Both the position numbers and the translations under genes were made by a program. Below the pieces are notes generated by a model. The model was not told the origin of the DNA. It was given only the letters and a program-made list of their open reading frames with translations, and did no database searches. Shown here piece by piece: positions 1 through 57,479 of a stretch of DNA of 57,479 nucleotides. The DNA comes from a virus. The first letter of the stretch is position 1. The number at the start of each line of letters is the position of its first letter. The stretch lies in IMG/VR virus record IMGVR_UViG_3300036790_000341, positions 1 to 57,479 of that record. The stretch is one strand, 5' to 3'.

Positions 1-7
1 CCCAGAC

Positions 8-36
8 TTGACAGGTGGGCAAGATGGTGGGGTAAT
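8..36 (+). promoter_or_regulatory. Promoter, shared phage type
   Basis: A perfect -35 TTGACA (8-13) is followed after 17 nt by GGTAAT (31-36). The spacer starts GG-n-GGGCAAG and is G-rich, as in the elements at 49200, 56499 and (minus strand) 18665. It would drive the tRNA-like RNAs and the small gene downstream. CTTG and CAAG at 7-23 form an inverted pair that could be a regulator site. The -10 is weak; the call rests on the repeated pattern. Confidence 0.7.
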
Positions 37-44
37 GGGGGCAA

Positions 45-128
45 GCCTTTCGAGCTCGGCGGAACGAGCACCGGCCCCACATCCCCGGGGGCCGGAAGGA
101 GTCGGTTCAACCCCGGCGCAAGGCACCA
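45..128 (+). tRNA. tRNA-like RNA with enlarged anticodon arm
   Basis: Acceptor strands 45-51 and 118-124 pair at 6 of 7 positions, followed by A and an encoded CCA (125-128). The D-arm is a 4-bp stem (54-57 with 66-69); the T-arm is a 5-bp stem with loop TTCAACC (101-117). The anticodon arm is 25 nt instead of 17: an 8-bp stem 71-78/88-95 around ACATCCCC, so no normal 7-nt anticodon loop exists. It may be a degenerate tRNA or a tRNA mimic rather than a decoding tRNA. No amino acid can be assigned. Confidence 0.5.
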
Positions 129-130
129 GG

Positions 131-147
131 CCGGTCCCGCGGACCGG
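131..147 (+). other. Hairpin between the two tRNA-like RNAs
   Basis: CCGGTCC (131-137) and GGACCGG (141-147) form a perfect 7-bp stem with a 3-nt loop. Its place between the CCA end of the first tRNA-like RNA and the start of the second suggests a processing signal; this is inference. Confidence 0.4.
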
Positions 148-171
148 TCGAAGGGGACGCGATAGCGACCC

Positions 172-253
172 TGGGACCTGGTGTAACGGCAGCACGCCCC
201 GCAGGGCCCCGGCCCGTTGGGGGAGGTGTCCGGTTCGAGTCCGGGCGGTCCAC
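172..253 (+). tRNA. Second tRNA-like RNA, D-arm like tRNA-Gln
   Basis: A clear T-arm (229-245, loop TTCGAGT, 5-bp stem) and a D-region TGGTGTAACGGCAGCAC (179-195) resembling bacterial tRNA-Gln are present. The acceptor strands (172-178 with 246-252) pair at only 5 of 7 positions. The anticodon region (197-223) is about 27 nt and folds on itself, giving no readable anticodon. CCA is not encoded. Together with the neighbour at 45-128 it makes a tandem pair with the same defect, an enlarged anticodon arm. Confidence 0.4.
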
Positions 254-294
254 GACAGAGCACGGCCGACGCGACGACGAAGAGGTCGAACCCC

Positions 295-483
295 ATGATG
301 ATGAAGATGACCGTCCACGAGCTGGACCGGATCGCCGAGCTGGTGCACCTGCAGGCCGACACCCTGGCCGAGGAGGGCGACCTCGAGGCCGCGGCGCCGG
401 CGGCGAACCTCGCCGCGCGGCTGGACCAGGTGCGCGAGTCCGGGCGCCGGCGCGGCACGGACGTCCCCGTCCTGGTCGTGTGA
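295..483 (+). CDS. Small helical protein
   Basis: 62 aa starting MMMKMTVHELDRIAELV. The start is the first of three consecutive ATG codons; an upstream in-frame GTG lies inside the tRNA-like RNA and is unlikely to be used. The sequence predicts two amphipathic helices (ELDRIAELVHLQADTLAEEG and an Ala-rich LAARLDQVRE) with a basic tail. It is the only gene of a unit bounded by the promoter at 8 and the terminator at 499. No family was recognised. Confidence 0.6.
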   Translation: MMMKMTVHELDRIAELVHLQADTLAEEGDLEAAAPAANLAARLDQVRESGRRRGTDVPVLVV

Positions 484-498
484 CACGAGGGCCGTACT

Positions 499-548
499 GA
501 ACGCACCGACGCCATGACCACTGATGCGGTCATGGCGTCGGTGCGTTC
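499..548. terminator. Long perfect inverted repeat, bidirectional terminator
   Basis: Arms 499-519 and 528-548 are perfectly complementary over 21 bp with an 8-nt loop. It sits between convergent genes (plus-strand gene ending at 483, minus-strand gene ending at 570). There is no U-tract, as is common for actinobacterial terminators. It could equally be a protein-binding palindrome. Confidence 0.75.
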
Positions 549-569
549 GCGCTTGCCGGGCGCGGCCTG

Positions 570-860
570 CTACCTGAGGTCCTTCTCCTCGGTGCCCTGG
601 TAGCGGGCGCGGGCCTGGGCCGAGACCTGGTCGGCGATGTGCCAGTACCGGTTGAGCCGGTCGTCCTCGCGGGCCTGGCGGCTCGAGAGGTACCGGACCG
701 CGGCGGTGATCAGGATGCTGGGGTCGGTCTCGGTGTTGCGCTGGTGGGCCATGATCGCGTAGATCATGGAGGCCGGGAGGGCGCCGCGGGCGCCGGACGC
801 GGCGAGCCACGCCAGGGCGTCGGCGAGCTGCCGCGACGGCGTCGGCAGCCCCGGCTCCAT
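570..860 (-). CDS. Hypothetical protein, end of left operon
   Basis: 96 aa, MEPGLPTPSR to EEKDLR. The ATG at 858-860 has a GGGAG ribosome site and lies 14 nt past the stop of the gene before it. The protein looks helical, with a basic charged C-terminal half (AREDDRLNRYWHIADQ). It is the last gene of the minus operon that starts at 6504 and is followed by the inverted-repeat terminator. Family not recognised. Confidence 0.65.
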   Translation of the reverse strand: MEPGLPTPSRQLADALAWLAASGARGALPASMIYAIMAHQRNTETDPSILITAAVRYLSSRQAREDDRLNRYWHIADQVSAQARARYQGTEEKDLR

Positions 861-874
861 CTCCCGGAAGTCGG

Positions 875-1378
875 TCAAGGACGGCGCCCGTACTCGCGGA
901 CGTACACCGCGGCCAGCGCGAGGACCGCGGCCTGGATGCACGGATACTTCTCCGCACGCACCTGCCCGAGGGCGGCTTCCTCGATCTGGTCGAGGTTCTC
1001 GGCTGTGGAGAGCCAGCAGCCGAGCTCGAGGGCCTCGGTGTCGCCGATCGTACGGTCCTGGGCGCGGGCGTACCTGCGGCCCTTCGCGATCAGGCTGTTC
1101 GAGCCCGGGGCCGTGACCGCGGCCTCGGCCAGCGGCGCGTAGGCGTCGATCCACTTGCGCACCCACTGCGAGAAGTCCGGGGGGCCGGGCGGGTCGAGGA
1201 ACGGGGCGGTGGGGTGCGGGATCGCCGGACGCGTCTGCGCTACGGCGCCCGGGTTCCGGAATTCGGACCCGGGAGCGGGTTCCGGAAGGACTTCGGTGAC
1301 GCGCTCGGGGATCAGCGCAGCCGCCTCGTCGCCGTCGATGGCGGTCATCAGCTCGGTGTTGCCGTCCTTGACGCTCAT
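875..1378 (-). CDS. Hypothetical protein
   Basis: 167 aa beginning MSVKDGNTELMTAIDG; the start is placed at ATG 1376-1378 because it overlaps the upstream stop as ATGA. The first 75 residues are acidic and proline-rich, so probably disordered. The rest predicts helices around WVRKWIDAYAPLAE and LGCWLSTAENLDQIEE. No motif or family was recognised. Confidence 0.65.
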   Translation of the reverse strand: MSVKDGNTELMTAIDGDEAAALIPERVTEVLPEPAPGSEFRNPGAVAQTRPAIPHPTAPFLDPPGPPDFSQWVRKWIDAYAPLAEAAVTAPGSNSLIAKGRRYARAQDRTIGDTEALELGCWLSTAENLDQIEEAALGQVRAEKYPCIQAAVLALAAVYVREYGRRP

Positions 1379-1605
1379 GCCAGGATCACCTCTACCCAGT
1401 CGAGTTCCGGACTGTCCGGATGGACGTGCCACGTGGTGGCCTTCACGTCGTGCGGGACGCCGCGCACGGACACGGCCGAGCCGGCCGCGGGCGCCGGGGC
1501 AGTGAATAATGTGGCGGCAGCCGCGCCGTCGGCACCGGGCCGGGCGAACCGCATGACGACCCTGACCGGTTCGGCGTCGTCCTCGGCCTCGTACTCGAAC
1601 CTCAC
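1375..1605 (-). CDS. Small hypothetical protein
   Basis: 76 aa from a GTG at 1603-1605 that overlaps the upstream stop as GTGA; another GTG at 1629 would add eight residues but has no ribosome site either. The sequence alternates hydrophobic and polar residues (VRVVMRF, SAVSVRGVPH, DWVEVIL), suggesting a small beta-sheet protein. Function unknown. Confidence 0.6.
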   Translation of the reverse strand: MRFEYEAEDDAEPVRVVMRFARPGADGAAAATLFTAPAPAAGSAVSVRGVPHDVKATTWHVHPDSPELDWVEVILA

Positions 1606-1979
1606 GGCAGGTACTCGGTCCAGCCGCACGCGAGCATCAGCGGCAGCGGGTCGCCGTCGAACCCGGTGAACCAGGGCCTGCTGTACCGGCTGCTCGGCGC
1701 GCCGGCCGACCTGGTGTTGAAGTGCTCGAGCAGCGGGCCCTGCGGGTCGACGTGGATGCCGGGCAGCTCCAGGTTGGCGGTGCCGGCGAAGTTCCAGTAC
1801 CGGCGCTTCACGTCGACCATCGGGCCGGCGCCGTGCCCCTCCTCGCGGTACAGCTCGATACAGGCCGTCTCGTCACCGCCGGGGATCGCGCCCATCTCGA
1901 CCTCGCGCACCAGCAGCACGCCGAACGAGCCGAAACCGCTGGCGCCGTGGGTGACGGTGCACCACTGCTTGACCTTCAC
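1602..1979 (-). CDS. Hypothetical protein
   Basis: 125 aa (VKVKQWCTVTHGASGFGSF to GWTEYLP), started by GTG at 1977-1979 in a GTGA overlap with the exoribonuclease gene. The N-terminal half predicts beta strands; several glycines and a YREEGHGAGP segment follow. No family recognised. Tight coupling suggests co-expression with the nuclease, not necessarily a shared role. Confidence 0.65.
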   Translation of the reverse strand: MKVKQWCTVTHGASGFGSFGVLLVREVEMGAIPGGDETACIELYREEGHGAGPMVDVKRRYWNFAGTANLELPGIHVDPQGPLLEHFNTRSAGAPSSRYSRPWFTGFDGDPLPLMLACGWTEYLP

Positions 1980-2608
1980 CGGTACTCCTCGTGGTGCGGC
2001 CAGATGAACGGCATGACTTCCGGCGACGAGGCGAGGTGGTCGCGCTCGCGGCGCATCAGGTACTCGTGGACGGCCTTCGCGTTGAGCGCGTCGCTGAGCG
2101 CGTTGTGCTCAGGCCCGACCAGCGGCACCGGCGGCTCGCTCAGGTCACAGCATGTTCTGGCCGCTTCCTGCTGGATGTCGAAGGTGGCCATGGGGAATCC
2201 GTCGGGCAGATCGGCCATCCGGCCGAACAGTTGCGCGTAGACCACGTGGTCGTAGGCCGAGAAATCGGCCCACAGCTGGGGCGACGGGGTGGCCGCGATG
2301 AAGTCTTTGACACGGCGCGCGATCTCGGGGCGGTGGTGCACGGCGGCGCGCAGGTAGTCCGGGTGCTTCTTGTCCCACTCCCAGGCCCACCGGTAGCCGA
2401 ATGAGTCCCTACCGCGGTCCCACATCCGGATCGGGAGGTGGGCGGCGACGTTCTCGCGCAGCCACGTGTCGTTGACCGTGCGGGAGATGGCGCCGTGGTC
2501 GGTGTTGACGAGATACAGGCTGTCGCCGTCCTCTCGGACCATGCCGATCGACAGCAGCTCGATGACGTGGCCGTCTTCCACGAATTCTGAATCCACGTAG
2601 ATCCGCAT
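1976..2608 (-). CDS. DEDDh 3'-5' exoribonuclease, RNase AS/RNase T-like
   Basis: 210 aa. It starts at ATG 2606-2608, which shares one base with the upstream stop (TGATG). The DEDDh catalytic set is visible: D6 and E8 in YVDSEF, D120 in SAYDHVV, and H168/D173 in EHNALSDA. This pattern and the short single-domain length match the RNase T-like superfamily typified by the actinobacterial poly(A)-specific RNase AS. It should remove nucleotides from RNA 3' ends. In Deinococcus a Ro60 protein partners a 3' exonuclease, so a link to the TROVE gene at 6698 is worth considering; that link is inference. A DNA exonuclease of the DnaQ type is the main alternative. Confidence 0.8.
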   Translation of the reverse strand: MRIYVDSEFVEDGHVIELLSIGMVREDGDSLYLVNTDHGAISRTVNDTWLRENVAAHLPIRMWDRGRDSFGYRWAWEWDKKHPDYLRAAVHHRPEIARRVKDFIAATPSPQLWADFSAYDHVVYAQLFGRMADLPDGFPMATFDIQQEAARTCCDLSEPPVPLVGPEHNALSDALNAKAVHEYLMRRERDHLASSPEVMPFIWPHHEEYR

Positions 2609-2853
2609 CAGCCTGTTTCCACCCATTTCTTCAGTTCGTCGATGGAGCACTGGGCGATGGTGCCCAGGCAGGCTGTGAGCCTGCCGATCAGGATCGCCGT
2701 CTCCTTGGGGCCCAGGCGCGCCTTCACGGTGTGGCGCCCGGTGTGGCGGTCGTGGTAGGTCAGGGAGAGTTGAGTCTCGAGGGTGTCGGGCAGCAGGTCG
2801 ACCAGGATGTCGCCGAGCGCGGCGGCCGCCTCTTCGGGTGCGTCGGCGCTCAC
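2608..2853 (-). CDS. Small hypothetical protein
   Basis: 81 aa from GTG 2851-2853 (GTGA overlap with the upstream gene). The N-terminus is acidic (SADAPEEAAAALGDILVDLL); the middle is beta-like (TQLSLTYHDRHTGRHTVKARL); the end is helical with two cysteines. No family recognised. Its stop shares a base with the start of the exoribonuclease gene. Confidence 0.65.
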   Translation of the reverse strand: MSADAPEEAAAALGDILVDLLPDTLETQLSLTYHDRHTGRHTVKARLGPKETAILIGRLTACLGTIAQCSIDELKKWVETG

Positions 2854-3176
2854 GGTGCGCCCCCGGCCTTCATGGTGATCTTGTAGGGTGCCGGGCGGCC
2901 GGCGCGCAGCCGCAGGGTCAGCGGCCCGTACTCGCCGTGCACGTACTCGGCGCTCCGGTTGACCGCCCTGGCCGGCGGGTAGCCGGTGCTGTTGCACAGG
3001 GCGAGGCGAGGGCCGTCCTGGGTGTCCACGACGGCCCAGTCGTCGCCGGCTGTGTCGGTCCACCGGTCGTCGAGCCGCGGCTTGGACATGCCGAGGTCGA
3101 CGGGGATGGGGCGCGACACGGGGCCGGCCGGATCGGTGTCCACGTACATCACTCTTCCCTGGGTGAAGGTGCCCAC
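2850..3176 (-). CDS. Hypothetical beta-rich protein
   Basis: 108 aa from GTG 3174-3176, 4 nt after the preceding stop. The sequence has many short hydrophobic strands separated by Gly, Pro and Asp (RVMYVDTDPAG, DWAVVDTQDG, GPLTLRLRAG), consistent with a small beta domain. No catalytic motif is seen. The C-terminus is basic and glycine-rich. Confidence 0.6.
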   Translation of the reverse strand: MGTFTQGRVMYVDTDPAGPVSRPIPVDLGMSKPRLDDRWTDTAGDDWAVVDTQDGPRLALCNSTGYPPARAVNRSAEYVHGEYGPLTLRLRAGRPAPYKITMKAGGAP

Positions 3177-3180
3177 GGGC

Positions 3181-3375
3181 TCAGCCGCCTGTGGTTCGGC
3201 AGAACTCGGAGCGCCGGTAGGTGCCCACGAGGCCGGAGGGGTGCAGGGCGATGCCGTACCGGCGCCGCGGCCAGCGCCCGTAGATCCCGACGACGGTACC
3301 GGGTCGTCGCTCCCAGCCGTCGATGCCGCGGTCGCGCAGGACCGCGACCTTCTCGCCGGGCTCGACCCTACTCAT
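3181..3375 (-). CDS. Small SH3-like protein
   Basis: 64 aa (MSRVEPGEKVAVLRDRG to FCRTTGG). Strand-turn pattern GEKVAVLRDRG...RPGTVVGIYGRW...RYGIALHPSG...TYRRSEF resembles a small SH3-type beta barrel, a common form of phage accessory or host-binding protein. The ATG at 3373-3375 overlaps the end of the upstream gene by 8 nt. The fold is a guess from the pattern. Confidence 0.6.
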   Translation of the reverse strand: MSRVEPGEKVAVLRDRGIDGWERRPGTVVGIYGRWPRRRYGIALHPSGLVGTYRRSEFCRTTGG

Positions 3376-3589
3376 CGTCCGGGTCCCTTGGCCAGAGCGT
3401 GTCGCTGTCCACGACGAACCGCGGCCCGGAGGGCGTCACGGCGCGCACCAGCACTCGGTCGCGCTTGACGCCTTCGACGACTGCCTGACGCGCCGTGATG
3501 GTGCCCAGCTCAGTCAGGACCTCCACCCAGCACAGGTCGCCGACCTGCCAGGGCGTGACCACAGGGTGGGCCGGTCTACGTCCGAACAT
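3368..3589 (-). CDS. Small beta-barrel-like protein
   Basis: 73 aa starting MFGRRPAHPVVTPWQVGDL. A very strong ribosome site (GAGGAGGAAGAGG) precedes the ATG at 3587-3589. The pattern VGDLCWVEVL...RQAVVEGVKRDRVLVRAVT...PRFVVDSDTLWP suggests five strands of an SH3-like barrel, like the next gene downstream. It overlaps the upstream gene by 14 nt. Confidence 0.65.
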   Translation of the reverse strand: MFGRRPAHPVVTPWQVGDLCWVEVLTELGTITARQAVVEGVKRDRVLVRAVTPSGPRFVVDSDTLWPRDPDDE

Positions 3590-3854
3590 CCTCTTCCTCC
3601 TCGTCTGCCACGGTGGCGACTTCCCACACCACGTGCTCGTCGTTCCACCACTCCCGGTGGTACTCGGTGACCAGATGGGCGCCCTGGGCGACGAACAGCC
3701 AGCCGCCTTTCTCGGGTCCGTGCGCCCGCTCGTGCAGGGCGGCGAGAATCCGTTCGGCCAGCACGGTGGCATCGGGCTCGCCGAGCCTCCACATCGGGTC
3801 CTTGCGGATCGCCTTCTCGATCAGCTCCTGGAGCTGATCGTCAGCCTTACTCAT
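3576..3854 (-). CDS. Hypothetical protein, paralogue of next gene
   Basis: 92 aa, MSKADDQLQELIEKAI to EEEEDVRT. Its N-terminus aligns with the adjacent protein from 4125 (QLQELIEKAI...ATVLAERILAAL against QLAQLIAGTA...AEALAEQIVADL), and both end in an acidic tail after a WxV beta segment. They look like a tandem duplication that has diverged. The acidic tail is typical of DNA-mimic or highly soluble phage proteins; function unknown. Confidence 0.65.
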   Translation of the reverse strand: MSKADDQLQELIEKAIRKDPMWRLGEPDATVLAERILAALHERAHGPEKGGWLFVAQGAHLVTEYHREWWNDEHVVWEVATVADEEEEDVRT

Positions 3855-4125
3855 CGTCGGTCTCGTCGTCGTGGGTGGACACCATCCAGATCGTGAACGG
3901 GCCGTCGCCGTCTTCGTCGTTCCCGGCGTGGTCGGTCTCCTTGATGCGGTATACGTCGCCGCTCCGGATCAGCCAGGAGAAGCCGTCCTTGTAGCTCTGA
4001 CTGAATTCCTTCAGGTCTGCCACGATCTGCTCGGCCAGGGCCTCGGCCGAATCGATCTGGGTGTCGCAGACGCGCCACGCGGTTCCTGCGATCAGTTGGG
4101 CGAGCTGCTGCTCGGCGGTGCTCAC
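3847..4125 (-). CDS. Hypothetical protein, paralogue of previous gene
   Basis: 92 aa from GTG 4123-4125 in a GTGA overlap. A helical N-terminal third (STAEQQLAQLIAGTAW, AEALAEQIVADLKEF) is followed by strands (WLIRSGDVYRIKETD, PFTIWMVSTHDD) and an acidic tail. It has the same length as its neighbour at 3576 and the same domain order. No named family recognised. Confidence 0.65.
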   Translation of the reverse strand: MSTAEQQLAQLIAGTAWRVCDTQIDSAEALAEQIVADLKEFSQSYKDGFSWLIRSGDVYRIKETDHAGNDEDGDGPFTIWMVSTHDDETDDE

Positions 4126-4502
4126 TGTTTGTCTCCTGTTCTGGGCCGCAGCCACGAGTTGATGGTTTCGTGGGTGCCGTCGTCGTGCCGGATCAGGTAC
4201 GGCTTTGCTGTGCGCGCGGCACGGTACTCCTCGGTCGGGTTCGCGAACGGCGGCAGCGTGCTCTTGTTCAGGAGCCCGGTGCGCAAGGCGACGGCGACGG
4301 CGCCCGCGGTGGGCCGGGAGCAGCGGCCGGATACGCCTAGTTTGCGTGCGATGTTGTATTTGCAGATTTTGACCGCGTAGGGCGGCATGTCCAGGATTGC
4401 GGCGAGTGTGAAGCCGTCGCTTCCGTGGATGGCGATGGCGGTGAGGACTGCGAGCTCTTGTTTGCTGAGCGGGGTGTCGGGCGCGGGGTCGCGTCGTCCC
4501 AT
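4122..4502 (-). CDS. LuxR/GerE-type HTH protein
   Basis: 126 aa, start ATG 4500-4502. Residues 12-80 (LSKQELAVLTAIAIHG...TLAAILDMPPYAVKICKYNI...RKLGVSGR) match the pattern of the LuxR/GerE DNA-binding helix-turn-helix, including the LSxxE opening and the helix entered by AVK. No receiver or ligand domain is present; the C-terminal 45 residues are basic. It could regulate the phage operons. An alternative is a sigma-factor region-4-like fold. Confidence 0.55.
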   Translation of the reverse strand: MGRRDPAPDTPLSKQELAVLTAIAIHGSDGFTLAAILDMPPYAVKICKYNIARKLGVSGRCSRPTAGAVAVALRTGLLNKSTLPPFANPTEEYRAARTAKPYLIRHDDGTHETINSWLRPRTGDKQ

Positions 4503-4507
4503 GACGG

Positions 4508-4711
4508 TTACCGTCCGCGCAGTGCGCGGCGGATGATGCGGGCGACCTGGGCGGCGGCGGCGAAGGTGATGCCGGTGGTGGCGCAGGCCAGTATCCCGGC
4601 GCCCCCGATCTCGGCGGATGCGGCCCACAGGCCGGTGGCTGTCGCGAACATGGCGGTGCCGGCCGCGATGGTCGAGGCGACTGTCGCGATCGCGCCTGCG
4701 AACTCCCACAC
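4508..4711 (-). CDS. Small membrane protein, two TM helices
   Basis: 67 aa from GTG 4709-4711 with a GGGGAG ribosome site. Two hydrophobic Ala/Gly-rich stretches (about residues 4-30 and 33-57) end in a basic RRALRGR tail. Only 5 nt separate it from the HTH gene downstream. Such proteins are often holin-like or membrane modulators in phages; nothing here decides. Confidence 0.6.
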   Translation of the reverse strand: MWEFAGAIATVASTIAAGTAMFATATGLWAASAEIGGAGILACATTGITFAAAAQVARIIRRALRGR

Positions 4712-4785
4712 GTTGGCTGTTCTCCCCTGGTGAGTCGTTTTGATTTGATCTTGGCAGAGTCGGGGGCGCGACGGCCGGTGCGACG

Positions 4786-4998
4786 CTACTGGCCGAGGGT
4801 GCGCAGTGCCTGCTGGGGTGTGACGCAGGCGAGCAGCTCGTGCAGGATGCCCTTGGGGATGTCGTAGCGGATCGCTTCATCCTCGGGGAAGAACGATGCG
4901 CTGTTGATGCGGCCGATGATCCGGGTGCTGCAGATGTGGACGCGTCCGACGCCGGTCTTGGTCAGGTTGTCGTGGTGGTGGGTGAGCCGGTGGTACAT
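4786..4998 (-). CDS. Small hypothetical protein
   Basis: 70 aa, MYHRLTHHHDNLTKTGVGRV to ALRTLGQ. The ATG at 4996-4998 shares a base with the upstream stop (TGATG). It carries a histidine-rich start and a YDIPKG segment that also appears, as YDIPRG, in the coiled-coil protein from 12959. 75 nt follow before the next gene; no convincing promoter was seen there. Confidence 0.6.
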   Translation of the reverse strand: MYHRLTHHHDNLTKTGVGRVHICSTRIIGRINSASFFPEDEAIRYDIPKGILHELLACVTPQQALRTLGQ

Positions 4999-5384
4999 CA
5001 GTCGTCTCCGTCGTCGGGGTCGCCCTTGGTTTCGGGGTGCAGGTCGAGGCCCAGGTCGATGGCGATCGCGCGCACGGCCGTATGGGCGTCGGTGTTCCCC
5101 GCGATCCACTGCTCGGCCAGGGCCCGGATCTTGACCTTCTGCAAGGCGGTGATGGGCTCCGGGTGACTGGTGTCGCCCCGGGGGCCGTCCGGGATGGCAC
5201 CGCGCACCCGCAGGCGTTGGACGACCTTCACGTCCTGGCCGAAGGAGGCGCACCACAGCTTGGCGTCCATGGCGCCCGGGTCGAGCTGCTCGACCTGCCG
5301 GGCGAACGCCAGCACGTCGTTCAAGGTGATGCCGCGCGAGTCCCCGGCCTCGACCGTGTACTGGGCTCCTGTGGATGCGGTCAT
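4998..5384 (-). CDS. Hypothetical protein
   Basis: 128 aa. A good ribosome site (AGAAGGGA) precedes ATG 5382-5384. The middle (TLNDVLAFARQVEQLDP...KVVQRLRVRGAIPDGP) predicts two helices and a strand; the C-terminus is helical and acidic (HTAVRAIAIDLGLDL...DPDDGDD). No motif recognised. Confidence 0.65.
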   Translation of the reverse strand: MTASTGAQYTVEAGDSRGITLNDVLAFARQVEQLDPGAMDAKLWCASFGQDVKVVQRLRVRGAIPDGPRGDTSHPEPITALQKVKIRALAEQWIAGNTDAHTAVRAIAIDLGLDLHPETKGDPDDGDD

Positions 5385-5409
5385 AGCGGTGATCCCTTCT
5401 CGTGACTGG

Positions 5410-5580
5410 TCATCCGTCGAATTCCTTGAGGTGGGTGCCGCAGCGGCGGCAGGTGCGGGTGCGGTAGAACGCGCCGCGGCCTGCGTGGATCCAGGTGGTC
5501 CACGAGGCCGTGTCGCCGATGGACGCTCCGATGAGGGGAGCGGGGTGGCCGAGGAGGGCGCAGCGGGCCTTGCCGAGCAT
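5410..5580 (-). CDS. Small zinc-ribbon-like protein (DUF1660-like)
   Basis: 56 aa. Pattern C-x4-GH near the start (CALLGHP) and CRRCG near the end (TRTCRRCGTHLKEF) matches the short prophage proteins grouped as DUF1660, which are thought to bind zinc. The ATG at 5578-5580 overlaps the upstream stop by one base. Function of the family is unknown. Confidence 0.6.
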   Translation of the reverse strand: MLGKARCALLGHPAPLIGASIGDTASWTTWIHAGRGAFYRTRTCRRCGTHLKEFDG

Positions 5581-5765
5581 CAGGTGACCTCCGCTAGTCC
5601 GACGCACAGCTGCATGATTCCGACGATGCCCGCGCAGAACACGGCGAGCTCGAGGAGCAGGGCGCTGGCGGGATGCTCGTTGAACCACTGCTGCATCTTC
5701 TTGTCGAGGACGATCACGGCGGCGAGTACGGCCAGGAGGGCGGCGCCGATGGCCAGGTGTGTCAC
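5580..5765 (-). CDS. Small membrane protein
   Basis: 61 aa from GTG 5763-5765 (GTGA overlap). Two hydrophobic helices (about residues 3-20 and 36-58) flank a short polar loop KKMQQWFNEHPAS. The topology would suit a small holin or membrane modulator; its place in an early-type operon argues against lysis. Confidence 0.6.
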   Translation of the reverse strand: MTHLAIGAALLAVLAAVIVLDKKMQQWFNEHPASALLLELAVFCAGIVGIMQLCVGLAEVT

Positions 5766-6058
5766 GGGCGGCGCGTCCTGCCGGGCCGGTCGAGCCACGC
5801 GGCGCCCCTGGCGCCGGGGGCGAGCCACAGCCATCCGGCGTCGGCGTCGTGGGTCAGTTCGAGCCATCCGGCGTCGGCTGCGGCGGTGATCTCGTCCTGG
5901 GTGAACATCATCTGCCCGATCCGGATCAGCGGGTAAGCGGAGCCGGGGATGCGTTCGGAGGCGACGCGGGCCCTGCGGTCGGGGTCGCCGTGCTTCTCGA
6001 CCAGCATCAGGATGCCGCCGGCGGTCAGCGGGGGCGCTTCGGGGGCCGTAGTGTCCAC
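5762..6058 (-). CDS. Hypothetical protein with internal repeat
   Basis: 98 aa from GTG 6056-6058, sharing a base with the upstream TAG. Residues ADAGWLEL and ADAGWLWL are an internal duplication that is also visible in the DNA as a repeated 16-bp segment near 5830-5880. The rest is basic and proline-rich. It directly follows the GntR-type gene. Function unknown. Confidence 0.6.
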   Translation of the reverse strand: MDTTAPEAPPLTAGGILMLVEKHGDPDRRARVASERIPGSAYPLIRIGQMMFTQDEITAAADAGWLELTHDADAGWLWLAPGARGAAWLDRPGRTRRP

Positions 6059-6504
6059 TACGGGGCGACCAGCTCGCCGGCGGGAGTGTCTTCGGCGCGG
6101 GGGGCGAAGCGGGCGAGCTGCTCGAGCAGCTGCTTCACGAGGGGTTCGCCGGCGACGTAGCTCTCGGCAGTGGGCACGTCGGCCAGGAGCCGGGTGTACA
6201 GCGCGCGGGCAGAGGCGGCCAGCCAGCCGTCGAGGGGCGCCCAGGCCATGACGTCCGGGTCGAGCAGGTGCCAGTGGTCGGAGGGGCTGATGCGGATGCC
6301 GACGTTGGGTTTGCTGGTCAGCAGCCCCTTGGTGGTGAGGGTGACGAGGGCTTCGCGGACCGCGGTGCGGGAGACTCCGTAGCGCTTCTGGATGTCGTCG
6401 GCGACGAAGCGGTAGCCGACGGGGAGCACGCCGGTGAGGATGTCGCGGCCCATCTGTTCGGAGATCATGTAGGAGAGGTTTCGCTGCATGCCGTCGAGGT
6501 TCAC
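6058..6504 (-). CDS. GntR-family (FadR-type) transcription regulator, truncated
   Basis: 148 aa. Residues 20-75 form a GntR winged helix-turn-helix (ILTGVLPVGYRFVADDIQKR, YGVSRTAVREALVTLTTKG), followed by HWHLLDPDVMAW, which is typical of the link region of the FadR subfamily. The usual all-helical FCD ligand domain (about 120-150 aa) is missing; only about 50 residues follow. It is first in the left operon, so it may repress that operon or host genes. The start at ATG 6502-6504 could also be ATG 6489. Confidence 0.75.
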   Translation of the reverse strand: MNLDGMQRNLSYMISEQMGRDILTGVLPVGYRFVADDIQKRYGVSRTAVREALVTLTTKGLLTSKPNVGIRISPSDHWHLLDPDVMAWAPLDGWLAASARALYTRLLADVPTAESYVAGEPLVKQLLEQLARFAPRAEDTPAGELVAP

Positions 6505-6549
6505 GCGGGGTTTCTCCTGGGGGTTGCTGCGAATGTTGTCGTGCCGACT

Positions 6550-6578
6550 ATCCTACCACTCGGGTTGACTGTAGGGAA
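6550..6578 (-). promoter_or_regulatory. Possible promoter of the left operon
   Basis: An extended -10 TGGTAGGAT (TAGGAT at 6550-6555 on the minus strand) lies 46 nt before the GntR gene; 17 nt upstream is a poor -35, TTCCCT. Extended -10 sites can work without a good -35. Offered as the best candidate in a 193-nt gap. Confidence 0.4.
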
Positions 6579-6605
6579 GGTCCCGGGCGCGGTGCGGACG
6601 GATAC

Positions 6606-6647
6606 GTTGAGACCCCGTGCGCCGGTGGGGACGCACGGGGTCTCGAC
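6606..6647 (-). terminator. Terminator after the Ro60 gene
   Basis: A 16-bp stem with one G-U pair (6606-6621 with 6632-6647) and a 10-nt loop lies 50 nt past the stop of the TROVE gene. It separates the RNA locus from the GntR operon. No U-tract. Confidence 0.7.
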
Positions 6648-6697
6648 GGGCCGTGCTCGCGGCGCGGCCTACACGGGTCGGACACCTCGAACTGTCC

Positions 6698-8407
6698 TTA
6701 GCTCACCGTGTCCTCGGGATCGGCCGCAGCGCCAACTGCGGTACCGATGAAACTCGCGATCAGGGTCGCCAGGTGGCTGTCGAACCCTGCGATGTTCAAG
6801 ACGCCCCCGTCCTGCGGATCGACGACCTGGTAGCCGTTGGCGGTGGTCGCGGCCACCACCACCCGGGCCGCGGGATTCACGACGCGCCGGTAGTCGCGCA
6901 GGACCGCGGACGGGTGGCCGCCGGCCCAGGTCACGTTGTCCGTGATCAGCACGAAGCCGTCCACGTGCAGCCGATTCGCCAGAGCCCAGGCGATCGGGGA
7001 GCCGATGTCGGTGCCGCCTCCGGTGTGCGGCAGGTTGAACACCTCGGACAGGGACATGTCCTCGCGCAGCTTGGACGCCAGGACCTCGGTGTCGAACTCG
7101 ACCGGCCACACGCCGGCCGAGCCGTGGGTGCGCATCAGGATCTGCGCCACCGCGCTGCCGACGTGGTAGGCCGAGCCCAGCATGGAGCCGCCGGAGACGA
7201 CCTGGTTTCCCATGGAGCCGGACTTGTCGACCGCGACCACGAGCTTGGCGTGGTAGTTCTCGGCCACGGCGAACGACAGGTTGTAGGCAGCGTTGAGTGC
7301 AGTGACGACTTCCGGAACCGGGGTCCAGGTGCGCAGCGGGGCGTTCGGGTTGGGCTGCGCCCGGCCGGACTCGTAGACCTTCAGGGCGAGCAGCAGGTCG
7401 AACGGGTGGATGCGGGCGCGGTACAGCGCCGCCTGATCGGTCAGGCGAGCCGCGACGCGGCCGTTGGACTGCTTGAACGGGCCGAGGGCGCCGTTCTGCG
7501 TCATCCGGGACAGGTTGCGGATCAGCGCAGTCAGCCCCAGGTGCGGGACCAGGGCCTCCCAGACCTCCGGGTGCTTCAGGACGGCGTCGGGCAGGAACTC
7601 CCACGGGACGCCGTACAGGTTGATCGCGCGCACGGCCTTGGCCGGGGTGTCGGCGAGCTGCGCCTCGTGGAACGCCTTGGCGTTCGGCAGCAGCCTGCCG
7701 GCGTGTTCGGGGGTCGTCTTGCCGACCGCTAGGGCGAACAGGACCTCTTCGGCCTCGTTGCGCGGCCGCGGCCGGGCCACGCGCAGCAGGTCTCCGGGCT
7801 TGAACGGCTCGCCGTCGCCGGTCTTGCGGGCACGGGACTTCAGCAGCCGGTAGGCGACGGCGTCCGGGTTGTCCTGGATGAACCAGTTCGTCCAGGCGCG
7901 GCGCACGACCGGGCTGCTGTTGCCCGAGCGTCCGGTGCGGCCCGACGGCTTGCCCTTCAAGTTCTTGTAGTAGCCGAAGAGCCGGGCCAGGTGGTCGGTG
8001 GTGCGGGCGACCATGTGGCATGCGCCGGCCGCGGCCTGCCGGGTCGCCAGGTCCTCGGATGCCAGGGCGGCCGCGAGGACGAACAGGGCCGGCTGGTTCC
8101 TCGGCGCGCGGGCCGGGCGCGCGGTGGAGACCTCGACGGCGAGCCGCACGGCGCGGACACCGTCGGCCGCGAGCGCGTCGCGCACCACCTGCACGTTGGC
8201 GTAGGTGTGCTCGCGCTCGCCGACGCAGTAGGCGCCGCCCTCGGTGCCGAGGATCAGGAAGTCCGCCAGGCGCGTCCACACGTCCTTCGCGAAGACATAC
8301 CCGCCGCCTTCGTTGCGGACCATCTCCGTCTCGCGGCCCGGGATCGGGTTCGTCGCCGGTGTACTGGCGGGGCGGTAGTCGGACAGCGGATCGTTGGTCT
8401 GGGCCAT
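6698..8407 (-). CDS. Ro60-like TROVE-vWA RNA-binding protein
   Basis: 569 aa, close to the usual Ro60 length. Residues about 25-370 form the helical-repeat TROVE ring; 388-560 form a von Willebrand A domain with the MIDAS set DKSGS (394-398), T466 in GGGTDIG and D490 in LITDN. Ro60 proteins bind misfolded RNA in the ring and Y RNAs on its outer surface, and in bacteria they act with 3' exonucleases. ATG 8405-8407 has a good AGGAG site. Directly upstream in the same transcript are two Y-RNA-like hairpins, tRNA-like RNAs and a tRNA-Asn, the arrangement expected for a Ro60/Y-RNA locus. Ro homologues are known in some actinobacteriophages. The domain call is firm; the function in this phage is inferred. 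Confidence 0.93.
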   Translation of the reverse strand: MAQTNDPLSDYRPASTPATNPIPGRETEMVRNEGGGYVFAKDVWTRLADFLILGTEGGAYCVGEREHTYANVQVVRDALAADGVRAVRLAVEVSTARPARAPRNQPALFVLAAALASEDLATRQAAAGACHMVARTTDHLARLFGYYKNLKGKPSGRTGRSGNSSPVVRRAWTNWFIQDNPDAVAYRLLKSRARKTGDGEPFKPGDLLRVARPRPRNEAEEVLFALAVGKTTPEHAGRLLPNAKAFHEAQLADTPAKAVRAINLYGVPWEFLPDAVLKHPEVWEALVPHLGLTALIRNLSRMTQNGALGPFKQSNGRVAARLTDQAALYRARIHPFDLLLALKVYESGRAQPNPNAPLRTWTPVPEVVTALNAAYNLSFAVAENYHAKLVVAVDKSGSMGNQVVSGGSMLGSAYHVGSAVAQILMRTHGSAGVWPVEFDTEVLASKLREDMSLSEVFNLPHTGGGTDIGSPIAWALANRLHVDGFVLITDNVTWAGGHPSAVLRDYRRVVNPAARVVVAATTANGYQVVDPQDGGVLNIAGFDSHLATLIASFIGTAVGAAADPEDTVS

Positions 8408-8455
8408 CGTGTGCTCCTGTTCAACTCGCGGATGCGGGTGAGGTGAGGTGGGGTG

Positions 8456-8494
8456 CGTCCCCGTCCGTACACCGGGCTGGGACGGACGGGGACG
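8456..8494 (-). other. Perfect 13-bp hairpin in the Ro60 leader
   Basis: CGTCCCCGTCCGT (8456-8468) is perfectly complementary to 8482-8494 with a 13-nt loop. In the minus-strand RNA it lies 48 nt before the Ro60 start. Possible roles: attenuator, end of the RNA array, or a Ro60 binding site for self-control. Confidence 0.6.
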
Positions 8495-8498
8495 ACTC

Positions 8499-8532
8499 GG
8501 TCGGGCACGCGGCGGTCCCTGCGTGCCCGACC
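8499..8532 (-). other. Perfect 12-bp hairpin after tRNA-Asn
   Basis: GGTCGGGCACGC (8499-8510) pairs perfectly with 8521-8532 across a 10-nt loop, 3 nt from the 3' end of the tRNA. With the hairpin at 8456 it forms a tandem pair, unlike any other intergenic gap in the window. It may terminate part of the small-RNA transcript. Confidence 0.6.
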
Positions 8533-8535
8533 TGG

Positions 8536-8608
8536 CTGCCGCGGCAAGATTCGAACTTGCAACCAATGACTTAACAAGACACTGCTCGGCCAGTTGAGCT
8601 ACACGGCA
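8536..8608 (-). tRNA. tRNA-Asn (GTT)
   Basis: All arms are present on the minus strand: acceptor TGCCGTG/CGCGGCA (7 bp with one G-U), D-stem GCTC/GAGC, anticodon loop TTGTTAA giving GTT, and T-arm GCAAG-TTCGAAT-CTTGC. The anticodon stem GTGTC/GTCAT has one mismatch and one G-U. CCA is not encoded. It could be a working phage tRNA, but its place beside Ro60 also allows a tRNA-mimic role. Confidence 0.8.
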
Positions 8609-8649
8609 TCCGTGGGACGGAGGGCCGGGCGGGTCAAGGTGGTGGCGAC

Positions 8650-8686
8650 CGGTATATAAGTGCTTTGCCAATTAAGCTACGCCCCT
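8650..8686 (-). pseudogene. 5' half of a tRNA
   Basis: The minus strand reads AGGGGCG (acceptor 5' strand), TA, then a perfect D-arm GCTT-AATTGGCA-AAGC, followed by ACTTATATA. No T-arm or matching 3' acceptor strand follows. It directly abuts the tRNA-like RNA at 8687. It is either a decayed tRNA or a deliberate half-tRNA. Confidence 0.55.
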
Positions 8687-8756
8687 GCGGGCGACGGGAC
8701 TCGAACCCGCAACACTCTCTTACTAGGAGATAACCGACTGCCGTTCAACTCGCCCG
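8687..8756 (-). tRNA. tRNA-like RNA carrying the Y-like motif
   Basis: A perfect 7-bp acceptor (CGGGCGA/TCGCCCG) and T-arm (GCGGG-TTCGAGT-CCCGT) are present. The D-region is short, with only a 3-bp stem, and reads GTTGAACGGCAGTCGG, then GTTATCTC. The anticodon stem is weak; the loop CTAGTAA would give AGT (Thr), an unusual anticodon for a bacterial tRNA. The segment from GAACGG to TTATCT repeats in the two hairpin RNAs at 8790 and 8892, so this may be a tRNA-shaped Y RNA rather than a decoding tRNA. Confidence 0.55.
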
Positions 8757-8789
8757 GACCGAAGTCCAGGGTGGTGCTGTGCTCCCGGG

Positions 8790-8843
8790 CGAGCAGTGCG
8801 TGACCGCGGGGATCAGCCAGATAACCCACGGTCGTTCAGCTCG
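8790..8843 (-). ncRNA. Y-RNA-like hairpin RNA, copy B
   Basis: Basal stem CGAGC/GCTCG (8839-8843 with 8790-8794), an internal loop (TGAAC opposite ACGCACT), an upper stem GACCGTGGG with CCCCGCGGTC (8825-8833 with 8802-8811; one bulge and one G-U), and an apical loop starting TTATCT. The layout and conserved unpaired blocks match copy A, while the paired bases differ in compensating ways. It lies in the leader region of the Ro60 gene. Confidence 0.6.
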
Positions 8844-8891
8844 GAAGCCGGTGGTGCAACCCGTGGCACGAGGCGCCCGGGTGGTGGAGAC

Positions 8892-8959
8892 GATCGGGCG
8901 AAGGGAAGAAGCAGCGGGAGGAATCACCAGAAGATAACCCGCTGCCGTTCAGCTCGATC
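8892..8959 (-). ncRNA. Y-RNA-like hairpin RNA, copy A
   Basis: Basal stem GATCG/CGATC (8955-8959 with 8892-8896), asymmetric internal loop (AGCTGAACG opposite a pyrimidine-rich 14-nt strand), and a perfect 8-bp upper stem GCAGCGGG/CCCGCTGC (8938-8945 with 8911-8918) with a 19-nt loop starting TTATCT. The block GGCAGCGGGTTATC closely resembles, from memory, the 5' strand of vertebrate Y RNAs (GGUAGUGGGUUAUC in Y4), in the same structural place. It starts only about 10 nt after the promoter -10. Confidence 0.6.
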
Positions 8960-8967
8960 TGGAGAAC

Positions 8968-8997
8968 AACCTACCCGCGGAATTGCGCGGGTGTCAA
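8968..8997 (-). promoter_or_regulatory. Promoter with palindromic operator for the RNA locus
   Basis: On the minus strand a perfect -35 TTGACA (8992-8997), 18-nt spacer and -10 TAGGTT (8968-8973). The spacer is itself an inverted repeat, CCCGCG-CAATTC-CGCGGG, so a dimeric repressor would sit exactly between -35 and -10. It overlaps the stop codon of the gene ending at 8994. Confidence 0.75.
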
Positions 8998-9503
8998 GCC
9001 GTATTTCGTGTTGGCGCCCCCGGGGCGTCTGCGTGCCGGTCCGAGCCGCCGGGGTCGCGGAACTCGCGCTCGGGCAGCGGCTGCCCGCTGGCCAGCGCCC
9101 ACCACCCGGCGCAGACCATCGCACCGAGCGGGAGACCGTTGTCGAGGTTCGCGGCCGAGACGTAGCCGTCGTCCTGCCGGAACAGCCCGTGGTGGCAGTA
9201 GAACGGCTGCGTCGCGCCCGGCGCGGTGGCATGCTCGGCCTCGGGCGACCCGGGCCGGTAAGCGCAGTCCACGCACGGGGCGCGCATCACGGCCGGCGGC
9301 GTGGGGGCGCGGGTGATCTCGCCTTCTTCCCAGCCGCGCACGTCGTCGGTCAGGCCGTAGCCGTGGCAGTTCATGCAGCGTTCGCCCTCCGACCAGGACC
9401 CGCTTCCTTTGCAGTAGGGGCACACGAACGGGTAGAAGGTGACAGTGGAGGTGTTCGGTGTCGGGCCACCACAGAAGCGGATCTGGGGCATCTCATCGGT
9501 CAC
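8994..9503 (-). CDS. Zinc-finger protein with DnaJ-like CxxCxGxG pairs
   Basis: 169 aa from GTG 9501-9503 (GTGA overlap). Two CxxC-type repeats, CPYCKGSGSW and CMNCHGYG, resemble half of the DnaJ cysteine-rich domain; further Cys/His follow in PCVDCAYRPG and FYCHHGLF. It probably binds two zinc ions. No J-domain is present, so it is not DnaJ. It is the last gene of the replication operon; its stop lies in the promoter of the RNA locus. Confidence 0.65.
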   Translation of the reverse strand: MTDEMPQIRFCGGPTPNTSTVTFYPFVCPYCKGSGSWSEGERCMNCHGYGLTDDVRGWEEGEITRAPTPPAVMRAPCVDCAYRPGSPEAEHATAPGATQPFYCHHGLFRQDDGYVSAANLDNGLPLGAMVCAGWWALASGQPLPEREFRDPGGSDRHADAPGAPTRNTA

Positions 9504-9787
9504 TGCGCGGACTCCTCGGCGTCGATGAGGGCATCCGCGCGGTCCTGGACCTCGCGGACGAGCTCGAGCCACTGGTGCTGAGTTTCGGGGACCGCGGATT
9601 CGGAGCGGTCGAAATCGAGCCGACCGACGCAGGCGGCGAGGAGCTCGTAGGCGTTGCAGAGCCGATCCACCTCGGCGATCAGTTCGGCGCGGTGCCGGAA
9701 GACGCTCGTCGCGGTGGGATTCTTCAGATCGCTCTCAAACCAGCGTGCAGCCTGGGCACGGATCTCGTCGAGACGTTCAGGCGTCAT
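9500..9787 (-). CDS. Hypothetical helical protein
   Basis: 95 aa starting MTPERLDEIRAQAARWF. It is strongly helical (ELIAEVDRLCNAYELLAACV, LELVREVQDRADALID). Its N-terminus matches that of the larger protein from 11630 (MTPERLAEITAIDAY), suggesting a shared short domain. Function unknown. Confidence 0.65.
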   Translation of the reverse strand: MTPERLDEIRAQAARWFESDLKNPTATSVFRHRAELIAEVDRLCNAYELLAACVGRLDFDRSESAVPETQHQWLELVREVQDRADALIDAEESAQ

Positions 9788-9790
9788 CGT

Positions 9791-10141
9791 CTAGTCCTTC
9801 GGGTCGGCGGTAGGTAGGGGCTTGCCTTGCAGGACGGCGACGACCTGATCCCAGTCGGCAGGGCGCCACAAGGCGACCTCGTTGCGTGGGTCGCGTGCGG
9901 CAGCGGCGAGGAATTCGTGCTGCTTCGGCCGGACGCGGCCGCCCGCTTTCTTCAGCTCCGCGAACACGATCCGGCCGGACGCCATGTGCAGCAGGATCAG
10001 ATCGGGGAGTCCGCCGGTGGTGGCGTGCCGCGAGTCGGGGTGGTGGTAGACGCGCCAGCCCTTGAGGGCTGCGAGGTCCAGGACGCGCTGCTGGAAGTCG
10101 GCTTCGGACAGTACGGGCGCGCTGCGGCGTGCTACGGGCAT
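9791..10141 (-). CDS. VRR-NUC domain nuclease
   Basis: 116 aa, the usual size of stand-alone phage VRR-NUC proteins. The PD-(D/E)xK core is visible: GGLPDLIL (PD at 46-47), VFAELKKAGG (E62, K64) and a following QHEFL (Q74). Such proteins cut branched or flap DNA and are thought to act like Holliday-junction or replication-repair nucleases. ATG 10139-10141 overlaps the upstream stop by one base. It lies in the replication operon. Confidence 0.88.
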   Translation of the reverse strand: MPVARRSAPVLSEADFQQRVLDLAALKGWRVYHHPDSRHATTGGLPDLILLHMASGRIVFAELKKAGGRVRPKQHEFLAAAARDPRNEVALWRPADWDQVVAVLQGKPLPTADPKD

Positions 10142-10431
10142 CAGGAGCGTTTCTTCGTAGGTGGGTGGCGCATGGCTCGGCTCAACGCCGCGTAGCCGGC
10201 CGCTGTGAGACGCACCCCGCGCCGCGCGCCGGTGAACGCCTGGTCGGGCCGGACGAGCCCGCGAGTGATCAGGGCGCGCATCGAGGACGTCACGACGTGC
10301 GAGTAGGCTCCCTCGCCCTGGTACCAGGTCCCCAGCTTGGTAAGGGTCATGAAGACCTCGTTGCGGACGATGGCCTTGAGGACCTGTAGCTGGGAGTAGG
10401 TGAGCGGCTTCTCGGCCGGGTCGGGGGTCAT
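10141..10431 (-). CDS. Winged-helix-like protein
   Basis: 96 aa in an ATGA overlap. The pattern LTYSQLQVLKAIVRNEVFMT, SSMRALITRGLVRPDQ, GVRLTAAGYAALSR looks like a winged helix with the turn typical of MarR/PadR-like folds (ITRGLV followed by a wing and LTxxG). It probably binds DNA and sits just before the nuclease gene. The family is not certain. Confidence 0.6.
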   Translation of the reverse strand: MTPDPAEKPLTYSQLQVLKAIVRNEVFMTLTKLGTWYQGEGAYSHVVTSSMRALITRGLVRPDQAFTGARRGVRLTAAGYAALSRAMRHPPTKKRS

Positions 10432-10724
10432 TGGGGGTTCCGGTTGGCGCGGGCGGCGTGGAGGGCTGCTCTGGCGGCTTCCGCGCCGGCGGTGGAGTCT
10501 CCGTGGGCTTCGGGGTCGCCGCGCATCGCGGGGTCGGTGCGCGGGTCGGCGGCGGGGTCTTCGATACGCCTAGGGGGTTCGGTGATCAGGAGGCCGGCGG
10601 CGTCCAGCTTTAGGGCGAAGTGGCGGGCGAAGTGGGAGGCGTTTTCGTTTCCGGCGGCGACGCATTCGGCTTCGAGGAGGTCGATGAATCGGCGGCGGGG
10701 GTCAGGGGGCGGTTTCGTGGTCAC
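10428..10724 (-). CDS. Hypothetical protein
   Basis: 98 aa from GTG 10722-10724, which overlaps the upstream gene by 23 nt and has a GGGAG site. The first half is helical (RRFIDLLEAECVAAGNENAS, FARHFALKLDAAGLL); the second half is Ala/Asp/Pro-rich and likely disordered. Function unknown. Confidence 0.6.
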   Translation of the reverse strand: MTTKPPPDPRRRFIDLLEAECVAAGNENASHFARHFALKLDAAGLLITEPPRRIEDPAADPRTDPAMRGDPEAHGDSTAGAEAARAALHAARANRNPQ

Positions 10725-11022
10725 CGTCGTCTCCCGTGGACTCGAGCTCGGCGATTTCGGGCCAGTAGGTGATGAAGGTCTCTAGTGCGTCGCCTGTGAG
10801 CGCCGCGGCGATTTTGCGGGCCTTGGCGATGTGGGTGTCGTCCCGGATCTGGCAGAGGACCGTGGTGTCGGGTTCGCCGTTCCCTGTCCACCAGTCCACA
10901 TCTTCGGCGTGGCTGAGGGCACTCGCGGTATCGGGGTGGTGGATGACGCCTCCCTCGTAGGAATCGACTTCCTCGCCGCAGATGTCGCAGGCAGCGGTGT
11001 AGCAGGTGTGCGTCTTGATCAT
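10702..11022 (-). CDS. Small Cys-containing protein
   Basis: 106 aa, ATG 11020-11022 in an ATGA overlap. The N-terminus CYTAACDICGEEVDSYEGG with HHPDTASALSHAEDVDWW resembles a one-zinc ribbon with histidine ligands. The C-terminal half is helical and acidic. Similar Cys-rich small proteins occur several times in this operon. Function unknown. Confidence 0.65.
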   Translation of the reverse strand: MIKTHTCYTAACDICGEEVDSYEGGVIHHPDTASALSHAEDVDWWTGNGEPDTTVLCQIRDDTHIAKARKIAAALTGDALETFITYWPEIAELESTGDDGDHETAP

Positions 11023-11630
11023 TCTTGGGTTCCTGTCTGCTGGCGACTTCTCGCCGCGGTGCTCCGGACGGGCAGCGAGTAGACGATCATGTTGGCCGGG
11101 TACATGCGGCCGTCGACCATCCCCCAGAGTTCGTGCGAGCCGTCTTCGTCGTCGGGGACGTACCGCCAGTCGATGTCGGTGATGGGCTGGCGTTGGGCGT
11201 GCTCGCGGACGTACGCCTCGGCCGCGGTGCGCGCGGCTTCCTCGGTGACGTAGACGCTGATGGTGTCCTGGTAGGTGCAGTCGATGATCCAGACGCGTGA
11301 TGCGGGAGCTGGAGCGGCCGGAGTGTTGGTCCACCGCGCGCCGGGGTATCCGGGCCACTCGACCGGACTGGGCGCCTGGTGCATGCCGTCGTGGCCGTGG
11401 TCGAAGATGCAGGGGCCGATCGGGGGTTCGTTGATGAACACGCTCGGGGTCGTGGCGCCGCAGCGCGGAACGGACTGGGCGTTGGCGAGCTCGCTCCGGA
11501 GCCGGCCGAGCTCGGCGAGCAGCTCTCCGCGGTGGTGTTCGGCGATGAGGCCAGCCTGGGTGTGGGGTAGCGGGTGTTGGCGTTCGTATGCGTCGATCGC
11601 GGTGATCTCGGCGAGTCGTTCGGGGGTCAC
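11019..11630 (-). CDS. Hypothetical protein
   Basis: 203 aa from GTG 11628-11630. An N-terminal helical region (MTPERLAEITAIDAYERQH; HRGELLAELGRLRSEL) related to the protein from 9787 is followed by a region with CGATTP, CIFDHGHDGMHQ and a beta-rich C-terminus (SRVWIIDCTYQDTISVYVTE). The C/H-x spacing PCIFDHGHDGMH could bind a metal. Family not recognised. Confidence 0.65.
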   Translation of the reverse strand: MTPERLAEITAIDAYERQHPLPHTQAGLIAEHHRGELLAELGRLRSELANAQSVPRCGATTPSVFINEPPIGPCIFDHGHDGMHQAPSPVEWPGYPGARWTNTPAAPAPASRVWIIDCTYQDTISVYVTEEAARTAAEAYVREHAQRQPITDIDWRYVPDDEDGSHELWGMVDGRMYPANMIVYSLPVRSTAARSRQQTGTQE

Positions 11631-12040
11631 AGCGCGGCCTCGGCGACGTCCACGACACTCGCTCCATAGCCGACGCCCGTGTTCTCGAGCTCGGTGCGCC
11701 CCATGTCCTCGAGGAGCGTGTCGCGCTGCTTCGGGGTCATCGTGTCCCAGTCGTCGGGGAGGTCGTAGTACTCGACGATGTCGGAGACGGTTGCCCAGGG
11801 GAGTTCAACGGTCACGCGGATCTTCTTCGTCATGGTCGGGGTCCTGTCGTCGGTGGGGATCTGGGTTTGTCCTGGGACCTGGCTGCGGGTCCTGCGCGGC
11901 CGGGGTGCCGGAGACGGCTGCGGGGCCGCTGTGGGCGCCGTGGGGGGCCGTACGAGGCGCCAGCAGTGCGGGCCGTAGCCGTGCGGCGACGGGCGCTTCA
12001 GGAGGCGGCGACAGCGGCGGCAGCGCGCCGGGCCGGTCAC
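11627..12040 (-). CDS. DUF6011-like zinc protein fused to a second domain
   Basis: 137 aa from GTG 12038-12040 (GTGA overlap). The start CRRCRRLL...HGYGPHCW fits the actinobacterial DUF6011 zinc motif. A 35-residue Pro/Thr-rich linker leads without a stop into a second domain beginning MTKKIRVTVELPWATV. The internal ATG at 11831-11833 has only a weak AGGA upstream, so a separate 68-aa product is possible. Functions unknown. Confidence 0.6.
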   Translation of the reverse strand: MTGPARCRRCRRLLKRPSPHGYGPHCWRLVRPPTAPTAAPQPSPAPRPRRTRSQVPGQTQIPTDDRTPTMTKKIRVTVELPWATVSDIVEYYDLPDDWDTMTPKQRDTLLEDMGRTELENTGVGYGASVVDVAEAAL

Positions 12041-12477
12041 AGCGGGCCCTCGCGGCGGTTCGCGGGCACCGGGCACGACGGCTCCCACCGGTCGCTTACC
12101 AGGCGCCACCGGCACTGGTCTGCCGCCGCAGCCTGCTCCCTGGTCCATTCCGAGCCGTCGGCCAGGGTCGTCTTGCGGAACGCGATCGCGCCGTCGTCGC
12201 GCATCGCGACCAGGGCGCCGCACCGGCATTTCGCGCCGGTCAGCAGTTTCTCGGCGAGCTCCATCGCCGCGTCGGCGGGGCCGTCGTGGTTCTCGACCTG
12301 GATGCGGGCGCCGCGGTACATGGCGTGCGCGTACCACCGGTGTGGCGCCGTCTCGTTCAGGAAGCCGATCTCGAACTGGCGCGCTCCGGCGCGGCCGACG
12401 AGGTCGGCGCAGGCGAGGACCTGGTCCCTGTCGCGCGGAGACAACCCTGCGGTGACGTCGTGGTGCCAGTCGTTCAC
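12037..12477 (-). CDS. Hypothetical protein
   Basis: 146 aa from GTG 12475-12477. The opening NDWHHDVTAGLSPRD echoes the start of the protein from 15607 (NDWRDPWHPLAV). A CRCGALVAMRDDGAIAFRKT segment and a final WEPSCPVPANRREG give four cysteines that could bind zinc. Function unknown. Confidence 0.65.
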   Translation of the reverse strand: MNDWHHDVTAGLSPRDRDQVLACADLVGRAGARQFEIGFLNETAPHRWYAHAMYRGARIQVENHDGPADAAMELAEKLLTGAKCRCGALVAMRDDGAIAFRKTTLADGSEWTREQAAAADQCRWRLVSDRWEPSCPVPANRREGPL

Positions 12478-12959
12478 CGGGACTCCGGCTGCACGTTGAA
12501 GGCCGCGGTGGCGCCCTGCTCGAACTTCTCCAGGGCATGGCGCATCTTCGAGCCGGTCATGCGCCGGGCACCGCGGGGGATGTCGTAGTGGGCGATCCCT
12601 TCGCCGACGGGGATGCCGAACAGTTCGCAGAGCCGCATCGAATCCTCGGGGGAGAACTGCGGGTTGGTGCTGAGCAGCAGCCGGTAGGCCTCGAGCGCCT
12701 TGGCCTGCTGCTGGGCGCGTTCGGCCGCGACGAGTTCGCGGGCCTCGGTGCGCGCCTGGTTGATGCTGGCGTCGGCCAGGGCGCCGACTTCGCGGGTGAG
12801 GCGGCCGGCGAGCTGCTGGACCTGGTTCTTCAGGGCCGTGGTCTCGGCCGCGTGCTCGGCGCGTTCCTTCGCGAGCAGCGCCTCGAGGCGCTGGAGCTTG
12901 TCGGCGACGTTCTCGGCGCGCGTGTTGGCGGCTTTGACCGCATATTTTCCCTTTGCCAT
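12474..12959 (-). CDS. Coiled-coil protein
   Basis: 161 aa with a good AGGGAG ribosome site. Residues about 15-95 are a long charged coiled coil (ENVADKLQRLEALLAKERAE, LVAAERAQQQAKALEAYR). The C-terminus (LCELFGIPVGEGIAHYDIPR) is globular. It lies between the replication initiator gene and small accessory genes. A structural or partner-loading role in replication is possible but unproven. Confidence 0.7.
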   Translation of the reverse strand: MAKGKYAVKAANTRAENVADKLQRLEALLAKERAEHAAETTALKNQVQQLAGRLTREVGALADASINQARTEARELVAAERAQQQAKALEAYRLLLSTNPQFSPEDSMRLCELFGIPVGEGIAHYDIPRGARRMTGSKMRHALEKFEQGATAAFNVQPESR

Positions 12960-13013
12960 GGATTCAGTCTCCCTTGGTCGATGGTTGTTTGGCTGCGCAG
13001 GTCATGGGAGCTT

Positions 13014-13673
13014 CTAGGCCCCCAGAGGTGGTGGCGCCCGTGGCGGATCGGTTCCGTTGACGCCTTTGGGGTTATCCACACCCCGAGTGCCTACGCACTG
13101 AGGGTGGTCGCCTAGAGGAAGTGGAAGGGGGTTAGTGGTCAATAGTGGTAGTGGGAAGTGGGCTTCACTCCAATCGCTGGCCGGCTTCACATGAAAGTGG
13201 TTTTCAGGAGAAGTGGGCTTCACGTCAATCTTCGGATCCTGCTCGGTGGGATCCGAGTTATCCACAGGCGATTGAGGTGAAGCGGACTTCCCTTCAATCC
13301 GGCGCGGCGGCCGCTTCCCCACCTTCCTGGGAATGAGCCGGTTCCCGTCTGGGTCGAGTCGGAAGATCAGGAATCCCGGGCCCGGGTCGGTCAACTGATA
13401 CACGTTCACGGTGCCAGCGCCGGCGCGGCCCCCACCTCGCCTGACGAGCGTGAGGAATCCCATCGACACGAGTGTCTCCCGGTTGGTCGACACCGTGTGT
13501 TCCGAGTCGTCGAGGATGTCCGCGAGCAGCTTTCGGCCCACGCGTACATTGGAGCCGTCGTTGTTCGCGTAGTGCGCCATCAGGTATGCCAAAGCCTTGA
13601 GGTGTTTAGGCATCTCGGCGCGGTCGACGAGCCGCTCCCAGTCGAAACGGCCAACTGGCTGCGGCTCGGCCAC
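13014..13673 (-). CDS. Replication initiator-like HTH protein
   Basis: 219 aa. Residues 8-95 (FDWERLVDRAEMPKHLKALA, NVRVGRKLLADILDDSEHTV, RETLVSMGFLTLVRRGGG) form a winged helix like the DNA-binding part of phage replication proteins of the lambda O/helix-turn-helix_36 type. The C-terminal half is low-complexity, and its DNA carries three 21-bp direct repeats and two perfect DnaA boxes, as in lambdoid O genes where the origin lies inside the initiator gene. A role in origin binding is therefore likely. No helicase-loader motif is seen. Confidence 0.7.
   Translation of the reverse strand: MAEPQPVGRFDWERLVDRAEMPKHLKALAYLMAHYANNDGSNVRVGRKLLADILDDSEHTVSTNRETLVSMGFLTLVRRGGGRAGAGTVNVYQLTDPGPGFLIFRLDPDGNRLIPRKVGKRPPRRIEGKSASPQSPVDNSDPTEQDPKIDVKPTSPENHFHVKPASDWSEAHFPLPLLTTNPLPLPLGDHPQCVGTRGVDNPKGVNGTDPPRAPPPLGA
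13072..13299. other. Candidate origin of replication
   Basis: Two perfect DnaA boxes TTATCCACA (13072-13080 and 13258-13266) and three 21-bp direct repeats (13155-13175, 13210-13230, 13279-13299; core GAAGTGGGCTTCAC...CAATC; the first two match at 19 of 21 positions, the third at 17) lie inside the 3' part of the initiator gene. A block rich in TAGTGG repeats (13131-13160) lies between. This combination is typical of iteron origins. Confidence 0.65.
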
Positions 13674-13724
13674 GTGAGATCCCGTCCTCGTTGTGCGTTC
13701 CCACGTGGTGGCATCGGCGGCTGC

Positions 13725-13931
13725 CTACCCGTTGTGTTCGGCGAGCCAGGCGTCCAGGGCGAGGCGCGGGTAGCGCACTTGTGCCTTGGCGCTCGAGCCG
13801 AGCTTGATGAAGCGCGGGCCGGTGCCCCGGCGTCGCATGTTGGCGAGGGACTGCTCCTTGAATTGGAGTATCGCGGCGACCTGCTGGGTGGTGAGCAGTT
13901 CGTCGTTGATGTCGGTGGGTTGGAGAGACAT
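13725..13931 (-). CDS. AlpA/excisionase-like HTH protein
   Basis: 68 aa. LLTTQQVAAILQFKEQSLAN, RRGTGPRFIKLG and VRYPRLALDAWLAEH match the MerR-like helix-turn-helix of AlpA and phage excisionases. It has a strong GGAAGGAAGGG ribosome site and a strong promoter, so it is the first gene of the replication operon. It may regulate that operon. No integrase is present to make an excisionase role certain. Confidence 0.8.
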   Translation of the reverse strand: MSLQPTDINDELLTTQQVAAILQFKEQSLANMRRRGTGPRFIKLGSSAKAQVRYPRLALDAWLAEHNG

Positions 13932-13969
13932 TCCCTTCCTTCCGATCGGGTTGAACGGGTGCTTTCGGG

Positions 13970-13999
13970 AGTATATGGAGCAGTGGTCGGGTGCGTCAA
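13970..13999 (-). promoter_or_regulatory. Promoter of the replication operon
   Basis: TTGACG (13994-13999) and TATACT (13970-13975) on the minus strand, 18 nt apart, 38 nt before the AlpA-like gene. This is close to the housekeeping sigma consensus and among the best promoters in the window. A second TTGACC lies just upstream (14003-14008 region). Confidence 0.75.
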
Positions 14000-14098
14000 G
14001 GGGTCAAGCCGACTGGCCGCCGAGCGGTCCTGGGAACGCCGAAGCCGGCCCTGCCTCGACCGAGACAAGACCGGCTCACGCCACACGCCAGCAGCCCG

Positions 14099-14302
14099 CT
14101 ACCCGCGGGCCACCTCCTCGCGCCACGCCCACTCACACGGACACGGCTCCACAGGCCACGTCTCCAGCGACGGCCACAGATGCCACTCCCGCCGCTCACA
14201 CACGAACGCACGACAACACCGGCAGCCCGGACACTCCTGCGACTGCGGACGCACCCACCTGTGGCCCTCAGGATCCTCCAGGGGCACGAGACCGAACGTC
14301 AC
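14099..14302 (-). CDS. Small Cys/Trp-rich protein
   Basis: 67 aa from GTG 14300-14302 in a GTGA overlap. It contains CPGCRCCRAFVC and a second pair CPCEW, with five tryptophans. It probably binds zinc. It is the last gene of the ATPase operon; a 6-bp stem at 14043-14076 beyond it is too weak to call a terminator with confidence. Confidence 0.6.
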   Translation of the reverse strand: MTFGLVPLEDPEGHRWVRPQSQECPGCRCCRAFVCERREWHLWPSLETWPVEPCPCEWAWREEVARG

Positions 14303-15180
14303 TTCCCATCACCGCCATCGCCGAGGGCGAGCACGGTGAACGAAGCGTAGAACTTCGCCAACTGGCCGATCGCCTCGTCCCCCTCGGTGAGCTCGAACGG
14401 GTCGCCGAAGACGAACAGCGCCGGGAAGTCCCGGTTCGGCGACCGGTGCACGTGCTCGACGCCAGTGCTCCTCTGGCACGGGTTGCCGTTGCGGTCGGAC
14501 AGGATCGTGCGCTGCGGGAGCGCACGCAGCCATGCGCCGAGCTCGGCCGGCTCCGTCGGGGATGTCGAGGCGACACGCACCCCGGCAGTGGCCCTCGCGG
14601 CGTCGTACCGGGCGATCCCCGCGACGATGCCATGCAGCGCCCAGAGGAACCACCAGTCGAAGTCGCGCAGGTCCCACTCGCACGTGTCCGTGAACTGGAA
14701 CTTGCCGTGCTGGAAGTCGCGCAGCGCCTCGCGGGCGCAGTCCTCGTCCTCGACGTCCCAGTCGAGGCCTTCCTCGGTCGCGAACGTCCAGGCGTCGGTG
14801 ACGCCCGGGTACTCCTCTTCGGCGCCCTTGAGCACCGCGGCCACCTGTTCGTCGAGACGCTCGCGTGAATAGACCTCCACGCAGTCGCGGTTCGAGGTCA
14901 GCTTCTCTGCCCAGTAGTCCGGGCTGATCCGGTGCGTCTTGCGGTCGGGGTTGGAGCGGAAGAACTCGAACATGTCGGCGAGACGGTGGAACACGTACGA
15001 CTCGCCGTCGCCGCGGAAGGTGAGCGAGTTGGGGGCCGTGATCAACTCGTACCAGTAGCCCGAATTCCCGGGGTTCTTGAACTTCAGGTGCCGGTAGAGG
15101 CCGTCGTCGTGCAGGATCGTCATCTCGTGCGCCGCGGTCTCGCGGGCGAAGCGTTCGGCGATCGGGTCGGCTTCAGACAC
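14299..15180 (-). CDS. Conserved-looking hypothetical protein
   Basis: 293 aa from GTG 15178-15180, chosen because AAGGAGG lies at the right distance. Sequence is mixed alpha/beta with many aromatic residues (YRHLKFKNPGNSGYWYELIT, DMFEFFRSNPDRKTHR, WDLRDFDWWFLWALHGIVAG). The end (HRSPNRDFPALFVFGDPFEL) is also well ordered. No catalytic motif or family was recognised. Confidence 0.7.
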   Translation of the reverse strand: MSEADPIAERFARETAAHEMTILHDDGLYRHLKFKNPGNSGYWYELITAPNSLTFRGDGESYVFHRLADMFEFFRSNPDRKTHRISPDYWAEKLTSNRDCVEVYSRERLDEQVAAVLKGAEEEYPGVTDAWTFATEEGLDWDVEDEDCAREALRDFQHGKFQFTDTCEWDLRDFDWWFLWALHGIVAGIARYDAARATAGVRVASTSPTEPAELGAWLRALPQRTILSDRNGNPCQRSTGVEHVHRSPNRDFPALFVFGDPFELTEGDEAIGQLAKFYASFTVLALGDGGDGK

Positions 15181-15607
15181 TCTGTCCTCCTTCAGTGGTT
15201 GAAGCGCCATCCAGCCGTTCGAACTCGGTGTCCTCGTCGTATTCGCCCCAGTAGTCCGGGCCCGAGCCGGACGCCCGCACCCGGTAGACGCCCGACTTGG
15301 TCGCGGCGCCGGCCAGGTCGTAGTACTCGTGGATGTCGTGCTCGGTCATGCACCGGTAGTTGAACCCGGTCTGCCCCAGGCAGTCGTCGCGGCGCCCGGC
15401 GACGCAGTTCGGGCAGCGGTTCGGGGCGTCGTCGGCGCAGAAGTTGCGCAGGTCCTTGCAGTCGTCGGGATGGGTGAGCTGCATGTCGATCTCCGGCTCG
15501 GTCTCGATTCCCCACATGTTCGGGGCGTCGTGGCCGGGACAGTCGGCGCCGTGGAAGTGCGTGACAGTCACGGCGAGCGGGTGCCACGGGTCGCGCCAGT
15601 CGTTCAC
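15173..15607 (-). CDS. Cys-rich hypothetical protein
   Basis: 144 aa from GTG 15605-15607 (GTGA overlap). It carries CPGHD, CKDLRNFCADDAPNRCPNC and CLGQTGFNYRC, about seven cysteines with histidines, suggesting zinc binding. The C-terminal half predicts strands (GVYRVRASGSGPDYWGEYDE). It sits between the ATPase gene and the 293-aa protein. Function unknown. Confidence 0.65.
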   Translation of the reverse strand: MNDWRDPWHPLAVTVTHFHGADCPGHDAPNMWGIETEPEIDMQLTHPDDCKDLRNFCADDAPNRCPNCVAGRRDDCLGQTGFNYRCMTEHDIHEYYDLAGAATKSGVYRVRASGSGPDYWGEYDEDTEFERLDGASTTEGGQSV

Positions 15608-17211
15608 AGGGGCGCCCCGTGGTCGGCCAGGGCCCAGTGCGACCATCCCTCGCGCGGGGGCTCGCTGGTGAGGAGGTCCTGCGCGCGGCCCTCGGCGAGG
15701 TTCGTGAGCACGCCGAGCTGCAGCGAGCTGAGCTCTCCGGCCGCATGAGCCCGGCCGGCTGCGGCGACCAGGGCGTCCACGCCGTCGTCGCCTTCCAGCC
15801 CGGCGCGCCCGATCAGGTCGGCCAGCTCGGTGTACCGGTCGGGCTCGGCAGGGACGGGCGCGGTCAGGGCCGTGTTCTTCGCCTGCCACACCGCGCTGAG
15901 CCGGTCTCGATGCGACTGGTGCAGGACGCCCTTCGCGGCCAGCTCCTTGATCCGCTCTGCGACGGCGTCGAGCTGCTCCTTGTCCATGCACGCCTCGATC
16001 GCGGCCTGCATGTCCGCGCAGATCCCTTCCGGCCCGACCGTGGGCGGCAGGTGGAAGCCGGCGTCGGGGCGCGGCGGCGAAGGCTGGGGCTCGACGGGGG
16101 GGGCCGTCTCGGGCATGCGCGGTTCCCGCTCCGGAGCGGGGCCGGCCGCGGGCCGCGCGGTGATCCCGGCCAGCGCCTCGATCGCCGCATGCGCCTCACC
16201 GGGAGTCAGGTCGGTGAAGGAATCGATCTGGCGTCCGAGGTGCTTCGACATCGCCGCGATCCGCCCCAGCTGCTCGACGATCCCGAGCTTGTCCCTCATC
16301 AGCAGCACCAGCGCCATACGCTGCCCTTCAGACGCGGGCGGCCGCTGGGCGCGCTGCTCCTGTTCCTTGCGCACGACCGCATCCGCCACCGCGTGCTGCG
16401 GCCCGTCCTGCACCCGCAGCGGCGTCACCGACCGGGGCGCCGTAGCACCCGGCTGATCGTGGCCGAGCTTGCGCAGGAACCCGTCCACCGTGAACCCGGG
16501 CATCGGCATCGGCTTGCCCGGCTCGAGCTGGAACCTGGTCGAACGCAACCCGGTGGCGATGAACGTCCGCGGCTCCCGCGCCTGGATCACCGCGTCGACC
16601 TCGAACGGCAGGTTCTTCTCGGCCCGCACCTTCCAGGCCTTCTCCGCCGTCGGCTTCCCGCCGGCCCCGACCACGGCGACCTGCTCCAGCCTGGCGGTCA
16701 CGATCGTCGGGCCGTCGTACTGGTACAGCTCGCGCATGATGTCGCCGAACTTCCCCTTCGCGACGTTCCACAGGTCCATCGTGACCTGGATCTCGTCGTC
16801 GGGTTCCTCGGCGTTGGGGTTCTTGTGGCGCCACCGCTGGTTCGCGGTGCGCTGCGCCTGGTCCGAGAGCATGTCCCACAGGGGCGTCGCCGAGTCGAAC
16901 ACGACGCAGTTCGGCTTGCCGTCGACCCGCGGCTGCCGGACGGCCCACTGCACGGCCGCCTTGATGTCCCGGTAGGTGCCGTCGTGCTCGACGATCTCGT
17001 ACCGGGTACCGGGGATCGCACCGTACTCGTCGGCGTAGTGCTCGCCGACCTCGATGAAGAACGTCTTGCCGACCAGGTCGGAGGAACTGAACTCGGCCGC
17101 CGTCCAGGACTTTCCGGACTTCTCGCCGCCTGCGAGCAGGATCATCGGCCACGGCGGCTTCCCGGTCGGGCGCCGGGTGCGCCGCTCGGGCGGCTTAGCG
17201 GGCGCCCCCAC
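15604..17211 (-). CDS. RecA-like P-loop ATPase
   Basis: 535 aa. Walker A GGEKSGKS (28-35), Walker B NCVVFDSATP (D106) and a RecA-type core over the first 240 residues (YDGPTIVTARLEQVAVVGAG), then a helical and low-complexity C-terminus (PAPEREPRMPETAPPVEPQP). It resembles phage AAA_24/Sak4-type single-strand annealing or RecA-like ATPases that act in recombination-dependent replication. The start GTG 17209-17211 overlaps the upstream gene by 17 nt. It is not a terminase: no nuclease domain is present. Confidence 0.8.
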   Translation of the reverse strand: MGAPAKPPERRTRRPTGKPPWPMILLAGGEKSGKSWTAAEFSSSDLVGKTFFIEVGEHYADEYGAIPGTRYEIVEHDGTYRDIKAAVQWAVRQPRVDGKPNCVVFDSATPLWDMLSDQAQRTANQRWRHKNPNAEEPDDEIQVTMDLWNVAKGKFGDIMRELYQYDGPTIVTARLEQVAVVGAGGKPTAEKAWKVRAEKNLPFEVDAVIQAREPRTFIATGLRSTRFQLEPGKPMPMPGFTVDGFLRKLGHDQPGATAPRSVTPLRVQDGPQHAVADAVVRKEQEQRAQRPPASEGQRMALVLLMRDKLGIVEQLGRIAAMSKHLGRQIDSFTDLTPGEAHAAIEALAGITARPAAGPAPEREPRMPETAPPVEPQPSPPRPDAGFHLPPTVGPEGICADMQAAIEACMDKEQLDAVAERIKELAAKGVLHQSHRDRLSAVWQAKNTALTAPVPAEPDRYTELADLIGRAGLEGDDGVDALVAAAGRAHAAGELSSLQLGVLTNLAEGRAQDLLTSEPPREGWSHWALADHGAPL

Positions 17212-17779
17212 GGGTCGCCTCCCGGCCGGCCACGAGGACGGCGGTCAGGACGCTGGCGGGCGCGCGCTTGACGACAGTGAGTTCCGCCGAGTCCCAGCAC
17301 AGGTCGGCCAGGTCGTAGTCGAGCCGGATCGTCACGTCGGCGATGCACGTGGGATCGTCGCAGCCGAGCCGGGTGACGACACCGTAGCGGCCTGCCGGCG
17401 TGCGCATCCGGTCCCCCACGCCCAGGGGCGCCGGGGGCGGTGTGAACGAGCCGTCCACGTGCGTCCAGATCTCCACCGTCACATCGGCGACCGTGACCTT
17501 CACCGAGGCCCTGCGCCAAGAGCCGGACGGCTTGTGCGACCCCTCGCGCAACTTCTCGAGCACGGGCTCCTGCGCCAGGCCCCACGCCCGCAGCGCCTCC
17601 CATCGCTCCAGATCGGTCAGCAGGTGGCGCAGCTGCGCCTCCACTTCCCAGCCCGGGTCGCCGCTCGAGGCAGAGAAGCGGACGCTGGCCAGTTTCGGGA
17701 GGTCGAGGTCCTCGGGCAGGTGCAGGACGTCGCGGAGCAGCGGCATCAGGTCGAGCGGGTGCTGTGTGTTCGCGGTCAT
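17195..17779 (-). CDS. Hypothetical protein
   Basis: 194 aa, ATG 17777-17779 with a GGAAGGGGA site. The first half is helical (LRHLLTDLERWEALRAWGLA); the second is beta-rich (KVTVADVTVEIWTHVDGSFT, RYGVVTRLGCDDPTCIADVT) and may bind a ligand or nucleic acid. It precedes the ATPase gene. No family recognised. Confidence 0.65.
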   Translation of the reverse strand: MTANTQHPLDLMPLLRDVLHLPEDLDLPKLASVRFSASSGDPGWEVEAQLRHLLTDLERWEALRAWGLAQEPVLEKLREGSHKPSGSWRRASVKVTVADVTVEIWTHVDGSFTPPPAPLGVGDRMRTPAGRYGVVTRLGCDDPTCIADVTIRLDYDLADLCWDSAELTVVKRAPASVLTAVLVAGREATRGGAR

Positions 17780-17816
17780 GCCGGTCCCCTTCCAAGGGTG
17801 ACGGGTTCGGTGTGGA

Positions 17817-18593
17817 TCAGCGGGTCGTCAGGACCAGCATCAGCAACGGCAGCGATACCACCGCCATGAACCACCAGGCGATACGCGACCTGGGCTGGGT
17901 CAGCGAGAGAAGGTGCGTGGGCGACGGGGCCGGGCTGTCGGCTCGTGAGCGCGCCGGGGCGCCACGCAGGCGCGCCCAGGACGGTGCCCGCAGCCAGCGC
18001 CGCGGCCTGTCCCACGAACCGCCGAACACGAACCGGGCGAGGCCGGCGCTGGTGTCGTCCTGGTCCTCGCCGGTGGGCGCCGGCGTCTCGGCTTTTGGGT
18101 CTGCCCCACCGTCCTTGCCCGGGTCCGGGTCGACGACGACGGCCGCGACAGGACGCGGGACTAGGGTGCCGAGGCCGGAGCGGTGGTCCACGTCGCCGTT
18201 CTCCTGGTCCAGCAGGTCCGGGTCGAGCTGCTCGACGGGGTCGCGGTACCGGGGCAGCTCACCGGTCGCCGGACCGGGCTCGTCGGCGATGTACTTCTCT
18301 GCCTTGATCCTGGACCAGTCGCCGACGGACGGGAACCGGGGGGGCTCGACCGGCGGCGTGTAGTCGCCGACGTGCTCGAAGGTGACCCAGGCGCCGGGCG
18401 CGTAGCCCTTGATCGGGGGGGCGCCGGGCTGGCCCCAGCGGGTGACGATCAGTGCGCCGTTGGGCTGGACGGCGGCGACGGCGTCCGGGTGCTTCTCGTA
18501 GTCGCCGAGGGTGTGGGGCCAGACCGACACGTACCGCTCGGCGGGTGCCGGGGTCCATTCGCCGCTGGTCTCGGTCTCGTGCTGCTCACTCAC
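17817..18593 (-). CDS. Tail-anchored membrane protein
   Basis: 258 aa from GTG 18591-18593. The N-terminal 95 residues look globular (ERYVSVWPHTLGDYEKHPDA, GALIVTRWGQPG, GAWVTFEHVGDYTPP). An acidic linker and a basic stretch lead to one C-terminal helix (IAWWFMAVVSLPLLMLVLT), so it should sit in the membrane with its body in the cytoplasm. First gene after the promoter at 18665. Function unknown. Confidence 0.65.
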   Translation of the reverse strand: MSEQHETETSGEWTPAPAERYVSVWPHTLGDYEKHPDAVAAVQPNGALIVTRWGQPGAPPIKGYAPGAWVTFEHVGDYTPPVEPPRFPSVGDWSRIKAEKYIADEPGPATGELPRYRDPVEQLDPDLLDQENGDVDHRSGLGTLVPRPVAAVVVDPDPGKDGGADPKAETPAPTGEDQDDTSAGLARFVFGGSWDRPRRWLRAPSWARLRGAPARSRADSPAPSPTHLLSLTQPRSRIAWWFMAVVSLPLLMLVLTTR

Positions 18594-18664
18594 CGTGTTG
18601 CCTTTCGTTCGTCCGGGTTCGTCCGTCTTCGGGTGGCTGTCGGATGGATGCTGGGTCGGTATCC

Positions 18665-18693
18665 ATAATCCCCCAACCTTGCCACCCTGTCAA
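18665..18693 (-). promoter_or_regulatory. Promoter, shared phage type
   Basis: Minus strand: TTGACA (18688-18693), 17 nt, GATTAT (18665-18670). The spacer GGGTGGCAAGGTTGGGG matches the pattern of the plus-strand promoters at 8, 49200 and 56499. It drives the ATPase operon and lies just after the terminator of the XRE gene. Confidence 0.8.
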
Positions 18694-18716
18694 GCATCTG
18701 GGCATGGGTGTGCCAC

Positions 18717-18745
18717 GCAAAAATCCCCCACCCCGCGAGGTGGGG
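18717..18745 (-). terminator. Intrinsic terminator of the XRE gene
   Basis: CCCCACC pairs with GGTGGGG around a short loop, followed on the minus strand by GATTTTT. This is one of the few classic hairpin-plus-T-tract terminators in the window. It insulates the regulator from the promoter at 18665. Confidence 0.85.
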
Positions 18746-18750
18746 AACCG

Positions 18751-19035
18751 TCACGCCGCCAACTTCTCCGACCCGTCCGAATTCAAATCCACCTTCGGCT
18801 CCGGACCGAACACGTTCATCCGCATGAAATGCCCGAACGCCTCACGGCCCGCCGCGATCGCACCCAGCACCTCACCCGGATCCAGGTTGTAGTACTGCGC
18901 AATCCGGTAGGCCACCCCCGTGGACGGCACCCGGTCACCGTTCCGGTAACGGCTCGCCGTGGTGAAATGCACGCCGACGGCTTTGCCGAACTGCATCAAC
19001 GTGGGCGACGGCGTGGTTCGGGTAGGACTGTCCAT
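18751..19035 (-). CDS. XRE-family (Cro/CI-type) regulator
   Basis: 94 aa. Residues 10-60 (LMQFGKAVGVHFTTASRYRN, VAYRIAQYYNLDPGEVLGAI) form a Cro/CI helix-turn-helix; TTASRYRNG is the recognition-helix region. The remaining 35 residues may be for dimers. It lies between the lysis cassette and the early promoter at 18665, the usual place of a switch gene. Its own upstream region (19036-19067) is short and shows only a weak TAGTGT -10. Confidence 0.8.
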   Translation of the reverse strand: MDSPTRTTPSPTLMQFGKAVGVHFTTASRYRNGDRVPSTGVAYRIAQYYNLDPGEVLGAIAAGREAFGHFMRMNVFGPEPKVDLNSDGSEKLAA

Positions 19036-19067
19036 GCTTGAACACTAGCACGAGCTTGCCACGCGGG

Positions 19068-19379
19068 CTAGGCGTCCGGCGTCCGACGCCGGTTCAACGT
19101 CCACACGAGCCACAGCCGCAGCAGCTCGATAGACCCCGCCACGAAGAACGAGAACGCGAAATACCAGCCGAACCAAGAAGCCTGCCCTACCCCCCGCCAG
19201 ATGAAATGCAGAACGAACGGAGTCGTGAACAGCAGATCTGCCACGCCGTGCAGCGAAGCAACCCACCCCGGACGCCGCTCCCACCACGGAGTGATCCACG
19301 AATACCCGATCAGAAACACGAAACCGCAGGCCCACGCATACCACAGGGCCACGTCCAGCCCGTCAGCCTCCAGCCGCAC
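19068..19379 (-). CDS. Membrane protein, three or four TM helices
   Basis: 103 aa from GTG 19377-19379. Hydrophobic helices at about residues 9-30, 43-62 and 68-94 with aromatic-rich sequence (LWYAWACGFVFLIGYSWITP, FVLHFIWRGVG, FGWYFAFSFFVAG) and a basic tail. Its place behind the lysin and another membrane protein suits a holin or anti-holin. No family is certain. Confidence 0.7.
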   Translation of the reverse strand: MRLEADGLDVALWYAWACGFVFLIGYSWITPWWERRPGWVASLHGVADLLFTTPFVLHFIWRGVGQASWFGWYFAFSFFVAGSIELLRLWLVWTLNRRRTPDA

Positions 19380-19593
19380 GATGGTTTCCCCTATCCCGGA
19401 TCATCTGCTCGAACGCGTCCGCGAACCCGTTGCGCTCACTGTAGAAATCCAGCCGCACCAGCATCCGGTTCACCCGCGGCTCCGCCGCCTCCACGTTCCT
19501 GCGCGAGGCCCGAGACTCCTTGATCATCTCCCGGGCCTGGTCCTTCTCCTGCCGAAGCTGCTGCCTGACCCCCCTAAGCGGCCACAGTCGCAT
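19363..19593 (-). CDS. DUF7620-like small protein
   Basis: 76 aa, MRLWPLRGVRQQLRQEKDQA onward. ATG 19591-19593 has a GGAGGTGA site. The helix ending NRMLVRLDFYSERNGFADAF resembles the small proteins found beside lysis genes in many actinobacteriophages (DUF7620), where an ERNxF motif near the end is typical. Role unknown, possibly linked to lysis. Confidence 0.65.
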   Translation of the reverse strand: MRLWPLRGVRQQLRQEKDQAREMIKESRASRRNVEAAEPRVNRMLVRLDFYSERNGFADAFEQMIRDRGNHRAAGG

Positions 19594-19882
19594 CGGGGTC
19601 ACCTCCAGGATGGGGGACCCTGGGGACGCCAGGCTCGGCCGTGGCGACGGGAAGCGCGGAGATGACCTGGACAGCGGTAGCTGCGTACTTTGCCAGGAGC
19701 TCATCTCTCTGCCTCTCCGCCCGGATGCGTCCCTCCCTCTCCTCGTCACGCGCGATACGCACGAGGTCGATCAGCTGCCGCATGTCCCCCAGCCACATGC
19801 GCGCCCAGCCCAGGCCTATCAGCACTCCGGCGAGAATGCCGACCATCGCCCAGGGGCTGCTCGAGGACAGGTCGAAGGTCAA
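19574..19882 (-). CDS. Membrane-anchored coiled-coil protein, holin candidate
   Basis: 102 aa. One N-terminal TM helix (AMVGILAGVLIGLGWARMWL) is followed by a charged coiled coil (LVRIARDEEREGRIRAERQR) and a Pro/Gly tail. It follows the lysin candidate by 2 nt (TAG-cg-TTG). The start is unsure: TTG 19882 or ATG 19846, neither with a good ribosome site. The place next to the lysin suggests a class-III-type holin. Confidence 0.6.
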   Translation of the reverse strand: MTFDLSSSSPWAMVGILAGVLIGLGWARMWLGDMRQLIDLVRIARDEEREGRIRAERQRDELLAKYAATAVQVISALPVATAEPGVPRVPHPGGDPDATVAA

Positions 19883-19884
19883 CG

Positions 19885-20790
19885 CTAGACCACGCAGGCC
19901 GCGTACCGGGCCGCAGTACCGACCGGCTGCAACTCCAGACCGTAAGCGTGCTCGATGTATTCGGCCGGGAACCGGAACACCTTCCCAGCCGGCGTGTAGT
20001 CGGGCTTCCACGGCGGCGGCTCGCTCGCGCTGCCGTCGCCGGCCAGCACGACCGGGCCGCCCGGCTCGACCAGGAGCACCACCCGCAGGACAGGCTGGTT
20101 GGCGCCCGAGTTCAGGTCGGCGGCCACCTGCACGATGTGCCGGGCGTCCTCGGACCAGGAGAAGGTGGCGAATCCGTCGACTGCCTGTGCCATGTCGTCC
20201 TCCGAGCGAGATACGGGGTGCGCGGCCGCACCGGTAGGCGGCGCGGCCGGATGCAGGTCCCACAGCATGCTGACGTCTTTGAAGTCGCCCAGGTCGTAGG
20301 CGGCGAAGTTGGCGAACTGGTCGGCAGCGTCGGCCGGCGCGTAGTCGCTGCCCGTCCAGGACGCCTCGTCGTAGCCGCCCGAGGGCCGCGCGTTCTGCAC
20401 GACGGTGGCCTTCGACCCGTACAGCAGCTCGTGCAGCCCGGACTGCGACTGCAACCGCTCGTCGACAGCCGTGAAGTACACGCTGTCGACGGCCGTCTCA
20501 CCGTCCCAACAGACCACGGTGCCAGACGGCTGCCCGTGGGCCCGGGCCCACGCGACCGCCGCATCCGCGTCGGCCACGGCGTCCGCGGACTGCGGATCCG
20601 ACCGCACGAAACACGGCACGATATACCGGCACCACGGCTGCGCCTTCAACGCCGCGATCTCCGCCTCGGTCCACACGTGCACCGCATTCCCGCCGATGTA
20701 CACCATCCAGCCCGACAACGGCTTTCCGTTGAAAGCGGTCGGATAGGACGCGGGCGGATACGCACTGTCGCCGATCAGCACGTCTGTCAT
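19885..20790 (-). CDS. Glycoside-hydrolase-like lysin (DUF1906-like)
   Basis: 301 aa with an excellent TTTGGAGGT ribosome site. The N-terminal 200 residues (FNGKPLSGWMVYIGGNAVHV, WCRYIVPCFVRSDPQ, SGTVVCWDGETAVDS, LWDLHPA) look like the TIM-barrel DUF1906/Rv2525c group, in which acidic residues at strand ends (D and E of CWDGETA, D of LWDLH) would be catalytic. A smaller C-terminal domain follows and may bind the wall. Followed by membrane proteins, so it is the best endolysin candidate; no amidase or muramidase motif is present elsewhere in the window. Confidence 0.65.
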   Translation of the reverse strand: MTDVLIGDSAYPPASYPTAFNGKPLSGWMVYIGGNAVHVWTEAEIAALKAQPWCRYIVPCFVRSDPQSADAVADADAAVAWARAHGQPSGTVVCWDGETAVDSVYFTAVDERLQSQSGLHELLYGSKATVVQNARPSGGYDEASWTGSDYAPADAADQFANFAAYDLGDFKDVSMLWDLHPAAPPTGAAAHPVSRSEDDMAQAVDGFATFSWSEDARHIVQVAADLNSGANQPVLRVVLLVEPGGPVVLAGDGSASEPPPWKPDYTPAGKVFRFPAEYIEHAYGLELQPVGTAARYAACVV

Positions 20791-20880
20791 ACCTCCAAAG
20801 TAGCAGTGTCCCCTGGATATCAGCCATAGACCGATTCGGGTAAGCTCGATCCAGACTTGACACACGAGCGAGGAGCTTGC

Positions 20881-21984
20881 ATGAAGATCGCAGTCACGGG
20901 TGGCGCCGGTTTCATCGGCGGCCACGTGGTGGACGAGCTGCTGCGGCGGGGCCACGAGCCCGTGATCTTCGACCACCGGGCCAAGCACCACGCTGTGCCG
21001 GATCACCCGGACCGGTACCTGCCGAGCATGTTGGGCGACACGCGGGACGAAGTCCAGGTCACCGAGCTCGCCGCGCACGTCGAGGGCATCATCCACCTCG
21101 CCTCCGTGCTCGGCACGCAGGAGACCGTGGCCAACCCGCGCCCGGCCGTGATGACCAACGTCATCTCCGGCATGAACGTGTTCGAGGCCGCAGTGCAGTA
21201 CGGCATCCCCGCGGTCAACATCTGCGTCGGCAACGCCGGCATGTCCAACCCCTACTCGGCCAGCAAGACCTGTGTCGAGTCGCTCGGCCACATGTACGTG
21301 CGGGATCGGGGCGCGAAGCTCAACCAGGTGCGCGTCGTCAACGCGTACGGGCCGCGGCAGCTGATGGCCAACCCGTACGGCGTCGGGAAGGTCCGCAAGA
21401 TCATGCCCGCGTTCGTGGCCCGCGCGCTGACCGGCCAGCCGATCGAGATCTACGGCGACGGCGAGCAGGTCTCCGACTGCGTGTTCGTCACCGACGTCGC
21501 CGCCGCACTGGTCAACGCCCTCGAGTTCGCGGCCCAGGGCACCGTCCTGGACCACGTGGTCGAGGTCGGCCCGACCGAGCACATGACCGTGAACGAGGTC
21601 GCCCGCATGGTCGCCCAGCTGGCGCGACCCGAGAACGGCGGACACGAGTCCGAGATCGTCCACCTTCCGATGCGGCCGGGCGAGACGCCGGGCGCGCGGA
21701 TCGTCGCGCGCAACGAGACGATGCACGACATCGGGATGCCGCCCGAGTACCTCAAGCCGCTCAGCCACGGGATCGCCGAGACGGTGGCCTGGTACGCCGA
21801 GCACTGGCTGCCCCAGTACGTGGGGCACCTCCAGTCGATCCACCCGAGCGGCAGGACGCCGCAGGAGAAGGCATTCCTGGGACGGACCTACAACGCCTTC
21901 TCGAACGGGGCCAGCCACCAGGACGAGCCGGTGACCAACCTCACCGGCGACCTCGGGAGCGCCAAGATCACCCGGCATGGCTAA
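20881..21984 (+). CDS. NAD-dependent sugar epimerase/dehydratase
   Basis: 367 aa SDR-extended enzyme. The NAD-binding GGAGFIGG lies at residues 7-14 and the active-site YSASK appears in SNPYSASKTCVE. Later landmarks are typical of UDP-glucose 4-epimerase-like enzymes (VRVVNAYGPRQ, IEIYGDGEQVSDCVFVTDVA). It makes an activated sugar for the two transferases that follow. Start ATG 20881 has a GAGGAG site. Substrate not predictable. Confidence 0.92.
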   Translation: MKIAVTGGAGFIGGHVVDELLRRGHEPVIFDHRAKHHAVPDHPDRYLPSMLGDTRDEVQVTELAAHVEGIIHLASVLGTQETVANPRPAVMTNVISGMNVFEAAVQYGIPAVNICVGNAGMSNPYSASKTCVESLGHMYVRDRGAKLNQVRVVNAYGPRQLMANPYGVGKVRKIMPAFVARALTGQPIEIYGDGEQVSDCVFVTDVAAALVNALEFAAQGTVLDHVVEVGPTEHMTVNEVARMVAQLARPENGGHESEIVHLPMRPGETPGARIVARNETMHDIGMPPEYLKPLSHGIAETVAWYAEHWLPQYVGHLQSIHPSGRTPQEKAFLGRTYNAFSNGASHQDEPVTNLTGDLGSAKITRHG

Positions 21985-23029
21985 GGGCTGGTTGTGGGCT
22001 GCGGACGCAGGCGGGTGCGGCTGGTACCGTACGGTCATCGTCGCCGAAGCACTCCGCGGCCTCGGCCACGACGTCGGCCAGGGCATCACGATCGACGACG
22101 ACTACCAGGACGCCGACGCCGTCCTCGGCCAGCGCATCTGCATCCCCGGATCCTCGATCGCCTGGGCGCGCTGGAACTTCCAGCACGAGAAGACCACCGT
22201 CTTCGACGCCGACGACGACTACTTCCACATGTACCAGCACCCCGAGTTCGGGCCGGCCGCAGTCGAGTACGGCAATTCGCGCGTCCAGGCGCGGCTCCTG
22301 GCCAACGCCGCCAGCTCGACCTACACCACCTGCGCCACACCCAGGATCGCCGAGGCGTTCGCCCCGTTCTGCGACAACGTCCTCGTCGTGCCGAACGGGC
22401 TGCCCGAGAGGTACCTGGAAGTCGACGCCCCGTACGAGCGGCGGCGGTACAACCCCGAGACGCACCAGTACGACGACGGCTACACCTCACCGGCCCCGCC
22501 GATCGTCGGGTGGGCCGGGTCGTCGTTCACGCAGTGGGAACTGACCACCACCGTCAAGGACGCCCTGTCCCGGGTGGACGAGTGGGGAGGCCGGCTGCAC
22601 GTCGTCGGCGTCCCCTACCCGATCATGCGCAAGACCGGTCTCGTCAAGCCCGGCGTCTCGGTCACCGGCTGGATCGACGGCACCCACAAGTACCTCGACG
22701 CCATCGACTTCGACATCTGGGTCGCCCCCTACCGGCAGAGCGACTACAACAACGCCAAGGTGGCGACCAAGGCCCTCGAGGCCGCGTTCCTCGGCATCCC
22801 GATCGTCGCTTCCGCCACCACCCCCTACCGGCACTTCGTCCAGGACGGCGAGACCGGATTCCTCGTCGAACCCGGCGGCGACTGGGAGACCCCGATCCGC
22901 ACGCTGATCAACGACCCGGCGCTGCGCGAGTCCATGGGCCGCGCCGCCCGCGAGAACGCCCGGGAGTTCACCATCGAGAAGCTGGCCGCCCAACTCTGGG
23001 ACCCGATCCTGTTTGGAGACCGCAAGTGA
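21977..23029 (+). CDS. GT-B glycosyltransferase (GT4-like)
   Basis: 350 aa. Start overlaps the epimerase by 8 nt. Rossmann-type halves are seen in CGWYRTVIVAEALRGLGHDV and PPIVGWAGSS; the donor-site pattern KALEAAFLGIPIVASATTPY with GETGFLVEPG is characteristic of GT-B retaining transferases. It probably transfers a sugar to a phage protein or a host surface glycan. The neighbours are an epimerase and a second transferase. Confidence 0.88.
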   Translation: MAKGWLWAADAGGCGWYRTVIVAEALRGLGHDVGQGITIDDDYQDADAVLGQRICIPGSSIAWARWNFQHEKTTVFDADDDYFHMYQHPEFGPAAVEYGNSRVQARLLANAASSTYTTCATPRIAEAFAPFCDNVLVVPNGLPERYLEVDAPYERRRYNPETHQYDDGYTSPAPPIVGWAGSSFTQWELTTTVKDALSRVDEWGGRLHVVGVPYPIMRKTGLVKPGVSVTGWIDGTHKYLDAIDFDIWVAPYRQSDYNNAKVATKALEAAFLGIPIVASATTPYRHFVQDGETGFLVEPGGDWETPIRTLINDPALRESMGRAARENAREFTIEKLAAQLWDPILFGDRK

Positions 23030-23886
23030 TCGCTGGCAAGAAGGTCGTCGCGTGGATTCCGTTCGGCCGGGAATCCACCGTCAGCATCCTGTTCCGGTAC
23101 CTGCTGCGCGACCACGAACGCGGCATCATCGACGAACTGTGGCTGTACCTGAACACGGACGACAGTCAAGTCGGCGACCTGGCCTACGCGTACAAGCTCG
23201 CACGCAAGCACAAGGACTGGGTGCGGCTCATCGAGCGCCCGGAGCACCTGCCGCGCCTGCAGCCCAAGCAGCGCAACACCGGCTACGCCTACCGGTACAT
23301 GGCCGACCCGAACGCCCTGTTCTTCCGGTTCGACGACGACATCGTGTACGTCCACGAGAACGCGGTCGAGACGCTGTGCAAAGCGAAGGTCGCACTGCCC
23401 GGGACGCTCGCCTGCTTCGCCCTCATGTGGAACAACGCCATCACGAGCTGGTATGCGCAGAAGCTCGACATCATCCCCGAATCGTTCGGGAAGGTGGCGT
23501 CGCCGTTCTGCATGGACCCGGTCGGCTGGGGCGACGGCGACTTCGCCGTGAAGATCCACCGGCTGCTCCTGGAATGGCTCGAGCAGGGCACGCCCGAGAA
23601 GGCGTACTTCTACCAGAACTACCCCCTCGCGCCGCGCCAGCAGTTCAGCGTCTCCTGCCACGTGATCGACGGCGCCGACTTCATGACGCTGCCCGAGCCG
23701 GGCGTCCTGGACTACCCGGAGGAGGAGCACTGGATCACCGTGCACCGGCCGGCCGTGGTCGGGAAGGACAACGTCATCGTGGGCGACGCCCTCGTGTCGC
23801 ACTACACGTTCTACCCGCAGGGCCAGATCGTGCGGGCGACGAACATCCTGGACCGCTACCGCAAGATCTCGGAGACACTGGCATGA
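23026..23886 (+). CDS. GT-A-like glycosyltransferase
   Basis: 286 aa from GTG 23026 in a GTGA overlap. An acidic DxD-type metal site is visible in FFRFDDDIVYV, preceded by a nucleotide-sugar fold (VVAWIPFGRESTVSILFRYL, DELWLYLNTDDSQVGDLAYA). HWITVHRPAVVGKDNVIVGD is near the end. It likely works with the previous enzyme. Family number not assigned. Confidence 0.75.
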   Translation: MIAGKKVVAWIPFGRESTVSILFRYLLRDHERGIIDELWLYLNTDDSQVGDLAYAYKLARKHKDWVRLIERPEHLPRLQPKQRNTGYAYRYMADPNALFFRFDDDIVYVHENAVETLCKAKVALPGTLACFALMWNNAITSWYAQKLDIIPESFGKVASPFCMDPVGWGDGDFAVKIHRLLLEWLEQGTPEKAYFYQNYPLAPRQQFSVSCHVIDGADFMTLPEPGVLDYPEEEHWITVHRPAVVGKDNVIVGDALVSHYTFYPQGQIVRATNILDRYRKISETLA

Positions 23887-24179
23887 GCGCCAAGGACATG
23901 AAGGCCACGCACGTCACGGTCGAGCAGGTCGCCGCCACCGCGGCCGCGGTGGTCGACTCCGTCAACCCCGGCGTCCAGCAGCCCCGCAGCGACCAGGTCG
24001 AGATCCAGGTCGACCCGCAGATGCTGCAGCAGGCCACGCAGATGAAGAACGCCCGGCTGATCGCGTCGCTGGTGCACGAGTCCGCGATGCTGGAGGTCGC
24101 GCTCGAGCAGGAGCGCCGCGGCCGCATGGAGGCCGAGGCCAAGGTCGCGGCGTTGCAGGCCGCCATGATGGCAGAGTAG
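23883..24179 (+). CDS. Small coiled-coil protein
   Basis: 98 aa, ATGA overlap with the transferase gene. Ala/Val-rich helical start (VEQVAATAAAVVDSVNPG) and a coiled-coil C-terminus (LEVALEQERRGRMEAEAKVA). No catalytic motif. It may be a partner or acceptor in the sugar pathway, judged only from position. Confidence 0.65.
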   Translation: MSAKDMKATHVTVEQVAATAAAVVDSVNPGVQQPRSDQVEIQVDPQMLQQATQMKNARLIASLVHESAMLEVALEQERRGRMEAEAKVAALQAAMMAE

Positions 24180-24247
24180 ATTGCCTCCTGAGCAAGCATG
24201 TGCGTAGCCGCGCTGCGCACGCCGACACCCGCACCAGGGAGACCACA

Positions 24248-24508
24248 GTGAGCGACACCACCGCGCCGCAGGACAGCGGCGACGTGCCCGAGCAGAGCAC
24301 CGACACGCGCACCAGGCTGATCCTGGACTGCACGTTCAGCGACGACCTGTGCAAGGCGCTACTCGGCCAGCCGGCCACCTATAGCAGTGCGATCACCGGG
24401 ATGAAGGCCGCGCTGGCCGGCTGGGGCGCCGACGTCCGCATGTACGTGCCCGGCACACACCCCGACGAGAACCCGATCGCCCACGGGCAGGCCTCCCCGG
24501 CCGCGTAG
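24248..24508 (+). CDS. Small hypothetical protein
   Basis: 86 aa from GTG 24248 with a GGGAG site. After a polar start (SDTTAPQDSGDVPEQSTDTR) comes RLILDCTFSDDLCKALLG and GWGADVRMYVPGTHPDENPI, suggesting a small alpha/beta fold. It ends the sugar operon just before the terminator at 24521. Function unknown. Confidence 0.6.
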   Translation: MSDTTAPQDSGDVPEQSTDTRTRLILDCTFSDDLCKALLGQPATYSSAITGMKAALAGWGADVRMYVPGTHPDENPIAHGQASPAA

Positions 24509-24520
24509 TCGGAGCGCGCC

Positions 24521-24552
24521 CGTCCCCGCCCGTGTATCACCGGGCGGGGACG
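24521..24552. terminator. Bidirectional terminator
   Basis: CGTCCCCGCCCG and its perfect 12-bp complement flank an 8-nt loop between convergent genes (plus strand ending 24508, minus strand ending 24558). No U-tract. It closes both the sugar operon and the structural operon. Confidence 0.8.
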
Positions 24553-24557
24553 GTGCG

Positions 24558-24797
24558 TCAACCGACGGTGGGCGCCGCGGCCGCGTCCTGGTACTGGGTC
24601 AGCTGCTTGCGCAGGTCGGCGTTCTGCTCCTGCAGCCCCCGGATGACGTCCTCCAGGTAGCGCCGGTGAGCGCGGGACGACACCGACTCGGACGTAAGCC
24701 GATGCACGGTGCTCTCCAGCTCGCTCACCACGAGCTGGATGGGGATCTCGTCCAGCAGATTGTTCAGAGGGTCCGGAGTCTCGGCCATGGCGCCCAT
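24558..24797 (-). CDS. Small coiled-coil protein, end of structural operon
   Basis: 79 aa; the middle and end are a coiled coil (LVVSELESTVHRLTSESVSS, YLEDVIRGLQEQNADLRKQL). The start is ATG 24797 or 24788. It directly follows the tail fibre gene, so it may be a fibre chaperone; that is inference. Confidence 0.6.
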   Translation of the reverse strand: MGAMAETPDPLNNLLDEIPIQLVVSELESTVHRLTSESVSSRAHRRYLEDVIRGLQEQNADLRKQLTQYQDAAAAPTVG

Positions 24798-24798
24798 T

Positions 24799-25728
24799 TT
24801 AGTACGCGGCTCCCATGTCTTCCACGAACAGCTCCCGGTTGCCGACCGGGGTGAACGCGCCCGTACCTGTCAGCTTGGTGTACGACACGCCGAAGGTGTG
24901 GGTGCCGGTGACCGTGCACAGGAAGGTCTCGCCCAGGGAGATGGTGTCGCGGCCGGCGCCACCCGCGGCCGCCGCCTCCCATTGGGACTGGGCGATCAAG
25001 GCGGAGGCCGAGGTGGGGTTGGACGCCGACTGAGAGTCCCTGATCTGCACGGAGTAGGTGTCCAGGGCGACGCCGCCGTTGCCGATCAGCCCGTTCACGG
25101 TCGCCTGGTACCGGCGTCCGCTGACCAGGGCGCACTGGTAGTAGCCCAACACTGCGTCGAACACCTCGGTGCCGGTGGTACTGGACCCGGCGGTTCCGAG
25201 AGTGCTCGTGGTGACGGGGGTGGCCATGAGCATCTGGCCCTGCGGGACCCAGTTGGCCCCGTTGTACACCATGCTGCGGCCGGTATCGGTCTCGAAGATC
25301 GTGGTGCCGGCGCCGATCGCCCCGGTGGGGCGCGTAATGGAGGTGCACGACACGTTGGACCGGTACCGCCACGTGCTGGACCCGGTCGCCACGATCAGGG
25401 CGGCGGTGTCGGTCTCGTAGGCGATCTCGCCCGCGCCGACGCCGGAGCTGGGGCGCGAGCCGCTGGTACAGGTCATCGCCTGGTGGGACATGTACGTCCA
25501 GGACGGGCTGGCCTTGGACCCGGTGTTCTGGGCGTACCGCTTGCTGTCGGTCTCGTAGACGATCTGGCCGGCGTAGGTGTTGGACGGCCGGGCCGACGAC
25601 GTGCACTGGACGGCGCCCATCAGGGCGTCGATCGTGCTGAAGTTGTTCTCGACGTGCGCACCGAAGTTGAACGTGTCGTTCAGGTCCGGCAGCAGCAGCG
25701 CGAGATTGGCGGTATTCGTGTCAGCCAC
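24799..25728 (-). CDS. Tail fibre/receptor-binding protein with triple repeat
   Basis: 309 aa from GTG 25726-25728. Residues about 40-165 contain three tandem repeats opening CTSSARP, CTSGSRP and CTSITRP, each followed about 14 residues later by (Y/F)ETD and an aromatic residue; this is typical of phage minor tail or collagen-free fibre proteins. The C-terminal 140 residues form a beta-rich domain (TYSVQIRDSQSASNPTSASA, GTHTFGVSYTKLTGTGAFTP) that may bind the host. Last structural gene of the tail block. Confidence 0.75.
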   Translation of the reverse strand: MADTNTANLALLLPDLNDTFNFGAHVENNFSTIDALMGAVQCTSSARPSNTYAGQIVYETDSKRYAQNTGSKASPSWTYMSHQAMTCTSGSRPSSGVGAGEIAYETDTAALIVATGSSTWRYRSNVSCTSITRPTGAIGAGTTIFETDTGRSMVYNGANWVPQGQMLMATPVTTSTLGTAGSSTTGTEVFDAVLGYYQCALVSGRRYQATVNGLIGNGGVALDTYSVQIRDSQSASNPTSASALIAQSQWEAAAAGGAGRDTISLGETFLCTVTGTHTFGVSYTKLTGTGAFTPVGNRELFVEDMGAAY

Positions 25729-26185
25729 GGTTCGTCCTGCCGTTCTTCATGCGAGCACGGACTTCCTGCATCCTGCGACATGCCTCGGTCAGTAGCGGGT
25801 CGTTCGGGTCGTACGCCTTCCGGATGGTGTCCAGCAGCCCGTGGGGATCCTGGTGCGTCACCCGCTGCTTGGCAGCCGCGACCCGGGCCAGGTGAGCCTC
25901 GCGTGCTGTCTTCTCGTCGGTGTTGTACAGGAAGGTGGGATCGGTGTGGTGCAGTTCGAAATGGTGCTCGTGGATGACGACATCCAGTAGCGTGTCGAAA
26001 TCGGACGGATCGAGCCCGTATTCCGCCGACCGGTGGAAAAACGTCGAGTGTGGAATCACGTAGATCCACGGATGCGCGCCTTCCACGTCCATGTCGATAA
26101 ACCAGATCGGGTGGGTTGGAGACGACTGCTGCTCGCTCGAAGCGTCTCTCACCCGGGTGATGGTTCTCTTCTGCGGTTCAGGCAT
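25721..26185 (-). CDS. Hypothetical protein in the tail module
   Basis: 154 aa, ATG 26183-26185. The fold looks alpha/beta (HPIWFIDMDVEGAHPWIYVI, DFDTLLDVVIHEHHFELHHT) with a basic helical C-terminus (AAKQRVTHQ, RRMQEVRARMKNG). It overlaps the fibre gene by 8 nt. Common as an uncharacterised gene between minor tail proteins. Function unknown. Confidence 0.65.
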   Translation of the reverse strand: MPEPQKRTITRVRDASSEQQSSPTHPIWFIDMDVEGAHPWIYVIPHSTFFHRSAEYGLDPSDFDTLLDVVIHEHHFELHHTDPTFLYNTDEKTAREAHLARVAAAKQRVTHQDPHGLLDTIRKAYDPNDPLLTEACRRMQEVRARMKNGRTNRG

Positions 26186-26194
26186 GAGAGTGTC

Positions 26195-29095
26195 CTATCG
26201 GTTCCGGAAAGCCCAGTACAGGATCGACCAGGTAGCGGGGGTGGCGGCAGAGAGGCTGAAGCCGAATCCCGTGGCGCTGACGGAGGAGACGTCGGATGCG
26301 GGGACCGTGGTGAAGGTTCCGCACGAGTAGACGGCGATCGGGGTGATGCCGCTGAACATCGTGGTCCCGTAGGACAGGCTGGCGCCGGCCGAGCCGCCGG
26401 TCAGGCTGCCGACGCTGCCGCCGATGATGGCTTCCTGCGAGGCCGGGGTGAAAGCGCCGGAGTTGCTCAGATATCCGTCCAGCTCCCACATGGATTCGGC
26501 GTTGGATGCGCTGTAGTTGAACAGCAGTTGGCCGCCGTGCGTGGAAATGATCGGGAACAGTCCGAACAGTGCGCTGATGTATCCCAGAGAGACGATGCCG
26601 CCGTTGGTGGCCTGGTTGCTTGCCAGTGTCACGCGGAGGGAGCTGCCGCCGTTGCCTCCGCCGGCAGCGGCACCTCCGACGCTGAGCTGGTCGGCGAACG
26701 TCGTGCCGCTGTTGACGTACGTGCCCGAGGTGATCGCCATGGGAGCGGTGTTGCCGTTGTTGCTCGTCGTGTTGATAAAGGCATTGTTCGCTCCGGTCAC
26801 GTCGTACATGCGGAGCGTCGGGTACTGGCCGCTGCAGTCGATGACGATCTGGTTCCCGCCGGAGATCTTGGCCAGGGTAACCGATGTGGTCGCGGTGTTC
26901 AGGTCGAATACGAGGTTGCCGGCGGAGTCGTAGCTGTGGACCCCGGTGGAGTCCATGGACACGCGCTGCCCGGCCGCGGCGGTCTCGATCACGCCGCCCA
27001 TGATGATCGACGCTGTGATGGTGCCGGCGGTCAGCTTGGAGACGTTGAGGTCGGTGATGTACGCGTTCGACCACAGGGTCGCCGTCGACCCGGCGGACAC
27101 GGACGGGTTGGACTTGTTGCCCGCCGTGTCCACCGCGATCAGCTTGATGTACATGTTCTGCGCCGGCGGCTGCCCGGGCGGGATCGCGAACGACGCCACC
27201 ACCGGGATCTGCCCGGTGATGTTCCCGATGTTCGCCTGCACGTTGCCCAGCTTCGTGCCCGACGTCGGGGTGAACAGCGGATCGTAGGAGCCGTGCACCT
27301 CGATGTGGTTCAAGTCCACCGGCTGCGTGTACGTCCCGCCGTCCGAGGTCCCGCAGTCCCACGTCACCTGCACCGACGCCATGTTCGACGCCACCGTCGG
27401 CGCGTCCGGGGTCGGCGGCGGGATCGTGTCGACGTTCGCCTGGAACGTGGTGGTCGCCGACCACGCCCCGTAGTTGGGGGGGTCCGCGGTGTCCACGGCG
27501 CGGATCTGGAAGTCGTACTCGACCCCCGGCGTGAGCTCCTGGATCAGCAGGGTGTTCACACCGCCCCCGACGAACGTGACCTTCCAGTTCGCCAGCGCCT
27601 GCGGGATCAGCTGCTTGTAGGTGCCGCCGAGGCCGGCCAGCGCGTTGTACGTGTACGCGGCGGACTGCAGCTGGTTGTACGACGGATTCTGCGCGAAGAT
27701 ACCCAGGTCGGGCCGGTACTGGATCTCGTAGTGGTCCAGGTCCGTCATGGTGGTGCCGTCGGTGTTCGCCGGCGTCGACCAGTTGACCTGGATCTGCGCC
27801 TGCGTCTTGCCGTCCGACGGACCCTGGTACACGGTGGTGGAGAACGCCCCGAACACCGGCACGCCGGGGATGGTGTTGTCCGGGATCGGCCGGGACCCGA
27901 CCGGCTCGGTGGTGGACACCAGGTTCCGGTTGTACCCGCCCACGGTCAGGTTGGTGGTGTTGCCGTCCTCGAACTGGATGTAGTCGGTCAGGTCGTACCA
28001 GTTGCCGCTGCCGTCCCGGTACGCCACCGTCATGTCGGAGGTGACCGGCCAGTCGACCTGGATCACCCGCTGCTTGGTCGGGTTGATCCGCTGGCCCCGG
28101 TAGACGATCTCGTTGCCGCCGGTGGTGTCGATGAACCCGGCGTCCGGGTCGTAGAGCCACACGTAGTCGCCGCACTGCAGCTCGCCCTTGATGTCGTACT
28201 CGGACGACGAGAGGCGCACCTGGTCGGCGGGGGTGGTGTAGGGGATCAGCGCGGCCTGCGCGGACACGGTGGCGTTGACCGAGGACACTCCGGACGCGCT
28301 GATCATGCGGGTCATCTTGACGGTGTTGCCGTAGAAGTCCGTGTAGGGCACCGACGCCCCGACGTCGGCGCTGTTCGCCACCCCCACCGCGGTGCTCGCC
28401 CCGGACCCGGAGGCGAGGACCACGACGCGGGTGGTGTAGTCCTTCACGTCCTCGATGAGCTCGGCCACGCCGTCCAGGCCGCGCACGGACATGTCCAGGC
28501 CCGGGGCGTTCGGGATGATCGCGACGATGGGGGTGGTGCGGTAGAGGGACGCGACCGGCCCGAAGTCGACGGTGGCGTTGTTGTTCGCGCGCCACTCGGC
28601 GATCTGCGTCGGCAGGGCGCCCTGGGTGATCTGGGTGGCGAACGAGGACAGGGCGTCGGCCACGGTCGACCAGATGAACGTGCCCGTGTAGGTCGCGGAG
28701 CTCGGCATCGGGTAGGTCGTGCCGACCTTGAGGGAGGACACCCCGACCAGAGTGCTGACCACGCTCGAGTACGCGGCCGACGTGAAGATCGCGCCGTTGC
28801 CGGACGACCCGGGCGTGTTGTTCCCCTCGATGACCGGGCCGACCTTGGAGCCGTTGCCGAGCCACGTGGCCATGCAGTCGCCCGAGATCACCGGGCCGCG
28901 GCCCTGGTCCTCGGTCTGGAAGTCCAGGCCGGTGATCACCCCGGTGAACCGTCCGGAGGTGAACAGCGACGGCCCCTCCAGCGCCGGGTTGTGCCGCCCG
29001 GTGGAGACGACGACGTGCTGGTAGTACTGCAACGCGTCGATGATCGTCCGGGGGGTGTCCGGCGACAGCGTCACCGACCACGACCCGGGGCTCAT
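26195..29095 (-). CDS. Large minor tail protein with Gp37-like and FN3 domains
   Basis: 966 aa. The N-terminal region (SWSVTLSPDTPRTIIDALQY, FTGVITGLDFQTEDQGRGPV) resembles the siphovirus ReqiPepy6 Gp37-like tail domain. The middle has two fibronectin-III-type domains (QIQVNWSTPANTDGTTMTDL, DHYEIQYRPD; VQVTWDCGTSDGGTYTQPVD). The C-terminus is a beta-rich region with Ser/Gly/Ala repeats. It should be at the tail tip. A long open frame on the opposite strand is a GC shadow. Confidence 0.82.
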   Translation of the reverse strand: MSPGSWSVTLSPDTPRTIIDALQYYQHVVVSTGRHNPALEGPSLFTSGRFTGVITGLDFQTEDQGRGPVISGDCMATWLGNGSKVGPVIEGNNTPGSSGNGAIFTSAAYSSVVSTLVGVSSLKVGTTYPMPSSATYTGTFIWSTVADALSSFATQITQGALPTQIAEWRANNNATVDFGPVASLYRTTPIVAIIPNAPGLDMSVRGLDGVAELIEDVKDYTTRVVVLASGSGASTAVGVANSADVGASVPYTDFYGNTVKMTRMISASGVSSVNATVSAQAALIPYTTPADQVRLSSSEYDIKGELQCGDYVWLYDPDAGFIDTTGGNEIVYRGQRINPTKQRVIQVDWPVTSDMTVAYRDGSGNWYDLTDYIQFEDGNTTNLTVGGYNRNLVSTTEPVGSRPIPDNTIPGVPVFGAFSTTVYQGPSDGKTQAQIQVNWSTPANTDGTTMTDLDHYEIQYRPDLGIFAQNPSYNQLQSAAYTYNALAGLGGTYKQLIPQALANWKVTFVGGGVNTLLIQELTPGVEYDFQIRAVDTADPPNYGAWSATTTFQANVDTIPPPTPDAPTVASNMASVQVTWDCGTSDGGTYTQPVDLNHIEVHGSYDPLFTPTSGTKLGNVQANIGNITGQIPVVASFAIPPGQPPAQNMYIKLIAVDTAGNKSNPSVSAGSTATLWSNAYITDLNVSKLTAGTITASIIMGGVIETAAAGQRVSMDSTGVHSYDSAGNLVFDLNTATTSVTLAKISGGNQIVIDCSGQYPTLRMYDVTGANNAFINTTSNNGNTAPMAITSGTYVNSGTTFADQLSVGGAAAGGGNGGSSLRVTLASNQATNGGIVSLGYISALFGLFPIISTHGGQLLFNYSASNAESMWELDGYLSNSGAFTPASQEAIIGGSVGSLTGGSAGASLSYGTTMFSGITPIAVYSCGTFTTVPASDVSSVSATGFGFSLSAATPATWSILYWAFRNR

Positions 29096-29157
29096 GATGG
29101 CCTCTGTGACCGGAATCTAGAACACCTCCCTCTGGGTGCGCCGGGGCGCCGCCGTGT

Positions 29158-30423
29158 TCACCGGCGGATGCCCTGCACGAGCTCGGACGGCGTGGCGATG
29201 TACTGGTTGTACAGGTCCGTGGCGGTGTCTCCGGTGACGGCGCCGGTGCCCCCCACGACGGCGCCGATGAAGGCGTCCATGGCCAGCACGCTGGCCGACG
29301 AGCTCAGGCCGCCGTTGGTCGTGTCGGCGGTGGTGGTGAGCGCGCTCCCGAGGATGTACTTGTTGCCGGCCGCGTCGTTCGATGTGGCCGTGATGTACGC
29401 TCCGGAGCCGCCCGTGGTGCCGTTCTCGGTCGTCCCACGCACCACCTTGAACTGGCCGGCGATCTGGGACTGCAGGTACAGCTCGACATGCCGCGCGCCG
29501 CGCCGCAGCGTCAGGTCCCCGGTGACCCGCACCAGGGACGCGGTAGACCACAGCAGCCGGGCGACGACCATCTCGGGCTCGTTGCGCAGCAGCGAGATCC
29601 CGAGCGGCACCCCGAGGGTGGTTCCCGCGAACCTCAGGTCCCATGTCTTGGCCTGGTAGGCGCCCGACCCGGAGGTGTAGCTGGCCACGTTCAGCACGCC
29701 GCCGGAGGACAGCGGCGTGATGTTGATCAGCCCGTTGCTCAGAGCCCAGTTCGCCGGGGTGGCGGGGCTGAACAGGACGCCGGAGCGCTCGATGCTGTTG
29801 CCGTCCAGGAACTTGACCCGGCCGCCCAGGTAGTTGCCGACCGCGCACCCCCACCTGGGGATCGTGGACTGCGCGGTCGGCAGGTTCAGGTACACGACGT
29901 GCGCGCCGTCCAGGCCGATGCGGGTGACCACGGTGGGGGTGTTGCCCTGCGCCGAGAAGTAGGCGTAGTGCCCGATCGACGGACTGTGCCAGCGCACTCC
30001 CGTGATGGCGAACATGTTGTTGCGGGTGGTGCCGGTCATCCGGGACTCGATGTCGACCTCGAGGTCCGTGCCGATCCGGTTGAGGTCGGCCTTCCAGGTC
30101 AGGGTGACCGACTCGCCCTCCCAGTTCTGCAGGTCGGCCGAACTGTCCGACACGATGTAGTAGCCGTTCAGCTCCGCCTTGTCCGAGAACACGACCGGGA
30201 TGAACGACGAGGCGGACCCCATGCCGAGCAGGTCGGCCTGGCGCGCGGAGAGCTGCGCGGCCGTGGAGCCCGCGAAGTCCGGCAGCGACTCCTGCCCGCT
30301 CAACGCCAGGGTGTGCCCGGTCGGGGCCGTGCTGGTGGGTGCCGCGGCCGCGGGGGAGGCGACCATGGTGGGGAGTTCCACCAGGCTCAGGCGTCCCAGT
30401 GTGATGCTGCCGAACTGGGTCAT
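29158..30423 (-). CDS. Minor (distal) tail protein
   Basis: 421 aa, ATG 30421-30423 sharing a base with the tape measure stop. It is beta-rich throughout (ESVTLTWKADLNRIGTDLEV, ARHVELYLQSQIAGQFKVVR) and lies directly after the tape measure gene, the standard place of the distal tail protein. The C-terminal part (MDAFIGAVVGGTGAVTGDTA) is Gly/Ala-rich. Named from position and composition. Confidence 0.75.
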   Translation of the reverse strand: MTQFGSITLGRLSLVELPTMVASPAAAAPTSTAPTGHTLALSGQESLPDFAGSTAAQLSARQADLLGMGSASSFIPVVFSDKAELNGYYIVSDSSADLQNWEGESVTLTWKADLNRIGTDLEVDIESRMTGTTRNNMFAITGVRWHSPSIGHYAYFSAQGNTPTVVTRIGLDGAHVVYLNLPTAQSTIPRWGCAVGNYLGGRVKFLDGNSIERSGVLFSPATPANWALSNGLINITPLSSGGVLNVASYTSGSGAYQAKTWDLRFAGTTLGVPLGISLLRNEPEMVVARLLWSTASLVRVTGDLTLRRGARHVELYLQSQIAGQFKVVRGTTENGTTGGSGAYITATSNDAAGNKYILGSALTTTADTTNGGLSSSASVLAMDAFIGAVVGGTGAVTGDTATDLYNQYIATPSELVQGIRR

Positions 30424-33400
30424 CAGCTGGTGTCCCTGTCTACCTGGAGCAGTGCGTCGCGGATCTGTCTCGCGTAGAGCTTGGCGTTGGCGTCGAGCGA
30501 GTTGGGCTTGCTGAAGTCGGCCAGCATCTTAGCGTCGATCTTCACGGTGAGGTTCTGGATCGTGATGCCGGCCGAGCCGCCGGGGGCGGAGTTGCCGACG
30601 CGGTTGGTGATCGAGTTCAGGTTCTTGTCGACGGTGGCGCCGGCGGGCAGGTACAGGGCTTCGGGGCCGCGTTCGCCGACGACGACGACGCCGGCCTGGG
30701 TGGTGGTGCCGCCGTCGGCGAGCTGCGGGATCTGCGGCACTCCGATGGTCCAGCCGCCGAAGTGGCCGAGGGGGCCGAGGTCGATGGACGGCATCGTGAA
30801 CTGCAGGCCGTCCCAGCCGCGGATGACCATGTCGATGGCGCTCTTGAACCCGTCCCACACAACATCCCACATACCGGACAAAGCGGACGTGATGTCGCCC
30901 GGGATGCCGCGCAGGAAACTCGTCAGGTCGTTCCAGTAGCCCTTGATGTGGGTCAGGAACGTCTCGATGCTGGATGCCGCCTGCTCGACTTCTCCTGTCA
31001 TGGATGTAATGAACTTGACAAGCTCTTGGGTGGCGGGCCCGACCACGTAGTCGATCAGCTTTCCCAGCCACACCAGCAGGCTCGTGATCGGCGGGATCAG
31101 CACCTGCAGGACGGTGACGCCCAGCTTCGTCAGGATCCCCTCGATCGGCTCCATGGCGATCGCGAAGTTGAGGAAGTCCTGGATCAGCGGCAGCAGCACC
31201 GGCAGCAGCTGGATCATGGCGGCGACGATCTGCAGCACCACCGGGATCAGCATCTGGATTTGGGAGGCCAGCTGCGCTCCGATGATGTTGGCCAGCTGGA
31301 CCATCAGCGGGATCAGCGGCTGCAGGACCGACTCCATCGCCGTCAGCAGGATCTCGACGACCTGCATGATCGGCGGGATCAGCGGCGCCGCGGCGCGCAC
31401 CAGGTCGCCGATCACGTCGACCACGGTGACCAGGATCGGCGACAGGTCCTTGATCACCGGCAGCAGTGCGGCCATCAACACGTTGACAACCTGGTCGAGG
31501 ATCGGACGCAACGCCGTCAACGCCGGCCCCAGCGCCCCCGACACGGCACCGACCAGCGTGCCGATAGGACCGAGGAGATCGCCGACGAATCCGAGCACAG
31601 CCTGGATCGAGTCGCCCGCGCCGGACGCGTTGTCGGTCAGGCCCACGAACAGCTGACCCAGCCCCGACAGGATGTCCACCAGCCCGGACCCGAGGCCGCT
31701 CAAGATCGGACCGGCGGAGTTCGCCGCCGTAGTCAGTCCCTGGAACAGGTCGAGGACACCCGGGAAGACCTGCGCCAGGAACCCGAGTCCCTCCTTGAGG
31801 ACGTTGAAGAACTCCTTGACGAACGACTGGTTGGTGAACAGCCCACCGATCTGGGCGACGAACCCGCCCATCTCCTGCCCGGCCGCACCGAACATCGTCT
31901 TGATCTCGGGCAGGATCGGCTCGATGTCCTGCAGGAACTTCAGGACACCCGGCAGGAACGAGTTCTGGGCGATCGTGTCGAACCCGGTGAACATGGACTT
32001 GAGCATGTTCACCACTTCGAGGCCCACCGGGGTGAGCTTCGACAGGGCGCTCGCGGCCGCGCTCGCCCCACCGGCGCTCTGGCTCGCCGCCGCCGCCGCG
32101 GCCAACGCCTGCGACTTGTAGGTGTCGGTCAGGTTCTGCTCGGCCTTGGCCACGGCCTGCGCGGACTGCTGCGCCTGATAGGAAGCCTGCTCCTGAGCCG
32201 CGGCCTGAGCACGCTGGGCGTTGCCCACCGCCTGCACCGCCTGCTGGTACGAATACTCGGCCTGCACGACCGAGGGCAGCCCCGTCACGCCCTCCTGGTT
32301 GGCCGTGTTGGCCGACTGGGTCGCCTCGGTCGAGCGCTGCTTGGCATCGGTCAGAGCCTGCTCCGCGTCGACCAGGGCCTGCTGCGCCTGCTTCTTCTGG
32401 ATGTCGGTCGACAGCGAGTTCGCCATGACCGCGGTCAGGCTCTGCTGCGCCTGCTCGACGTTCAACTGGGCGTCCGACACCCCGTTGGCCGCGTCGGCCG
32501 CCGAGTTGTTCAGGTCCGCGATCTGGTTGGCCGCGTCCACCTTGGCCTGAGCCATCGCCGTAGCGGCCTGCCCGACCTGGTACTCGGCCTGCTGGACCTG
32601 CTGGTCGGCCGAGATGATCGAGTTCGCGGAGGACACGGCGGCCTGTGCGGCCTGCTGCTTGGCCTGCACGATGGCCTGCTCGGCCTGGGTGATCGCCTGC
32701 GCGTTCTGGAACGCGGTCTGCGCCGCCTGCGCCGCCGTCGTCCCCGCGGCTCCCGCAGCGGCCGGGGCAGCCGACAGGGCGCCCATCACGTCCTTCAGCG
32801 CCATGAACGCCGCGCCGAGCCCCATGGTCAGGCCGCCCAGGATCGCGGGCAGCGCGGCCAGCGCCGGAGCCAGCGCCACCGCCGCACCGATCAGGCCCAT
32901 CATCACCGAAGACAGGCCGCCGGCGTCACCCGCCGCGCCCTGCGCCGCGCCTCCCGTGCTGCCCAGGGAGTTCACCAGCTGATCCATGGACTGGGACAGC
33001 GACTCGGAGCTGGACCGGTTGCCCTCCATGGAGCTCCGGCTATCGTCGAGCGCTCCCCCGAGGTCGTCGAGCGCGGCGCGAGAATCGCCCATGGACGACC
33101 GCATGTCGCCCATCGAGTAGGTCAGGTCGTCGATGGAGTTGCGCAGCTCGGAGAACCCCTCCGAACCGCCCATCTCGTCGGCCGCGGCCTTGACGGCCTC
33201 TTCCTCCGCAGCCAGCTCGGCCAGCTTCGCATCGGCGTCGGCAGTATCGACGTCGACCTGGATCTTGGCCTCTTCTTGGAGCTCCTCCATCTCGGTCTTG
33301 ACCTCGGCGACGGCCTCCTGGCCGTTGATGGTCAGGCCGACCTCGACGCTCTCGCCCTCGGCCGCCTCCTTGGTGGCGGCCTCGACCTCCTCCTTCAGCC

Positions 33401-33551
33401 CGGTGTTGTCGGCCGCGATCCGGACCGACATCGTCTGGCCCTCGATGGCCTCGGCCAGCATCTGCTGGACCTGCTCGCGCAGGCCGTCGTCCTTCGCTCC
33501 GAGCTGCACGTAGGCAGTGGCGATCTGGAAGCCCTGTCCGTCGTCGCTCAC
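30423..33551 (-). CDS. Tape measure protein
   Basis: 1042 aa, start GTG 33549-33551. Long Ala/Gln-rich coiled coils (about residues 270-500: QAAQTAFQNAQAITQAEQAI), then hydrophobic segments (about 500-880: LVTVVDVIGDLVRAAAPLIP) and a C-terminal TTQAGVVVVGERGPEALYLP motif typical of siphovirus tape measures. It sets tail length; with the usual 0.15 nm per residue the tail would be about 150 nm. It follows the frameshifted chaperone genes. Confidence 0.92.
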   Translation of the reverse strand: MSDDGQGFQIATAYVQLGAKDDGLREQVQQMLAEAIEGQTMSVRIAADNTGLKEEVEAATKEAAEGESVEVGLTINGQEAVAEVKTEMEELQEEAKIQVDVDTADADAKLAELAAEEEAVKAAADEMGGSEGFSELRNSIDDLTYSMGDMRSSMGDSRAALDDLGGALDDSRSSMEGNRSSSESLSQSMDQLVNSLGSTGGAAQGAAGDAGGLSSVMMGLIGAAVALAPALAALPAILGGLTMGLGAAFMALKDVMGALSAAPAAAGAAGTTAAQAAQTAFQNAQAITQAEQAIVQAKQQAAQAAVSSANSIISADQQVQQAEYQVGQAATAMAQAKVDAANQIADLNNSAADAANGVSDAQLNVEQAQQSLTAVMANSLSTDIQKKQAQQALVDAEQALTDAKQRSTEATQSANTANQEGVTGLPSVVQAEYSYQQAVQAVGNAQRAQAAAQEQASYQAQQSAQAVAKAEQNLTDTYKSQALAAAAAASQSAGGASAAASALSKLTPVGLEVVNMLKSMFTGFDTIAQNSFLPGVLKFLQDIEPILPEIKTMFGAAGQEMGGFVAQIGGLFTNQSFVKEFFNVLKEGLGFLAQVFPGVLDLFQGLTTAANSAGPILSGLGSGLVDILSGLGQLFVGLTDNASGAGDSIQAVLGFVGDLLGPIGTLVGAVSGALGPALTALRPILDQVVNVLMAALLPVIKDLSPILVTVVDVIGDLVRAAAPLIPPIMQVVEILLTAMESVLQPLIPLMVQLANIIGAQLASQIQMLIPVVLQIVAAMIQLLPVLLPLIQDFLNFAIAMEPIEGILTKLGVTVLQVLIPPITSLLVWLGKLIDYVVGPATQELVKFITSMTGEVEQAASSIETFLTHIKGYWNDLTSFLRGIPGDITSALSGMWDVVWDGFKSAIDMVIRGWDGLQFTMPSIDLGPLGHFGGWTIGVPQIPQLADGGTTTQAGVVVVGERGPEALYLPAGATVDKNLNSITNRVGNSAPGGSAGITIQNLTVKIDAKMLADFSKPNSLDANAKLYARQIRDALLQVDRDTS

Positions 33552-33566
33552 TGCCCGTGCTCCCGT

Positions 33567-33965
33567 CTACCCGCCGAAACTGAACATGTCCCCGATGTCG
33601 GAGAACCTGAGCTCCGCTGCGCTGGAGCCCACCTGCTTGCCGCCCTGCATCGGCGACGGCGGCCCCGGCAGCAGACCCGGAGCCACCGCAGGCGCAGTGG
33701 CCGCAGCCGGCCGCACCGGCGCCGCCACGGGCCCTGCGGCCGCTTCCTCCTCGCGCTCCCTCTCCTGCTGGGCCTGCATCTTGAACCTGAACTGGACCGC
33801 ACCCGGGTAGGCGATCAGCCGCGGCACCAGCTGAGCCCACCGCCTCGACCCCATGTCGTACATGTTGTCGACGCGGTGCAGCGCGGAGAGGTCCGAGGCC
33901 ACATCGCCCTCCATGTCCACCGCCCAGATCAGATCCTTCACGCAGGCCCAGATCAGGCTTTTGGG
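33567..33965 (-). CDS. Tail assembly chaperone 2, made by -1 frameshift (gpGT type)
   Basis: This frame has no start of its own in a useful place; it is reached from the upstream gene by a -1 slip on CCCAAAA (33959-33965). The new frame reads PKSLIWACVKDLIWAVDMEG and continues to DIGDMFSFGG, about 130 residues, with a Pro/Ala-rich middle. The full fusion spans 34360 to 33567. It matches the G/GT arrangement of lambda-like tail chaperones, which load the major tail protein on the tape measure. Confidence 0.85.
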   Translation of the reverse strand, partial: PKSLIWACVKDLIWAVDMEGDVASDLSALHRVDNMYDMGSRRWAQLVPRLIAYPGAVQFRFKMQAQQEREREEEAAAGPVAAPVRPAAATAPAVAPGLLPGPPSPMQGGKQVGSSAAELRFSDIGDMFSFGG

Positions 33966-34360
33966 CCTGCGTCCTTGTCCCCCAGCAGGGCCTTGGTGCA
34001 CGCCAGCATCACCGTCTGCAAATGGGCGACCTTGACGCCGGGGAAGTTCGAGAGAGCCTCGAACGCCTCGTCGCCGAGAACATCCAGCAGGAAGTTCGCC
34101 ATCGCCGCGTTCTCGCCCTCGGTCCGGATCAGCTTGAGCATCTTCATCGCCACCCCCGCACCGCGGTTGCGGTCGATGAAGTACGGCCGGCCGTCGAGCC
34201 GGAACACCTCGGCCAGATCCGGGTGCTGGCCTGCGGCGTCCTGAGAATGCAGGTCCAGGACGTCGATCTCGGGCATCGGGATGTCCTGGACCGGCGTGCG
34301 CGCCGGGCGACGCGGCGCCGTCTTCTTGGCGGCGGTCTTCTTCGCTGGGGTGGTGGGCAT
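33953..34360 (-). CDS. Tail assembly chaperone 1 (gpG type)
   Basis: 135 aa. A Lys/Pro/Ala-rich start (TPAKKTAAKKTAPRRPARTP) leads to a helical domain (MKMLKLIRTEGENAAMANFL, DEAFEALSNFPGVKVAHLQT) and ends GDKDAGPKA. The last codons carry the slippery site for the longer product. It lies between the major tail protein and tape measure genes, as expected. Confidence 0.88.
   Translation of the reverse strand: MPTTPAKKTAAKKTAPRRPARTPVQDIPMPEIDVLDLHSQDAAGQHPDLAEVFRLDGRPYFIDRNRGAGVAMKMLKLIRTEGENAAMANFLLDVLGDEAFEALSNFPGVKVAHLQTVMLACTKALLGDKDAGPKA
33959..33965 (-). promoter_or_regulatory. Programmed -1 ribosomal frameshift site
   Basis: On the minus strand the zero frame reads GGC CCA AAA GCC TGA, so the heptamer C-CCA-AAA fits X-XXY-YYZ exactly. 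After the slip translation goes on as AGC CTG ATC. The stop follows two codons later. GGCCC before and GGGCC 18 nt after could form a stimulating hairpin. Confidence 0.9.
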
Positions 34361-34396
34361 CAGGTTTCCTTGCTACTCAGGCGGAGGTCACGCAGA

Positions 34397-34972
34397 TCAC
34401 GAGAGTTGGTCGACAATATGAATGGGGCTGATGGCGGAGGACACGTAGTGGCCGTTGAACGTCACCGTGAACACGGTCTGCTTCGCCTTGTCCATCGCCG
34501 TGTCGACCTTCGCCGTCGACAGCATCCGACGGAAGATCGCCCGGCGGCGCAGCGAGTTCGGCGCATACCCGTCGATCAGCAGCGCGATGTAGGTCGGCTG
34601 CGTGGCCGACGTCGCGAACAGCGGCTCCAACGTCGCATACGTGCCCGCGGCCGACGTGGCACCCGACGTCTGGGTGGAGCCGTTGAGCGCGACCGACAGG
34701 TTGTTCAGCGTCGGCTCGGCCAGCTGCGTCGTGATGACGAACTCGCGCTTCGTCAGCCGCCGGCCGATCGAGTCGACGAGCTGGTCGACCATCAGCTCCG
34801 TGTAGGTCTGGTCGACCGACAGCGTGATGCCGTTCAGCGTGCCGCCCATGTCCGTCCACGAAGAGGACGCGGGAGCGAGGTTGACGTTGTAGTCCGCGGG
34901 CTCGGCGGCCCCGAACAGGCCCTGGTACAGCGTGCCGGGGCCCATGATCAGGTTGGTAACGGTGACGGACAC
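34397..34972 (-). CDS. Major tail protein
   Basis: 191 aa from GTG 34970-34972 with an AGGAG site. The pattern (VTNLIMGPGTLYQGLFGAAE, TLNGITLSVDQTYTELMVDQ, VTFNGHYVS) is like actinophage major tail tube proteins, and it directly precedes the chaperone genes. It forms the tail tube by hexamer stacking. Confidence 0.85.
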   Translation of the reverse strand: MSVTVTNLIMGPGTLYQGLFGAAEPADYNVNLAPASSSWTDMGGTLNGITLSVDQTYTELMVDQLVDSIGRRLTKREFVITTQLAEPTLNNLSVALNGSTQTSGATSAAGTYATLEPLFATSATQPTYIALLIDGYAPNSLRRRAIFRRMLSTAKVDTAMDKAKQTVFTVTFNGHYVSSAISPIHIVDQLS

Positions 34973-35029
34973 CGGTATCTCCTAGTCTTGGTGAGAATCC
35001 CGACAGGCGGATCGGGCGTGAACGGGTGG

Positions 35030-35317
35030 TTACTTGCTCTTCTTGACTGCCTTCGCCGCGCTGGCGGCCGCGGAGGCTCCCTTTCCCTTGCTGGACGGCA
35101 GCCCCGGATAGGCTGCCTTCACGGCCTTGCGGACCTTGGCCTTCTCGACCGGGGTGCCGTTGGCCTCGACCCGGGCCAGCGCGGACACCGCGCGGCCCTT
35201 CGAGTTAAGCGGATAGGCGTCCGCACCGCCCGGGCCACCGCCCGGCAGGGCATACGACCCCTTCGGCGCCTTACTGTTCGGCGCCGGCCGCTTGGCCGCC
35301 TTCTTCGCTGCTGCCAC
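35030..35317 (-). CDS. Lys/Ala-rich basic protein
   Basis: 95 aa from GTG 35315-35317 with AGGAGGTGG. The start AAAKKAAKRPAPNSKAPKGS and end AAASAAKAVKKSK are Lys/Ala-rich, around a small core (KGRAVSALARVEANGTPVEK). It overlaps the upstream gene by 47 nt. Similar basic proteins occur near head-tail genes in actinophages and may bind DNA or shield charge. Function inferred from composition. Confidence 0.65.
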   Translation of the reverse strand: MAAAKKAAKRPAPNSKAPKGSYALPGGGPGGADAYPLNSKGRAVSALARVEANGTPVEKAKVRKAVKAAYPGLPSSKGKGASAAASAAKAVKKSK

Positions 35318-35525
35318 TGCTCTCCACCTCCTGCGACAAGGCCGACGCGCCCGCCTGCATGGCGACCGCGACCGACGGAATCTCAACCGACGCCGGAACC
35401 TCCTGCAAACCCGACGGCACCAGGGTCGCGACCACACCCATCCGGGTCAGGTCCACCAACCCCTCGTCGTCCACCGACACCACTCTGCCCGGCTGCATCG
35501 TGGTCGTGATCAGATGCTGCGTCAT
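35271..35525 (-). CDS. Small structural-region protein
   Basis: 84 aa (MTQHLITTTMQPGRVVSVDD to GGQAAGAEQ), ATGA overlap. The first half predicts strands (VDLTRMGVVATLVPSGLQEV); the end is Ser/Glu/Gly-rich and flexible. It is placed between the head-tail and tail genes. Function unknown. Confidence 0.65.
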   Translation of the reverse strand: MTQHLITTTMQPGRVVSVDDEGLVDLTRMGVVATLVPSGLQEVPASVEIPSVAVAMQAGASALSQEVESSGSSEEGGQAAGAEQ

Positions 35526-35749
35526 AGCTGGAAGTCCTCTCGCCGCAACGGCCACTCGATGTGCCCCAGATCCGGATGCTGCCTGACCGGCAGCGTGTCG
35601 TACTGCGCCAACATCGCGCCGGGCTCCACCACGCGCACACCGGGGAACAGGAACTCCAGCTCGGCCCGGTCCTCGTGCACCAGGACCTTCCCCTGGTACG
35701 ACAGCAGCTGCCTGCTGTTCGGGCCCTCCATCGCGAAACGCCTGCTCAT
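35522..35749 (-). CDS. Small structural-region protein
   Basis: 75 aa, MSRRFAMEGPNSRQLLSYQG onward, ATGA overlap. Mixed strands and loops (KVLVHEDRAELEFLFPGVRV). It sits next to the tail terminator candidate. No family recognised. Confidence 0.65.
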   Translation of the reverse strand: MSRRFAMEGPNSRQLLSYQGKVLVHEDRAELEFLFPGVRVVEPGAMLAQYDTLPVRQHPDLGHIEWPLRREDFQL

Positions 35750-36216
35750 GACGGCAGCTCCAGCCAGTACAGTTGAAGATCGAACTGGTAGACGGCCCAG
35801 TACGCCTTATCGCCGTACAGGCGCCGCGGCTCACCCAGCGGATGCGCCTGCTGCACCCGCGCCGTCGGATACCCCGACGGCAGCGTCAACACCGCATTGA
35901 AGCTCGACAGCTGGTAGCACGCCGCGACGATCTGCTCGGCCAGGCCGTTCGCGATGTTCCACTGCGGCTTACGGCTCGAGGAGTCGATCGGGAACCCGTA
36001 CGTGGTGATCTGCACCGCCGGCTTGCGCTCCGGAACGTACATGTCCGGGGTGCCGCCGACCGTCTTGTACGTCACGAACCCGGACGTGACCAGAGCCGTG
36101 TTCTGCTCGGCCTTCTCCGGCACCTGCGTCGCCACGATCCCGGCGTTCAACCCGGGCAGCGCGGAGAGCCACAGGCCGGCCACGAGCTCCGTGTTGGCCC
36201 GATACGTGGAAGGCAC
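35746..36216 (-). CDS. Tail terminator-like protein
   Basis: 156 aa. Length, position between the HK97-gp10-like gene and the major tail protein, and the pattern RANTELVAGLWLSALPGLNA...VQITTYGF...YQLSSFNAVLTLPSG...AYWAVYQFDLQLYWLE fit the phage tail terminator fold (lambda gpU type). It would cap the growing tail. Named mainly from position. Confidence 0.65.
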   Translation of the reverse strand: MPSTYRANTELVAGLWLSALPGLNAGIVATQVPEKAEQNTALVTSGFVTYKTVGGTPDMYVPERKPAVQITTYGFPIDSSSRKPQWNIANGLAEQIVAACYQLSSFNAVLTLPSGYPTARVQQAHPLGEPRRLYGDKAYWAVYQFDLQLYWLELPS

Positions 36217-36501
36217 CTACCTCACCCCCGGGCCCGCATGCGCGTGGACGTCCGCGATATGCCCGGCCGTGATCCGGTCCGGGACCGCCGGATGGTGCTT
36301 GCGGCACACCCGGTACTCGCCGACCGGATGCCGCCCGAGGCGCCAGCAGCGGTCCACGTGACAGGTCTTGCCGCGGTAGTGCGCGACCAGCGCGCCGAAC
36401 AGGCCCAGCTCCGTGATGTCGGAGCCCACCCCGGACCAGAAGCCGTAGAAGGGACCGGAGAGGTTGTCGGTGCCGAAGAAGTGCGCCAGCCAGTGCATCA
36501 C
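36217..36501 (-). CDS. Small conserved-looking protein of the head-tail region
   Basis: 94 aa, MMHWLAHFFGTDNLSGPFYG onward. GTG 36501 (GTGA overlap) or ATG 36498 may start it. An aromatic, Gly-rich first half (FYGFWSGVGSDITELGLFG) is followed by CHVDRCWRLGRHPVGEYRVC and RKHHP, a likely metal site of the kind seen in similar genes of Streptomyces phages. Function unknown. Confidence 0.65.
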   Translation of the reverse strand: MMHWLAHFFGTDNLSGPFYGFWSGVGSDITELGLFGALVAHYRGKTCHVDRCWRLGRHPVGEYRVCRKHHPAVPDRITAGHIADVHAHAGPGVR

Positions 36502-36857
36502 GACTCCCCCAGATCCCTCGTCCGATAAAGCGCCGGCCGTAGGAACGGCTGCTCCGGGCTGTTGCCGTGCCGCATGTGCCCCCGCACCGGACGGCCCTGC
36601 CGCATGTGCGGACGCACGTACTCCAGGCCGTGGAACCCGAGCTCCACAGCAGCGCAGTACGGCAGGTGCGAGATGATCCGGGCTTGCCCCGGCGCAGAGT
36701 TGATCACGGTCAGGGAGGCCTTAAGCTCGCCCGTGTCCACAGGGCAGATCGCCTGAGCGTCCTTCTGGACCTCAGCCATCGCCTTAACGATCATCGTGTT
36801 GACCGTAGGCGCGAGCCGGTCGTACCAGCTCTCATCGATCTTCAACTCGGTGGCCAC
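36498..36857 (-). CDS. HK97 gp10-like head-tail protein
   Basis: 119 aa. GTG 36855-36857 is chosen because AGAAGGG lies 8 nt upstream; a GTG 9 nt earlier is too close to it. The pattern VQKDAQAICPVDTGELKASL...PYCAAVELG...FLRPALYRT is the hallmark of HK97-gp10-like neck proteins. It joins head connector and tail terminator. Confidence 0.85.
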   Translation of the reverse strand: MATELKIDESWYDRLAPTVNTMIVKAMAEVQKDAQAICPVDTGELKASLTVINSAPGQARIISHLPYCAAVELGFHGLEYVRPHMRQGRPVRGHMRHGNSPEQPFLRPALYRTRDLGES

Positions 36858-36983
36858 CTGCCGCACCCTTCTCTACGTCGGGCTCCCGCACCGCCCCGGC
36901 CCGGTCTACCCAGGCCACAGGGGCGATACGACGGTGCGTGTTCTGTTGTACCGCGACGCGCAGGCGGCACGCGTGACGCGTGT

Positions 36984-37421
36984 TTACCAGGGGTTCCAGT
37001 TCGTGCCGTTCGACACCAGCCGGAGCGACCCGTACGCCGAGTTCATGAACGCATACGCCGCAGCCGACGTCGAAGCCGTCGCCGCAGCCACGCCACCGAT
37101 CTTCCCGCCGCCCGTCGGAGTCTGCACCGACACCGTCGCCGAACCCGACACCGAACCCGCCGCATCGTGGATCAGCAGCACGTGACCCGGCGTCACACCG
37201 CTCGCAGCCGCGATCGTCAGCACCGTCGCCACACCGACCGCGCCGATCTCCACATTCGACGCCGACGCCGGGATCGTCGCCGCCGAAGAAGCCACCGAGA
37301 ACGGAGCCAGAGCCAGACCGAACTGCTCGACCACCTCACCGGCAGCCGAAAAGTACTCCAGGACGTTCGCGTTGACGTCCTTCTGCTCGCCGACGTCGCC
37401 CGCCGCACCAGCCTGAGGCAT
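36984..37421 (-). CDS. Head decoration/fibre-like protein
   Basis: 145 aa from ATG 37419-37421 (GGGAA site). Ala/Gly/Val-rich (EIGAVGVATVLTIAAASGVT, PGHVLLIHDAAGSVSGSATV), ending in an aromatic SLRLVSNGTNWNPW. Similar composition occurs in capsid decoration and head fibre proteins. 126 nt follow before the next gene; they hold two overlapping ACGCGT palindromes near 36970 and no clear promoter. Confidence 0.6.
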   Translation of the reverse strand: MPQAGAAGDVGEQKDVNANVLEYFSAAGEVVEQFGLALAPFSVASSAATIPASASNVEIGAVGVATVLTIAAASGVTPGHVLLIHDAAGSVSGSATVSVQTPTGGGKIGGVAAATASTSAAAYAFMNSAYGSLRLVSNGTNWNPW

Positions 37422-37472
37422 TTCGATTCCCAATCTGTTGATCGTGGACAGGTCAGGCGCAGAACAGTCGGG

Positions 37473-37697
37473 CTACTTGCTGTCGACCTTGAAACGGTTG
37501 CCCTGCGCATCGACGAACGGACCCTGCGGGTGCGCCACCTTCGTCGGCTGATGGCCAGCCTCCTGCGCACCCCCGATCGCGCCGCTCCCCTTCAGCAGCT
37601 GACCCTTCTGGCCCGGCGCCACACCGTTGCTCGCGTTGCGCGCAGGCATCGCGGCGCTCGCCGCATCGCGGGTTCCCAGGTCGGGAATGCTGGCCAT
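37473..37697 (-). CDS. Small Gly/Ala-rich structural-region protein
   Basis: 74 aa, MASIPDLGTRDAASAAMPAR onward. Low-complexity and flexible, ending GNRFKVDSK. First gene after the promoter at 37752 and before the decoration-like gene. Possibly a minor virion component. No family recognised. Confidence 0.6.
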   Translation of the reverse strand: MASIPDLGTRDAASAAMPARNASNGVAPGQKGQLLKGSGAIGGAQEAGHQPTKVAHPQGPFVDAQGNRFKVDSK

Positions 37698-37751
37698 GAG
37701 TGACTCCGTCCCAAGAAAACACGCAATTAACGTACAAATCTAGACGTGTCC

Positions 37752-37781
37752 AGTATATCCCCCCCAACCCACACCTGTCAG
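37752..37781 (-). promoter_or_regulatory. Promoter, shared phage type, inside structural operon
   Basis: Minus strand CTGACA (37776-37781), 18 nt, TATACT (37752-37757). The spacer GGTGTGGGTTGGGGG matches the shared promoter pattern. It would boost the decoration-like and tail genes. It lies partly in the end of the connector gene. Confidence 0.7.
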
Positions 37782-38104
37782 TTGACGTACGTCAAGTCCA
37801 ACCGCAAGTCAGGCGTATGCACCGGCGACCCCAACACCGACACCGCCGCAATCGAATACTTCCTCCCCGTCTGCTCATCCAAGATCCGATCCGTGTCCAG
37901 CACATCCGTCCCCGCCGGCAACCGACACGTCGTATACCGGTACACGCGCATGTCCTGCGCCACCGCATCCACCCCGGTCCGAGACCGCTCCATCACCGAC
38001 GCCGGAATCCCCGTATACACCGCCGTATCCGCATCCACCGTGTCCCCGGCCGGCGTCACCGTCGTGCCGCGCAGGATACTCACCGTCGTCGTCGGAAAAG
38101 CCAT
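37778..38104 (-). CDS. Head-closure/connector-like protein
   Basis: 108 aa from ATG 38104 (or GTG 38107). Strand pattern TTVSILRGTTVTPAGDTVDA, ADTAVYTGIPASVMERSRT and TDRILDEQTGRKYSIAAVSV matches the small beta-barrel head-closure proteins (SPP1 gp16/lambda FII type) that contain a DxxxDxxTGRxY step. Position next to gp10-like gene agrees. Confidence 0.7.
   Translation of the reverse strand: MAFPTTTVSILRGTTVTPAGDTVDADTAVYTGIPASVMERSRTGVDAVAQDMRVYRYTTCRLPAGTDVLDTDRILDEQTGRKYSIAAVSVLGSPVHTPDLRLDLTYVN
37782..37795. promoter_or_regulatory. Operator-like palindrome
   Basis: TTGACGTACGTCAA is a perfect 14-bp palindrome directly next to the -35 of the promoter at 37752, inside the last codons of the connector gene. 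A dimeric regulator could bind here. Confidence 0.5.
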
Positions 38105-38514
38105 CACGCCGAATCACCACCGATCTGGAACGAATGCGTCTCCATCCACGGCCCGTTCGCACTCGGCACATGACCCACCCACGCCAACACCCGGCCCTTG
38201 TGCATGCGCTCCCGGGCGATATACCGGTGATGCCCATCGATGATCACATACTGCGGGCTGCCACCCACCTGCACCGCCACAATCGGCTCAGCCGACCCGT
38301 CCTGCCACTTCTGAACCTCACGATCCACATTCTGCGGCTGACTCGCCGCCGCCCACGACGACTGGCCAGCCGTATCGAACCGATCCAGACCCACCTTCCG
38401 CACCGGCTCCCACACCGCCGACCTCACCCAGCCGATCGCCGACGCCGGAAACCGCTTCACCAACTGCGCATACACCTGCTGACGCGCAGCCAAAGCACCA
38501 GCCGACTTGGACAT
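38104..38514 (-). CDS. ParB/sulfiredoxin-like nuclease-fold protein
   Basis: 136 aa. VDREVQKWQDGSAEPIVAVQ and the motif IIDGHHRYIARERMHKG match the ParB/Srx domain (DGHHRxxA). Members can be nucleases, CTP-binding proteins or kinases. Finding it among head-tail genes is known in some actinophages, but its role in the virion or in DNA handling is unknown. It starts 1 nt before the preceding small gene ends. Confidence 0.8.
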   Translation of the reverse strand: MSKSAGALAARQQVYAQLVKRFPASAIGWVRSAVWEPVRKVGLDRFDTAGQSSWAAASQPQNVDREVQKWQDGSAEPIVAVQVGGSPQYVIIDGHHRYIARERMHKGRVLAWVGHVPSANGPWMETHSFQIGGDSA

Positions 38515-38515
38515 G

Positions 38516-38755
38516 TCAGACAGCCGCCGGAGCAGCATACGGATAGACCAGGGCAGCGGCCGCCGCGTCGATGGTCTGATAGACCCGACTGACCGAGGAC
38601 CAAGGCAGCAACACCCGATCCGTCCCCGTCCGCACCAGGAAGACACCGTAATCAGTGAACTCGATCTCATCGGTGTCGTAAGTACCGGACGAAGTGTCGA
38701 CCACGGTGATCGTGTTACCCGCCTGGTCGAACGGATACTGCTCGATCGTGCTCAT
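38516..38755 (-). CDS. Small structural-region protein
   Basis: 79 aa (MSTIEQYPFDQAGNTITVVD to AAPAAV). Strands dominate (DEIEFTDYGVFLVRTGTDRV, LLPWSSVSRVYQTID). The SSVSRVYQ ending suggests a small beta protein as found beside head genes. Function unknown. Confidence 0.65.
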   Translation of the reverse strand: MSTIEQYPFDQAGNTITVVDTSSGTYDTDEIEFTDYGVFLVRTGTDRVLLPWSSVSRVYQTIDAAAAALVYPYAAPAAV

Positions 38756-38756
38756 A

Positions 38757-39452
38757 TCAACTCCAGAGATCGGGGTGCTTGCGCGCCAGCAACTGCACAG
38801 TCTCGCCGTGACGCTCCATGCGACGGCTCTCCTCATGCAACTGGCCCTCACGCATACGGTAGAAGTACACCGGCTCCTCAACCACCTCATACCGGCCCAG
38901 CCCCAGCTTGAACAGCGACACCCAGAAATCCCAATCCTCCGCCGACCCGAAGGTGCCCGGCAGGCTCGTATCCGTGCTGTACCCGCCGACCGCCTGCCAC
39001 ACCTCCGACCGGATCAACGCCATGTTCACCATCGGCGGCCACTCCCGGAAGTCCCCCAGCACGGCGCCCCGCTTGGACACCTGCACCGTGTTCAGACCAC
39101 CCACCTGCTGCGCGTACACCACGCAGAACGACAGGCCCGGATCAGCCTCCAGCCGAGCCACACACCGCTCGATGCAGTCCTCACGCAGCCAGTCATCGCT
39201 GTTCGCCACGAACACGGCGTCACAACCATCCCCGATAGCAGCAGTGGCGCAGTCGTTCAACGTCAACGGCCAACCCATGCGCGCGGCATGAGACGCCGCC
39301 AGACGCGCACCCGCCAGCTCCGCCGTGCGGTCCGTAGACGCGTCATCCACCACATACCCCAGGGCCGGATAGGTCTGGCGCGCGACCGAGCCCAACATCT
39401 CACCCAGATACGGCTCGACGTTGTAGGCGGGCAGCAGAACCCCGACTCTCAC
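38757..39452 (-). CDS. GT2-family glycosyltransferase
   Basis: 231 aa from GTG 39450-39452. VGVLLPAYNVEPYLGEMLGS and VDDASTDRT mark the nucleotide-sugar site; VFVANSDDWLRED holds the metal-binding acid pair; SAEDWDFWVSL provides the catalytic base (ED). It is cargo inside the head-tail gene block, next to the HNH gene, and may glycosylate a virion protein. Confidence 0.9.
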   Translation of the reverse strand: MRVGVLLPAYNVEPYLGEMLGSVARQTYPALGYVVDDASTDRTAELAGARLAASHAARMGWPLTLNDCATAAIGDGCDAVFVANSDDWLREDCIERCVARLEADPGLSFCVVYAQQVGGLNTVQVSKRGAVLGDFREWPPMVNMALIRSEVWQAVGGYSTDTSLPGTFGSAEDWDFWVSLFKLGLGRYEVVEEPVYFYRMREGQLHEESRRMERHGETVQLLARKHPDLWS

Positions 39453-39471
39453 CTCGCCACCACCAGGCGGC

Positions 39472-39501
39472 TTGCATGGGTCATCCCTAGTCCGATACAG
39501 T
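39472..39501 (+). promoter_or_regulatory. Promoter of the HNH gene
   Basis: TTGCAT (39472-39477), 18 nt, TACAGT (39496-39501). The gene ATG lies only 7 nt past the -10, so the mRNA would start at or next to the ATG and be leaderless, which is common in actinobacteria. Confidence 0.55.
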
Positions 39502-39508
39502 CACGCCT

Positions 39509-40084
39509 ATGGATGATATTTGCAAGGAAGTCGGCTGCGGACGCCCGGTCGCCTCGCGGATGCTGTGCAACACGCACTACCACGCATGGCGCCGCGCCGC
39601 CCAGAGGAACGGCACCTTCGACAACCAGAAGCCGCGCAACCTGGCGGAACGCTTCTGGAAGTACGTGGACAAGTCGGGCGAGCACTGGATGTGGACCGGC
39701 CCGGTGAACAACGCAGGCTACGGACGGCTCGTCACCCAGACCGGCAGCAAGACCTCGCGCACCGCGGTCATGGCGCACCGGCTCTCGTACGAGCTCCACC
39801 ACGGGCCGATCCCGGAAGGCCACAAGGTCCTGCACCGCTGCGACATCCGCCTGTGCGTGAACCCCGACTGCCTGTTCACCGGCACCACCAAGGACAACGC
39901 CCAGGACATGTCCGCCAAGAGGCGCAACCACATCCCGACCAGGTTCAACACCGAAGAGGTCAGGGACATCAGGCAGGCGCGCGCCAGCGGCGTTCCCGTC
40001 GCGGATCTCGCGGCGTTCCACAGCGTCTCCCTTCCTCTGATCTACAAGGTGCTCTACAAGACCCAGCCCTACGACTTCGATTAG
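39509..40084 (+). CDS. HNH endonuclease, homing type
   Basis: 191 aa on the strand opposite to all neighbours. An N-terminal Cys/His segment (CKEVGCGRPVASRMLCNTHY) precedes an HNH core (VMAHRLSYELHHGPIPEGHK, LHRCDIRLCVNPDCLFTGTT, KDNAQDM). The C-terminus (VRDIRQARASGVPVADLAAF) is a DNA-recognition helix-turn-helix like those of free-standing homing enzymes. Its stop overlaps the stop of the converging gene by 3 bp. It is a likely mobile insertion. Confidence 0.88.
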   Translation: MDDICKEVGCGRPVASRMLCNTHYHAWRRAAQRNGTFDNQKPRNLAERFWKYVDKSGEHWMWTGPVNNAGYGRLVTQTGSKTSRTAVMAHRLSYELHHGPIPEGHKVLHRCDIRLCVNPDCLFTGTTKDNAQDMSAKRRNHIPTRFNTEEVRDIRQARASGVPVADLAAFHSVSLPLIYKVLYKTQPYDFD

Positions 40085-40917
40085 GGAACGGAGGAACCGC
40101 GGTACCCGTAGTTGTACGTGTCCACCCAACGCTCGTACAAATCATTACTCTCACTGTCCGGGTCCGAAGACAACGGCGTCTGGTCGTCGATGAACGGTGT
40201 GCGAACACGTAGGCTGCGACTCTTCTGCCAGGACAGTTGTTTCAGCGTCCGGAGTGCGAGTGGTGCGAGCATGACGCTGCGGGGGTCGGTGATGTGGGTG
40301 GAGAGGCCGTCTTGGGAGAGTTGGTCGACGTCGTTGCGGTAGAGCAGTCCGGGTTGTTGGGTCATCCAGGCGGCTTGGTAGGCGATGCCGTAGCGGAGCC
40401 ACATGAGGTCGAAGGGCTGCATGTTGAAGCCGGATGATTCGGGGGTGTAGTTGCTGTACATGTTGAGGATTTGCTGGGCGTTCATGATTTGCTGGGTGGT
40501 GAGTGTGAGGCCGGTGACGCTGTTGACCCAGGTGACGGGGTTGACGGCGAGGACGTTGCCTTGGGGTGCGAGGAGGTCTTCGTTGAGGGTGATGTCGCAC
40601 CAGGTGAGGAAGGTGCTGGTGCCGTAGGGGAGTACGGTGACGACTTCGCTGGTTTGGACGGCGGAGGATGCGTAGGTGGCGTTCCAGATGGCGATGTAGT
40701 CGCCGGGGGCTTGGCTGGTGGAGACGGCCCATTGGAAGCTGTAGAGGCCGGTGGCTTGGTGGATGATGCCGGCGGAGGTGGGGCCGAGGACGTTGGAGCC
40801 GTCGGTGGCGCCGTTGACGGTGAGTGTGAGGCCGGTGACGTCTGCGGCGGGGCCGTTGGGGTATTCGTACCACTGGGAGAGGAGGTCGGCGGTCTGTCCT
40901 TGGTTGACGTCGGTCAT
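40081..40917 (-). CDS. Head-tail adaptor-like protein with Ig-like N-terminus
   Basis: 278 aa. Residues 1-95 look like a BppU/Ig-type beta domain (LTVNGATDGSNVLGPTSAGI, GLYSFQWAVSTSQAPGDYIA); the rest is helical (TLTTQQIMNAQQILNMYSNY, FDLMWLRYGIAYQAAWMTQQ), like connector proteins that bind the portal. Coding-strand bases are unusually C-rich compared with the genes on the other side of the HNH gene. Confidence 0.65.
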   Translation of the reverse strand: MTDVNQGQTADLLSQWYEYPNGPAADVTGLTLTVNGATDGSNVLGPTSAGIIHQATGLYSFQWAVSTSQAPGDYIAIWNATYASSAVQTSEVVTVLPYGTSTFLTWCDITLNEDLLAPQGNVLAVNPVTWVNSVTGLTLTTQQIMNAQQILNMYSNYTPESSGFNMQPFDLMWLRYGIAYQAAWMTQQPGLLYRNDVDQLSQDGLSTHITDPRSVMLAPLALRTLKQLSWQKSRSLRVRTPFIDDQTPLSSDPDSESNDLYERWVDTYNYGYRGSSVP

Positions 40918-40930
40918 CTGCGTCCTCCTT

Positions 40931-42922
40931 TCAGTCCAGGTCCCAGGTCGCGGTGGGCGCGACCGAGCAGTTGATTTTGAGCCATTGGTAGGGCTGCAGC
41001 CTGACGGGGAAGGGTGCGGCCAGGGTGCCGGCGGCGGTGAAGTCGGCGATGGTGGACAGTGCGGGGACTGACTGGCCGCCCATGAGCTGGGATTTCTGGA
41101 TGGTGGTGACGCCGGAGCCGCCGAGCAGGTATACGTTGGCGGGGCGCCCGGTGGTGTTGTACATCGCCGTGTTGGCCGTGATGGCTGGCGGTGAGGCGTC
41201 GATGCCGGGGAGGGGCTGTTCGCGGATGAACTTGATGCCGGTGGGGAAGGTGAGTGTGATGTCGCTGGATGATCCGGCGACGCGGATTTCGCCGACGGCG
41301 GAGCCGAGGCCGGTGCCGTCGTTGGGGGCGTCGCGGCCCTGGATGGCGCCTTCGGTGTCCAGGATGCCGTGCAGTGTCGGTCCGATGCCGGATTCGCCGG
41401 GGCCGAACACGATGATGTGGTAGGAACAGCCTTCCACGGCGAGTTGCCCGAAGTTGATCGCGTGGAGGCAGCCTGCTCCGGAGCCGCCGTCGCCGTAGCT
41501 GCCGACCGGGCAGAAGCCGCCCCAGCAGTACAGCACTGTGTCGCCTTGGCCGACGGTGTGTTCGGTCCAGAGGGGTCCGTAGGTGAAGCCGCCGTTCCAG
41601 ACGCAGTCGCGGATGCGGTTGGAGGCGTTGTTGCCTGCGGCGGGCATGAGGCCGCCGATGGAGATGCCGCCGGAGAGGGTGTCGACGTTGGAGAAGTCGC
41701 CGAGGCCGGGGTTGTTCTTGTAGTACTGGACGACGCCGTTGGTGCCGAAGGAGCAGCGGTCGAGGTGGGCGCGGGCCATGCCGTGGAAGTTGAAGGGGCA
41801 GTAGGTCCAGCCGGATGCGCTGTGCGTGTTCATGATCACCATGTCGCGTAGGCACACGGTGAAGTTGTTGAACACGGGGTCGGTCAGGGAGGTGCCGTAG
41901 CCGTTTTTGCCGGTGGGTCCGCCGAGGCAGCTGGGGTTGCCGCTGCCGGTGACGGAGTCGGCCTGGGGGCTGGAGCCGGAGAATACGCCGCAGCTGAACC
42001 ATGTGGAGGAGCCGAGGATGGGGTAGTCCTGGTCCCAGTAGCGGGTGTTGCCGGCGTCGTCTGCTCCGGAGAAGATGAGGGCGCGGCCGGCGTTGCGTCC
42101 GCTGTTGAGGCCGATGGTGAGCTGGCTATTGTAGATCGCGTTGACGCCGTCGGTGGTCTTGAGGGGTCCGGCGATCATGTAGCCGCAGCCGTTGGGCGCG
42201 GCCGGGGTGACGATCTCGGCGGCGATGCCGAACGGGGAGTCGTATGCCACGGCGGCGTTGAGCGCGGCCTGGATCGCCACGGTGTCGTCGGTGCCCCACA
42301 GGCCTTGCAGGCCGCTGGCCGAGGTGGTGGCTGAGGCGTTGAGGGTGATCTGGGTGGCGCTCTGCCAGCTGGCGATCGTGCTCACCAGAGTGGTCTGGCC
42401 GCTGGACAGGGCTCCCTTGACGGCGATGGGCTGGCCGATCATGGCGGAGGTGAACTGGGCCGAGTTGGAGGTGAACACCGCGGAGCCGGAGGTCATCTGG
42501 CCGTCGATGACGCACTGCAGGCTGCCGGTGGCGCCGTACTCGGTGATCAGGAAGCGCCATGGCTGGTCGGGGTGGGTGTGTCCCAGGTCGGCCACGGTGC
42601 CGGTCGCGCCCAGGGCCGGGACGCCGGTGGGCTGTAGGGACAGTGAGGATGCGCCGAGCAGGACGACGCCGGTAGCGGAGGTGGTGGCGGCCTGCTTGAT
42701 GTTGGCGAACGACGACGGGGCGGAGGCGACGTCTGAGAGGTTGTGGGCGGCGAGGAGGGCGCCGCTGGTGCTGCCGCCGGAGTTGTTCAGGACGAACTCT
42801 CGGGTGGCGGCTTCCATGGCGGCGACCGGGTCCTCTGCGAGGAGCAGGGGCCCGGCCATGGTGTCGCCTGCTTTGGCGACCCGGGTCAGGTCGCCGTTGG
42901 ACCCGTAGCCGGTCGCCGTCAT
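40931..42922 (-). CDS. Beta-helix spike/depolymerase-like protein
   Basis: 663 aa. The start TRVAKAGDTMAGPLLLAEDP (DTMxGPL) is a virion-anchoring motif seen in phage fibres. The middle (WGTDDTVAIQAALNAAVAYD) is the typical entry to a pectate-lyase-like beta helix, followed by Asn/Gly-rich turns (NNFTVCLRDMVIMNTHSASG). Such spikes bind or cut surface polysaccharide. Its place among head genes suggests a head-attached fibre or a cargo insertion. Confidence 0.72.
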   Translation of the reverse strand: MTATGYGSNGDLTRVAKAGDTMAGPLLLAEDPVAAMEAATREFVLNNSGGSTSGALLAAHNLSDVASAPSSFANIKQAATTSATGVVLLGASSLSLQPTGVPALGATGTVADLGHTHPDQPWRFLITEYGATGSLQCVIDGQMTSGSAVFTSNSAQFTSAMIGQPIAVKGALSSGQTTLVSTIASWQSATQITLNASATTSASGLQGLWGTDDTVAIQAALNAAVAYDSPFGIAAEIVTPAAPNGCGYMIAGPLKTTDGVNAIYNSQLTIGLNSGRNAGRALIFSGADDAGNTRYWDQDYPILGSSTWFSCGVFSGSSPQADSVTGSGNPSCLGGPTGKNGYGTSLTDPVFNNFTVCLRDMVIMNTHSASGWTYCPFNFHGMARAHLDRCSFGTNGVVQYYKNNPGLGDFSNVDTLSGGISIGGLMPAAGNNASNRIRDCVWNGGFTYGPLWTEHTVGQGDTVLYCWGGFCPVGSYGDGGSGAGCLHAINFGQLAVEGCSYHIIVFGPGESGIGPTLHGILDTEGAIQGRDAPNDGTGLGSAVGEIRVAGSSSDITLTFPTGIKFIREQPLPGIDASPPAITANTAMYNTTGRPANVYLLGGSGVTTIQKSQLMGGQSVPALSTIADFTAAGTLAAPFPVRLQPYQWLKINCSVAPTATWDLD

Positions 42923-42924
42923 TG

Positions 42925-43611
42925 TCAGGCCGCCGGGTCCGCGGGGGTTGCGGGTGTTGCGGGTGTGGTCTCGGGCGCGGCGGGGGGTGCCTCGACGGCT
43001 GCGGCGACCGGCGCGGGCTCAGCCGGGACCGGAACCGCATCCGCATCCGAGGCCGGCGGCTCCGGCTCGGTGGAGGTCGGCTCCGGCGGGGATGAGTCCG
43101 CCGGTGGCGTAGGGCCCGGGGCCTCTGCGGCGTCCTGCTCCGCGGCTGCGGCCGGTTCCTGCTCGCCGGTGTGCTCGACGAGCTCGTGGACGCCGTCGTC
43201 GGCCGCCACGGCGTTCGGTGCGGCGAGGGCAGCGGCGTACGCCTGGGGGGAGACGAGGGAGCTGGGGGTGACCGTTGTGTGCGGCTCGGTGTCCGAGACC
43301 GCGGGGGTGACCGGGACTTCGTAGGTCAGGTTCGTGTTGCCCGGCGCGGTCGGGTGGGGCTGCTCGTCGACCAGCACGGGTGCGCCCTTGGGGTGCAGGC
43401 CGCGTTGGATCGCTTCCTGCAGCACGGCGACGGCGTTCTGCCAGTGGACCCAGTGGTCTTTCGGCAGTCCGAGCGTGTGGGACCTGTTGTGGACCGTGAA
43501 CACCTTCCGGAACACGCTTCCGGTGCTGTTGTTCTCGGCGGTGCGCTGGTTGACCTCTGATTCCGGGTCGCCGTCGAGCGACGGGAACTGGCCACGGGAG
43601 AAGTCGGGCAT
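42925..43611 (-). CDS. Hypothetical protein after the capsid gene
   Basis: 228 aa, ATG 43609-43611 with AAGGAAA. The first 110 residues are ordered (GSVFRKVFTVHNRSHTLGLP, WVHWQNAVAVLQEAIQRGLH); the rest is Pro/Ala/Glu-rich and likely disordered. It lies between the strong hairpin after the capsid gene and the spike. Function unknown; possible capsid-associated protein. Confidence 0.65.
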   Translation of the reverse strand: MPDFSRGQFPSLDGDPESEVNQRTAENNSTGSVFRKVFTVHNRSHTLGLPKDHWVHWQNAVAVLQEAIQRGLHPKGAPVLVDEQPHPTAPGNTNLTYEVPVTPAVSDTEPHTTVTPSSLVSPQAYAAALAAPNAVAADDGVHELVEHTGEQEPAAAAEQDAAEAPGPTPPADSSPPEPTSTEPEPPASDADAVPVPAEPAPVAAAVEAPPAAPETTPATPATPADPAA

Positions 43612-43645
43612 GCTGGTTTCCTTACTCGCGACGCAGGTCCCATGC

Positions 43646-43705
43646 GGGTCCCGGGGGGACGGGCGGCGTTCCGCCTGAAACCGCCGCCCGCCGTCTGAGG
43701 GACCC
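43646..43705 (-). terminator. Strong hairpin after the capsid gene
   Basis: Outer stem GGGTCCC/GGGACCC and inner stem CGGGCGGCG/CGCCGCCCG enclose a 13-nt loop, 8 nt past the capsid stop. It would end or attenuate the transcript and raise capsid yield over downstream genes. Confidence 0.7.
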
Positions 43706-43712
43706 GTCAGGA

Positions 43713-44759
43713 TCAGAGGTTGATGTTGCCGGAGTTGTCCTCGTGGACCGAGAACGCCGCCTCGTGGCCGACGGCGAACGCGCGTCGGGCGCGGAGCTTG
43801 AGGATCGACTCGTCGGTCAGTGCCGCCAGGCCGTTGCGGCCGTCGATGAACACCGACTCCGGGCCGGACCGGCGACCGACGATCATGTAGTTGCGGTTGG
43901 CCCACGTGAGGAGCGGGTTGCCGGTCGGGGTGGGCGTCGCGGTGGCGGAGCCCATGTTGCCGAGCGACCAGTGGATCGGGATCCCGAAGATGGTGTCCGG
44001 GGACGCGGCCATACCGCCGCCGGGGAAGCCCGCGGTGGATTCCTGGAAGATCGGCCGGTTGTTGGTGTCCTTGATGTTGCGGAGCAGGTTGCGGTACGCC
44101 GGGTGGGCGATGCACACCATCTCGGAGATGTCGAAGTAGTTGCCGCGCTCGACGTTGCCCAGGGACTGGGACAGCGACGCGTACGTGGTGCCCGCGGACC
44201 CGGTCTGGGTGAGGTTCGCGTTGCCGGTGTAGCCGGTGTTGGAGTCGGACTGGGTCAGCGCGTAGTACACCGAGGTGAACGGGACGCCGACGCCGGGGGC
44301 GGCCGACACGGCCAGGCACGCGTTGTCGAAGATCTTCCCGTAGGAGGTCGCCCAGTCCTTCTGCTTCGTGGCGATGACGTCGGCGATCGCGTCGTCGATG
44401 TCCTCTTCCGCGATGCGGACGGCCTGGCCGAACTTCTGCGCGGTGAGGATCACGGAGTCGTTGACCGACTGGTCCTCGTTGTAGGTGCCGCCCTTGGCGA
44501 CGAGGCTGACGCCCACGCCGGCCGAACGCGGGACGCTGCGGGTGTCGGAGTTCATCGGGACCGGGGATCCGAGCGCCTCGACGCCGGAGATCTGGTTCAC
44601 CCGCATGATGACCTGCGAGTCGAACTCCTCGGGGATCCACGCGTCCATCACGTCGCGGGCGCCGCCCGCGATGGCGTAGATCGGCTTGCCGAATGCTGTG
44701 TGGCCGAGCAGCGTCTTGGGGGCGATGCCCGGTCCCGACAGCAGGTTTGCGCGGAGCAT
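43713..44759 (-). CDS. Major capsid protein (HK97 fold)
   Basis: 348 aa from ATG 44757-44759 with AGGAGG. Typical features: an extended N-arm (MLRANLLSGPGIAPKTLLGH), IPEEFDSQVIMRVNQISGVE, a long helix region (RIAEEDIDDAIADVIATKQK) and a P-domain end (RSGPESVFIDGRNGLAALTD, ILKLRARRAFAVGHEAAF). It follows the scaffold gene and has its own promoter candidate. No protease is evident. Confidence 0.9.
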   Translation of the reverse strand: MLRANLLSGPGIAPKTLLGHTAFGKPIYAIAGGARDVMDAWIPEEFDSQVIMRVNQISGVEALGSPVPMNSDTRSVPRSAGVGVSLVAKGGTYNEDQSVNDSVILTAQKFGQAVRIAEEDIDDAIADVIATKQKDWATSYGKIFDNACLAVSAAPGVGVPFTSVYYALTQSDSNTGYTGNANLTQTGSAGTTYASLSQSLGNVERGNYFDISEMVCIAHPAYRNLLRNIKDTNNRPIFQESTAGFPGGGMAASPDTIFGIPIHWSLGNMGSATATPTPTGNPLLTWANRNYMIVGRRSGPESVFIDGRNGLAALTDESILKLRARRAFAVGHEAAFSVHEDNSGNINL

Positions 44760-44844
44760 GCCGCGGCCTCCTGGGGATGTGGGGTGGGGTGGACTGCATC
44801 GACCGATCCAGGTCTTACCCACCCGCATCCGCAGGCTGAGGCCT

Positions 44845-44871
44845 ATGTTACCGCTTTTGTGCTGTTGTCAA
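44845..44871 (-). promoter_or_regulatory. Probable capsid gene promoter
   Basis: Minus strand TTGACA (44866-44871) with TAACAT (44845-44850) 15 nt away, or ACATAG at a 17-nt spacing. It lies 86 nt upstream of the capsid start in the 136-nt scaffold-capsid gap. The -35 is perfect; the -10 choice is unsure. Confidence 0.6.
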
Positions 44872-44895
44872 CCAGCGTGGGGCATATCAGTGTTT

Positions 44896-45753
44896 CTATC
44901 GGCCGGACAGGACCTGTGCGGCGATCTGCTCGGCGGAGGAGCGGGGGCGCTCTTCGGCTTCCGCGCGGGCGGAGCCGTTGACGCGCGGCGGGGGGGTGCG
45001 CTTCTTGGACTTCTCGGGCTCCGGGGCCTTGAACAGCTGCGGCAGCTCGGCCTTGAGGGTCTCGATCTGCTCGTCCAGGCCGGCCGTGATCTCGCCTTCC
45101 TCGTCGATCTCGATCTCGTCCAGGTCGAGCAGTCGCACGAGGCGTCCCATGTTGGTGGCCTGGACGCCGGAGCCGGACAGGGCGGCGCGGGCGGCCTGGT
45201 TGACGGCCATGGAGCGGAACCTGGCGGACGCGGCCTGCTCGCCGTCGCGCTTCGCGGTTTCGGTCAGCTGCTTGACCTGCGCCTTGGTGAGGAGCCCTTC
45301 GGGGATCTTGGGTGCGTCGGGCGGGACGGCGGTGGTGGTGGTGCGCACGCCGGCCGGGGTGCCCTTGCGCTTCTTGCCGATCTCCTCGACGACGGTGGTC
45401 GCGGTGCCGCCGCCCTGCTTCTCCAGCAGTTCCCGGCGCTCTTCGGCCGCCTCGTATTCGGCGAGCCTCGCTTGGAGGTCGGCGGTTTCCTTGTCCTTGG
45501 CGGCCAGGGCCTCGCGGCGCTGCTTGGCCGAGCCGTTCGACTTGGACAGGGCGGCCTGGACCTTGAGCCATTCGGTTTTGGACGGGGCCTGCCAGGCGTC
45601 GCCGGTGCCTTCGCCTTCGGTGCCGCCTTCGCCTTCGTCGGAGGGTTCGATCTCGATGTCGCCGGAGCCGCCGGCGATCTGGTGGATCGGGTGTCCGTCG
45701 CTGCGGTAGCCGAGGATGGTGGGGGGGGCGGGCATCAGGCGGGTGATCTTCAC
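44896..45753 (-). CDS. Scaffolding protein
   Basis: 285 aa from GTG 45751-45753. Acidic, coiled-coil protein (KDKETADLQARLAEYEAAEE, LDEIEIDEEGEITAGLDEQI) with a basic C-terminus, directly before the capsid gene, as expected for scaffolds. Its N-terminus (ILGYRSDGHPIHQIAGGSGD) resembles the N-arm of the capsid protein (LLGHTAFGKPIYAIAGGARD). Confidence 0.85.
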   Translation of the reverse strand: MKITRLMPAPPTILGYRSDGHPIHQIAGGSGDIEIEPSDEGEGGTEGEGTGDAWQAPSKTEWLKVQAALSKSNGSAKQRREALAAKDKETADLQARLAEYEAAEERRELLEKQGGGTATTVVEEIGKKRKGTPAGVRTTTTAVPPDAPKIPEGLLTKAQVKQLTETAKRDGEQAASARFRSMAVNQAARAALSGSGVQATNMGRLVRLLDLDEIEIDEEGEITAGLDEQIETLKAELPQLFKAPEPEKSKKRTPPPRVNGSARAEAEERPRSSAEQIAAQVLSGR

Positions 45754-45815
45754 GTTGGCTCCCAGCCGGGATAGCGACCTATGCGCATCTGCGCATTAAC
45801 GCAACTTTACAGCGG

Positions 45816-46943
45816 TCACCGGCGCGCGGCACGCCGGCGAGACGGATGGATACGGTTGTCGAAGCTGCCCTTCGCCACAGCCCGGTGGCCGCGCTCCTCC
45901 ACCGACTTCGGCAGCCCGGCCCCGCGCTGAAGCAGCCGGGCCGCCGCATCCAGGCGCACCGTGCTCGACTCGCTGGGTAGCGACCAGCCGTAGACGACCG
46001 ACCGCTTCGCCTCCCTGCGCAGCGCCGCGGGCAGGTCGACGTTCGCACCGACACCAGGACGGTTGTACAGCGCGTTCTCCTCCGGACCCCCCACAGGCAC
46101 GTGCGGACCGAACCACAACTCCGGATGACACCGGCAATTCGGGTGAGCCGGGGGACCCATCAACGGCTGTCCAGGTGGCCAGACGTCGGGTGCCGACCCG
46201 GGTCTGCCGAACGTCGCCTCCTCGTCGAATCCCTCACCAGACATCGGATCGATCAGATGCCCTGATAGCGCTAAACAACGGACGCACGCGTCCGGTTCTG
46301 CGATCCAAAGCAGCGACGCGCCCTTGTTGACGGCGACCTGCCGGATCGCGTCCGAGCTCGCCTTGTTCACCGCCCACGTAGACGAACGCTCCAGACTCGT
46401 CGCGGCCTGGTTCGCGTGGCCCATCGCCTTGACGAGGTCGTCCCAGCCGGTGATCGGGAGCTGCTCGGCGAACGTCGTGGTGTCGGCCACGGACTGGGCC
46501 ATCGCGGTCGGGACGGCTTCGATCGCCTGCGTCAGCACGGTGGGCAGCTCGATCGTGTCCGCGGCCACGGGGTCGGGCAGGTGCCGGTTGGCGTATTCGA
46601 GGCCGCGCACCGCGGCCCGGGCGGCGAACTCCTCAAGTTGCGGCGTCGGGTCGTAGGTCGCGACCGCCTGCAGTTCGGTGACGAGGATCTGCACGAGCTG
46701 CTGCGCTTGAACCGGATCGGCGGGACGCTCTAGTCCGCCGAACATCAGGACGTACCGGCCGGCGAGCGTGCGGAAGATGTTGGACAGCAGCTGCCGCAGC
46801 GGTCCGGAGACGGCGGTGATGGCCTGCTTCTCCAGCAGGAGCAGCGCGGCCACGGCCGCCGCGTTCTCGACCGTGACCGCGCTGACCGCGGCCTGTTCCG
46901 CGCTGCTGTTGCCGGCGGTGTTGACCTGCGGCTGCTCGCTCAT
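45816..46943 (-). CDS. MuF-type capsid maturation/head morphogenesis protein
   Basis: 375 aa. The helical N-terminal part is followed by the MuF core WAVNKASSDAIRQVAVNKGA, AEPDACVRCLALSG and PPAHPNCRCHP. MuF proteins join portal and capsid assembly and sometimes carry toxins; no extra toxin domain is seen, and the last 70 residues are basic. The 62-nt gap that follows holds two TGCGCA hexamers. Confidence 0.88.
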   Translation of the reverse strand: MSEQPQVNTAGNSSAEQAAVSAVTVENAAAVAALLLLEKQAITAVSGPLRQLLSNIFRTLAGRYVLMFGGLERPADPVQAQQLVQILVTELQAVATYDPTPQLEEFAARAAVRGLEYANRHLPDPVAADTIELPTVLTQAIEAVPTAMAQSVADTTTFAEQLPITGWDDLVKAMGHANQAATSLERSSTWAVNKASSDAIRQVAVNKGASLLWIAEPDACVRCLALSGHLIDPMSGEGFDEEATFGRPGSAPDVWPPGQPLMGPPAHPNCRCHPELWFGPHVPVGGPEENALYNRPGVGANVDLPAALRREAKRSVVYGWSLPSESSTVRLDAAARLLQRGAGLPKSVEERGHRAVAKGSFDNRIHPSRRRAARR

Positions 46944-46958
46944 CGCGCTCCTGCCGGG

Positions 46959-47183
46959 CTACTTGCCCTTCTTGGGCGCCGCCGTCTTCTTGACCTTCGC
47001 TACCGGGTGCTTGTCGACGGTGCCGTTGTCGTGCTTGACGGTGACCGTGCCGGCGGCGACCTTCGTCACGGTTCCCTTGTTGCCCTTCGGGTCGACCACG
47101 CGGGTGCCGGTGCCGATACCGCCCGCGGCCTTGGCCTTCTTGATGTTCGCCAGGAACGCGGGGGGCAGGCTCTTCTTCGCCAT
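46959..47183 (-). CDS. Small Lys-rich protein
   Basis: 74 aa, MAKKSLPPAFLANIKKAKAA onward. A short KOW/SH3-like core (GTRVVDPKGNKGTVTKVAAG, TVTVKHDNGTVDKHP) with Lys-rich ends. Placed between portal-linked genes, it may bind DNA or be a virion component. Function unknown. Confidence 0.65.
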   Translation of the reverse strand: MAKKSLPPAFLANIKKAKAAGGIGTGTRVVDPKGNKGTVTKVAAGTVTVKHDNGTVDKHPVAKVKKTAAPKKGK

Positions 47184-47196
47184 GGGTCGATTCCTC

Positions 47197-47475
47197 TCAG
47201 TACATCTTCGACGGTGCGGGGGTGCCCTTCGGCGGGTCGACGGTGCGCTGCCCCGGCGCGACGACGTGCCCGGCCGGCGACGGCCCGGCCATGTCGGACG
47301 TCGCCTTGGGCCGGCCGAGCGTGGCGCCCATGCCCGCATCGGCGCCCTTGGCGGTCGAGCTCGTGATGTCGGGGTGCCGGGCGCCCGGCGCGAGGACGGG
47401 ACCGCCCTGGCCGGCGCCGTGCAGGAGGTCGGCGTCGCTGGGGGCGGACTTCGAGTATCCGTCGGCGGCCATCAT
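47197..47475 (-). CDS. Small flexible protein after the portal gene
   Basis: 92 aa, low-complexity Gly/Pro/Ala/Asp-rich (GQGGPVLAPGARHPDITSST). ATG 47475 or 47472 overlaps the portal stop. Such short disordered proteins often follow portal genes in actinophages. No function can be given. Confidence 0.6.
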   Translation of the reverse strand: MMAADGYSKSAPSDADLLHGAGQGGPVLAPGARHPDITSSTAKGADAGMGATLGRPKATSDMAGPSPAGHVVAPGQRTVDPPKGTPAPSKMY

Positions 47476-49109
47476 GCTGTCCCTTGGTCGAAGGTGGTGG
47501 AGCGTTCTTCGGGCAGTGCCAGAATATCCGTGATGATCTTGTTGACCTGTTGCGGGTCGAGCGCGCCCAGATTCGCCGCGGTACCGAGGGCCTGTGCGGC
47601 GGTCGCGACCTGCGTGAGGATCTTCACGCGCTGCTCGAGGTCGTCGCCCTGGTACGGCAGCCACGCGTCGACCTGGTCGTCCTCGTACCCGGCCTCGAGC
47701 AGCGTCTGCCTGGGCGGTACGCCGAGGTTCTGCTTCAGGCCCATCATCTGCCAGCCGGCCAGGTCGTCGATCGTCGCGCCGGGGGTCCATCGGATGATGG
47801 TGTTCGGCTGGACGATGCGGCCGGCCTGGGCGTCGTCGTCCCAGGTCGCGACTTTCAGCGCGAACGCCATGACGTCCGTCCAGCCGCGGCCGTAGGTGAT
47901 CTGGCGGCGGCGGACGCGCTTGAGGAGCGGGACCTCGGCGGCGCGGATCGACTCGCCGGACGGGGGAAGCCGCGTGTAGGTCTGCGGGTCGAAGTAGTGC
48001 AGCGGTGTGGAGGTGACCTGCGCCATCATGCGGATGTACACCTCGAGCGGCGCGAGGAACACGGCCGGGTCGGGCGGGTTGAACTGGCCGGCCTGCCGGA
48101 CGCCGTTGAGCCACCACACCTCGCCGGGGCCTGCGCGCAGCGTGGAGTCGTGGCCGGTGTCCTCGAACCGGTTGATGTCGTCTTCGGTGTCGAAGTCGGC
48201 GAGCTCGTCGGAGCCGTGCTGCGTGTCCGAGAGGAGGTACCGCTGGGGGAAGCCGTAGTAGTCGATCGTCGCGGCGTGCGTGATGATCAGCTTGTTGACG
48301 GCGTCCTGGGGGCCGTAGGCGGCGCGGTGCTCCGGGTCGCCGTAGGGGATGCCGGTGCGGAAGTGGAACACCGGGATCTCGCCGAACGGGTTCGCGACCG
48401 GCCAGCCCTCGTCGCCCTCGTCCTGGAACTGGATCCAGTCCCGGCGGTTGTTGCCCTTGGAGTTGGGGGTGGTGACGTACTTCTCGATGCGGTCCTGGTA
48501 GTACAGGTTGACGCGGGTGGGGGGCTTGGCCTTGATGCCGAGCTGCGCGGGCATCGTCCACTTCTTGACCGCGAACTTCTTGTACAGCGGGTTCTCGGTG
48601 TCGTAGACGATGCGGGTGGTCTTGGGGCTGTTGTAGAAGATGTCGACCTGTTGGAAGTCGAGCTGCTGCTCGTCGGCGAGGTCTTCGGGCTGCATGTACG
48701 GGTTGTCTTCGACGGTTTCGGAGCTCGGCCAGACGATCATGTAGGCGTCGCCGAACTCGCCCGCGCGCCGGTGGATGTTGGTGGACTCGAGGTCCATCAT
48801 GTTGCGTTCCCAGATCTTCTGCAGGATCTGGTCTGCCTCTTCGTCGTCGGCGACTTGGACGGCGTTGATCTCGAGGCGGTCGGCCATGACGTCGACGGGG
48901 GTCTTGGCGAGGTTGAACCGGAAGGTGATGCCGGTGCGCTCGAGGGCGCGGCGCAGGCGGATGGAGGCGAAGAACTCAGGGTTCGTCGCTTCGTAGTACA
49001 TTTCGGCGCGGTGGTAGTCCGGGAGCGAGTTGGCGAGGGCCTGGAGGCCTTCCATCAGGTCCGGGTTGCCGGCGAGGGTCGGTTGTAGGGCGCTGTTGTC
49101 GCCGGCCAC
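47472..49109 (-). CDS. Portal protein (SPP1 gp6-like)
   Basis: 545 aa from GTG 49107-49109 (AAAGAGGTG site). Recognisable portal features: IRLRRALERTGITFRFNLAK, GDAYMIVWPSSETVEDNPYM, WTMPAQ...VNLYYQDRIEKYVT, FRTGIPYGDPEHRAAYGPQD, LTQVATAAQAL near the end. It is the first gene of the structural operon. Unusually no terminase gene lies next to it; plus-strand cargo follows instead. Confidence 0.9.
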   Translation of the reverse strand: MAGDNSALQPTLAGNPDLMEGLQALANSLPDYHRAEMYYEATNPEFFASIRLRRALERTGITFRFNLAKTPVDVMADRLEINAVQVADDEEADQILQKIWERNMMDLESTNIHRRAGEFGDAYMIVWPSSETVEDNPYMQPEDLADEQQLDFQQVDIFYNSPKTTRIVYDTENPLYKKFAVKKWTMPAQLGIKAKPPTRVNLYYQDRIEKYVTTPNSKGNNRRDWIQFQDEGDEGWPVANPFGEIPVFHFRTGIPYGDPEHRAAYGPQDAVNKLIITHAATIDYYGFPQRYLLSDTQHGSDELADFDTEDDINRFEDTGHDSTLRAGPGEVWWLNGVRQAGQFNPPDPAVFLAPLEVYIRMMAQVTSTPLHYFDPQTYTRLPPSGESIRAAEVPLLKRVRRRQITYGRGWTDVMAFALKVATWDDDAQAGRIVQPNTIIRWTPGATIDDLAGWQMMGLKQNLGVPPRQTLLEAGYEDDQVDAWLPYQGDDLEQRVKILTQVATAAQALGTAANLGALDPQQVNKIITDILALPEERSTTFDQGTA

Positions 49110-49199
49110 CCGGACACCTCTTTCGTCTGCGCATATTCGTACATGGCCAATTGAACCACCTGGGGAGGCCTGTGGCCACGGGCGACCCGACACGCCTAC

Positions 49200-49228
49200 T
49201 TGACAGGGGGGCAAGATGGGTGTGTGAT
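49200..49228 (+). promoter_or_regulatory. Promoter, shared phage type
   Basis: TTGACA (49200-49205), 17 nt, TGTGAT (49223-49228). The spacer GGGGGGCAAGATGGGTG matches the shared pattern. It drives the right-hand plus operon; no equally clear minus promoter for the portal was found in the same 184-nt gap. Confidence 0.75.
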
Positions 49229-49293
49229 GGTCCACGGAAACACCAGCCGGAACCGATCCGGCCCGGGCCACACCGACAACCCTGGAGACGACC

Positions 49294-49968
49294 GTGAACA
49301 ACCCCGACCCGAACCTGCCTCCGACCGGCTACAGCCACACCCCGGCCTGGGACCACGCCCAGAACAGCGTCTGGAACCAGGCGACCCCCACCGGACAGCC
49401 GCCCTGGGCGCGGCCCCCGCAGCCCGGCTACCCCGCGCAGCCCCAGTACGCCCCGTACCAGCCGCCGCGGCCGCCGAAGAAGCACACCGCGCGCAACATC
49501 GTCCTCGGCGTCCTCGGCACCCTCCTCGTGATCATCGTGGCGTCCGCCGTGGCGGCCGGCGGCAAGACCCCCAGCACCGGCACCACGGCCAGCAGCCCCG
49601 GCACGAGCGCGCCGTCGAGCGCGCACGCCGCACCGGCGCCTGCCCCGGCGACCAAGGCCCCCATGCCCTCCCAGGTGACCTTCGCGTGCACCGGCAGCGC
49701 ACCCGACGGAATCAACATCACCTACGGCCCCGAAGGCACCAACGACTCCGCGGGCAGCCTGCCGTTCACGAAGACCGTGCCGCTCGACTCCGGCGCTCCC
49801 TACTACAACGTGACCGCCCAGCTGTCCGGTTCGGGCCACGTGTCGTGCACGACAGTCGTGGAATGGGACGGCCAGTCAGTGACCCAGTCGGGCTCGGCCA
49901 GCGGCGGCTACAACATCGCGTCCGCCGAAATGTGCTCCGCCTTCACCGGCGGCTGGGAGAAGTGCTGA
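49294..49968 (+). CDS. MmpS-like single-pass membrane protein
   Basis: 224 aa from GTG 49294 (GGAG site). A Pro/Gln/Tyr-rich cytoplasmic start (QPGYPAQPQYAPYQPPRPPK), one TM helix (NIVLGVLGTLLVIIVASAVA), a Ser/Thr/Ala linker and a beta-rich outer domain with three cysteines. This layout is common in actinobacterial MmpS-like or DUF4190-type proteins and suggests a host-derived cell-surface protein. It is first in the cargo operon with the polysaccharide synthase. Confidence 0.75.
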   Translation: MNNPDPNLPPTGYSHTPAWDHAQNSVWNQATPTGQPPWARPPQPGYPAQPQYAPYQPPRPPKKHTARNIVLGVLGTLLVIIVASAVAAGGKTPSTGTTASSPGTSAPSSAHAAPAPAPATKAPMPSQVTFACTGSAPDGINITYGPEGTNDSAGSLPFTKTVPLDSGAPYYNVTAQLSGSGHVSCTTVVEWDGQSVTQSGSASGGYNIASAEMCSAFTGGWEKC

Positions 49969-50027
49969 CCGCCGAACCGCGTCCGGAACCGACCACCGCC
50001 AGCTAGCCGCAAATCAGGGGGAGAACC

Positions 50028-51701
50028 GTGTATCCGTCCCATGGCGCCGACAGCCTTGCCGACACCATCACCCTTCCAGCCGTCCCATTCCACGGGAGCG
50101 CCATCGAGACCGTGAGCCCCTCGCGCGTGGCAGTCGCAGCCCCCACGCGCCGCCGTGACCGGCGCGACACCAACCCGCTGCCCGCGTGCCCCACGGACGC
50201 CGAGACGCACCTGTACAGTCGGCGTCGCTACTATCCCGTCGCGGCCTTTTCCGCGATCTCCTTCGCGCTCCTGGCCGCATCGCAGAGCCGCTTCATCCTC
50301 ACCGCCGATTGGGCCTGGGCGCTCGCCCCGTTCTTCACCTTCACCACGGCCTACTTCCTCCTGGCTGGCTGGGTCAACCTGGGCACCCGCGACTTCAACC
50401 GCGACGCCCACGACGAACTAGTCCACCAACACACACACACACCCGCGCCTTCCCTCGACGTGTTCCTGCCCGTCTGCCGCGAACCCGCGGCCGTGCTGCA
50501 CAACACCTGGACCGGCGTCTTCGAGCTCATGGAGGCCTACCGCGGCCGCTGCAACGTCTACGTCCTCGACGACGGCGCCGACCCAGAATGCGCCCGCATG
50601 GCCGGTGACTTCGGCTTCACCTACCTCGCGCGCCCCGAAAAGGGCTACGCCACCAACTACCGCGGCTGGTACAAGAAAGCCGGCAATCTGCGCCACGGCT
50701 TCGCCCACTCCGATGGCGAGTTCATCCTCGTGCTCGACGCCGACTTCAACCCCCGCGCCGACCTTCCCGACCACCTGCTGCCCTACCTTATCGACGACCC
50801 GCAGCTCGGGATCGTCCAATCCCCGCAGTTCTTCCGCACGCACCGGGGCCAAACCCGGATGGAGCGCGGTGCCAGCGCCGTCCAGGAGCTCTTCTACCGC
50901 ACCGTGCAGGTTTCCCGGGACCAGCGCGGCGGCGCCATCTGCGTCGGCTCCTGCGCGATCTACCGGCGCGAAGCTCTCGAAGCGAACGGCGGGGCGACCC
51001 TGATCGGCCACTCCGAGGACGTGCACACCGGCTTCGACCTACGCCGCCAGGGCTGGGGCCTGCGCTACCTGCCGGTGCCGCTGGCCACCGGCGTGTGCCC
51101 CGACAACCCCGACTCGTTCTTCGCCCAGCAGTACCGGTGGTGCATGGGTTCGATGGCCCTGCTGTGCCATCGCCGCTTCTGGAAGCACCGCATGCCGCTG
51201 CGCACCCGCGCCTGCTACGTCTCCGGGTTCTGCTACTACGTGCACACCGCCGTATCCACCCTCGTGACGCCCGTGATCCCTTTGGTGATGCTCCTGGCGA
51301 TCCCCGGGCACGTGCGCCTGGTGAACTACGCCTACATCGCTCCGTCGATGCTCTACAACCTCCTGATCTTCCCGCTCTGGCACCGCTGCCGCTTCGGGCC
51401 CTCGGCGTACATGGCGAAGCTGCTCTACGGCTGGGCCCACCTGTTCGCTCTCATCGACCTGCTGCGCAGGCGCCCGATGGGCTGGAAGCCCACCGGCGCC
51501 GCTGGCGCGGCCCGGCGCAACGGGCGCCTGTGGGCCGGCATGTGGGGCTGGTCGGTCTCCACCGGACTGGCGTGGACCGGGATCGCCGCATGGCGCACCA
51601 CCACCGAAGGCATGCGGTTCGCGCCCATCACGCTGCTCGGCGCCCTCACCCTCTGGATCACGCTGCTCGCCATCGCCTCCCGGAAGGGGGAAGCCCGATG
51701 A
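50028..51701 (+). CDS. Processive GT2 polysaccharide synthase (CslA/BcsA-like)
   Basis: 557 aa from GTG 50028 with AGGGGGAG. All four signature sites of processive beta-glycosyltransferases are present: D in VLDDGAD (181-183), DAD (237-239), ED in GHSEDVHTG (330-331) and QQYRW (367-371). Two TM helices precede the catalytic domain and about four follow. It should make and export a beta-linked glycan at the host membrane. No PilZ domain is present. Its start-stop overlap with the GH26 gene says the two act together. Very unusual cargo for a phage. Confidence 0.9.
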   Translation: MYPSHGADSLADTITLPAVPFHGSAIETVSPSRVAVAAPTRRRDRRDTNPLPACPTDAETHLYSRRRYYPVAAFSAISFALLAASQSRFILTADWAWALAPFFTFTTAYFLLAGWVNLGTRDFNRDAHDELVHQHTHTPAPSLDVFLPVCREPAAVLHNTWTGVFELMEAYRGRCNVYVLDDGADPECARMAGDFGFTYLARPEKGYATNYRGWYKKAGNLRHGFAHSDGEFILVLDADFNPRADLPDHLLPYLIDDPQLGIVQSPQFFRTHRGQTRMERGASAVQELFYRTVQVSRDQRGGAICVGSCAIYRREALEANGGATLIGHSEDVHTGFDLRRQGWGLRYLPVPLATGVCPDNPDSFFAQQYRWCMGSMALLCHRRFWKHRMPLRTRACYVSGFCYYVHTAVSTLVTPVIPLVMLLAIPGHVRLVNYAYIAPSMLYNLLIFPLWHRCRFGPSAYMAKLLYGWAHLFALIDLLRRRPMGWKPTGAAGAARRNGRLWAGMWGWSVSTGLAWTGIAAWRTTTEGMRFAPITLLGALTLWITLLAIASRKGEAR

Positions 51702-52684
51702 AACACCGCCGCACCGCGGGCGCCGTCATCCTGCTCACGCTGCTCGGCGCCACCGGCTGCCACGCGCGGCAGCCGACGCCGCATACTGTGCACCAGGCTG
51801 CTGCCAGCATCCTCGCTTCCGCCAGTCCCGCTGCCTCGGCGAGCATCCTGGCAGCAGCACCACCCGCCGCGTCTGTCCTGGCGCCGGACGGGAAGTACCT
51901 GGGCGTCGCCGAGCCCTCGGCCGCTGCCGTGAAGGCTTTCGGCACGGCCACCGGGACAGTCCCCGACATGGTCGAGCAGTACATCGGATGGGGCGCCAAC
52001 GTTCCGGCCCTACCTGGTAGCGAGCTGCCGCTGCTCTCGTGGATGTCCACCGGCGACCTCGCGGCAATCGCCGAGGGCGCTGACGACGCCTACATCACGC
52101 GCGTCGCCGGGCAGATCCGGGCGCACGGCGCTGCGGTGGCGCTGACCTTCGACCACGAGTTCAACGGCGACTGGTATCCCTACGGCACCCAGGCGGATAG
52201 TGCGGCTGAGTTCGTCGCCGCGTGGCGCCACGTGCACGACCTGTTCGCCTCGGCCGGGGCGGTGAACGTCGTCTGGGTGTGGACGCCCAACGTGGTCAAT
52301 CCGATGCCGGCCGTGCAGCTCGCCCCGTACTGGCCCGGAGCCGCGTACGTCGACTGGGCCGGGATCGTCGGGTACTGGACCGGGGAGCTCGGCGAGGATT
52401 CCTGGTCGACGCTCTACGGCCCCACCGAGCAGCAGATCGAGGCCGTCACACCCGACCCGATCCTGATCGTAGAGACCGGTGCGGCGCAGGGCCCGCAGAA
52501 GGCCGGTTGGGTCACTGCGATGCTCGCCGGGCTCGCCGCCGATTCGCGGGTGGTGGGGATGGTGTATTTCGACTACGGCACCGCGCAGGGCAAACGCGCC
52601 GACTGGACCCTGCAGGACGATCCTGCGGCGCTCGCCGCATACCGGGCCGGAGCCGCACAGCTCCAGCTCGCCCGTATCCCCTAG
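51698..52684 (+). CDS. GH26-like secreted lipoprotein glycosidase
   Basis: 328 aa. A signal peptide ends in the lipobox LGATG-C21, so the enzyme would be anchored outside the membrane. The GH26 fold is marked by the acid/base E154 in TFDHEFNGDWY and the nucleophile E259 in ILIVETGA. GH26 enzymes cut beta-mannan or beta-1,3/1,4-glucan. Coupled by ATGA to the synthase gene, it probably trims or releases the glycan, as endoglucanases do in cellulose operons. Confidence 0.85.
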   Translation: MKHRRTAGAVILLTLLGATGCHARQPTPHTVHQAAASILASASPAASASILAAAPPAASVLAPDGKYLGVAEPSAAAVKAFGTATGTVPDMVEQYIGWGANVPALPGSELPLLSWMSTGDLAAIAEGADDAYITRVAGQIRAHGAAVALTFDHEFNGDWYPYGTQADSAAEFVAAWRHVHDLFASAGAVNVVWVWTPNVVNPMPAVQLAPYWPGAAYVDWAGIVGYWTGELGEDSWSTLYGPTEQQIEAVTPDPILIVETGAAQGPQKAGWVTAMLAGLAADSRVVGMVYFDYGTAQGKRADWTLQDDPAALAAYRAGAAQLQLARIP

Positions 52685-52714
52685 CCGACCACCCACAGAA
52701 CGCAGGAGAGTGCC

Positions 52715-53374
52715 ATGGCACGCGACGAGGAAGCGGTCGGGCAGGATACGCAGCCGATGACGCTGGGCGCCTTCGACACGGGGGACTGGCGCGACGGCTG
52801 GCCGACCGAGGAGATCGCCCGGCCGCGCACCGGTGCGCGCCGAAGCGCGGGCTGGGGGCGTGTGGCGCCGTGGGTGCTGCTTACGGTGTTGGGTGGTGCT
52901 GCGCTCGGGGGCGGTGCGTGGTTCGCTCTGACCGCGAACGCCAACCTGGCTCCGGCCGGCACGGCGACTACCAGTGCTAGCCCGACGGGTCCGGCGCCGA
53001 CCCAGGGCGGAGTGATCGTCATCCCCGCTGCGCCGACGCACCCCGCGCCGCCGGCCAGCTCGGCCGCGACCCTGCGCGCGACCACGCCCGTAGCGCACCC
53101 GGCGCCGGTCCGGGCAGGTACGACTGCGGCATCGACCCGTGCGCACGCACCGACGGCGCCCAGTAGCACCCGGGACGCACCGTCGCGTTCCGCAACACCG
53201 CCGCCCACGGGCTCGACGACAACGCCGGCGCCCGCTAAGCCTTCCCCGGTGAGCACTGCGCCCGACCCTGCCAACACGGACTGCGTCGTGGTCACGTACA
53301 GCGACGGCTCGACCATCGACGTCTGCGCTCCGTCTACGTCACCGTCCGTCGATCCCCCTACCGTGGGCCCCTGA
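52715..53374 (+). CDS. Single-pass protein with Pro/Thr-rich outer part
   Basis: 219 aa, ATG 52715 with a GGAG site. A cytoplasmic start (LGAFDTGDWRDGWPTEEIAR), one TM helix (WVLLTVLGGAALGGGAWFAL) and a long Ala/Pro/Thr/Ser-rich stalk ending CVVVTYSDGSTIDVC, a possible disulfide loop. It follows the GH26 gene by 30 nt and may be part of the same surface system. Family unknown. Confidence 0.7.
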   Translation: MARDEEAVGQDTQPMTLGAFDTGDWRDGWPTEEIARPRTGARRSAGWGRVAPWVLLTVLGGAALGGGAWFALTANANLAPAGTATTSASPTGPAPTQGGVIVIPAAPTHPAPPASSAATLRATTPVAHPAPVRAGTTAASTRAHAPTAPSSTRDAPSRSATPPPTGSTTTPAPAKPSPVSTAPDPANTDCVVVTYSDGSTIDVCAPSTSPSVDPPTVGP

Positions 53375-53386
53375 GAGAGGTGTTTC

Positions 53387-53542
53387 ATGTGGAGACGCGC
53401 ACTGTCGGCTATGGCGCTGACCTGGACCGGTCTGGCCGTGCTGTGCGGCTTGGCGCTGCGGTCGTGGGGCGGCTGCGTCCTGTTCGCCGTGCTCGCCGTG
53501 GCCAGCGCGGCCGCCTCGCGCACTGGAGCTGGCGACGCCTGA
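53387..53542 (+). CDS. Very small membrane protein
   Basis: 51 aa beginning MWRRALSAMALTWTGLAVLC and ending SAAASRTGAGDA. A GAGAGG site precedes ATG 53387. Two hydrophobic helices are predicted. It is shorter than usual cutoffs but is better supported than the overlapping frame in its first half. See the frame overlapping its end. Confidence 0.55.
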   Translation: MWRRALSAMALTWTGLAVLCGLALRSWGGCVLFAVLAVASAAASRTGAGDA

Positions 53543-53685
53543 TCGGCTGGTTCGCCGCCCGCGGCGTCTGGGTCGCAGCCGCCTGCATACTGCTGACCGG
53601 AACATACAACGCGAGCACGCCCGACTACCACTGCCCGGACAGCCGCGCGGCCCGCGCGGCCTCGGCCACCTGGCAGTGCCGGTGA
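53464..53685 (+). CDS. Overlapping small membrane protein or shifted continuation
   Basis: 73 aa from GTG 53464, Arg-rich at the start, then one hydrophobic helix (GVWVAAACILLTGTYNAS) and two cysteines near the end. It overlaps the 51-aa gene in another frame. It may be its own gene or the second part of one protein split by a frameshift. Confidence 0.35.
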   Translation: MGRLRPVRRARRGQRGRLAHWSWRRLIGWFAARGVWVAAACILLTGTYNASTPDYHCPDSRAARAASATWQCR

Positions 53686-53717
53686 CCGGGCGTACGCCAA
53701 CCCCAGGAGGAGACCGC

Positions 53718-54035
53718 GTGGACAAGATCGGACAGGGCGACCCACCGACATTCGAGGAGGTGGTCGAGTGGTACGCCACCGTGCGCACGACACTGCCCGT
53801 GCTGACCATGCAGTCCGGCGACACCGACGCGGGCGACGCCATCGAACGCCGCCGACACACCGAGGGCCGCACCTGCGCGCGCTGCTCCTCACCCGCCGGA
53901 CCCGCGGTGGTCGGCCGGTACGAGAACGACGTCGACCGGCTCATCGACCTGTGCCCCGACTGCTTCCAATGGATCAGAGAAGCCGCGGCAGACACCGACC
54001 ACCACCCCGACAACGAGGAGATGCTGGAGCCGTGA
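53718..54035 (+). CDS. Small zinc-ribbon protein
   Basis: 105 aa from GTG 53718 with a strong AGGAGG. CARCSSPAG and CPDCF give a CxxC...CxxC zinc ribbon; acidic helices flank it (FEEVVEWYATVRTTLPVLTM; DTDHHPDNEEMLEP). First of a run of tightly overlapped small genes. Function unknown. Confidence 0.7.
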   Translation: MDKIGQGDPPTFEEVVEWYATVRTTLPVLTMQSGDTDAGDAIERRRHTEGRTCARCSSPAGPAVVGRYENDVDRLIDLCPDCFQWIREAAADTDHHPDNEEMLEP

Positions 54036-54331
54036 GCCCTCTCATCGACCCCAGGCCGCGACCCGGAGTCCCTGACATCCCTCAGCGGGTCGACGTCAAC
54101 GGCATCCCTTTCCCCGGCACCTACTGGGCACTCTGGGACACGGACGGCAACCTCCTCGCGCACATCGAAACGCCCGTCGTGACGGCCGACTGGGCTCTCC
54201 GGATGCTCGGCTGGGACGGCTACACCAAGATCACGCTCGGCGAGTTCATCGGCGACAAGTGGGAGCGATTCCGCGAGGCCTACGTGACCGGCGCACCGAC
54301 CGACTTCGCGACATGGGGGCCAGCGACATGA
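54032..54331 (+). CDS. Small hypothetical protein
   Basis: 99 aa, GTGA overlap. DVNGIPFPGTYWALWDTDGN and LLAHIETPVVTADWALRMLG suggest a compact alpha/beta fold; the end (GDKWERFREAYVTGAPTDFA) is helical. No family recognised. Confidence 0.65.
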   Translation: MSPLIDPRPRPGVPDIPQRVDVNGIPFPGTYWALWDTDGNLLAHIETPVVTADWALRMLGWDGYTKITLGEFIGDKWERFREAYVTGAPTDFATWGPAT

Positions 54332-54825
54332 TCGATAGTCCTCAGCTGAAGCTCACCCGCACGCTCGCCGTCACCTTGGGCGACATCACCAAGGTGCTGC
54401 GCGTCATGCACGTCGTCGCCACACAGGCGAGCTACGGTCCGATCGCGCTCTCCGTCCCGGACGGACCGTTCCGTCTCGTGGCGTCCGAGAAGGTCGAGAT
54501 CACCTTCCGCGCGAAAGGGACCGACTACGCCGACATGCTCCCGGCCATCCACGCGGACAGCGTGCCATACACCAAGATCCGGTTCGGCGAGCAAGACACC
54601 AAGGCGATGCTCGGAAAGGTCGAACCAATCCTCCGCCAGCACGACACCGCATGTCTGATCACCTTCCTGCTGCTGCGCGTGCCGGTCGCCGCGCTAGCGT
54701 TCGACGACGAGGACGAGTGGGAGAAGGACGAGGAGCACAGCTACTCGCGCAACGGCACCAACGTGATCGCGATCAAGCCGAAGCCACTGCCGCCCGAGGA
54801 CTACGTCGGCGGTGACGCCCCGTGA
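54328..54825 (+). CDS. Hypothetical protein
   Basis: 165 aa, ATGA overlap. Helix-strand mix (KLTRTLAVTLGDITKVLRVM, FRLVASEKVEITFRAKGTDY, DTACLITFLLLRVPVAALAF) with an acidic region DDEDEWEKDEEHSY. The central helix is hydrophobic but short for a TM. Function unknown. Confidence 0.65.
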   Translation: MIDSPQLKLTRTLAVTLGDITKVLRVMHVVATQASYGPIALSVPDGPFRLVASEKVEITFRAKGTDYADMLPAIHADSVPYTKIRFGEQDTKAMLGKVEPILRQHDTACLITFLLLRVPVAALAFDDEDEWEKDEEHSYSRNGTNVIAIKPKPLPPEDYVGGDAP

Positions 54826-55034
54826 AGCGACCGGTCCCGCTGCTCCTCGAAGTCGAAGGCGCCGGCCTCTACAACGGCTGGAACGTGAAGCTCAACGGCG
54901 TCCCGATGTACCACAAGCCGTATGACGGCAGCGACGACGAGGAAGCCGCTGAAGAGTTCCTCACCGCGCTCGGCGCGCTGATCCGGCGCGAGGCTGGCTA
55001 CCCGCTCCTGGAGGATGGGGATGACCATGGCTGA
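54822..55034 (+). CDS. Small acidic protein
   Basis: 70 aa from GTG 54822 (GTGA overlap). VPLLLEVEGAGLYNGWNVKL and an acidic helix DGSDDEEAAEEFLTALGALI. Net negative charge is high, a feature of phage proteins that block host DNA-binding proteins, but nothing more specific is seen. Confidence 0.65.
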   Translation: MKRPVPLLLEVEGAGLYNGWNVKLNGVPMYHKPYDGSDDEEAAEEFLTALGALIRREAGYPLLEDGDDHG

Positions 55035-55362
55035 TTTGGGCGCTTTCCTGACCGCCCGCTACGACGAGCGCCAGTACGCGGCCGAAGCGGCCGAACGCAC
55101 GGGCCGGTGGGAAGACCTGGCGTGGCCCGGCTCGTACGGCATCATCGAGGCGGTGGCGACCGAGCACATCCTCGCGTGGTCGCCCAAGTTCGTGCTCGCC
55201 GACATCGCGGCTAAGCGAGACATCCTGAACCACTGCCAGGTGATGGCCGCGCACGCGGTGCCAGGTTCGGCCATGGCGCAGTTCTGCAAGAACATCCTGC
55301 GCGCCGCCGCCGCGCCGTACGTCGAGCATCCCGACTTCCAGCCCGAATGGAGCGTGGCCTGA
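55021..55362 (+). CDS. DUF6221-like protein
   Basis: 113 aa from ATG 55021 (GGAGG site; ATGs at 55015 and 55027 are alternatives). The sequence MADLGAFLTARYDERQYAAE, LADIAAKRDILNHC and the ending APYVEHPDFQPEW match the actinobacterial DUF6221 family, in which a pattern of AKRxIL and HPDYxPEW is typical. Found in Streptomyces genomes and phages; function unknown. Confidence 0.75.
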   Translation: MTMADLGAFLTARYDERQYAAEAAERTGRWEDLAWPGSYGIIEAVATEHILAWSPKFVLADIAAKRDILNHCQVMAAHAVPGSAMAQFCKNILRAAAAPYVEHPDFQPEWSVA

Positions 55363-55532
55363 TGCGGGTGGGTCTCGGGTTCGGATTCGGGCCGCTGCGT
55401 TTCTACATCCCCCTCGCCAGCACCAGACGCCGCAGACGCAGACACCGTGTCCGGTACTGGACGCACCCCGGCTGCCCGGTCCGGCACCAGCGCGAGGACA
55501 CCGCCAACAGCTGCGCACGGAGGATGAAGTGA
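55362..55532 (+). CDS. Small Arg-rich protein
   Basis: 56 aa, MRVGLGFGFGPLRFYIPLAS then RRRRRRHRVR. TGATG overlap with the DUF6221-like gene. Highly basic with two cysteines; might bind nucleic acid. Function unknown. Confidence 0.6.
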   Translation: MRVGLGFGFGPLRFYIPLASTRRRRRRHRVRYWTHPGCPVRHQREDTANSCARRMK

Positions 55533-55744
55533 CGACCTGGCAACTTGTGATCTGGATCGTCGTCGGCGTCAATACGTGCGGCACGTTGTGGCTGGTCGCG
55601 TCGTGGATCGCCGTGTGGCATGACCGGCGTCAGGTGCGCCGGGCTCGGCGGAGGAAGCGACGTGAAGACCGGGCCCGGAGCTGGCGCGTGAGGAAGCTGC
55701 AACGCGAACTAGAGGCTCACAGGAAGCTGGAGACGAATGACTGA
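55529..55744 (+). CDS. Small membrane protein with basic coiled coil
   Basis: 71 aa from GTG 55529. One N-terminal TM helix (LVIWIVVGVNTCGTLWLVAS) followed by a highly charged, Arg-rich helix (RRQVRRARRRKRREDRARSW). Topology resembles small phage membrane anchors or spanin-like proteins. Function unknown. Confidence 0.65.
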   Translation: MTTWQLVIWIVVGVNTCGTLWLVASWIAVWHDRRQVRRARRRKRREDRARSWRVRKLQRELEAHRKLETND

Positions 55745-55940
55745 CGCCCGGGACGACGCGTACACCGCGCTCGGGCGGCTGTTCCGGCCGGCGGTCGGCC
55801 GCGCACTCAGCGAGGACCCGGCGTTGATCCGCGAGACCGCGGCCAAGCTGGACGCATGGGCCGACGAAGTCGAGCGCCGAGCGCTGGGGTGGGCATGGCC
55901 GTACTTCAAGAAGCAGCACACCGACAGCAAGGAGACGTGA
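55737..55940 (+). CDS. Small helical protein
   Basis: 67 aa, MTDARDDAYTALGRLFRPAV onward; fully helical (DPALIRETAAKLDAWADEVE). Overlaps the upstream gene by 8 nt. No family recognised. Confidence 0.65.
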   Translation: MTDARDDAYTALGRLFRPAVGRALSEDPALIRETAAKLDAWADEVERRALGWAWPYFKKQHTDSKET

Positions 55941-56188
55941 TGGCTATCTGGTCGCGCCGCGAGCGCTCCATCAACTACGTCGAGTACACCGTCCCCGCTG
56001 GCGTCCTCGGCGCCCCGTGGGGGCAGGTCTCTCTCGCTCTTGACGCCGCCCTGGACGACGTGCGTCGCGAGGAGGGGCACGATTCCCTGTGGGAGCCATC
56101 AGACGACCGGATCCGCATCCTGCCCATGGACGACGAGATCGTGATTCGTTTCGAGAAGCAGCCCCGATCAGCCGGCGAGGAGATGTAG
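55940..56188 (+). CDS. Small hypothetical protein
   Basis: 82 aa from ATG 55940 (TGATG). VEYTVPAGVLGAPWGQVSLA, LDDVRREEGHDSLWEPSDDR, RILPMDDEIVIRFEKQP: an alpha/beta small domain as seen in other phage accessory proteins. Function unknown. Confidence 0.65.
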   Translation: MAIWSRRERSINYVEYTVPAGVLGAPWGQVSLALDAALDDVRREEGHDSLWEPSDDRIRILPMDDEIVIRFEKQPRSAGEEM

Positions 56189-56478
56189 TGAGCTACGAGC
56201 TGCCACCGGTTGGTGATTTCGCGGAGCAGATGAACGCTGCGGCCGGGCCGCTCAGGCGCATGTCCGCGATCATGGCCCAGATTGCGTCCTCGGCGATCCC
56301 TGTCGATGTCGCGTGTTACTGCCTGTGCTCGATTTATGAGCCGCATCAGTGTGGTGGTTGGCGCGGTGATGGGCTTGTGCGTGAGGTGCCGGGGGGCAAG
56401 CTGTTCGGTAAGCAGTTGCCTGTGGTCGAGGTGCCTGTGTGTGGTAGCTGCGATGGCGTGGCCGTGCGCAGGGTGTAG
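56188..56478 (+). CDS. Small Cys-rich protein
   Basis: 96 aa from GTG 56188, sharing a base with the upstream TAG. CYCLCSIYEPHQC and CGSCDG form a probable zinc site. Last gene of the operon from 49200; a new promoter follows 20 nt later. Base use in its second half is more T-rich than its neighbours. Confidence 0.65.
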   Translation: MSYELPPVGDFAEQMNAAAGPLRRMSAIMAQIASSAIPVDVACYCLCSIYEPHQCGGWRGDGLVREVPGGKLFGKQLPVVEVPVCGSCDGVAVRRV

Positions 56479-56498
56479 GGGGACTCACCCGAGGCCCC

Positions 56499-56527
56499 TT
56501 GACAGGCGGGCAAGCATGGGGTTGGCT
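56499..56527 (+). promoter_or_regulatory. Promoter, shared phage type
   Basis: TTGACA (56499-56504), 17 nt, TTGGCT (56522-56527). Spacer GGCGGGCAAGCATGGGG matches the shared pattern. The -10 is poor alone. It drives the last two genes of the window. Confidence 0.65.
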
Positions 56528-56568
56528 GGACACCCACACCCAACACACTCTCCGGAGGCCACACGACA

Positions 56569-56826
56569 ATGGGCATGCGGACGGAAGACATGCAGATCCG
56601 GCTGCACTACGCCGCGATAGCGGGCAGGCAGGCCACACCGGAGACGATCCACCGGTTCGAGGCCGTGGTCAGGTTCGGCGCCTACTCGCCCAACCCGGTC
56701 GACAAGCACATCCCGTACGAATGCCCGCTATGCGTGGCAACCGCCCGAAACCGCCCGAAACCCCGCACGGCGGCGCCCCCCACCGCACCGGTAAGCCGCC
56801 CTCCCGCTGACGAAGGACTGACATGA
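56569..56826 (+). CDS. Small hypothetical protein
   Basis: 85 aa, ATG 56569 with GGAGG 10 nt upstream (ATG 56575 is possible). Helical start (LHYAAIAGRQATPETIHRFE) and CPLC, then a Pro/Arg-rich flexible tail. Overlaps the next gene as ATGA. Function unknown. Confidence 0.6.
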   Translation: MGMRTEDMQIRLHYAAIAGRQATPETIHRFEAVVRFGAYSPNPVDKHIPYECPLCVATARNRPKPRTAAPPTAPVSRPPADEGLT

Positions 56827-57479
56827 CCACACTCGACCTCACCAACCTCACCCTCGCCAAAGGCGGACACGCCGGCCTCGCCGTCGGCGCGTGCCTCCTC
56901 GAAGCGGCCTCGTACATGGCCGGCGAAACCTGGTCCGACCACCCGGAATGCGTCTGCACCGTCCTGGGAACATTCGGCCGGAGCCTGAACGACGTGCTCC
57001 CCGACGACAAGCGCCAGGCGCTCAAGCAGTTCCTCCCGGCAACGCACGAGGAGCTGGCTGCGGCGACGGACGAGCAGCGCGGCAAGTGGATCCTCGGCAC
57101 CGCTGGTGACGGGCATGCCGAGGCGCGTTCGTACATGGCGTTGGACTGGCTGATCCGCGTGTATCTGCCGACGTGGCTCGCGTTGACCGAGCGGGTTCCG
57201 GCGTCGGTGGCGCAGTCGATTCGGGAGCTGCCGCCGATTGTGGATCTGGAGTCGGCGCGGAGCGCCGGCGTGCTGGTGCGCGATGCCCGCGATAAGGCGG
57301 CCGCCGCGGGGGCCGCCGCGGGGGCCGCCGCGAGGGCCGCCGCGAGGGACGCCGCGGGGGACGCCGCGAGGGACGCCGCGAGGGACGCCGCGGGGGCCGC
57401 CGCGAGGGCCGCCGCGGGGGCCGCCGCGTGGGACGCCGCGAGGGCCGCCGCGAGGGACGCCGCGAGGGCCGCCGCGAGG
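56823..57479 (+). CDS. Conserved-looking protein with Ala-rich repeat tail, partial
   Basis: At least 219 aa; no stop before the window ends. The N-terminal 150 residues (LLEAASYMAGETWSDHPECV, FGRSLNDVLPDDKRQALKQF, SYMALDWLIRVYLPTWLALT) form a helical domain of a type common in Streptomyces and actinophage genomes, with a xxCxC metal-like spot. From about residue 158 it becomes a run of AAAR/DAAG tetrapeptides. Function unknown. Confidence 0.8.
   Translation, partial: MTTLDLTNLTLAKGGHAGLAVGACLLEAASYMAGETWSDHPECVCTVLGTFGRSLNDVLPDDKRQALKQFLPATHEELAAATDEQRGKWILGTAGDGHAEARSYMALDWLIRVYLPTWLALTERVPASVAQSIRELPPIVDLESARSAGVLVRDARDKAAAAGAAAGAAARAAARDAAGDAARDAARDAAGAAARAAAGAAAWDAARAAARDAARAAAR
57299..57479 (+). 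repeat. 12-bp GC-rich tandem repeat
   Basis: About fifteen copies of a 12-bp unit, (a/g)GGG(a/c)CGCCGCG, keep the reading frame and encode Ala-rich tetrapeptides. The repeat runs to the end of the window, where an assembly could easily have stopped. Confidence 0.9.

What the first reader, a model, noticed from the sequence alone, without database searches (positions are those of the whole stretch)
8687..8756. A tRNA-shaped RNA that carries the Y-like sequence block
It has a perfect acceptor stem and T-arm, but its D/anticodon side contains the same GAACGGCAG...GGTTATCT block found in the two hairpins, with a 3-bp D-stem and an implausible AGT anticodon. It may be an evolutionary link: a tRNA turned into a Y RNA, or a Y RNA turned into a tRNA mimic.
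Basis: partly seen in the sequence, partly recalled or inferred. Interest (0 to 1): 0.8.

Follow-up and report, generated by a model that had tools for sequence, protein, structure and literature searches.

The report
Phage YrlA-type Y RNA, miscalled tRNA
The supposed odd tRNA is one half of a longer phage Y RNA (YrlA type) that sits beside a Ro60 gene and carries a rearranged tRNA-like domain, so it is a further member of a known RNA class that tRNA-finding software reads in the wrong register.

Summary
ARAGORN calls 8687-8756 (minus) tRNA-Thr(AGT), and the GAACGGCAG...GGTTATCT block occurs exactly three times in the window, all here. But the tRNA call is a register error. The true RNA is about 8760-8622 (minus), a YrlA-type Y RNA: a terminal stem and a Y stem enclose a circularly permuted tRNA mimic (T-arm, acceptor-like hairpin, D-arm). 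The cluster also holds two simpler Y RNAs, a genuine tRNA-Asn(GTT) and a Ro60 (TROVE+vWA) gene. A covariance model built without the window finds the RNA at 84.8 bits (E about 1e-21). The permuted acceptor, T-arm and Y stem covary across 28 Ro-associated RNAs (0/500 shuffles reach the observed values); the conventional tRNA acceptor gets no support and has probability 0 in full-length folding. About 13% of homologous YrlAs are likewise called tRNAs by ARAGORN, with unrelated anticodons, and several GenBank phage records carry the same error. YrlA RNAs, their tRNA mimicry and their presence in phages are published. Verdict: new member of a known kind. Likely role (inferred): scaffold linking phage Ro60 to a host 3'-5' exoribonuclease.

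The parts
8622..8760 (-). YrlA-type Y RNA (whole; ends are estimates from the terminal stem)
   Evidence: Model R1, built without the window, matches 8769-8608 full length at 84.8 bits; fold and pairing
8751..8757 (-). 5' strand of terminal Y stem CCGGGCG, pairs with 8625-8631; misread by ARAGORN as the tRNA acceptor 5' strand
   Evidence: Pairs listed; pairing probability 0.999; own-genome outer stem 7.7 vs 5.4 in swapped controls
8625..8631 (-). 3' strand of terminal Y stem CGCCCGG
8728..8746 (-). Y block GAACGGCAGTCGGTTATCT; GGCAGUCGGU (8742-8733) is the 5' strand of the inner Y stem
   Evidence: Exact match; inner stem covaries
8644..8653 (-). 3' strand of inner Y stem, ACCGGUCGCC
   Evidence: one A-C mismatch (8739 with 8647)
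8694..8710 (-). T-arm of the tRNA-like module, GCGGG UUCGAGU CCCGU
   Evidence: Rfam YrlA and R1 alignments; 100% of cells paired over 28 sequences
8680..8693 (-). Permuted acceptor-like hairpin CGCCC-gcag-GGGCG
   Evidence: 100% of cells paired over 28 sequences, 4 of 5 pairs with changes on both sides; probability 0.98
8662..8677 (-). D-arm of the tRNA-like module, GCUU AAUUGGCA AAGC, with a GG in the loop
   Evidence: D-stem 100% paired, one U-A for C-G change on both sides
8687..8756 (-). The reported 'tRNA-Thr(AGT)': a register error inside the YrlA RNA
   Evidence: ARAGORN call; Rfam tRNA 21.0 < 29 bits; acceptor not conserved
8781..8848 (-). Second Y RNA (plain hairpin, no tRNA-like domain)
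   Evidence: Y block at 8819-8837; hairpin
8892..8959 (-). First Y RNA (plain hairpin, no tRNA-like domain)
   Evidence: Y block at 8932-8950; hairpin, z-score -2.84
8533..8608 (-). Genuine tRNA-Asn(GTT)
   Evidence: ARAGORN and Rfam 57.6 bits
6698..8407 (-). Ro60 ortholog gene (TROVE + vWA_Ro60), ATG start at 8407
   Evidence: Pfam, PHROG 850, 33-39% identity to nine phage Ro proteins, PDB profile match to 2nvo and 1yvp
8968..8997 (-). Possible promoter TTGACA-N18-TAGGTT before the Y RNA cluster
   Evidence: Read by eye; the consensus scan did not list it, so weak

Best explanation
The feature is the middle part of a phage-encoded YrlA-type Y RNA of about 139 nt (8760-8622, minus). Its terminal and inner Y stems are the presumed site for the Ro60 protein encoded just downstream; its apical domain is a circularly permuted tRNA mimic (T-arm, acceptor-like hairpin, D-arm). 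Shown here: anatomy, covariation, neighbourhood and homology. Inferred: it is made together with two plain Y RNAs, tRNA-Asn and Ro60; the phage Ro60 ring binds its stem; the tRNA-like domain tethers or gates a host 3'-5' exoribonuclease such as PNPase (as in the Deinococcus RYPER complex) and may be modified by host tRNA enzymes, so that structured or damaged RNAs are processed during infection. The confidence below is for the identity; the tethering mechanism I put at about 0.5.
For: Ro60 gene next door. Rfam YrlA matches the module. Covariance model built from 38 homologs without the window finds 8769-8608 at 84.8 bits, E about 1e-21. YrlA structure over 28 sequences: 93.9% of cells paired vs 76.6% shuffled, covariation 0.522 vs 0.164, 0 of 500 shuffles as high. 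Own-genome specificity of terminal stem and permuted acceptor. Full-length fold: terminal stem 0.999, permuted acceptor 0.98, conventional acceptor 0.0. Same RNA next to Ro-like genes in many actinophages. Literature for the mechanism: PMC4726728, PMC8394870.
Against: Rfam YrlA score (34.7) is under that family's gathering score (69), and the Y stem was not matched by the Rfam model. T-arm and inner Y stem reach only about 0.57 probability in the single-sequence fold, and energy is not better than shuffles (z 0.39). Expression, Ro60 binding and PNPase binding are untested; the host is unknown.
Confidence: 0.95

Rival explanations
1. It is a functional but unusual tRNA-Thr(AGT) that happens to carry the Y block.
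For: ARAGORN call; a 7-bp acceptor can be drawn; the isolated 72-nt stretch folds that way.
Against: Rfam tRNA 21.0 bits, under the cut-off, D-arm skipped. Conventional acceptor not above control in homologs: 47.3% vs 44.1% paired, 80 of 500 shuffles as high; 3.98 vs 3.82. Probability 0.0 in the full-length RNA and 9.6 kcal/mol above the minimum when forced. Homologs called tRNA carry unrelated anticodons.
Confidence: 0.01
2. Same RNA, different job: the YrlA tRNA-like domain acts chiefly as a decoy or competitive inhibitor of tRNA-recognising enzymes, for example anticodon nucleases used in anti-phage defence, rather than as a tether for an exoribonuclease.
For: Competitive inhibition of an anticodon nuclease was suggested for Salmonella YrlA in PMC7790460; that phages meet tRNA-cutting defences is general knowledge; a tRNA gene sits in the cluster.
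Against: The module has no anticodon arm. The experimentally tested role of a bacterial Y RNA is tethering Rsr to PNPase (PMC4726728).
Confidence: 0.25
3. An evolutionary intermediate or bistable RNA: it switches between the YrlA fold and a conventional cloverleaf.
For: The strand CGGGCGA can pair with either CGCCCGG (8631-8625) or TCGCCCG (8694-8688).
Against: The alternative pairing is not conserved in homologs and is negligible in the ensemble; it is explained by CGCCC occurring in both the terminal stem and the acceptor-like hairpin.
Confidence: 0.03

Closest known systems
YrlA RNA (Rfam RF02553; Salmonella YrlA, structure 6CU1)
   Same: Terminal stem from 5' and 3' ends, permuted tRNA-like domain of T-arm, acceptor-like hairpin and D-arm, next to a Ro60/Rsr gene; length about 139 nt, within the 90-150 nt given in PMC8394870
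   Different: Y stem sequence too diverged for the Rfam model, so the match covers only the tRNA-like module at 34.7 bits; phage-borne; no rtcBA RNA repair genes seen among the proteins scanned
Actinophage YrlA RNAs next to Ro-like genes (Sparky, Cashline, BearBQ, FuzzBuster, SM23, prophiGD43A-5)
   Same: Same Y motif GGTTAYC 24-26 nt before the T-arm, same module order, upstream of the Ro-like gene
   Different: Ro protein only 36-39% identical; window D-stem has U-A where nearly all have C-G
Deinococcus Y RNA / Rsr / PNPase complex (RYPER)
   Same: Same protein family (2nvo matched by the phage Ro profile) and Y RNA partner; likely works like it
   Different: No evidence here for PNPase binding; not tested
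Canonical tRNA
   Same: T-loop UUCGAGU; a seven-pair acceptor can be drawn
   Different: No D-arm in that register, sub-threshold score, acceptor shows no covariation

Membership tests
YrlA-type bacterial Y RNA | Encoded near a Ro60/Rsr ortholog | tested here: met
   TROVE + vWA_Ro60 gene at 6698-8407, same strand
YrlA-type bacterial Y RNA | Long stem formed by the 5' and 3' ends | tested here: met
   CCGGGCG/CGCCCGG, probability 0.999; own-genome specific in homologs
YrlA-type bacterial Y RNA | Apical domain resembling T, acceptor and D arms, in permuted order | tested here: met
   Rfam YrlA positions 27-81; helices 2-4 all 100% paired over 28 sequences
YrlA-type bacterial Y RNA | Score above the Rfam RF02553 gathering threshold | tested here: not met
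   34.7 vs 69 bits. The same holds for the other actinophage YrlAs listed (26-42 bits), so this reflects the scope of the model; a model made from Ro-linked homologs gives 84.8 bits
YrlA-type bacterial Y RNA | Binds Ro60/Rsr; substrate of tRNA modification enzymes | not testable with these tools
   Needs biochemistry
Canonical tRNA (tRNA-Thr) | Cloverleaf with D-arm, score above the Rfam tRNA threshold | tested here: not met
   21.0 vs 29 bits, D-arm skipped
Canonical tRNA (tRNA-Thr) | Conserved acceptor stem between the ends 8756-8750 and 8688-8694 | tested here: not met
   No covariation over 28 sequences, not above control
Canonical tRNA (tRNA-Thr) | Aminoacylation and use in translation | not testable with these tools
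   Needs experiment
Ro60/Rsr protein | TROVE domain and vWA domain with DxSxS...T...D metal-site residues | tested here: met
   Pfam; D394, S396, S398, T466 and D490 invariant in the ten-protein alignment; that these form the metal site is general knowledge of vWA domains

The most novel reading that the evidence does not exclude
The RNA is bistable: held as a YrlA Y RNA when Ro60-bound, but convertible by 3' trimming into a conventional tRNA-like cloverleaf with a function of its own.
Probability: 0.03. Interest if true: 0.65.

Novelty: new member of a known kind. Interest (0 to 1): 0.2.

Why it matters
It settles what the odd tRNA is, and it exposes a recurrent annotation error: tRNA finders read part of a YrlA RNA as a tRNA with a meaningless anticodon (about 11 of 85 homologs here, and several GenBank phage records). 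Phage tRNA inventories near Ro-like genes should be screened for this. The locus also adds a divergent phage Ro60 with three Y RNAs, useful for asking why phages carry this RNA machinery.

Tried and rejected
The search for related loci with the single Ro protein found nothing in IMG/VR; an alignment query worked. Chance similarity of the Y block was rejected. The canonical-tRNA and tRNA-to-Y 'link' readings were rejected on covariation, energies and Rfam scores. L104 and L107 in the homolog set look like tandem tRNAs and were left out of the homolog count and of alignments A2 and A3; the averages still include them. Relatives of a virus record cannot be drawn. The key papers Chen 2014 and Wang 2018 are not held, so their content is cited through other papers. 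A first attempt to force the conventional acceptor clashed with the T-stem at base 8694 and was redone.

Full report
Observation. ARAGORN reports two tRNAs in the window: tRNA-Asn(GTT) at 8608-8533 and tRNA-Thr(AGT) at 8756-8687, both on the minus strand. Only the first passes Rfam (57.6 bits). The second gets 21.0 bits against a cut-off of 29, with the D-arm skipped.

Surroundings. The gene downstream on the same strand (8407-6698) encodes a Ro60 ortholog with TROVE and Ro60-type vWA domains, PHROG 850 'RNA-binding protein'. A profile of ten phage Ro proteins matches Deinococcus Rsr (2nvo) and vertebrate Ro60 structures. The order on the minus strand is: Y hairpin (8959-8892), Y hairpin (8848-8781), YrlA (8760-8622), tRNA-Asn (8608-8533), Ro60 gene. 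The window is a 57,479-base virus record with tape measure, portal, head and scaffold genes. The best-matching portal proteins are from Streptomyces phages, which suggests an actinophage, but the host is not known.

What the RNA is. Rfam YrlA (RF02553) matches 8714-8662 over model positions 27-81, the tRNA-like module (34.7 bits). In YrlA the order of arms is permuted: T-arm (8710-8694), acceptor-like hairpin CGCCC-gcag-GGGCG (8693-8680), then D-arm (8677-8662). The strand that ARAGORN uses as the acceptor 5' strand (CGGGCGA) belongs to the terminal Y stem, CCGGGCG 8757-8751 with CGCCCGG 8631-8625. The Y block forms the inner stem with ACCGGUCGCC 8653-8644. ARAGORN succeeds because CGCCC occurs both in the terminal stem and in the acceptor-like hairpin.

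Independent tests. (1) Homologs: the same module was found in loci around Ro60 genes of actinophages, IMG/VR contigs and bacterial genomes, plus one Phabba locus away from Ro: 87 distinct sequences, of which 85 remain when two probable tandem tRNAs are set aside (the averages below are over the 87). In a subset of 64 chosen for a G[AG]TT-type motif 18-34 nt before the T-arm, which includes the window, the motif lies mostly 24-26 nt before it. (2) Own-genome pairing: outer-stem helix 7.7 against 5.4 when 3' flanks are swapped between genomes; permuted acceptor 4.98 against 2.70; conventional acceptor 3.98 against 3.82. The homologs were selected for a permuted hairpin, so the permuted figure is inflated by selection; the outer stem and the conventional acceptor were not selected for. 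(3) RNAalifold on 38 homologs without the window finds the Y stem, T-arm, permuted acceptor and D-arm, 15 of 22 pairs with compensatory changes. (4) A covariance model from that alignment finds the window at 84.8 bits, full length. The model also gives weaker matches elsewhere: up to 39 bits outside the known YrlAs in three tRNA-bearing loci, and 56-74 bits in others, where I did not establish whether these are further YrlAs or tandem tRNAs. (5) Pair counts on 28 sequences with the window: 93.9% paired against 76.6% shuffled, covariation 0.522 against 0.164, no shuffle as high; conventional acceptor 47.3% against 44.1%, 80 of 500 shuffles as high. The latter depends on how the variable 5' region is aligned. 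The window itself adds a change on both sides, U-A for C-G, in the D-stem. (6) Folding 8762-8620: terminal stem 0.999, permuted acceptor 0.98, conventional acceptor 0.0; the structure forced to the conventional form is 9.6 kcal/mol above the minimum.

The error is general. ARAGORN of the 87 sequences, 11 after removal of the two tandem tRNAs and counting the window, with unrelated anticodons. Public records show the same thing: annotated tRNA features overlap YrlA matches in SM23 (tRNA-Asn), prophiGD43A-5 (tRNA-Thr), Boopy (tRNA-Leu), Myrna (tRNA-Asp), Big4 (tRNA-Ser), Magritte (tRNA-Arg) and, with a lower score, Xanthomonas phage 10KY502B (tRNA-Thr), whose record also holds a TROVE match.

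How it works. From the literature: Rsr binds the lower stem of bacterial Y RNAs, and Deinococcus Y RNA tethers Rsr to PNPase for decay of structured RNA (PMC4726728). YrlA is 90-150 nt with a terminal stem and a domain resembling D, T and acceptor arms, and is a substrate of DusA and TruB (PMC8394870). A Listeria phage study proposes highly transcribed Y RNAs near an Rsr-like gene and notes Y RNAs in mycobacteriophages (PMC12282133). By analogy, the phage Ro60 ring would be held by this RNA next to a host exoribonuclease. That step is inference. A decoy role for the tRNA-like domain is the main functional rival (PMC7790460).

Novelty. YrlA RNAs, their tRNA mimicry and their occurrence in phages are published. 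tblastn finds Ro-like matches in 348 phage records. This is a divergent new member. The annotation error is a useful by-product; I did not find it described in the papers held, but that search was shallow.

Noticed in passing
L001, L009, L292, L293, L294, L295, L296: Deposited phage records carry tRNA features (Asn, Thr, Leu, Asp, Ser, Arg, Thr) that overlap YrlA matches of 76-137 bits; probably the same register error.
   Followed up: partly
L003:2970-3136 and L293:383-548: In mycobacteriophages Phabba and Myrna the YrlA RNA lies inside the tRNA array, about 36-37 kb from the Ro gene, instead of next to it.
   Followed up: no
8973-8992: Perfect inverted repeat ACCCGCG-CAATTC-CGCGGGT, between TTGACA and TAGGTT upstream of the Y RNA cluster; could be an operator in the promoter spacer, though the scan lists it as terminator-like.
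   Followed up: no
1976-2650 and 6058-6504: An Rv2179c-like 3'-5' exoribonuclease domain protein and a GntR-family regulator are encoded downstream of the Ro60 gene on the same strand; the former could be a phage partner for the Ro RNP.
   Followed up: no
20857-23029 and 50028-51701: Plus-strand sugar-modification genes: NAD-dependent epimerase and glycosyltransferases.
   Followed up: no
L012:2362-2440: The IMG/VR contig whose Ro protein is the best match also has a plain Y RNA hairpin between its YrlA and its Ro gene, a mixed set as in the window.
   Followed up: partly

Follow-up and report, generated by a model that had tools for sequence, protein, structure and literature searches.

The window analysed here, the whole stretch of 57,479 bases, is an IMG/VR virus record without end repeats. 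Its sequence is that of an actinophage-like contig, putatively from a virus of soil actinobacteria. Leftwards from 49.2 kb its minus strand carries, in order, the genes for portal, scaffold, HK97-type capsid and tape measure proteins (Table 1), and the nearest capsid and portal proteins are those of Streptomyces phages, Zuko and KimJongPhill among them (capsid 52%, portal 35-37%). (The head genes at 43713-49202 also resemble those of MiniFlayer and Mulchroom, which are small satellite phages; portal 33-40%.) Four closely spaced plus-strand genes, on the strand opposite to the portal gene, begin 91 bp from its start: a leader gene, a GT2 synthase gene, a GH26 hydrolase gene and a probable fourth member of the operon. 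GC content and codon pattern are uniform across the window. At its right end the contig breaks off within a gene, where there is a 12-bp tandem repeat, and no terminase gene was found in it; the record is therefore incomplete at the right. A search of this incomplete contig found no integrase either. Elsewhere it encodes a Ro60/TROVE RNA-binding protein with a vWA domain (6698-8671), with two tRNA genes (Asn, Thr) overlapping or flanking the 5' end of that gene, and another glycosyltransferase, GT4-like (21977-23029, plus strand; phrog_7162), lying among minus-strand genes.

Table 1. Features of the window, left to right, with the basis of each assignment
Feature	Coordinates	Strand	Basis
Tape measure protein	30423..33551	-	phrog_4197, 5e-56
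Major capsid protein	43713..44828	-	Pfam Phage_capsid, 1e-14; 52% to Zukovirus MCP
Head scaffolding protein	44896..45753	-	phrog_194, 3e-14
Portal protein	47472..49202	-	Pfam SPP1_portal, 4e-12; 37% to Zukovirus portal; exact start uncertain
Leader gene: single TM helix at residues 69-87 between a proline-rich N-terminus and an extracytoplasmic domain of ~100 aa	49294..49968	+	TM helix by hydropathy
Predicted GT2 polysaccharide synthase of the processive type; BcsA-like core, PilZ domain absent	50028..51701	+	motifs, Pfam, BcsA alignment
Probable lipoprotein GH26 hydrolase, CtLic26A (lichenase) type	51698..52684	+	Pfam, CtLic26A alignment; E154, E259
Probable fourth operon gene: one TM helix, long Ala/Pro/Ser/Thr stalk, short C-terminal cysteine-bearing segment	52715..53374	+	
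DUF6221 protein, right flank	55015..55362	+	Pfam, 4e-22
12-bp tandem repeat inside the gene at which the contig stops	57299..57479	.	right end of record

The synthase gene (557 codons) has a GTG start and a strong GGGAG ribosome site, and the GC content of its codon positions is gene-like (GC2 0.52, GC3 0.91). The 328-codon GH26 gene overlaps it at an ATGA, and the ribosome sites of both genes are good. These are not chance open reading frames. A complete synthase with DDG, DAD, ED and QQYRW motifs had been predicted at this position, and its coordinates and motifs are right: alignment with BcsA puts the motifs at D181 D182 G, D237-A-D239, S329 E330 D331 and Q367 Q368 Y369 R370 W371. The protein matches GT2 families of Pfam (Glyco_trans_2_3, E 3e-17) and the BcsA structures (E 2e-31). 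A structure model of moderate confidence (pLDDT 58, from an alignment of three sequences only) shows a GT-A fold flanked on either side by helices, which Foldseek matches best to BcsA and then to plant CesA. The D,D,D,QxxRW motifs and the TM helices around the GT-A domain assign the protein to the processive GT2 enzymes of the BcsA/HAS class, and an xWxPTG segment conserved after the TM helices may correspond to the gating loop of BcsA.

The synthase is not a member of the bacterial cellulose synthase (BcsA) equivalog: it scores 156.8 bits against TIGR03030, whose curated cut-off is 699.1; a Pfam search finds no PilZ match in it; and its neighbours, the GH26 gene and uncharacterised genes, include no BcsB partner. 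For these reasons the product is a predicted one only. The original prediction had called the enzyme "CslA/BcsA-like", of which the BcsA half is upheld by the motifs and structure matches. The CslA half is not. GlxA is the partner that marks CslA, and in two Streptomyces genomes the GT2 whose gene lies ~3 kb ahead of that for a GlxA-type protein (PF09118) was taken as the presumed CslA. This GlxA-adjacent GT2 is 28-29% identical to the window synthase, as against 53-54% for the GT2 that is partnered with GH26; the presumed CslA is a distant paralogue.

The prediction of a secreted GH26 enzyme with both catalytic glutamates, overlapping the synthase, also holds. The protein passes the gathering cut-off of Pfam PF02156 (31.1 vs 20.2 bits), and its catalytic residues E154 and E259, invariant in 17 relatives, align with E109 and E222 of CtLic26A, the GH26 lichenase also known as Clostridium thermocellum endoglucanase H. 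Its N-terminus (...LLTLLGATGC) holds what reads by eye as a lipobox-like Cys, and it is probably a lipoprotein. CtLic26A is the closest solved structure, alignable across the whole domain at 29% identity (phmmer 2e-31). A GH26 family profile finds CtLic26A at 5e-54, next a beta-1,3-xylanase at 8e-17 and mannanases from 5e-15; Foldseek matches follow suit (CtLic26A 4e-23, mannanases about 3e-11). At HE minus 3, where mannanases (R197 of BoMan26B, in the -1 subsite) and CtLic26A share an arginine, the window enzyme has Thr150. The mannanase reading is disfavoured by the profile, by the fold and by this Thr. In sequence and fold the hydrolase is closest to CtLic26A, yet it is missing the shared arginine and has no close characterised relative, and activity on (1,3;1,4)-beta-glucan, like the detail of its substrate, is a matter of prediction. 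CtLic26A also differs in being cellulosomal, whereas the window enzyme is a probable membrane lipoprotein.

The leader protein matches no Pfam family even at E 1, and a search of 50,697 phage records returned no match. The operon had been described as led by an MmpS-like surface protein; a proline-rich single-TM protein does precede the synthase, but its identification as MmpS or MmpS_C is dropped, neither family matching at E 1. Its C-terminal 99 aa are 88% identical to the protein encoded directly upstream of a GT2-GH26 pair in another viral contig, L089. The same domain recurs (78%) in the 202-kb phage record L092, about 60 kb from the GT2-GH26 cassette of that record, and because of this distance the link of the leader gene to cassette function is weak. 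The product of the fourth gene matches no family. In build it resembles the C-terminal extension of the synthases of three phage records (L090:7785-9803, L091:7914-9920 and L092:7830-9794), which are NodC/HAS-like enzymes with a C-terminal TM helix and a stalk of ~100 aa rich in Ala, Pro, Ser and Thr; in the window it stands alone.

Records L089-L092 came from a scan of viral contigs for GH26. All four have a GT2 gene directly upstream of a GH26 gene whose product is 50-57% identical to that of the window; all four carry terminase genes, and L089 a capsid gene as well. The GH26 proteins of the window, of L089-L092, of Actinospica and of one other actinobacterial chromosome form a clade (support 100/99). 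In contrast, the synthases of L089-L092 belong to a separate and distant GT2 clade, closest to NodC and the chlorella-virus hyaluronan synthase, which also includes the gp79 protein of Kromp, a temperate Streptomyces phage that is in culture. One clade of GH26 accompanied by two very different synthases implies that the substrate is not readable from the synthase alone. L089 has the same leader-GT2-GH26 gene order as the window, and its DNA matches the window at 49268-49308, 49449-49998 and 52058-52665, that is, on both sides of the synthase gene and nowhere across it. Divergence from L089 is unequal (dS 0.28 for the leader gene, 0.75 for GH26), and exchange of the synthase was therefore not a single recent clean event. 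A search for the window portal in L089-L092, run without a positive control, found no homologue, and for that reason the phages that share the cassette seem to be unrelated. On these comparisons the cassette appears to move between otherwise dissimilar phages, its leader gene and GH26 being conserved and its synthase exchanged. Presence of the genes in other phages of the group had been proposed as a check: they recur, with a different synthase, in the four terminase-bearing records of unrelated phages, and are missing between the terminase and portal genes of Zuko, KimJongPhill and Wentworth. Flanked by phage genes, placed on the opposite strand and patchy among relatives, the gene set has the layout of a phage moron or auxiliary gene cassette. 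PADLOC gave no match of the cassette to a known defence system.

Bacteria pair this type of synthase with this hydrolase, as had been claimed: a scan of bacterial genomes for the synthase yielded 79 loci, nearly all actinobacterial, and in 74 of these a GH26 gene lies directly downstream. The host loci that were examined are exopolysaccharide-type clusters, often with a GT39-like gene and sometimes with a gene for a UDP-sugar dehydrogenase (two clusters). Chromosomal GT39-like/GT2/GH26 clusters of Actinospica, Streptomyces, Micromonospora and Streptosporangiaceae share the adjacent gene pair with the window (synthase 50-65%); the phage copy differs from them in being without the GT39-like gene, in having the phage leader gene instead, and in adjoining a portal gene. 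The closest relative is Actinospica acidithermotolerans (synthase 65%, GH26 58%). Phylogeny of both proteins, which had been proposed as a check, places the window synthase as sister to that of Actinospica (support 100/100) and its GH26 in the clade of phage records and Actinospica already described. The chromosomal GT2-GH26 clusters of actinobacteria are the probable source of the phage genes, and the cassette would have been acquired from such hosts long ago (dS about 0.73), with its catalytic residues intact. (At a Streptosporangiaceae locus, L006:3278-6275, a single synthase gene is followed by three GH26 genes in tandem. Another record listed as viral, L002 or IMGVR_UViG_2930438282_000003, was set aside as support from phages: it matches no terminase, portal or capsid family, the neighbourhood is that of an exopolysaccharide cluster, and it is treated as host-like, probably an actinobacterial chromosome and a false viral call.)

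The reading that we favour, at a probability of about 0.68, is that the window carries a phage-borne exopolysaccharide cassette, derived from the host GT2-GH26 pair, with which a polymer of beta-glucan type would be made and trimmed and the host surface altered. It presupposes that the genes belong to the phage. Might the cassette instead be host chromosome, or part of an assembly chimera, with its junction to the phage contig at about 49.25 kb? The terminase gene that precedes the portal gene in Zuko, KimJongPhill and Wentworth is missing here and the cassette is oriented oppositely, the nearest relative of the synthase is a host gene, and genes to the right of the cassette have few matches in phage databases. 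However, the independent phage contig L089, with its capsid and terminase genes, has the same gene order and DNA homology flanking the synthase, the window GH26 groups with four phage records, the sampled host copies have a GT39-like gene upstream and not the leader gene, and GC and codon pattern are uniform. Such a join is accordingly given very little credence, and the original view of a phage gene pair rather than host contamination is sustained by the portal gene 91 bp to the left, with the head genes beyond it, and by L089.

The polymer might be something other than a beta-glucan (a beta-mannan, a glucomannan or an amino-sugar or uronic-acid polymer), with the GH26 matched to it. Most characterised GH26 enzymes are mannanases (PMC6556568), the synthases of the sister cassettes are NodC/HAS-like, and UDP-sugar dehydrogenase genes occur in the two host clusters and in another phage contig, L086. 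Profile and structure nevertheless place the window enzyme with CtLic26A, far from the mannanases, Thr replaces the mannanase arginine 197, and the window synthase is BcsA-like; a non-glucan product is unlikely, though of the alternatives it deserves the most serious consideration. It is more doubtful still that the GH26 serves mainly as a depolymerase, clearing host exopolysaccharide for the release of progeny, with the synthase carried along as a passenger or serving the fitness of the host. In some viral contigs that encode GH26 relatives (L099, L100, L152 and others) no GT2 is seen nearby, but most close phage relatives of the GH26 have a GT2 directly upstream, and the window enzyme is translationally coupled to its synthase and resembles a cell lipoprotein, not a tail protein. 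Nor does it seem at all probable that the product, rather than being a free polymer, is a precursor used to decorate the virion or wall glycans. Zuko and KimJongPhill, relatives by head lineage, have sugar-nucleotide and glycosyltransferase genes upstream of terminase; against this, no ligase or acceptor gene lies nearby, and processive synthases of this QxxRW class make long chains and export them, as is established for BcsA and HAS.

How an exopolysaccharide cassette of this kind might work can be laid out in four steps. The synthase would polymerise a UDP-sugar, most likely UDP-glucose, the chain leaving through the enzyme's own TM channel. Outside the membrane the lipid-anchored GH26 would trim, detach or edit the chain; endoglucanases process the chain in this way in cellulose operons. 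The two single-TM surface proteins may assist at the wall, or may be co-expressed surface modifiers. Finally, and this is the least certain step, the polymer would alter the surface of infected or lysogenic hyphae, the most plausible benefits being that receptors are masked against other phages or that aggregation or attachment is changed. A beta-glucan, cellulose-like or (1,3;1,4)-linked, is preferred to a mannan as the predicted product because the GH26 fold is of the CtLic26A type. BcsA with BcsZ, and the CslA-GlxA-CslZ system of Streptomyces, likewise combine a synthase with a secreted beta-glucanase, and the window synthase has all the catalytic motifs of BcsA; the window system differs in that its hydrolase is GH26 rather than GH8 or GH6 and in having neither PilZ nor BcsB. 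Of two published systems that were considered, the wps-1 cluster of Actinoplanes missouriensis has both GT2 and GH26, but its paper, according to which no such GH26-bearing cluster had been characterised before, predicts a cluster of Wzx/Wzy type; the paper on the (1,3;1,4)-glucan synthase of Romboutsia ilealis does not mention GH26 and argues neither for nor against a mixed-linkage polymer.

The chloroviruses provide the nearest viral analogy. The hyaluronan and chitin synthases that they encode give infected algae a coat of polymer (PMC5408694), and those of PBCV-1 and CVK2 are, like the window synthase, virus-encoded processive GT2 enzymes with an extracellular polymer as product (predicted, in the case of the window). 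The reference list of PMC5408694 cites genome rearrangements through which chloroviruses switch between making hyaluronan and making chitin, and the exchange of synthases in the actinophage cassette closely resembles this. The differences are that chloroviruses are giant viruses of a eukaryotic alga and have no coupled hydrolase lipoprotein, and that the window synthase is BcsA-like and not HAS-like. Virus-made hyaluronan can block the attachment of other viruses, but the authors of PMC5408694 think it unlikely that the gene exists for this purpose and offer alternatives, clumping among them. Because of their doubt, modification of the host surface by the polymer is rated as probable and any specific benefit as less so. 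A bolder construction is a mobile actinophage glycan cassette in which a conserved exit module (leader and GH26) is combined with interchangeable synthases that switch the coat of the host, the window product being a (1,3;1,4)-beta-glucan or cellulose that excludes rival phages; we regard this as speculative, and as clearly less likely to be right than wrong.

Other phages have synthase genes of their own. Five contigs of Gram-negative-type phages (GC 38-53%, most with terminase, portal or capsid genes) encode CesA-like synthases without GH26: L084:9635-11578, L085:9618-11407, L086:324-2375, L087:2254-4052 and L088:3839-5619. Directly before each of these synthases is the gene of a small secreted protein of ~105-148 aa, in every case with Trp as its last residue (KLW, KVW or TLW), and the pair looks like a synthase with a small partner of outer-membrane type. 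Just upstream of the L086 synthase lies the C-terminal end of a UDP-glucose 6-dehydrogenase-like protein (L086:16-327; GGTCFPKD), hinting at a polymer of uronic acid. In Caudovirales GX15bay (MK557849) a GT2 gene is followed by GH26 genes (annotated "endoglucanase" and "mannanase"), the synthase being of another clade; Kromp gp79 is a processive-type GT2, also of another clade, without GH26; and the "putative cellulose synthase" of Synechococcus phage S-CBWM1, of another clade again, is paired with a gene whose annotation is that of an efflux-pump membrane protein. These cases, few as they are, suggest the hypothesis that phages carry synthases together with an export or processing partner that fits the envelope of the host. 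(The Zuko lineage has a sugar gene pair upstream of terminase; Zuko gp4, L133:1319-2380, is annotated as UDP-glucose dehydrogenase and reads like an RmlB-type dTDP-glucose 4,6-dehydratase.)

Already known are the polysaccharide synthases of the chloroviruses and the annotated GT2 genes in the public records of GX15bay, S-CBWM1 and Kromp. In the open-access literature no paper was found on phage synthase-GH26 pairs, nor one on the host chromosomal GT2-GH26 pair, and the exchange of synthases within a phage cassette appears to be undescribed. Phage enzymes that break down capsules or modify O-antigens are familiar, whereas phages that build a new polymer on the host are, to our knowledge, little known. 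In the present case unrelated actinophages share a complete synthase-hydrolase pair whose synthase is of one or the other of two unrelated types, and synthases of related or other clades are found also in Gram-negative-type phage contigs, in a cyanophage and in a cultured temperate Streptomyces phage. The phage cassette gives clues to the substrate of a gene pair that is widespread in the hosts. By analogy with the algal chloroviruses, it suggests that bacterial viruses, too, may coat their hosts with virus-made sugar polymers, and the question that the chloroviruses pose, why a virus should pay to sugar-coat its host, becomes testable in bacteria by ordinary genetics.
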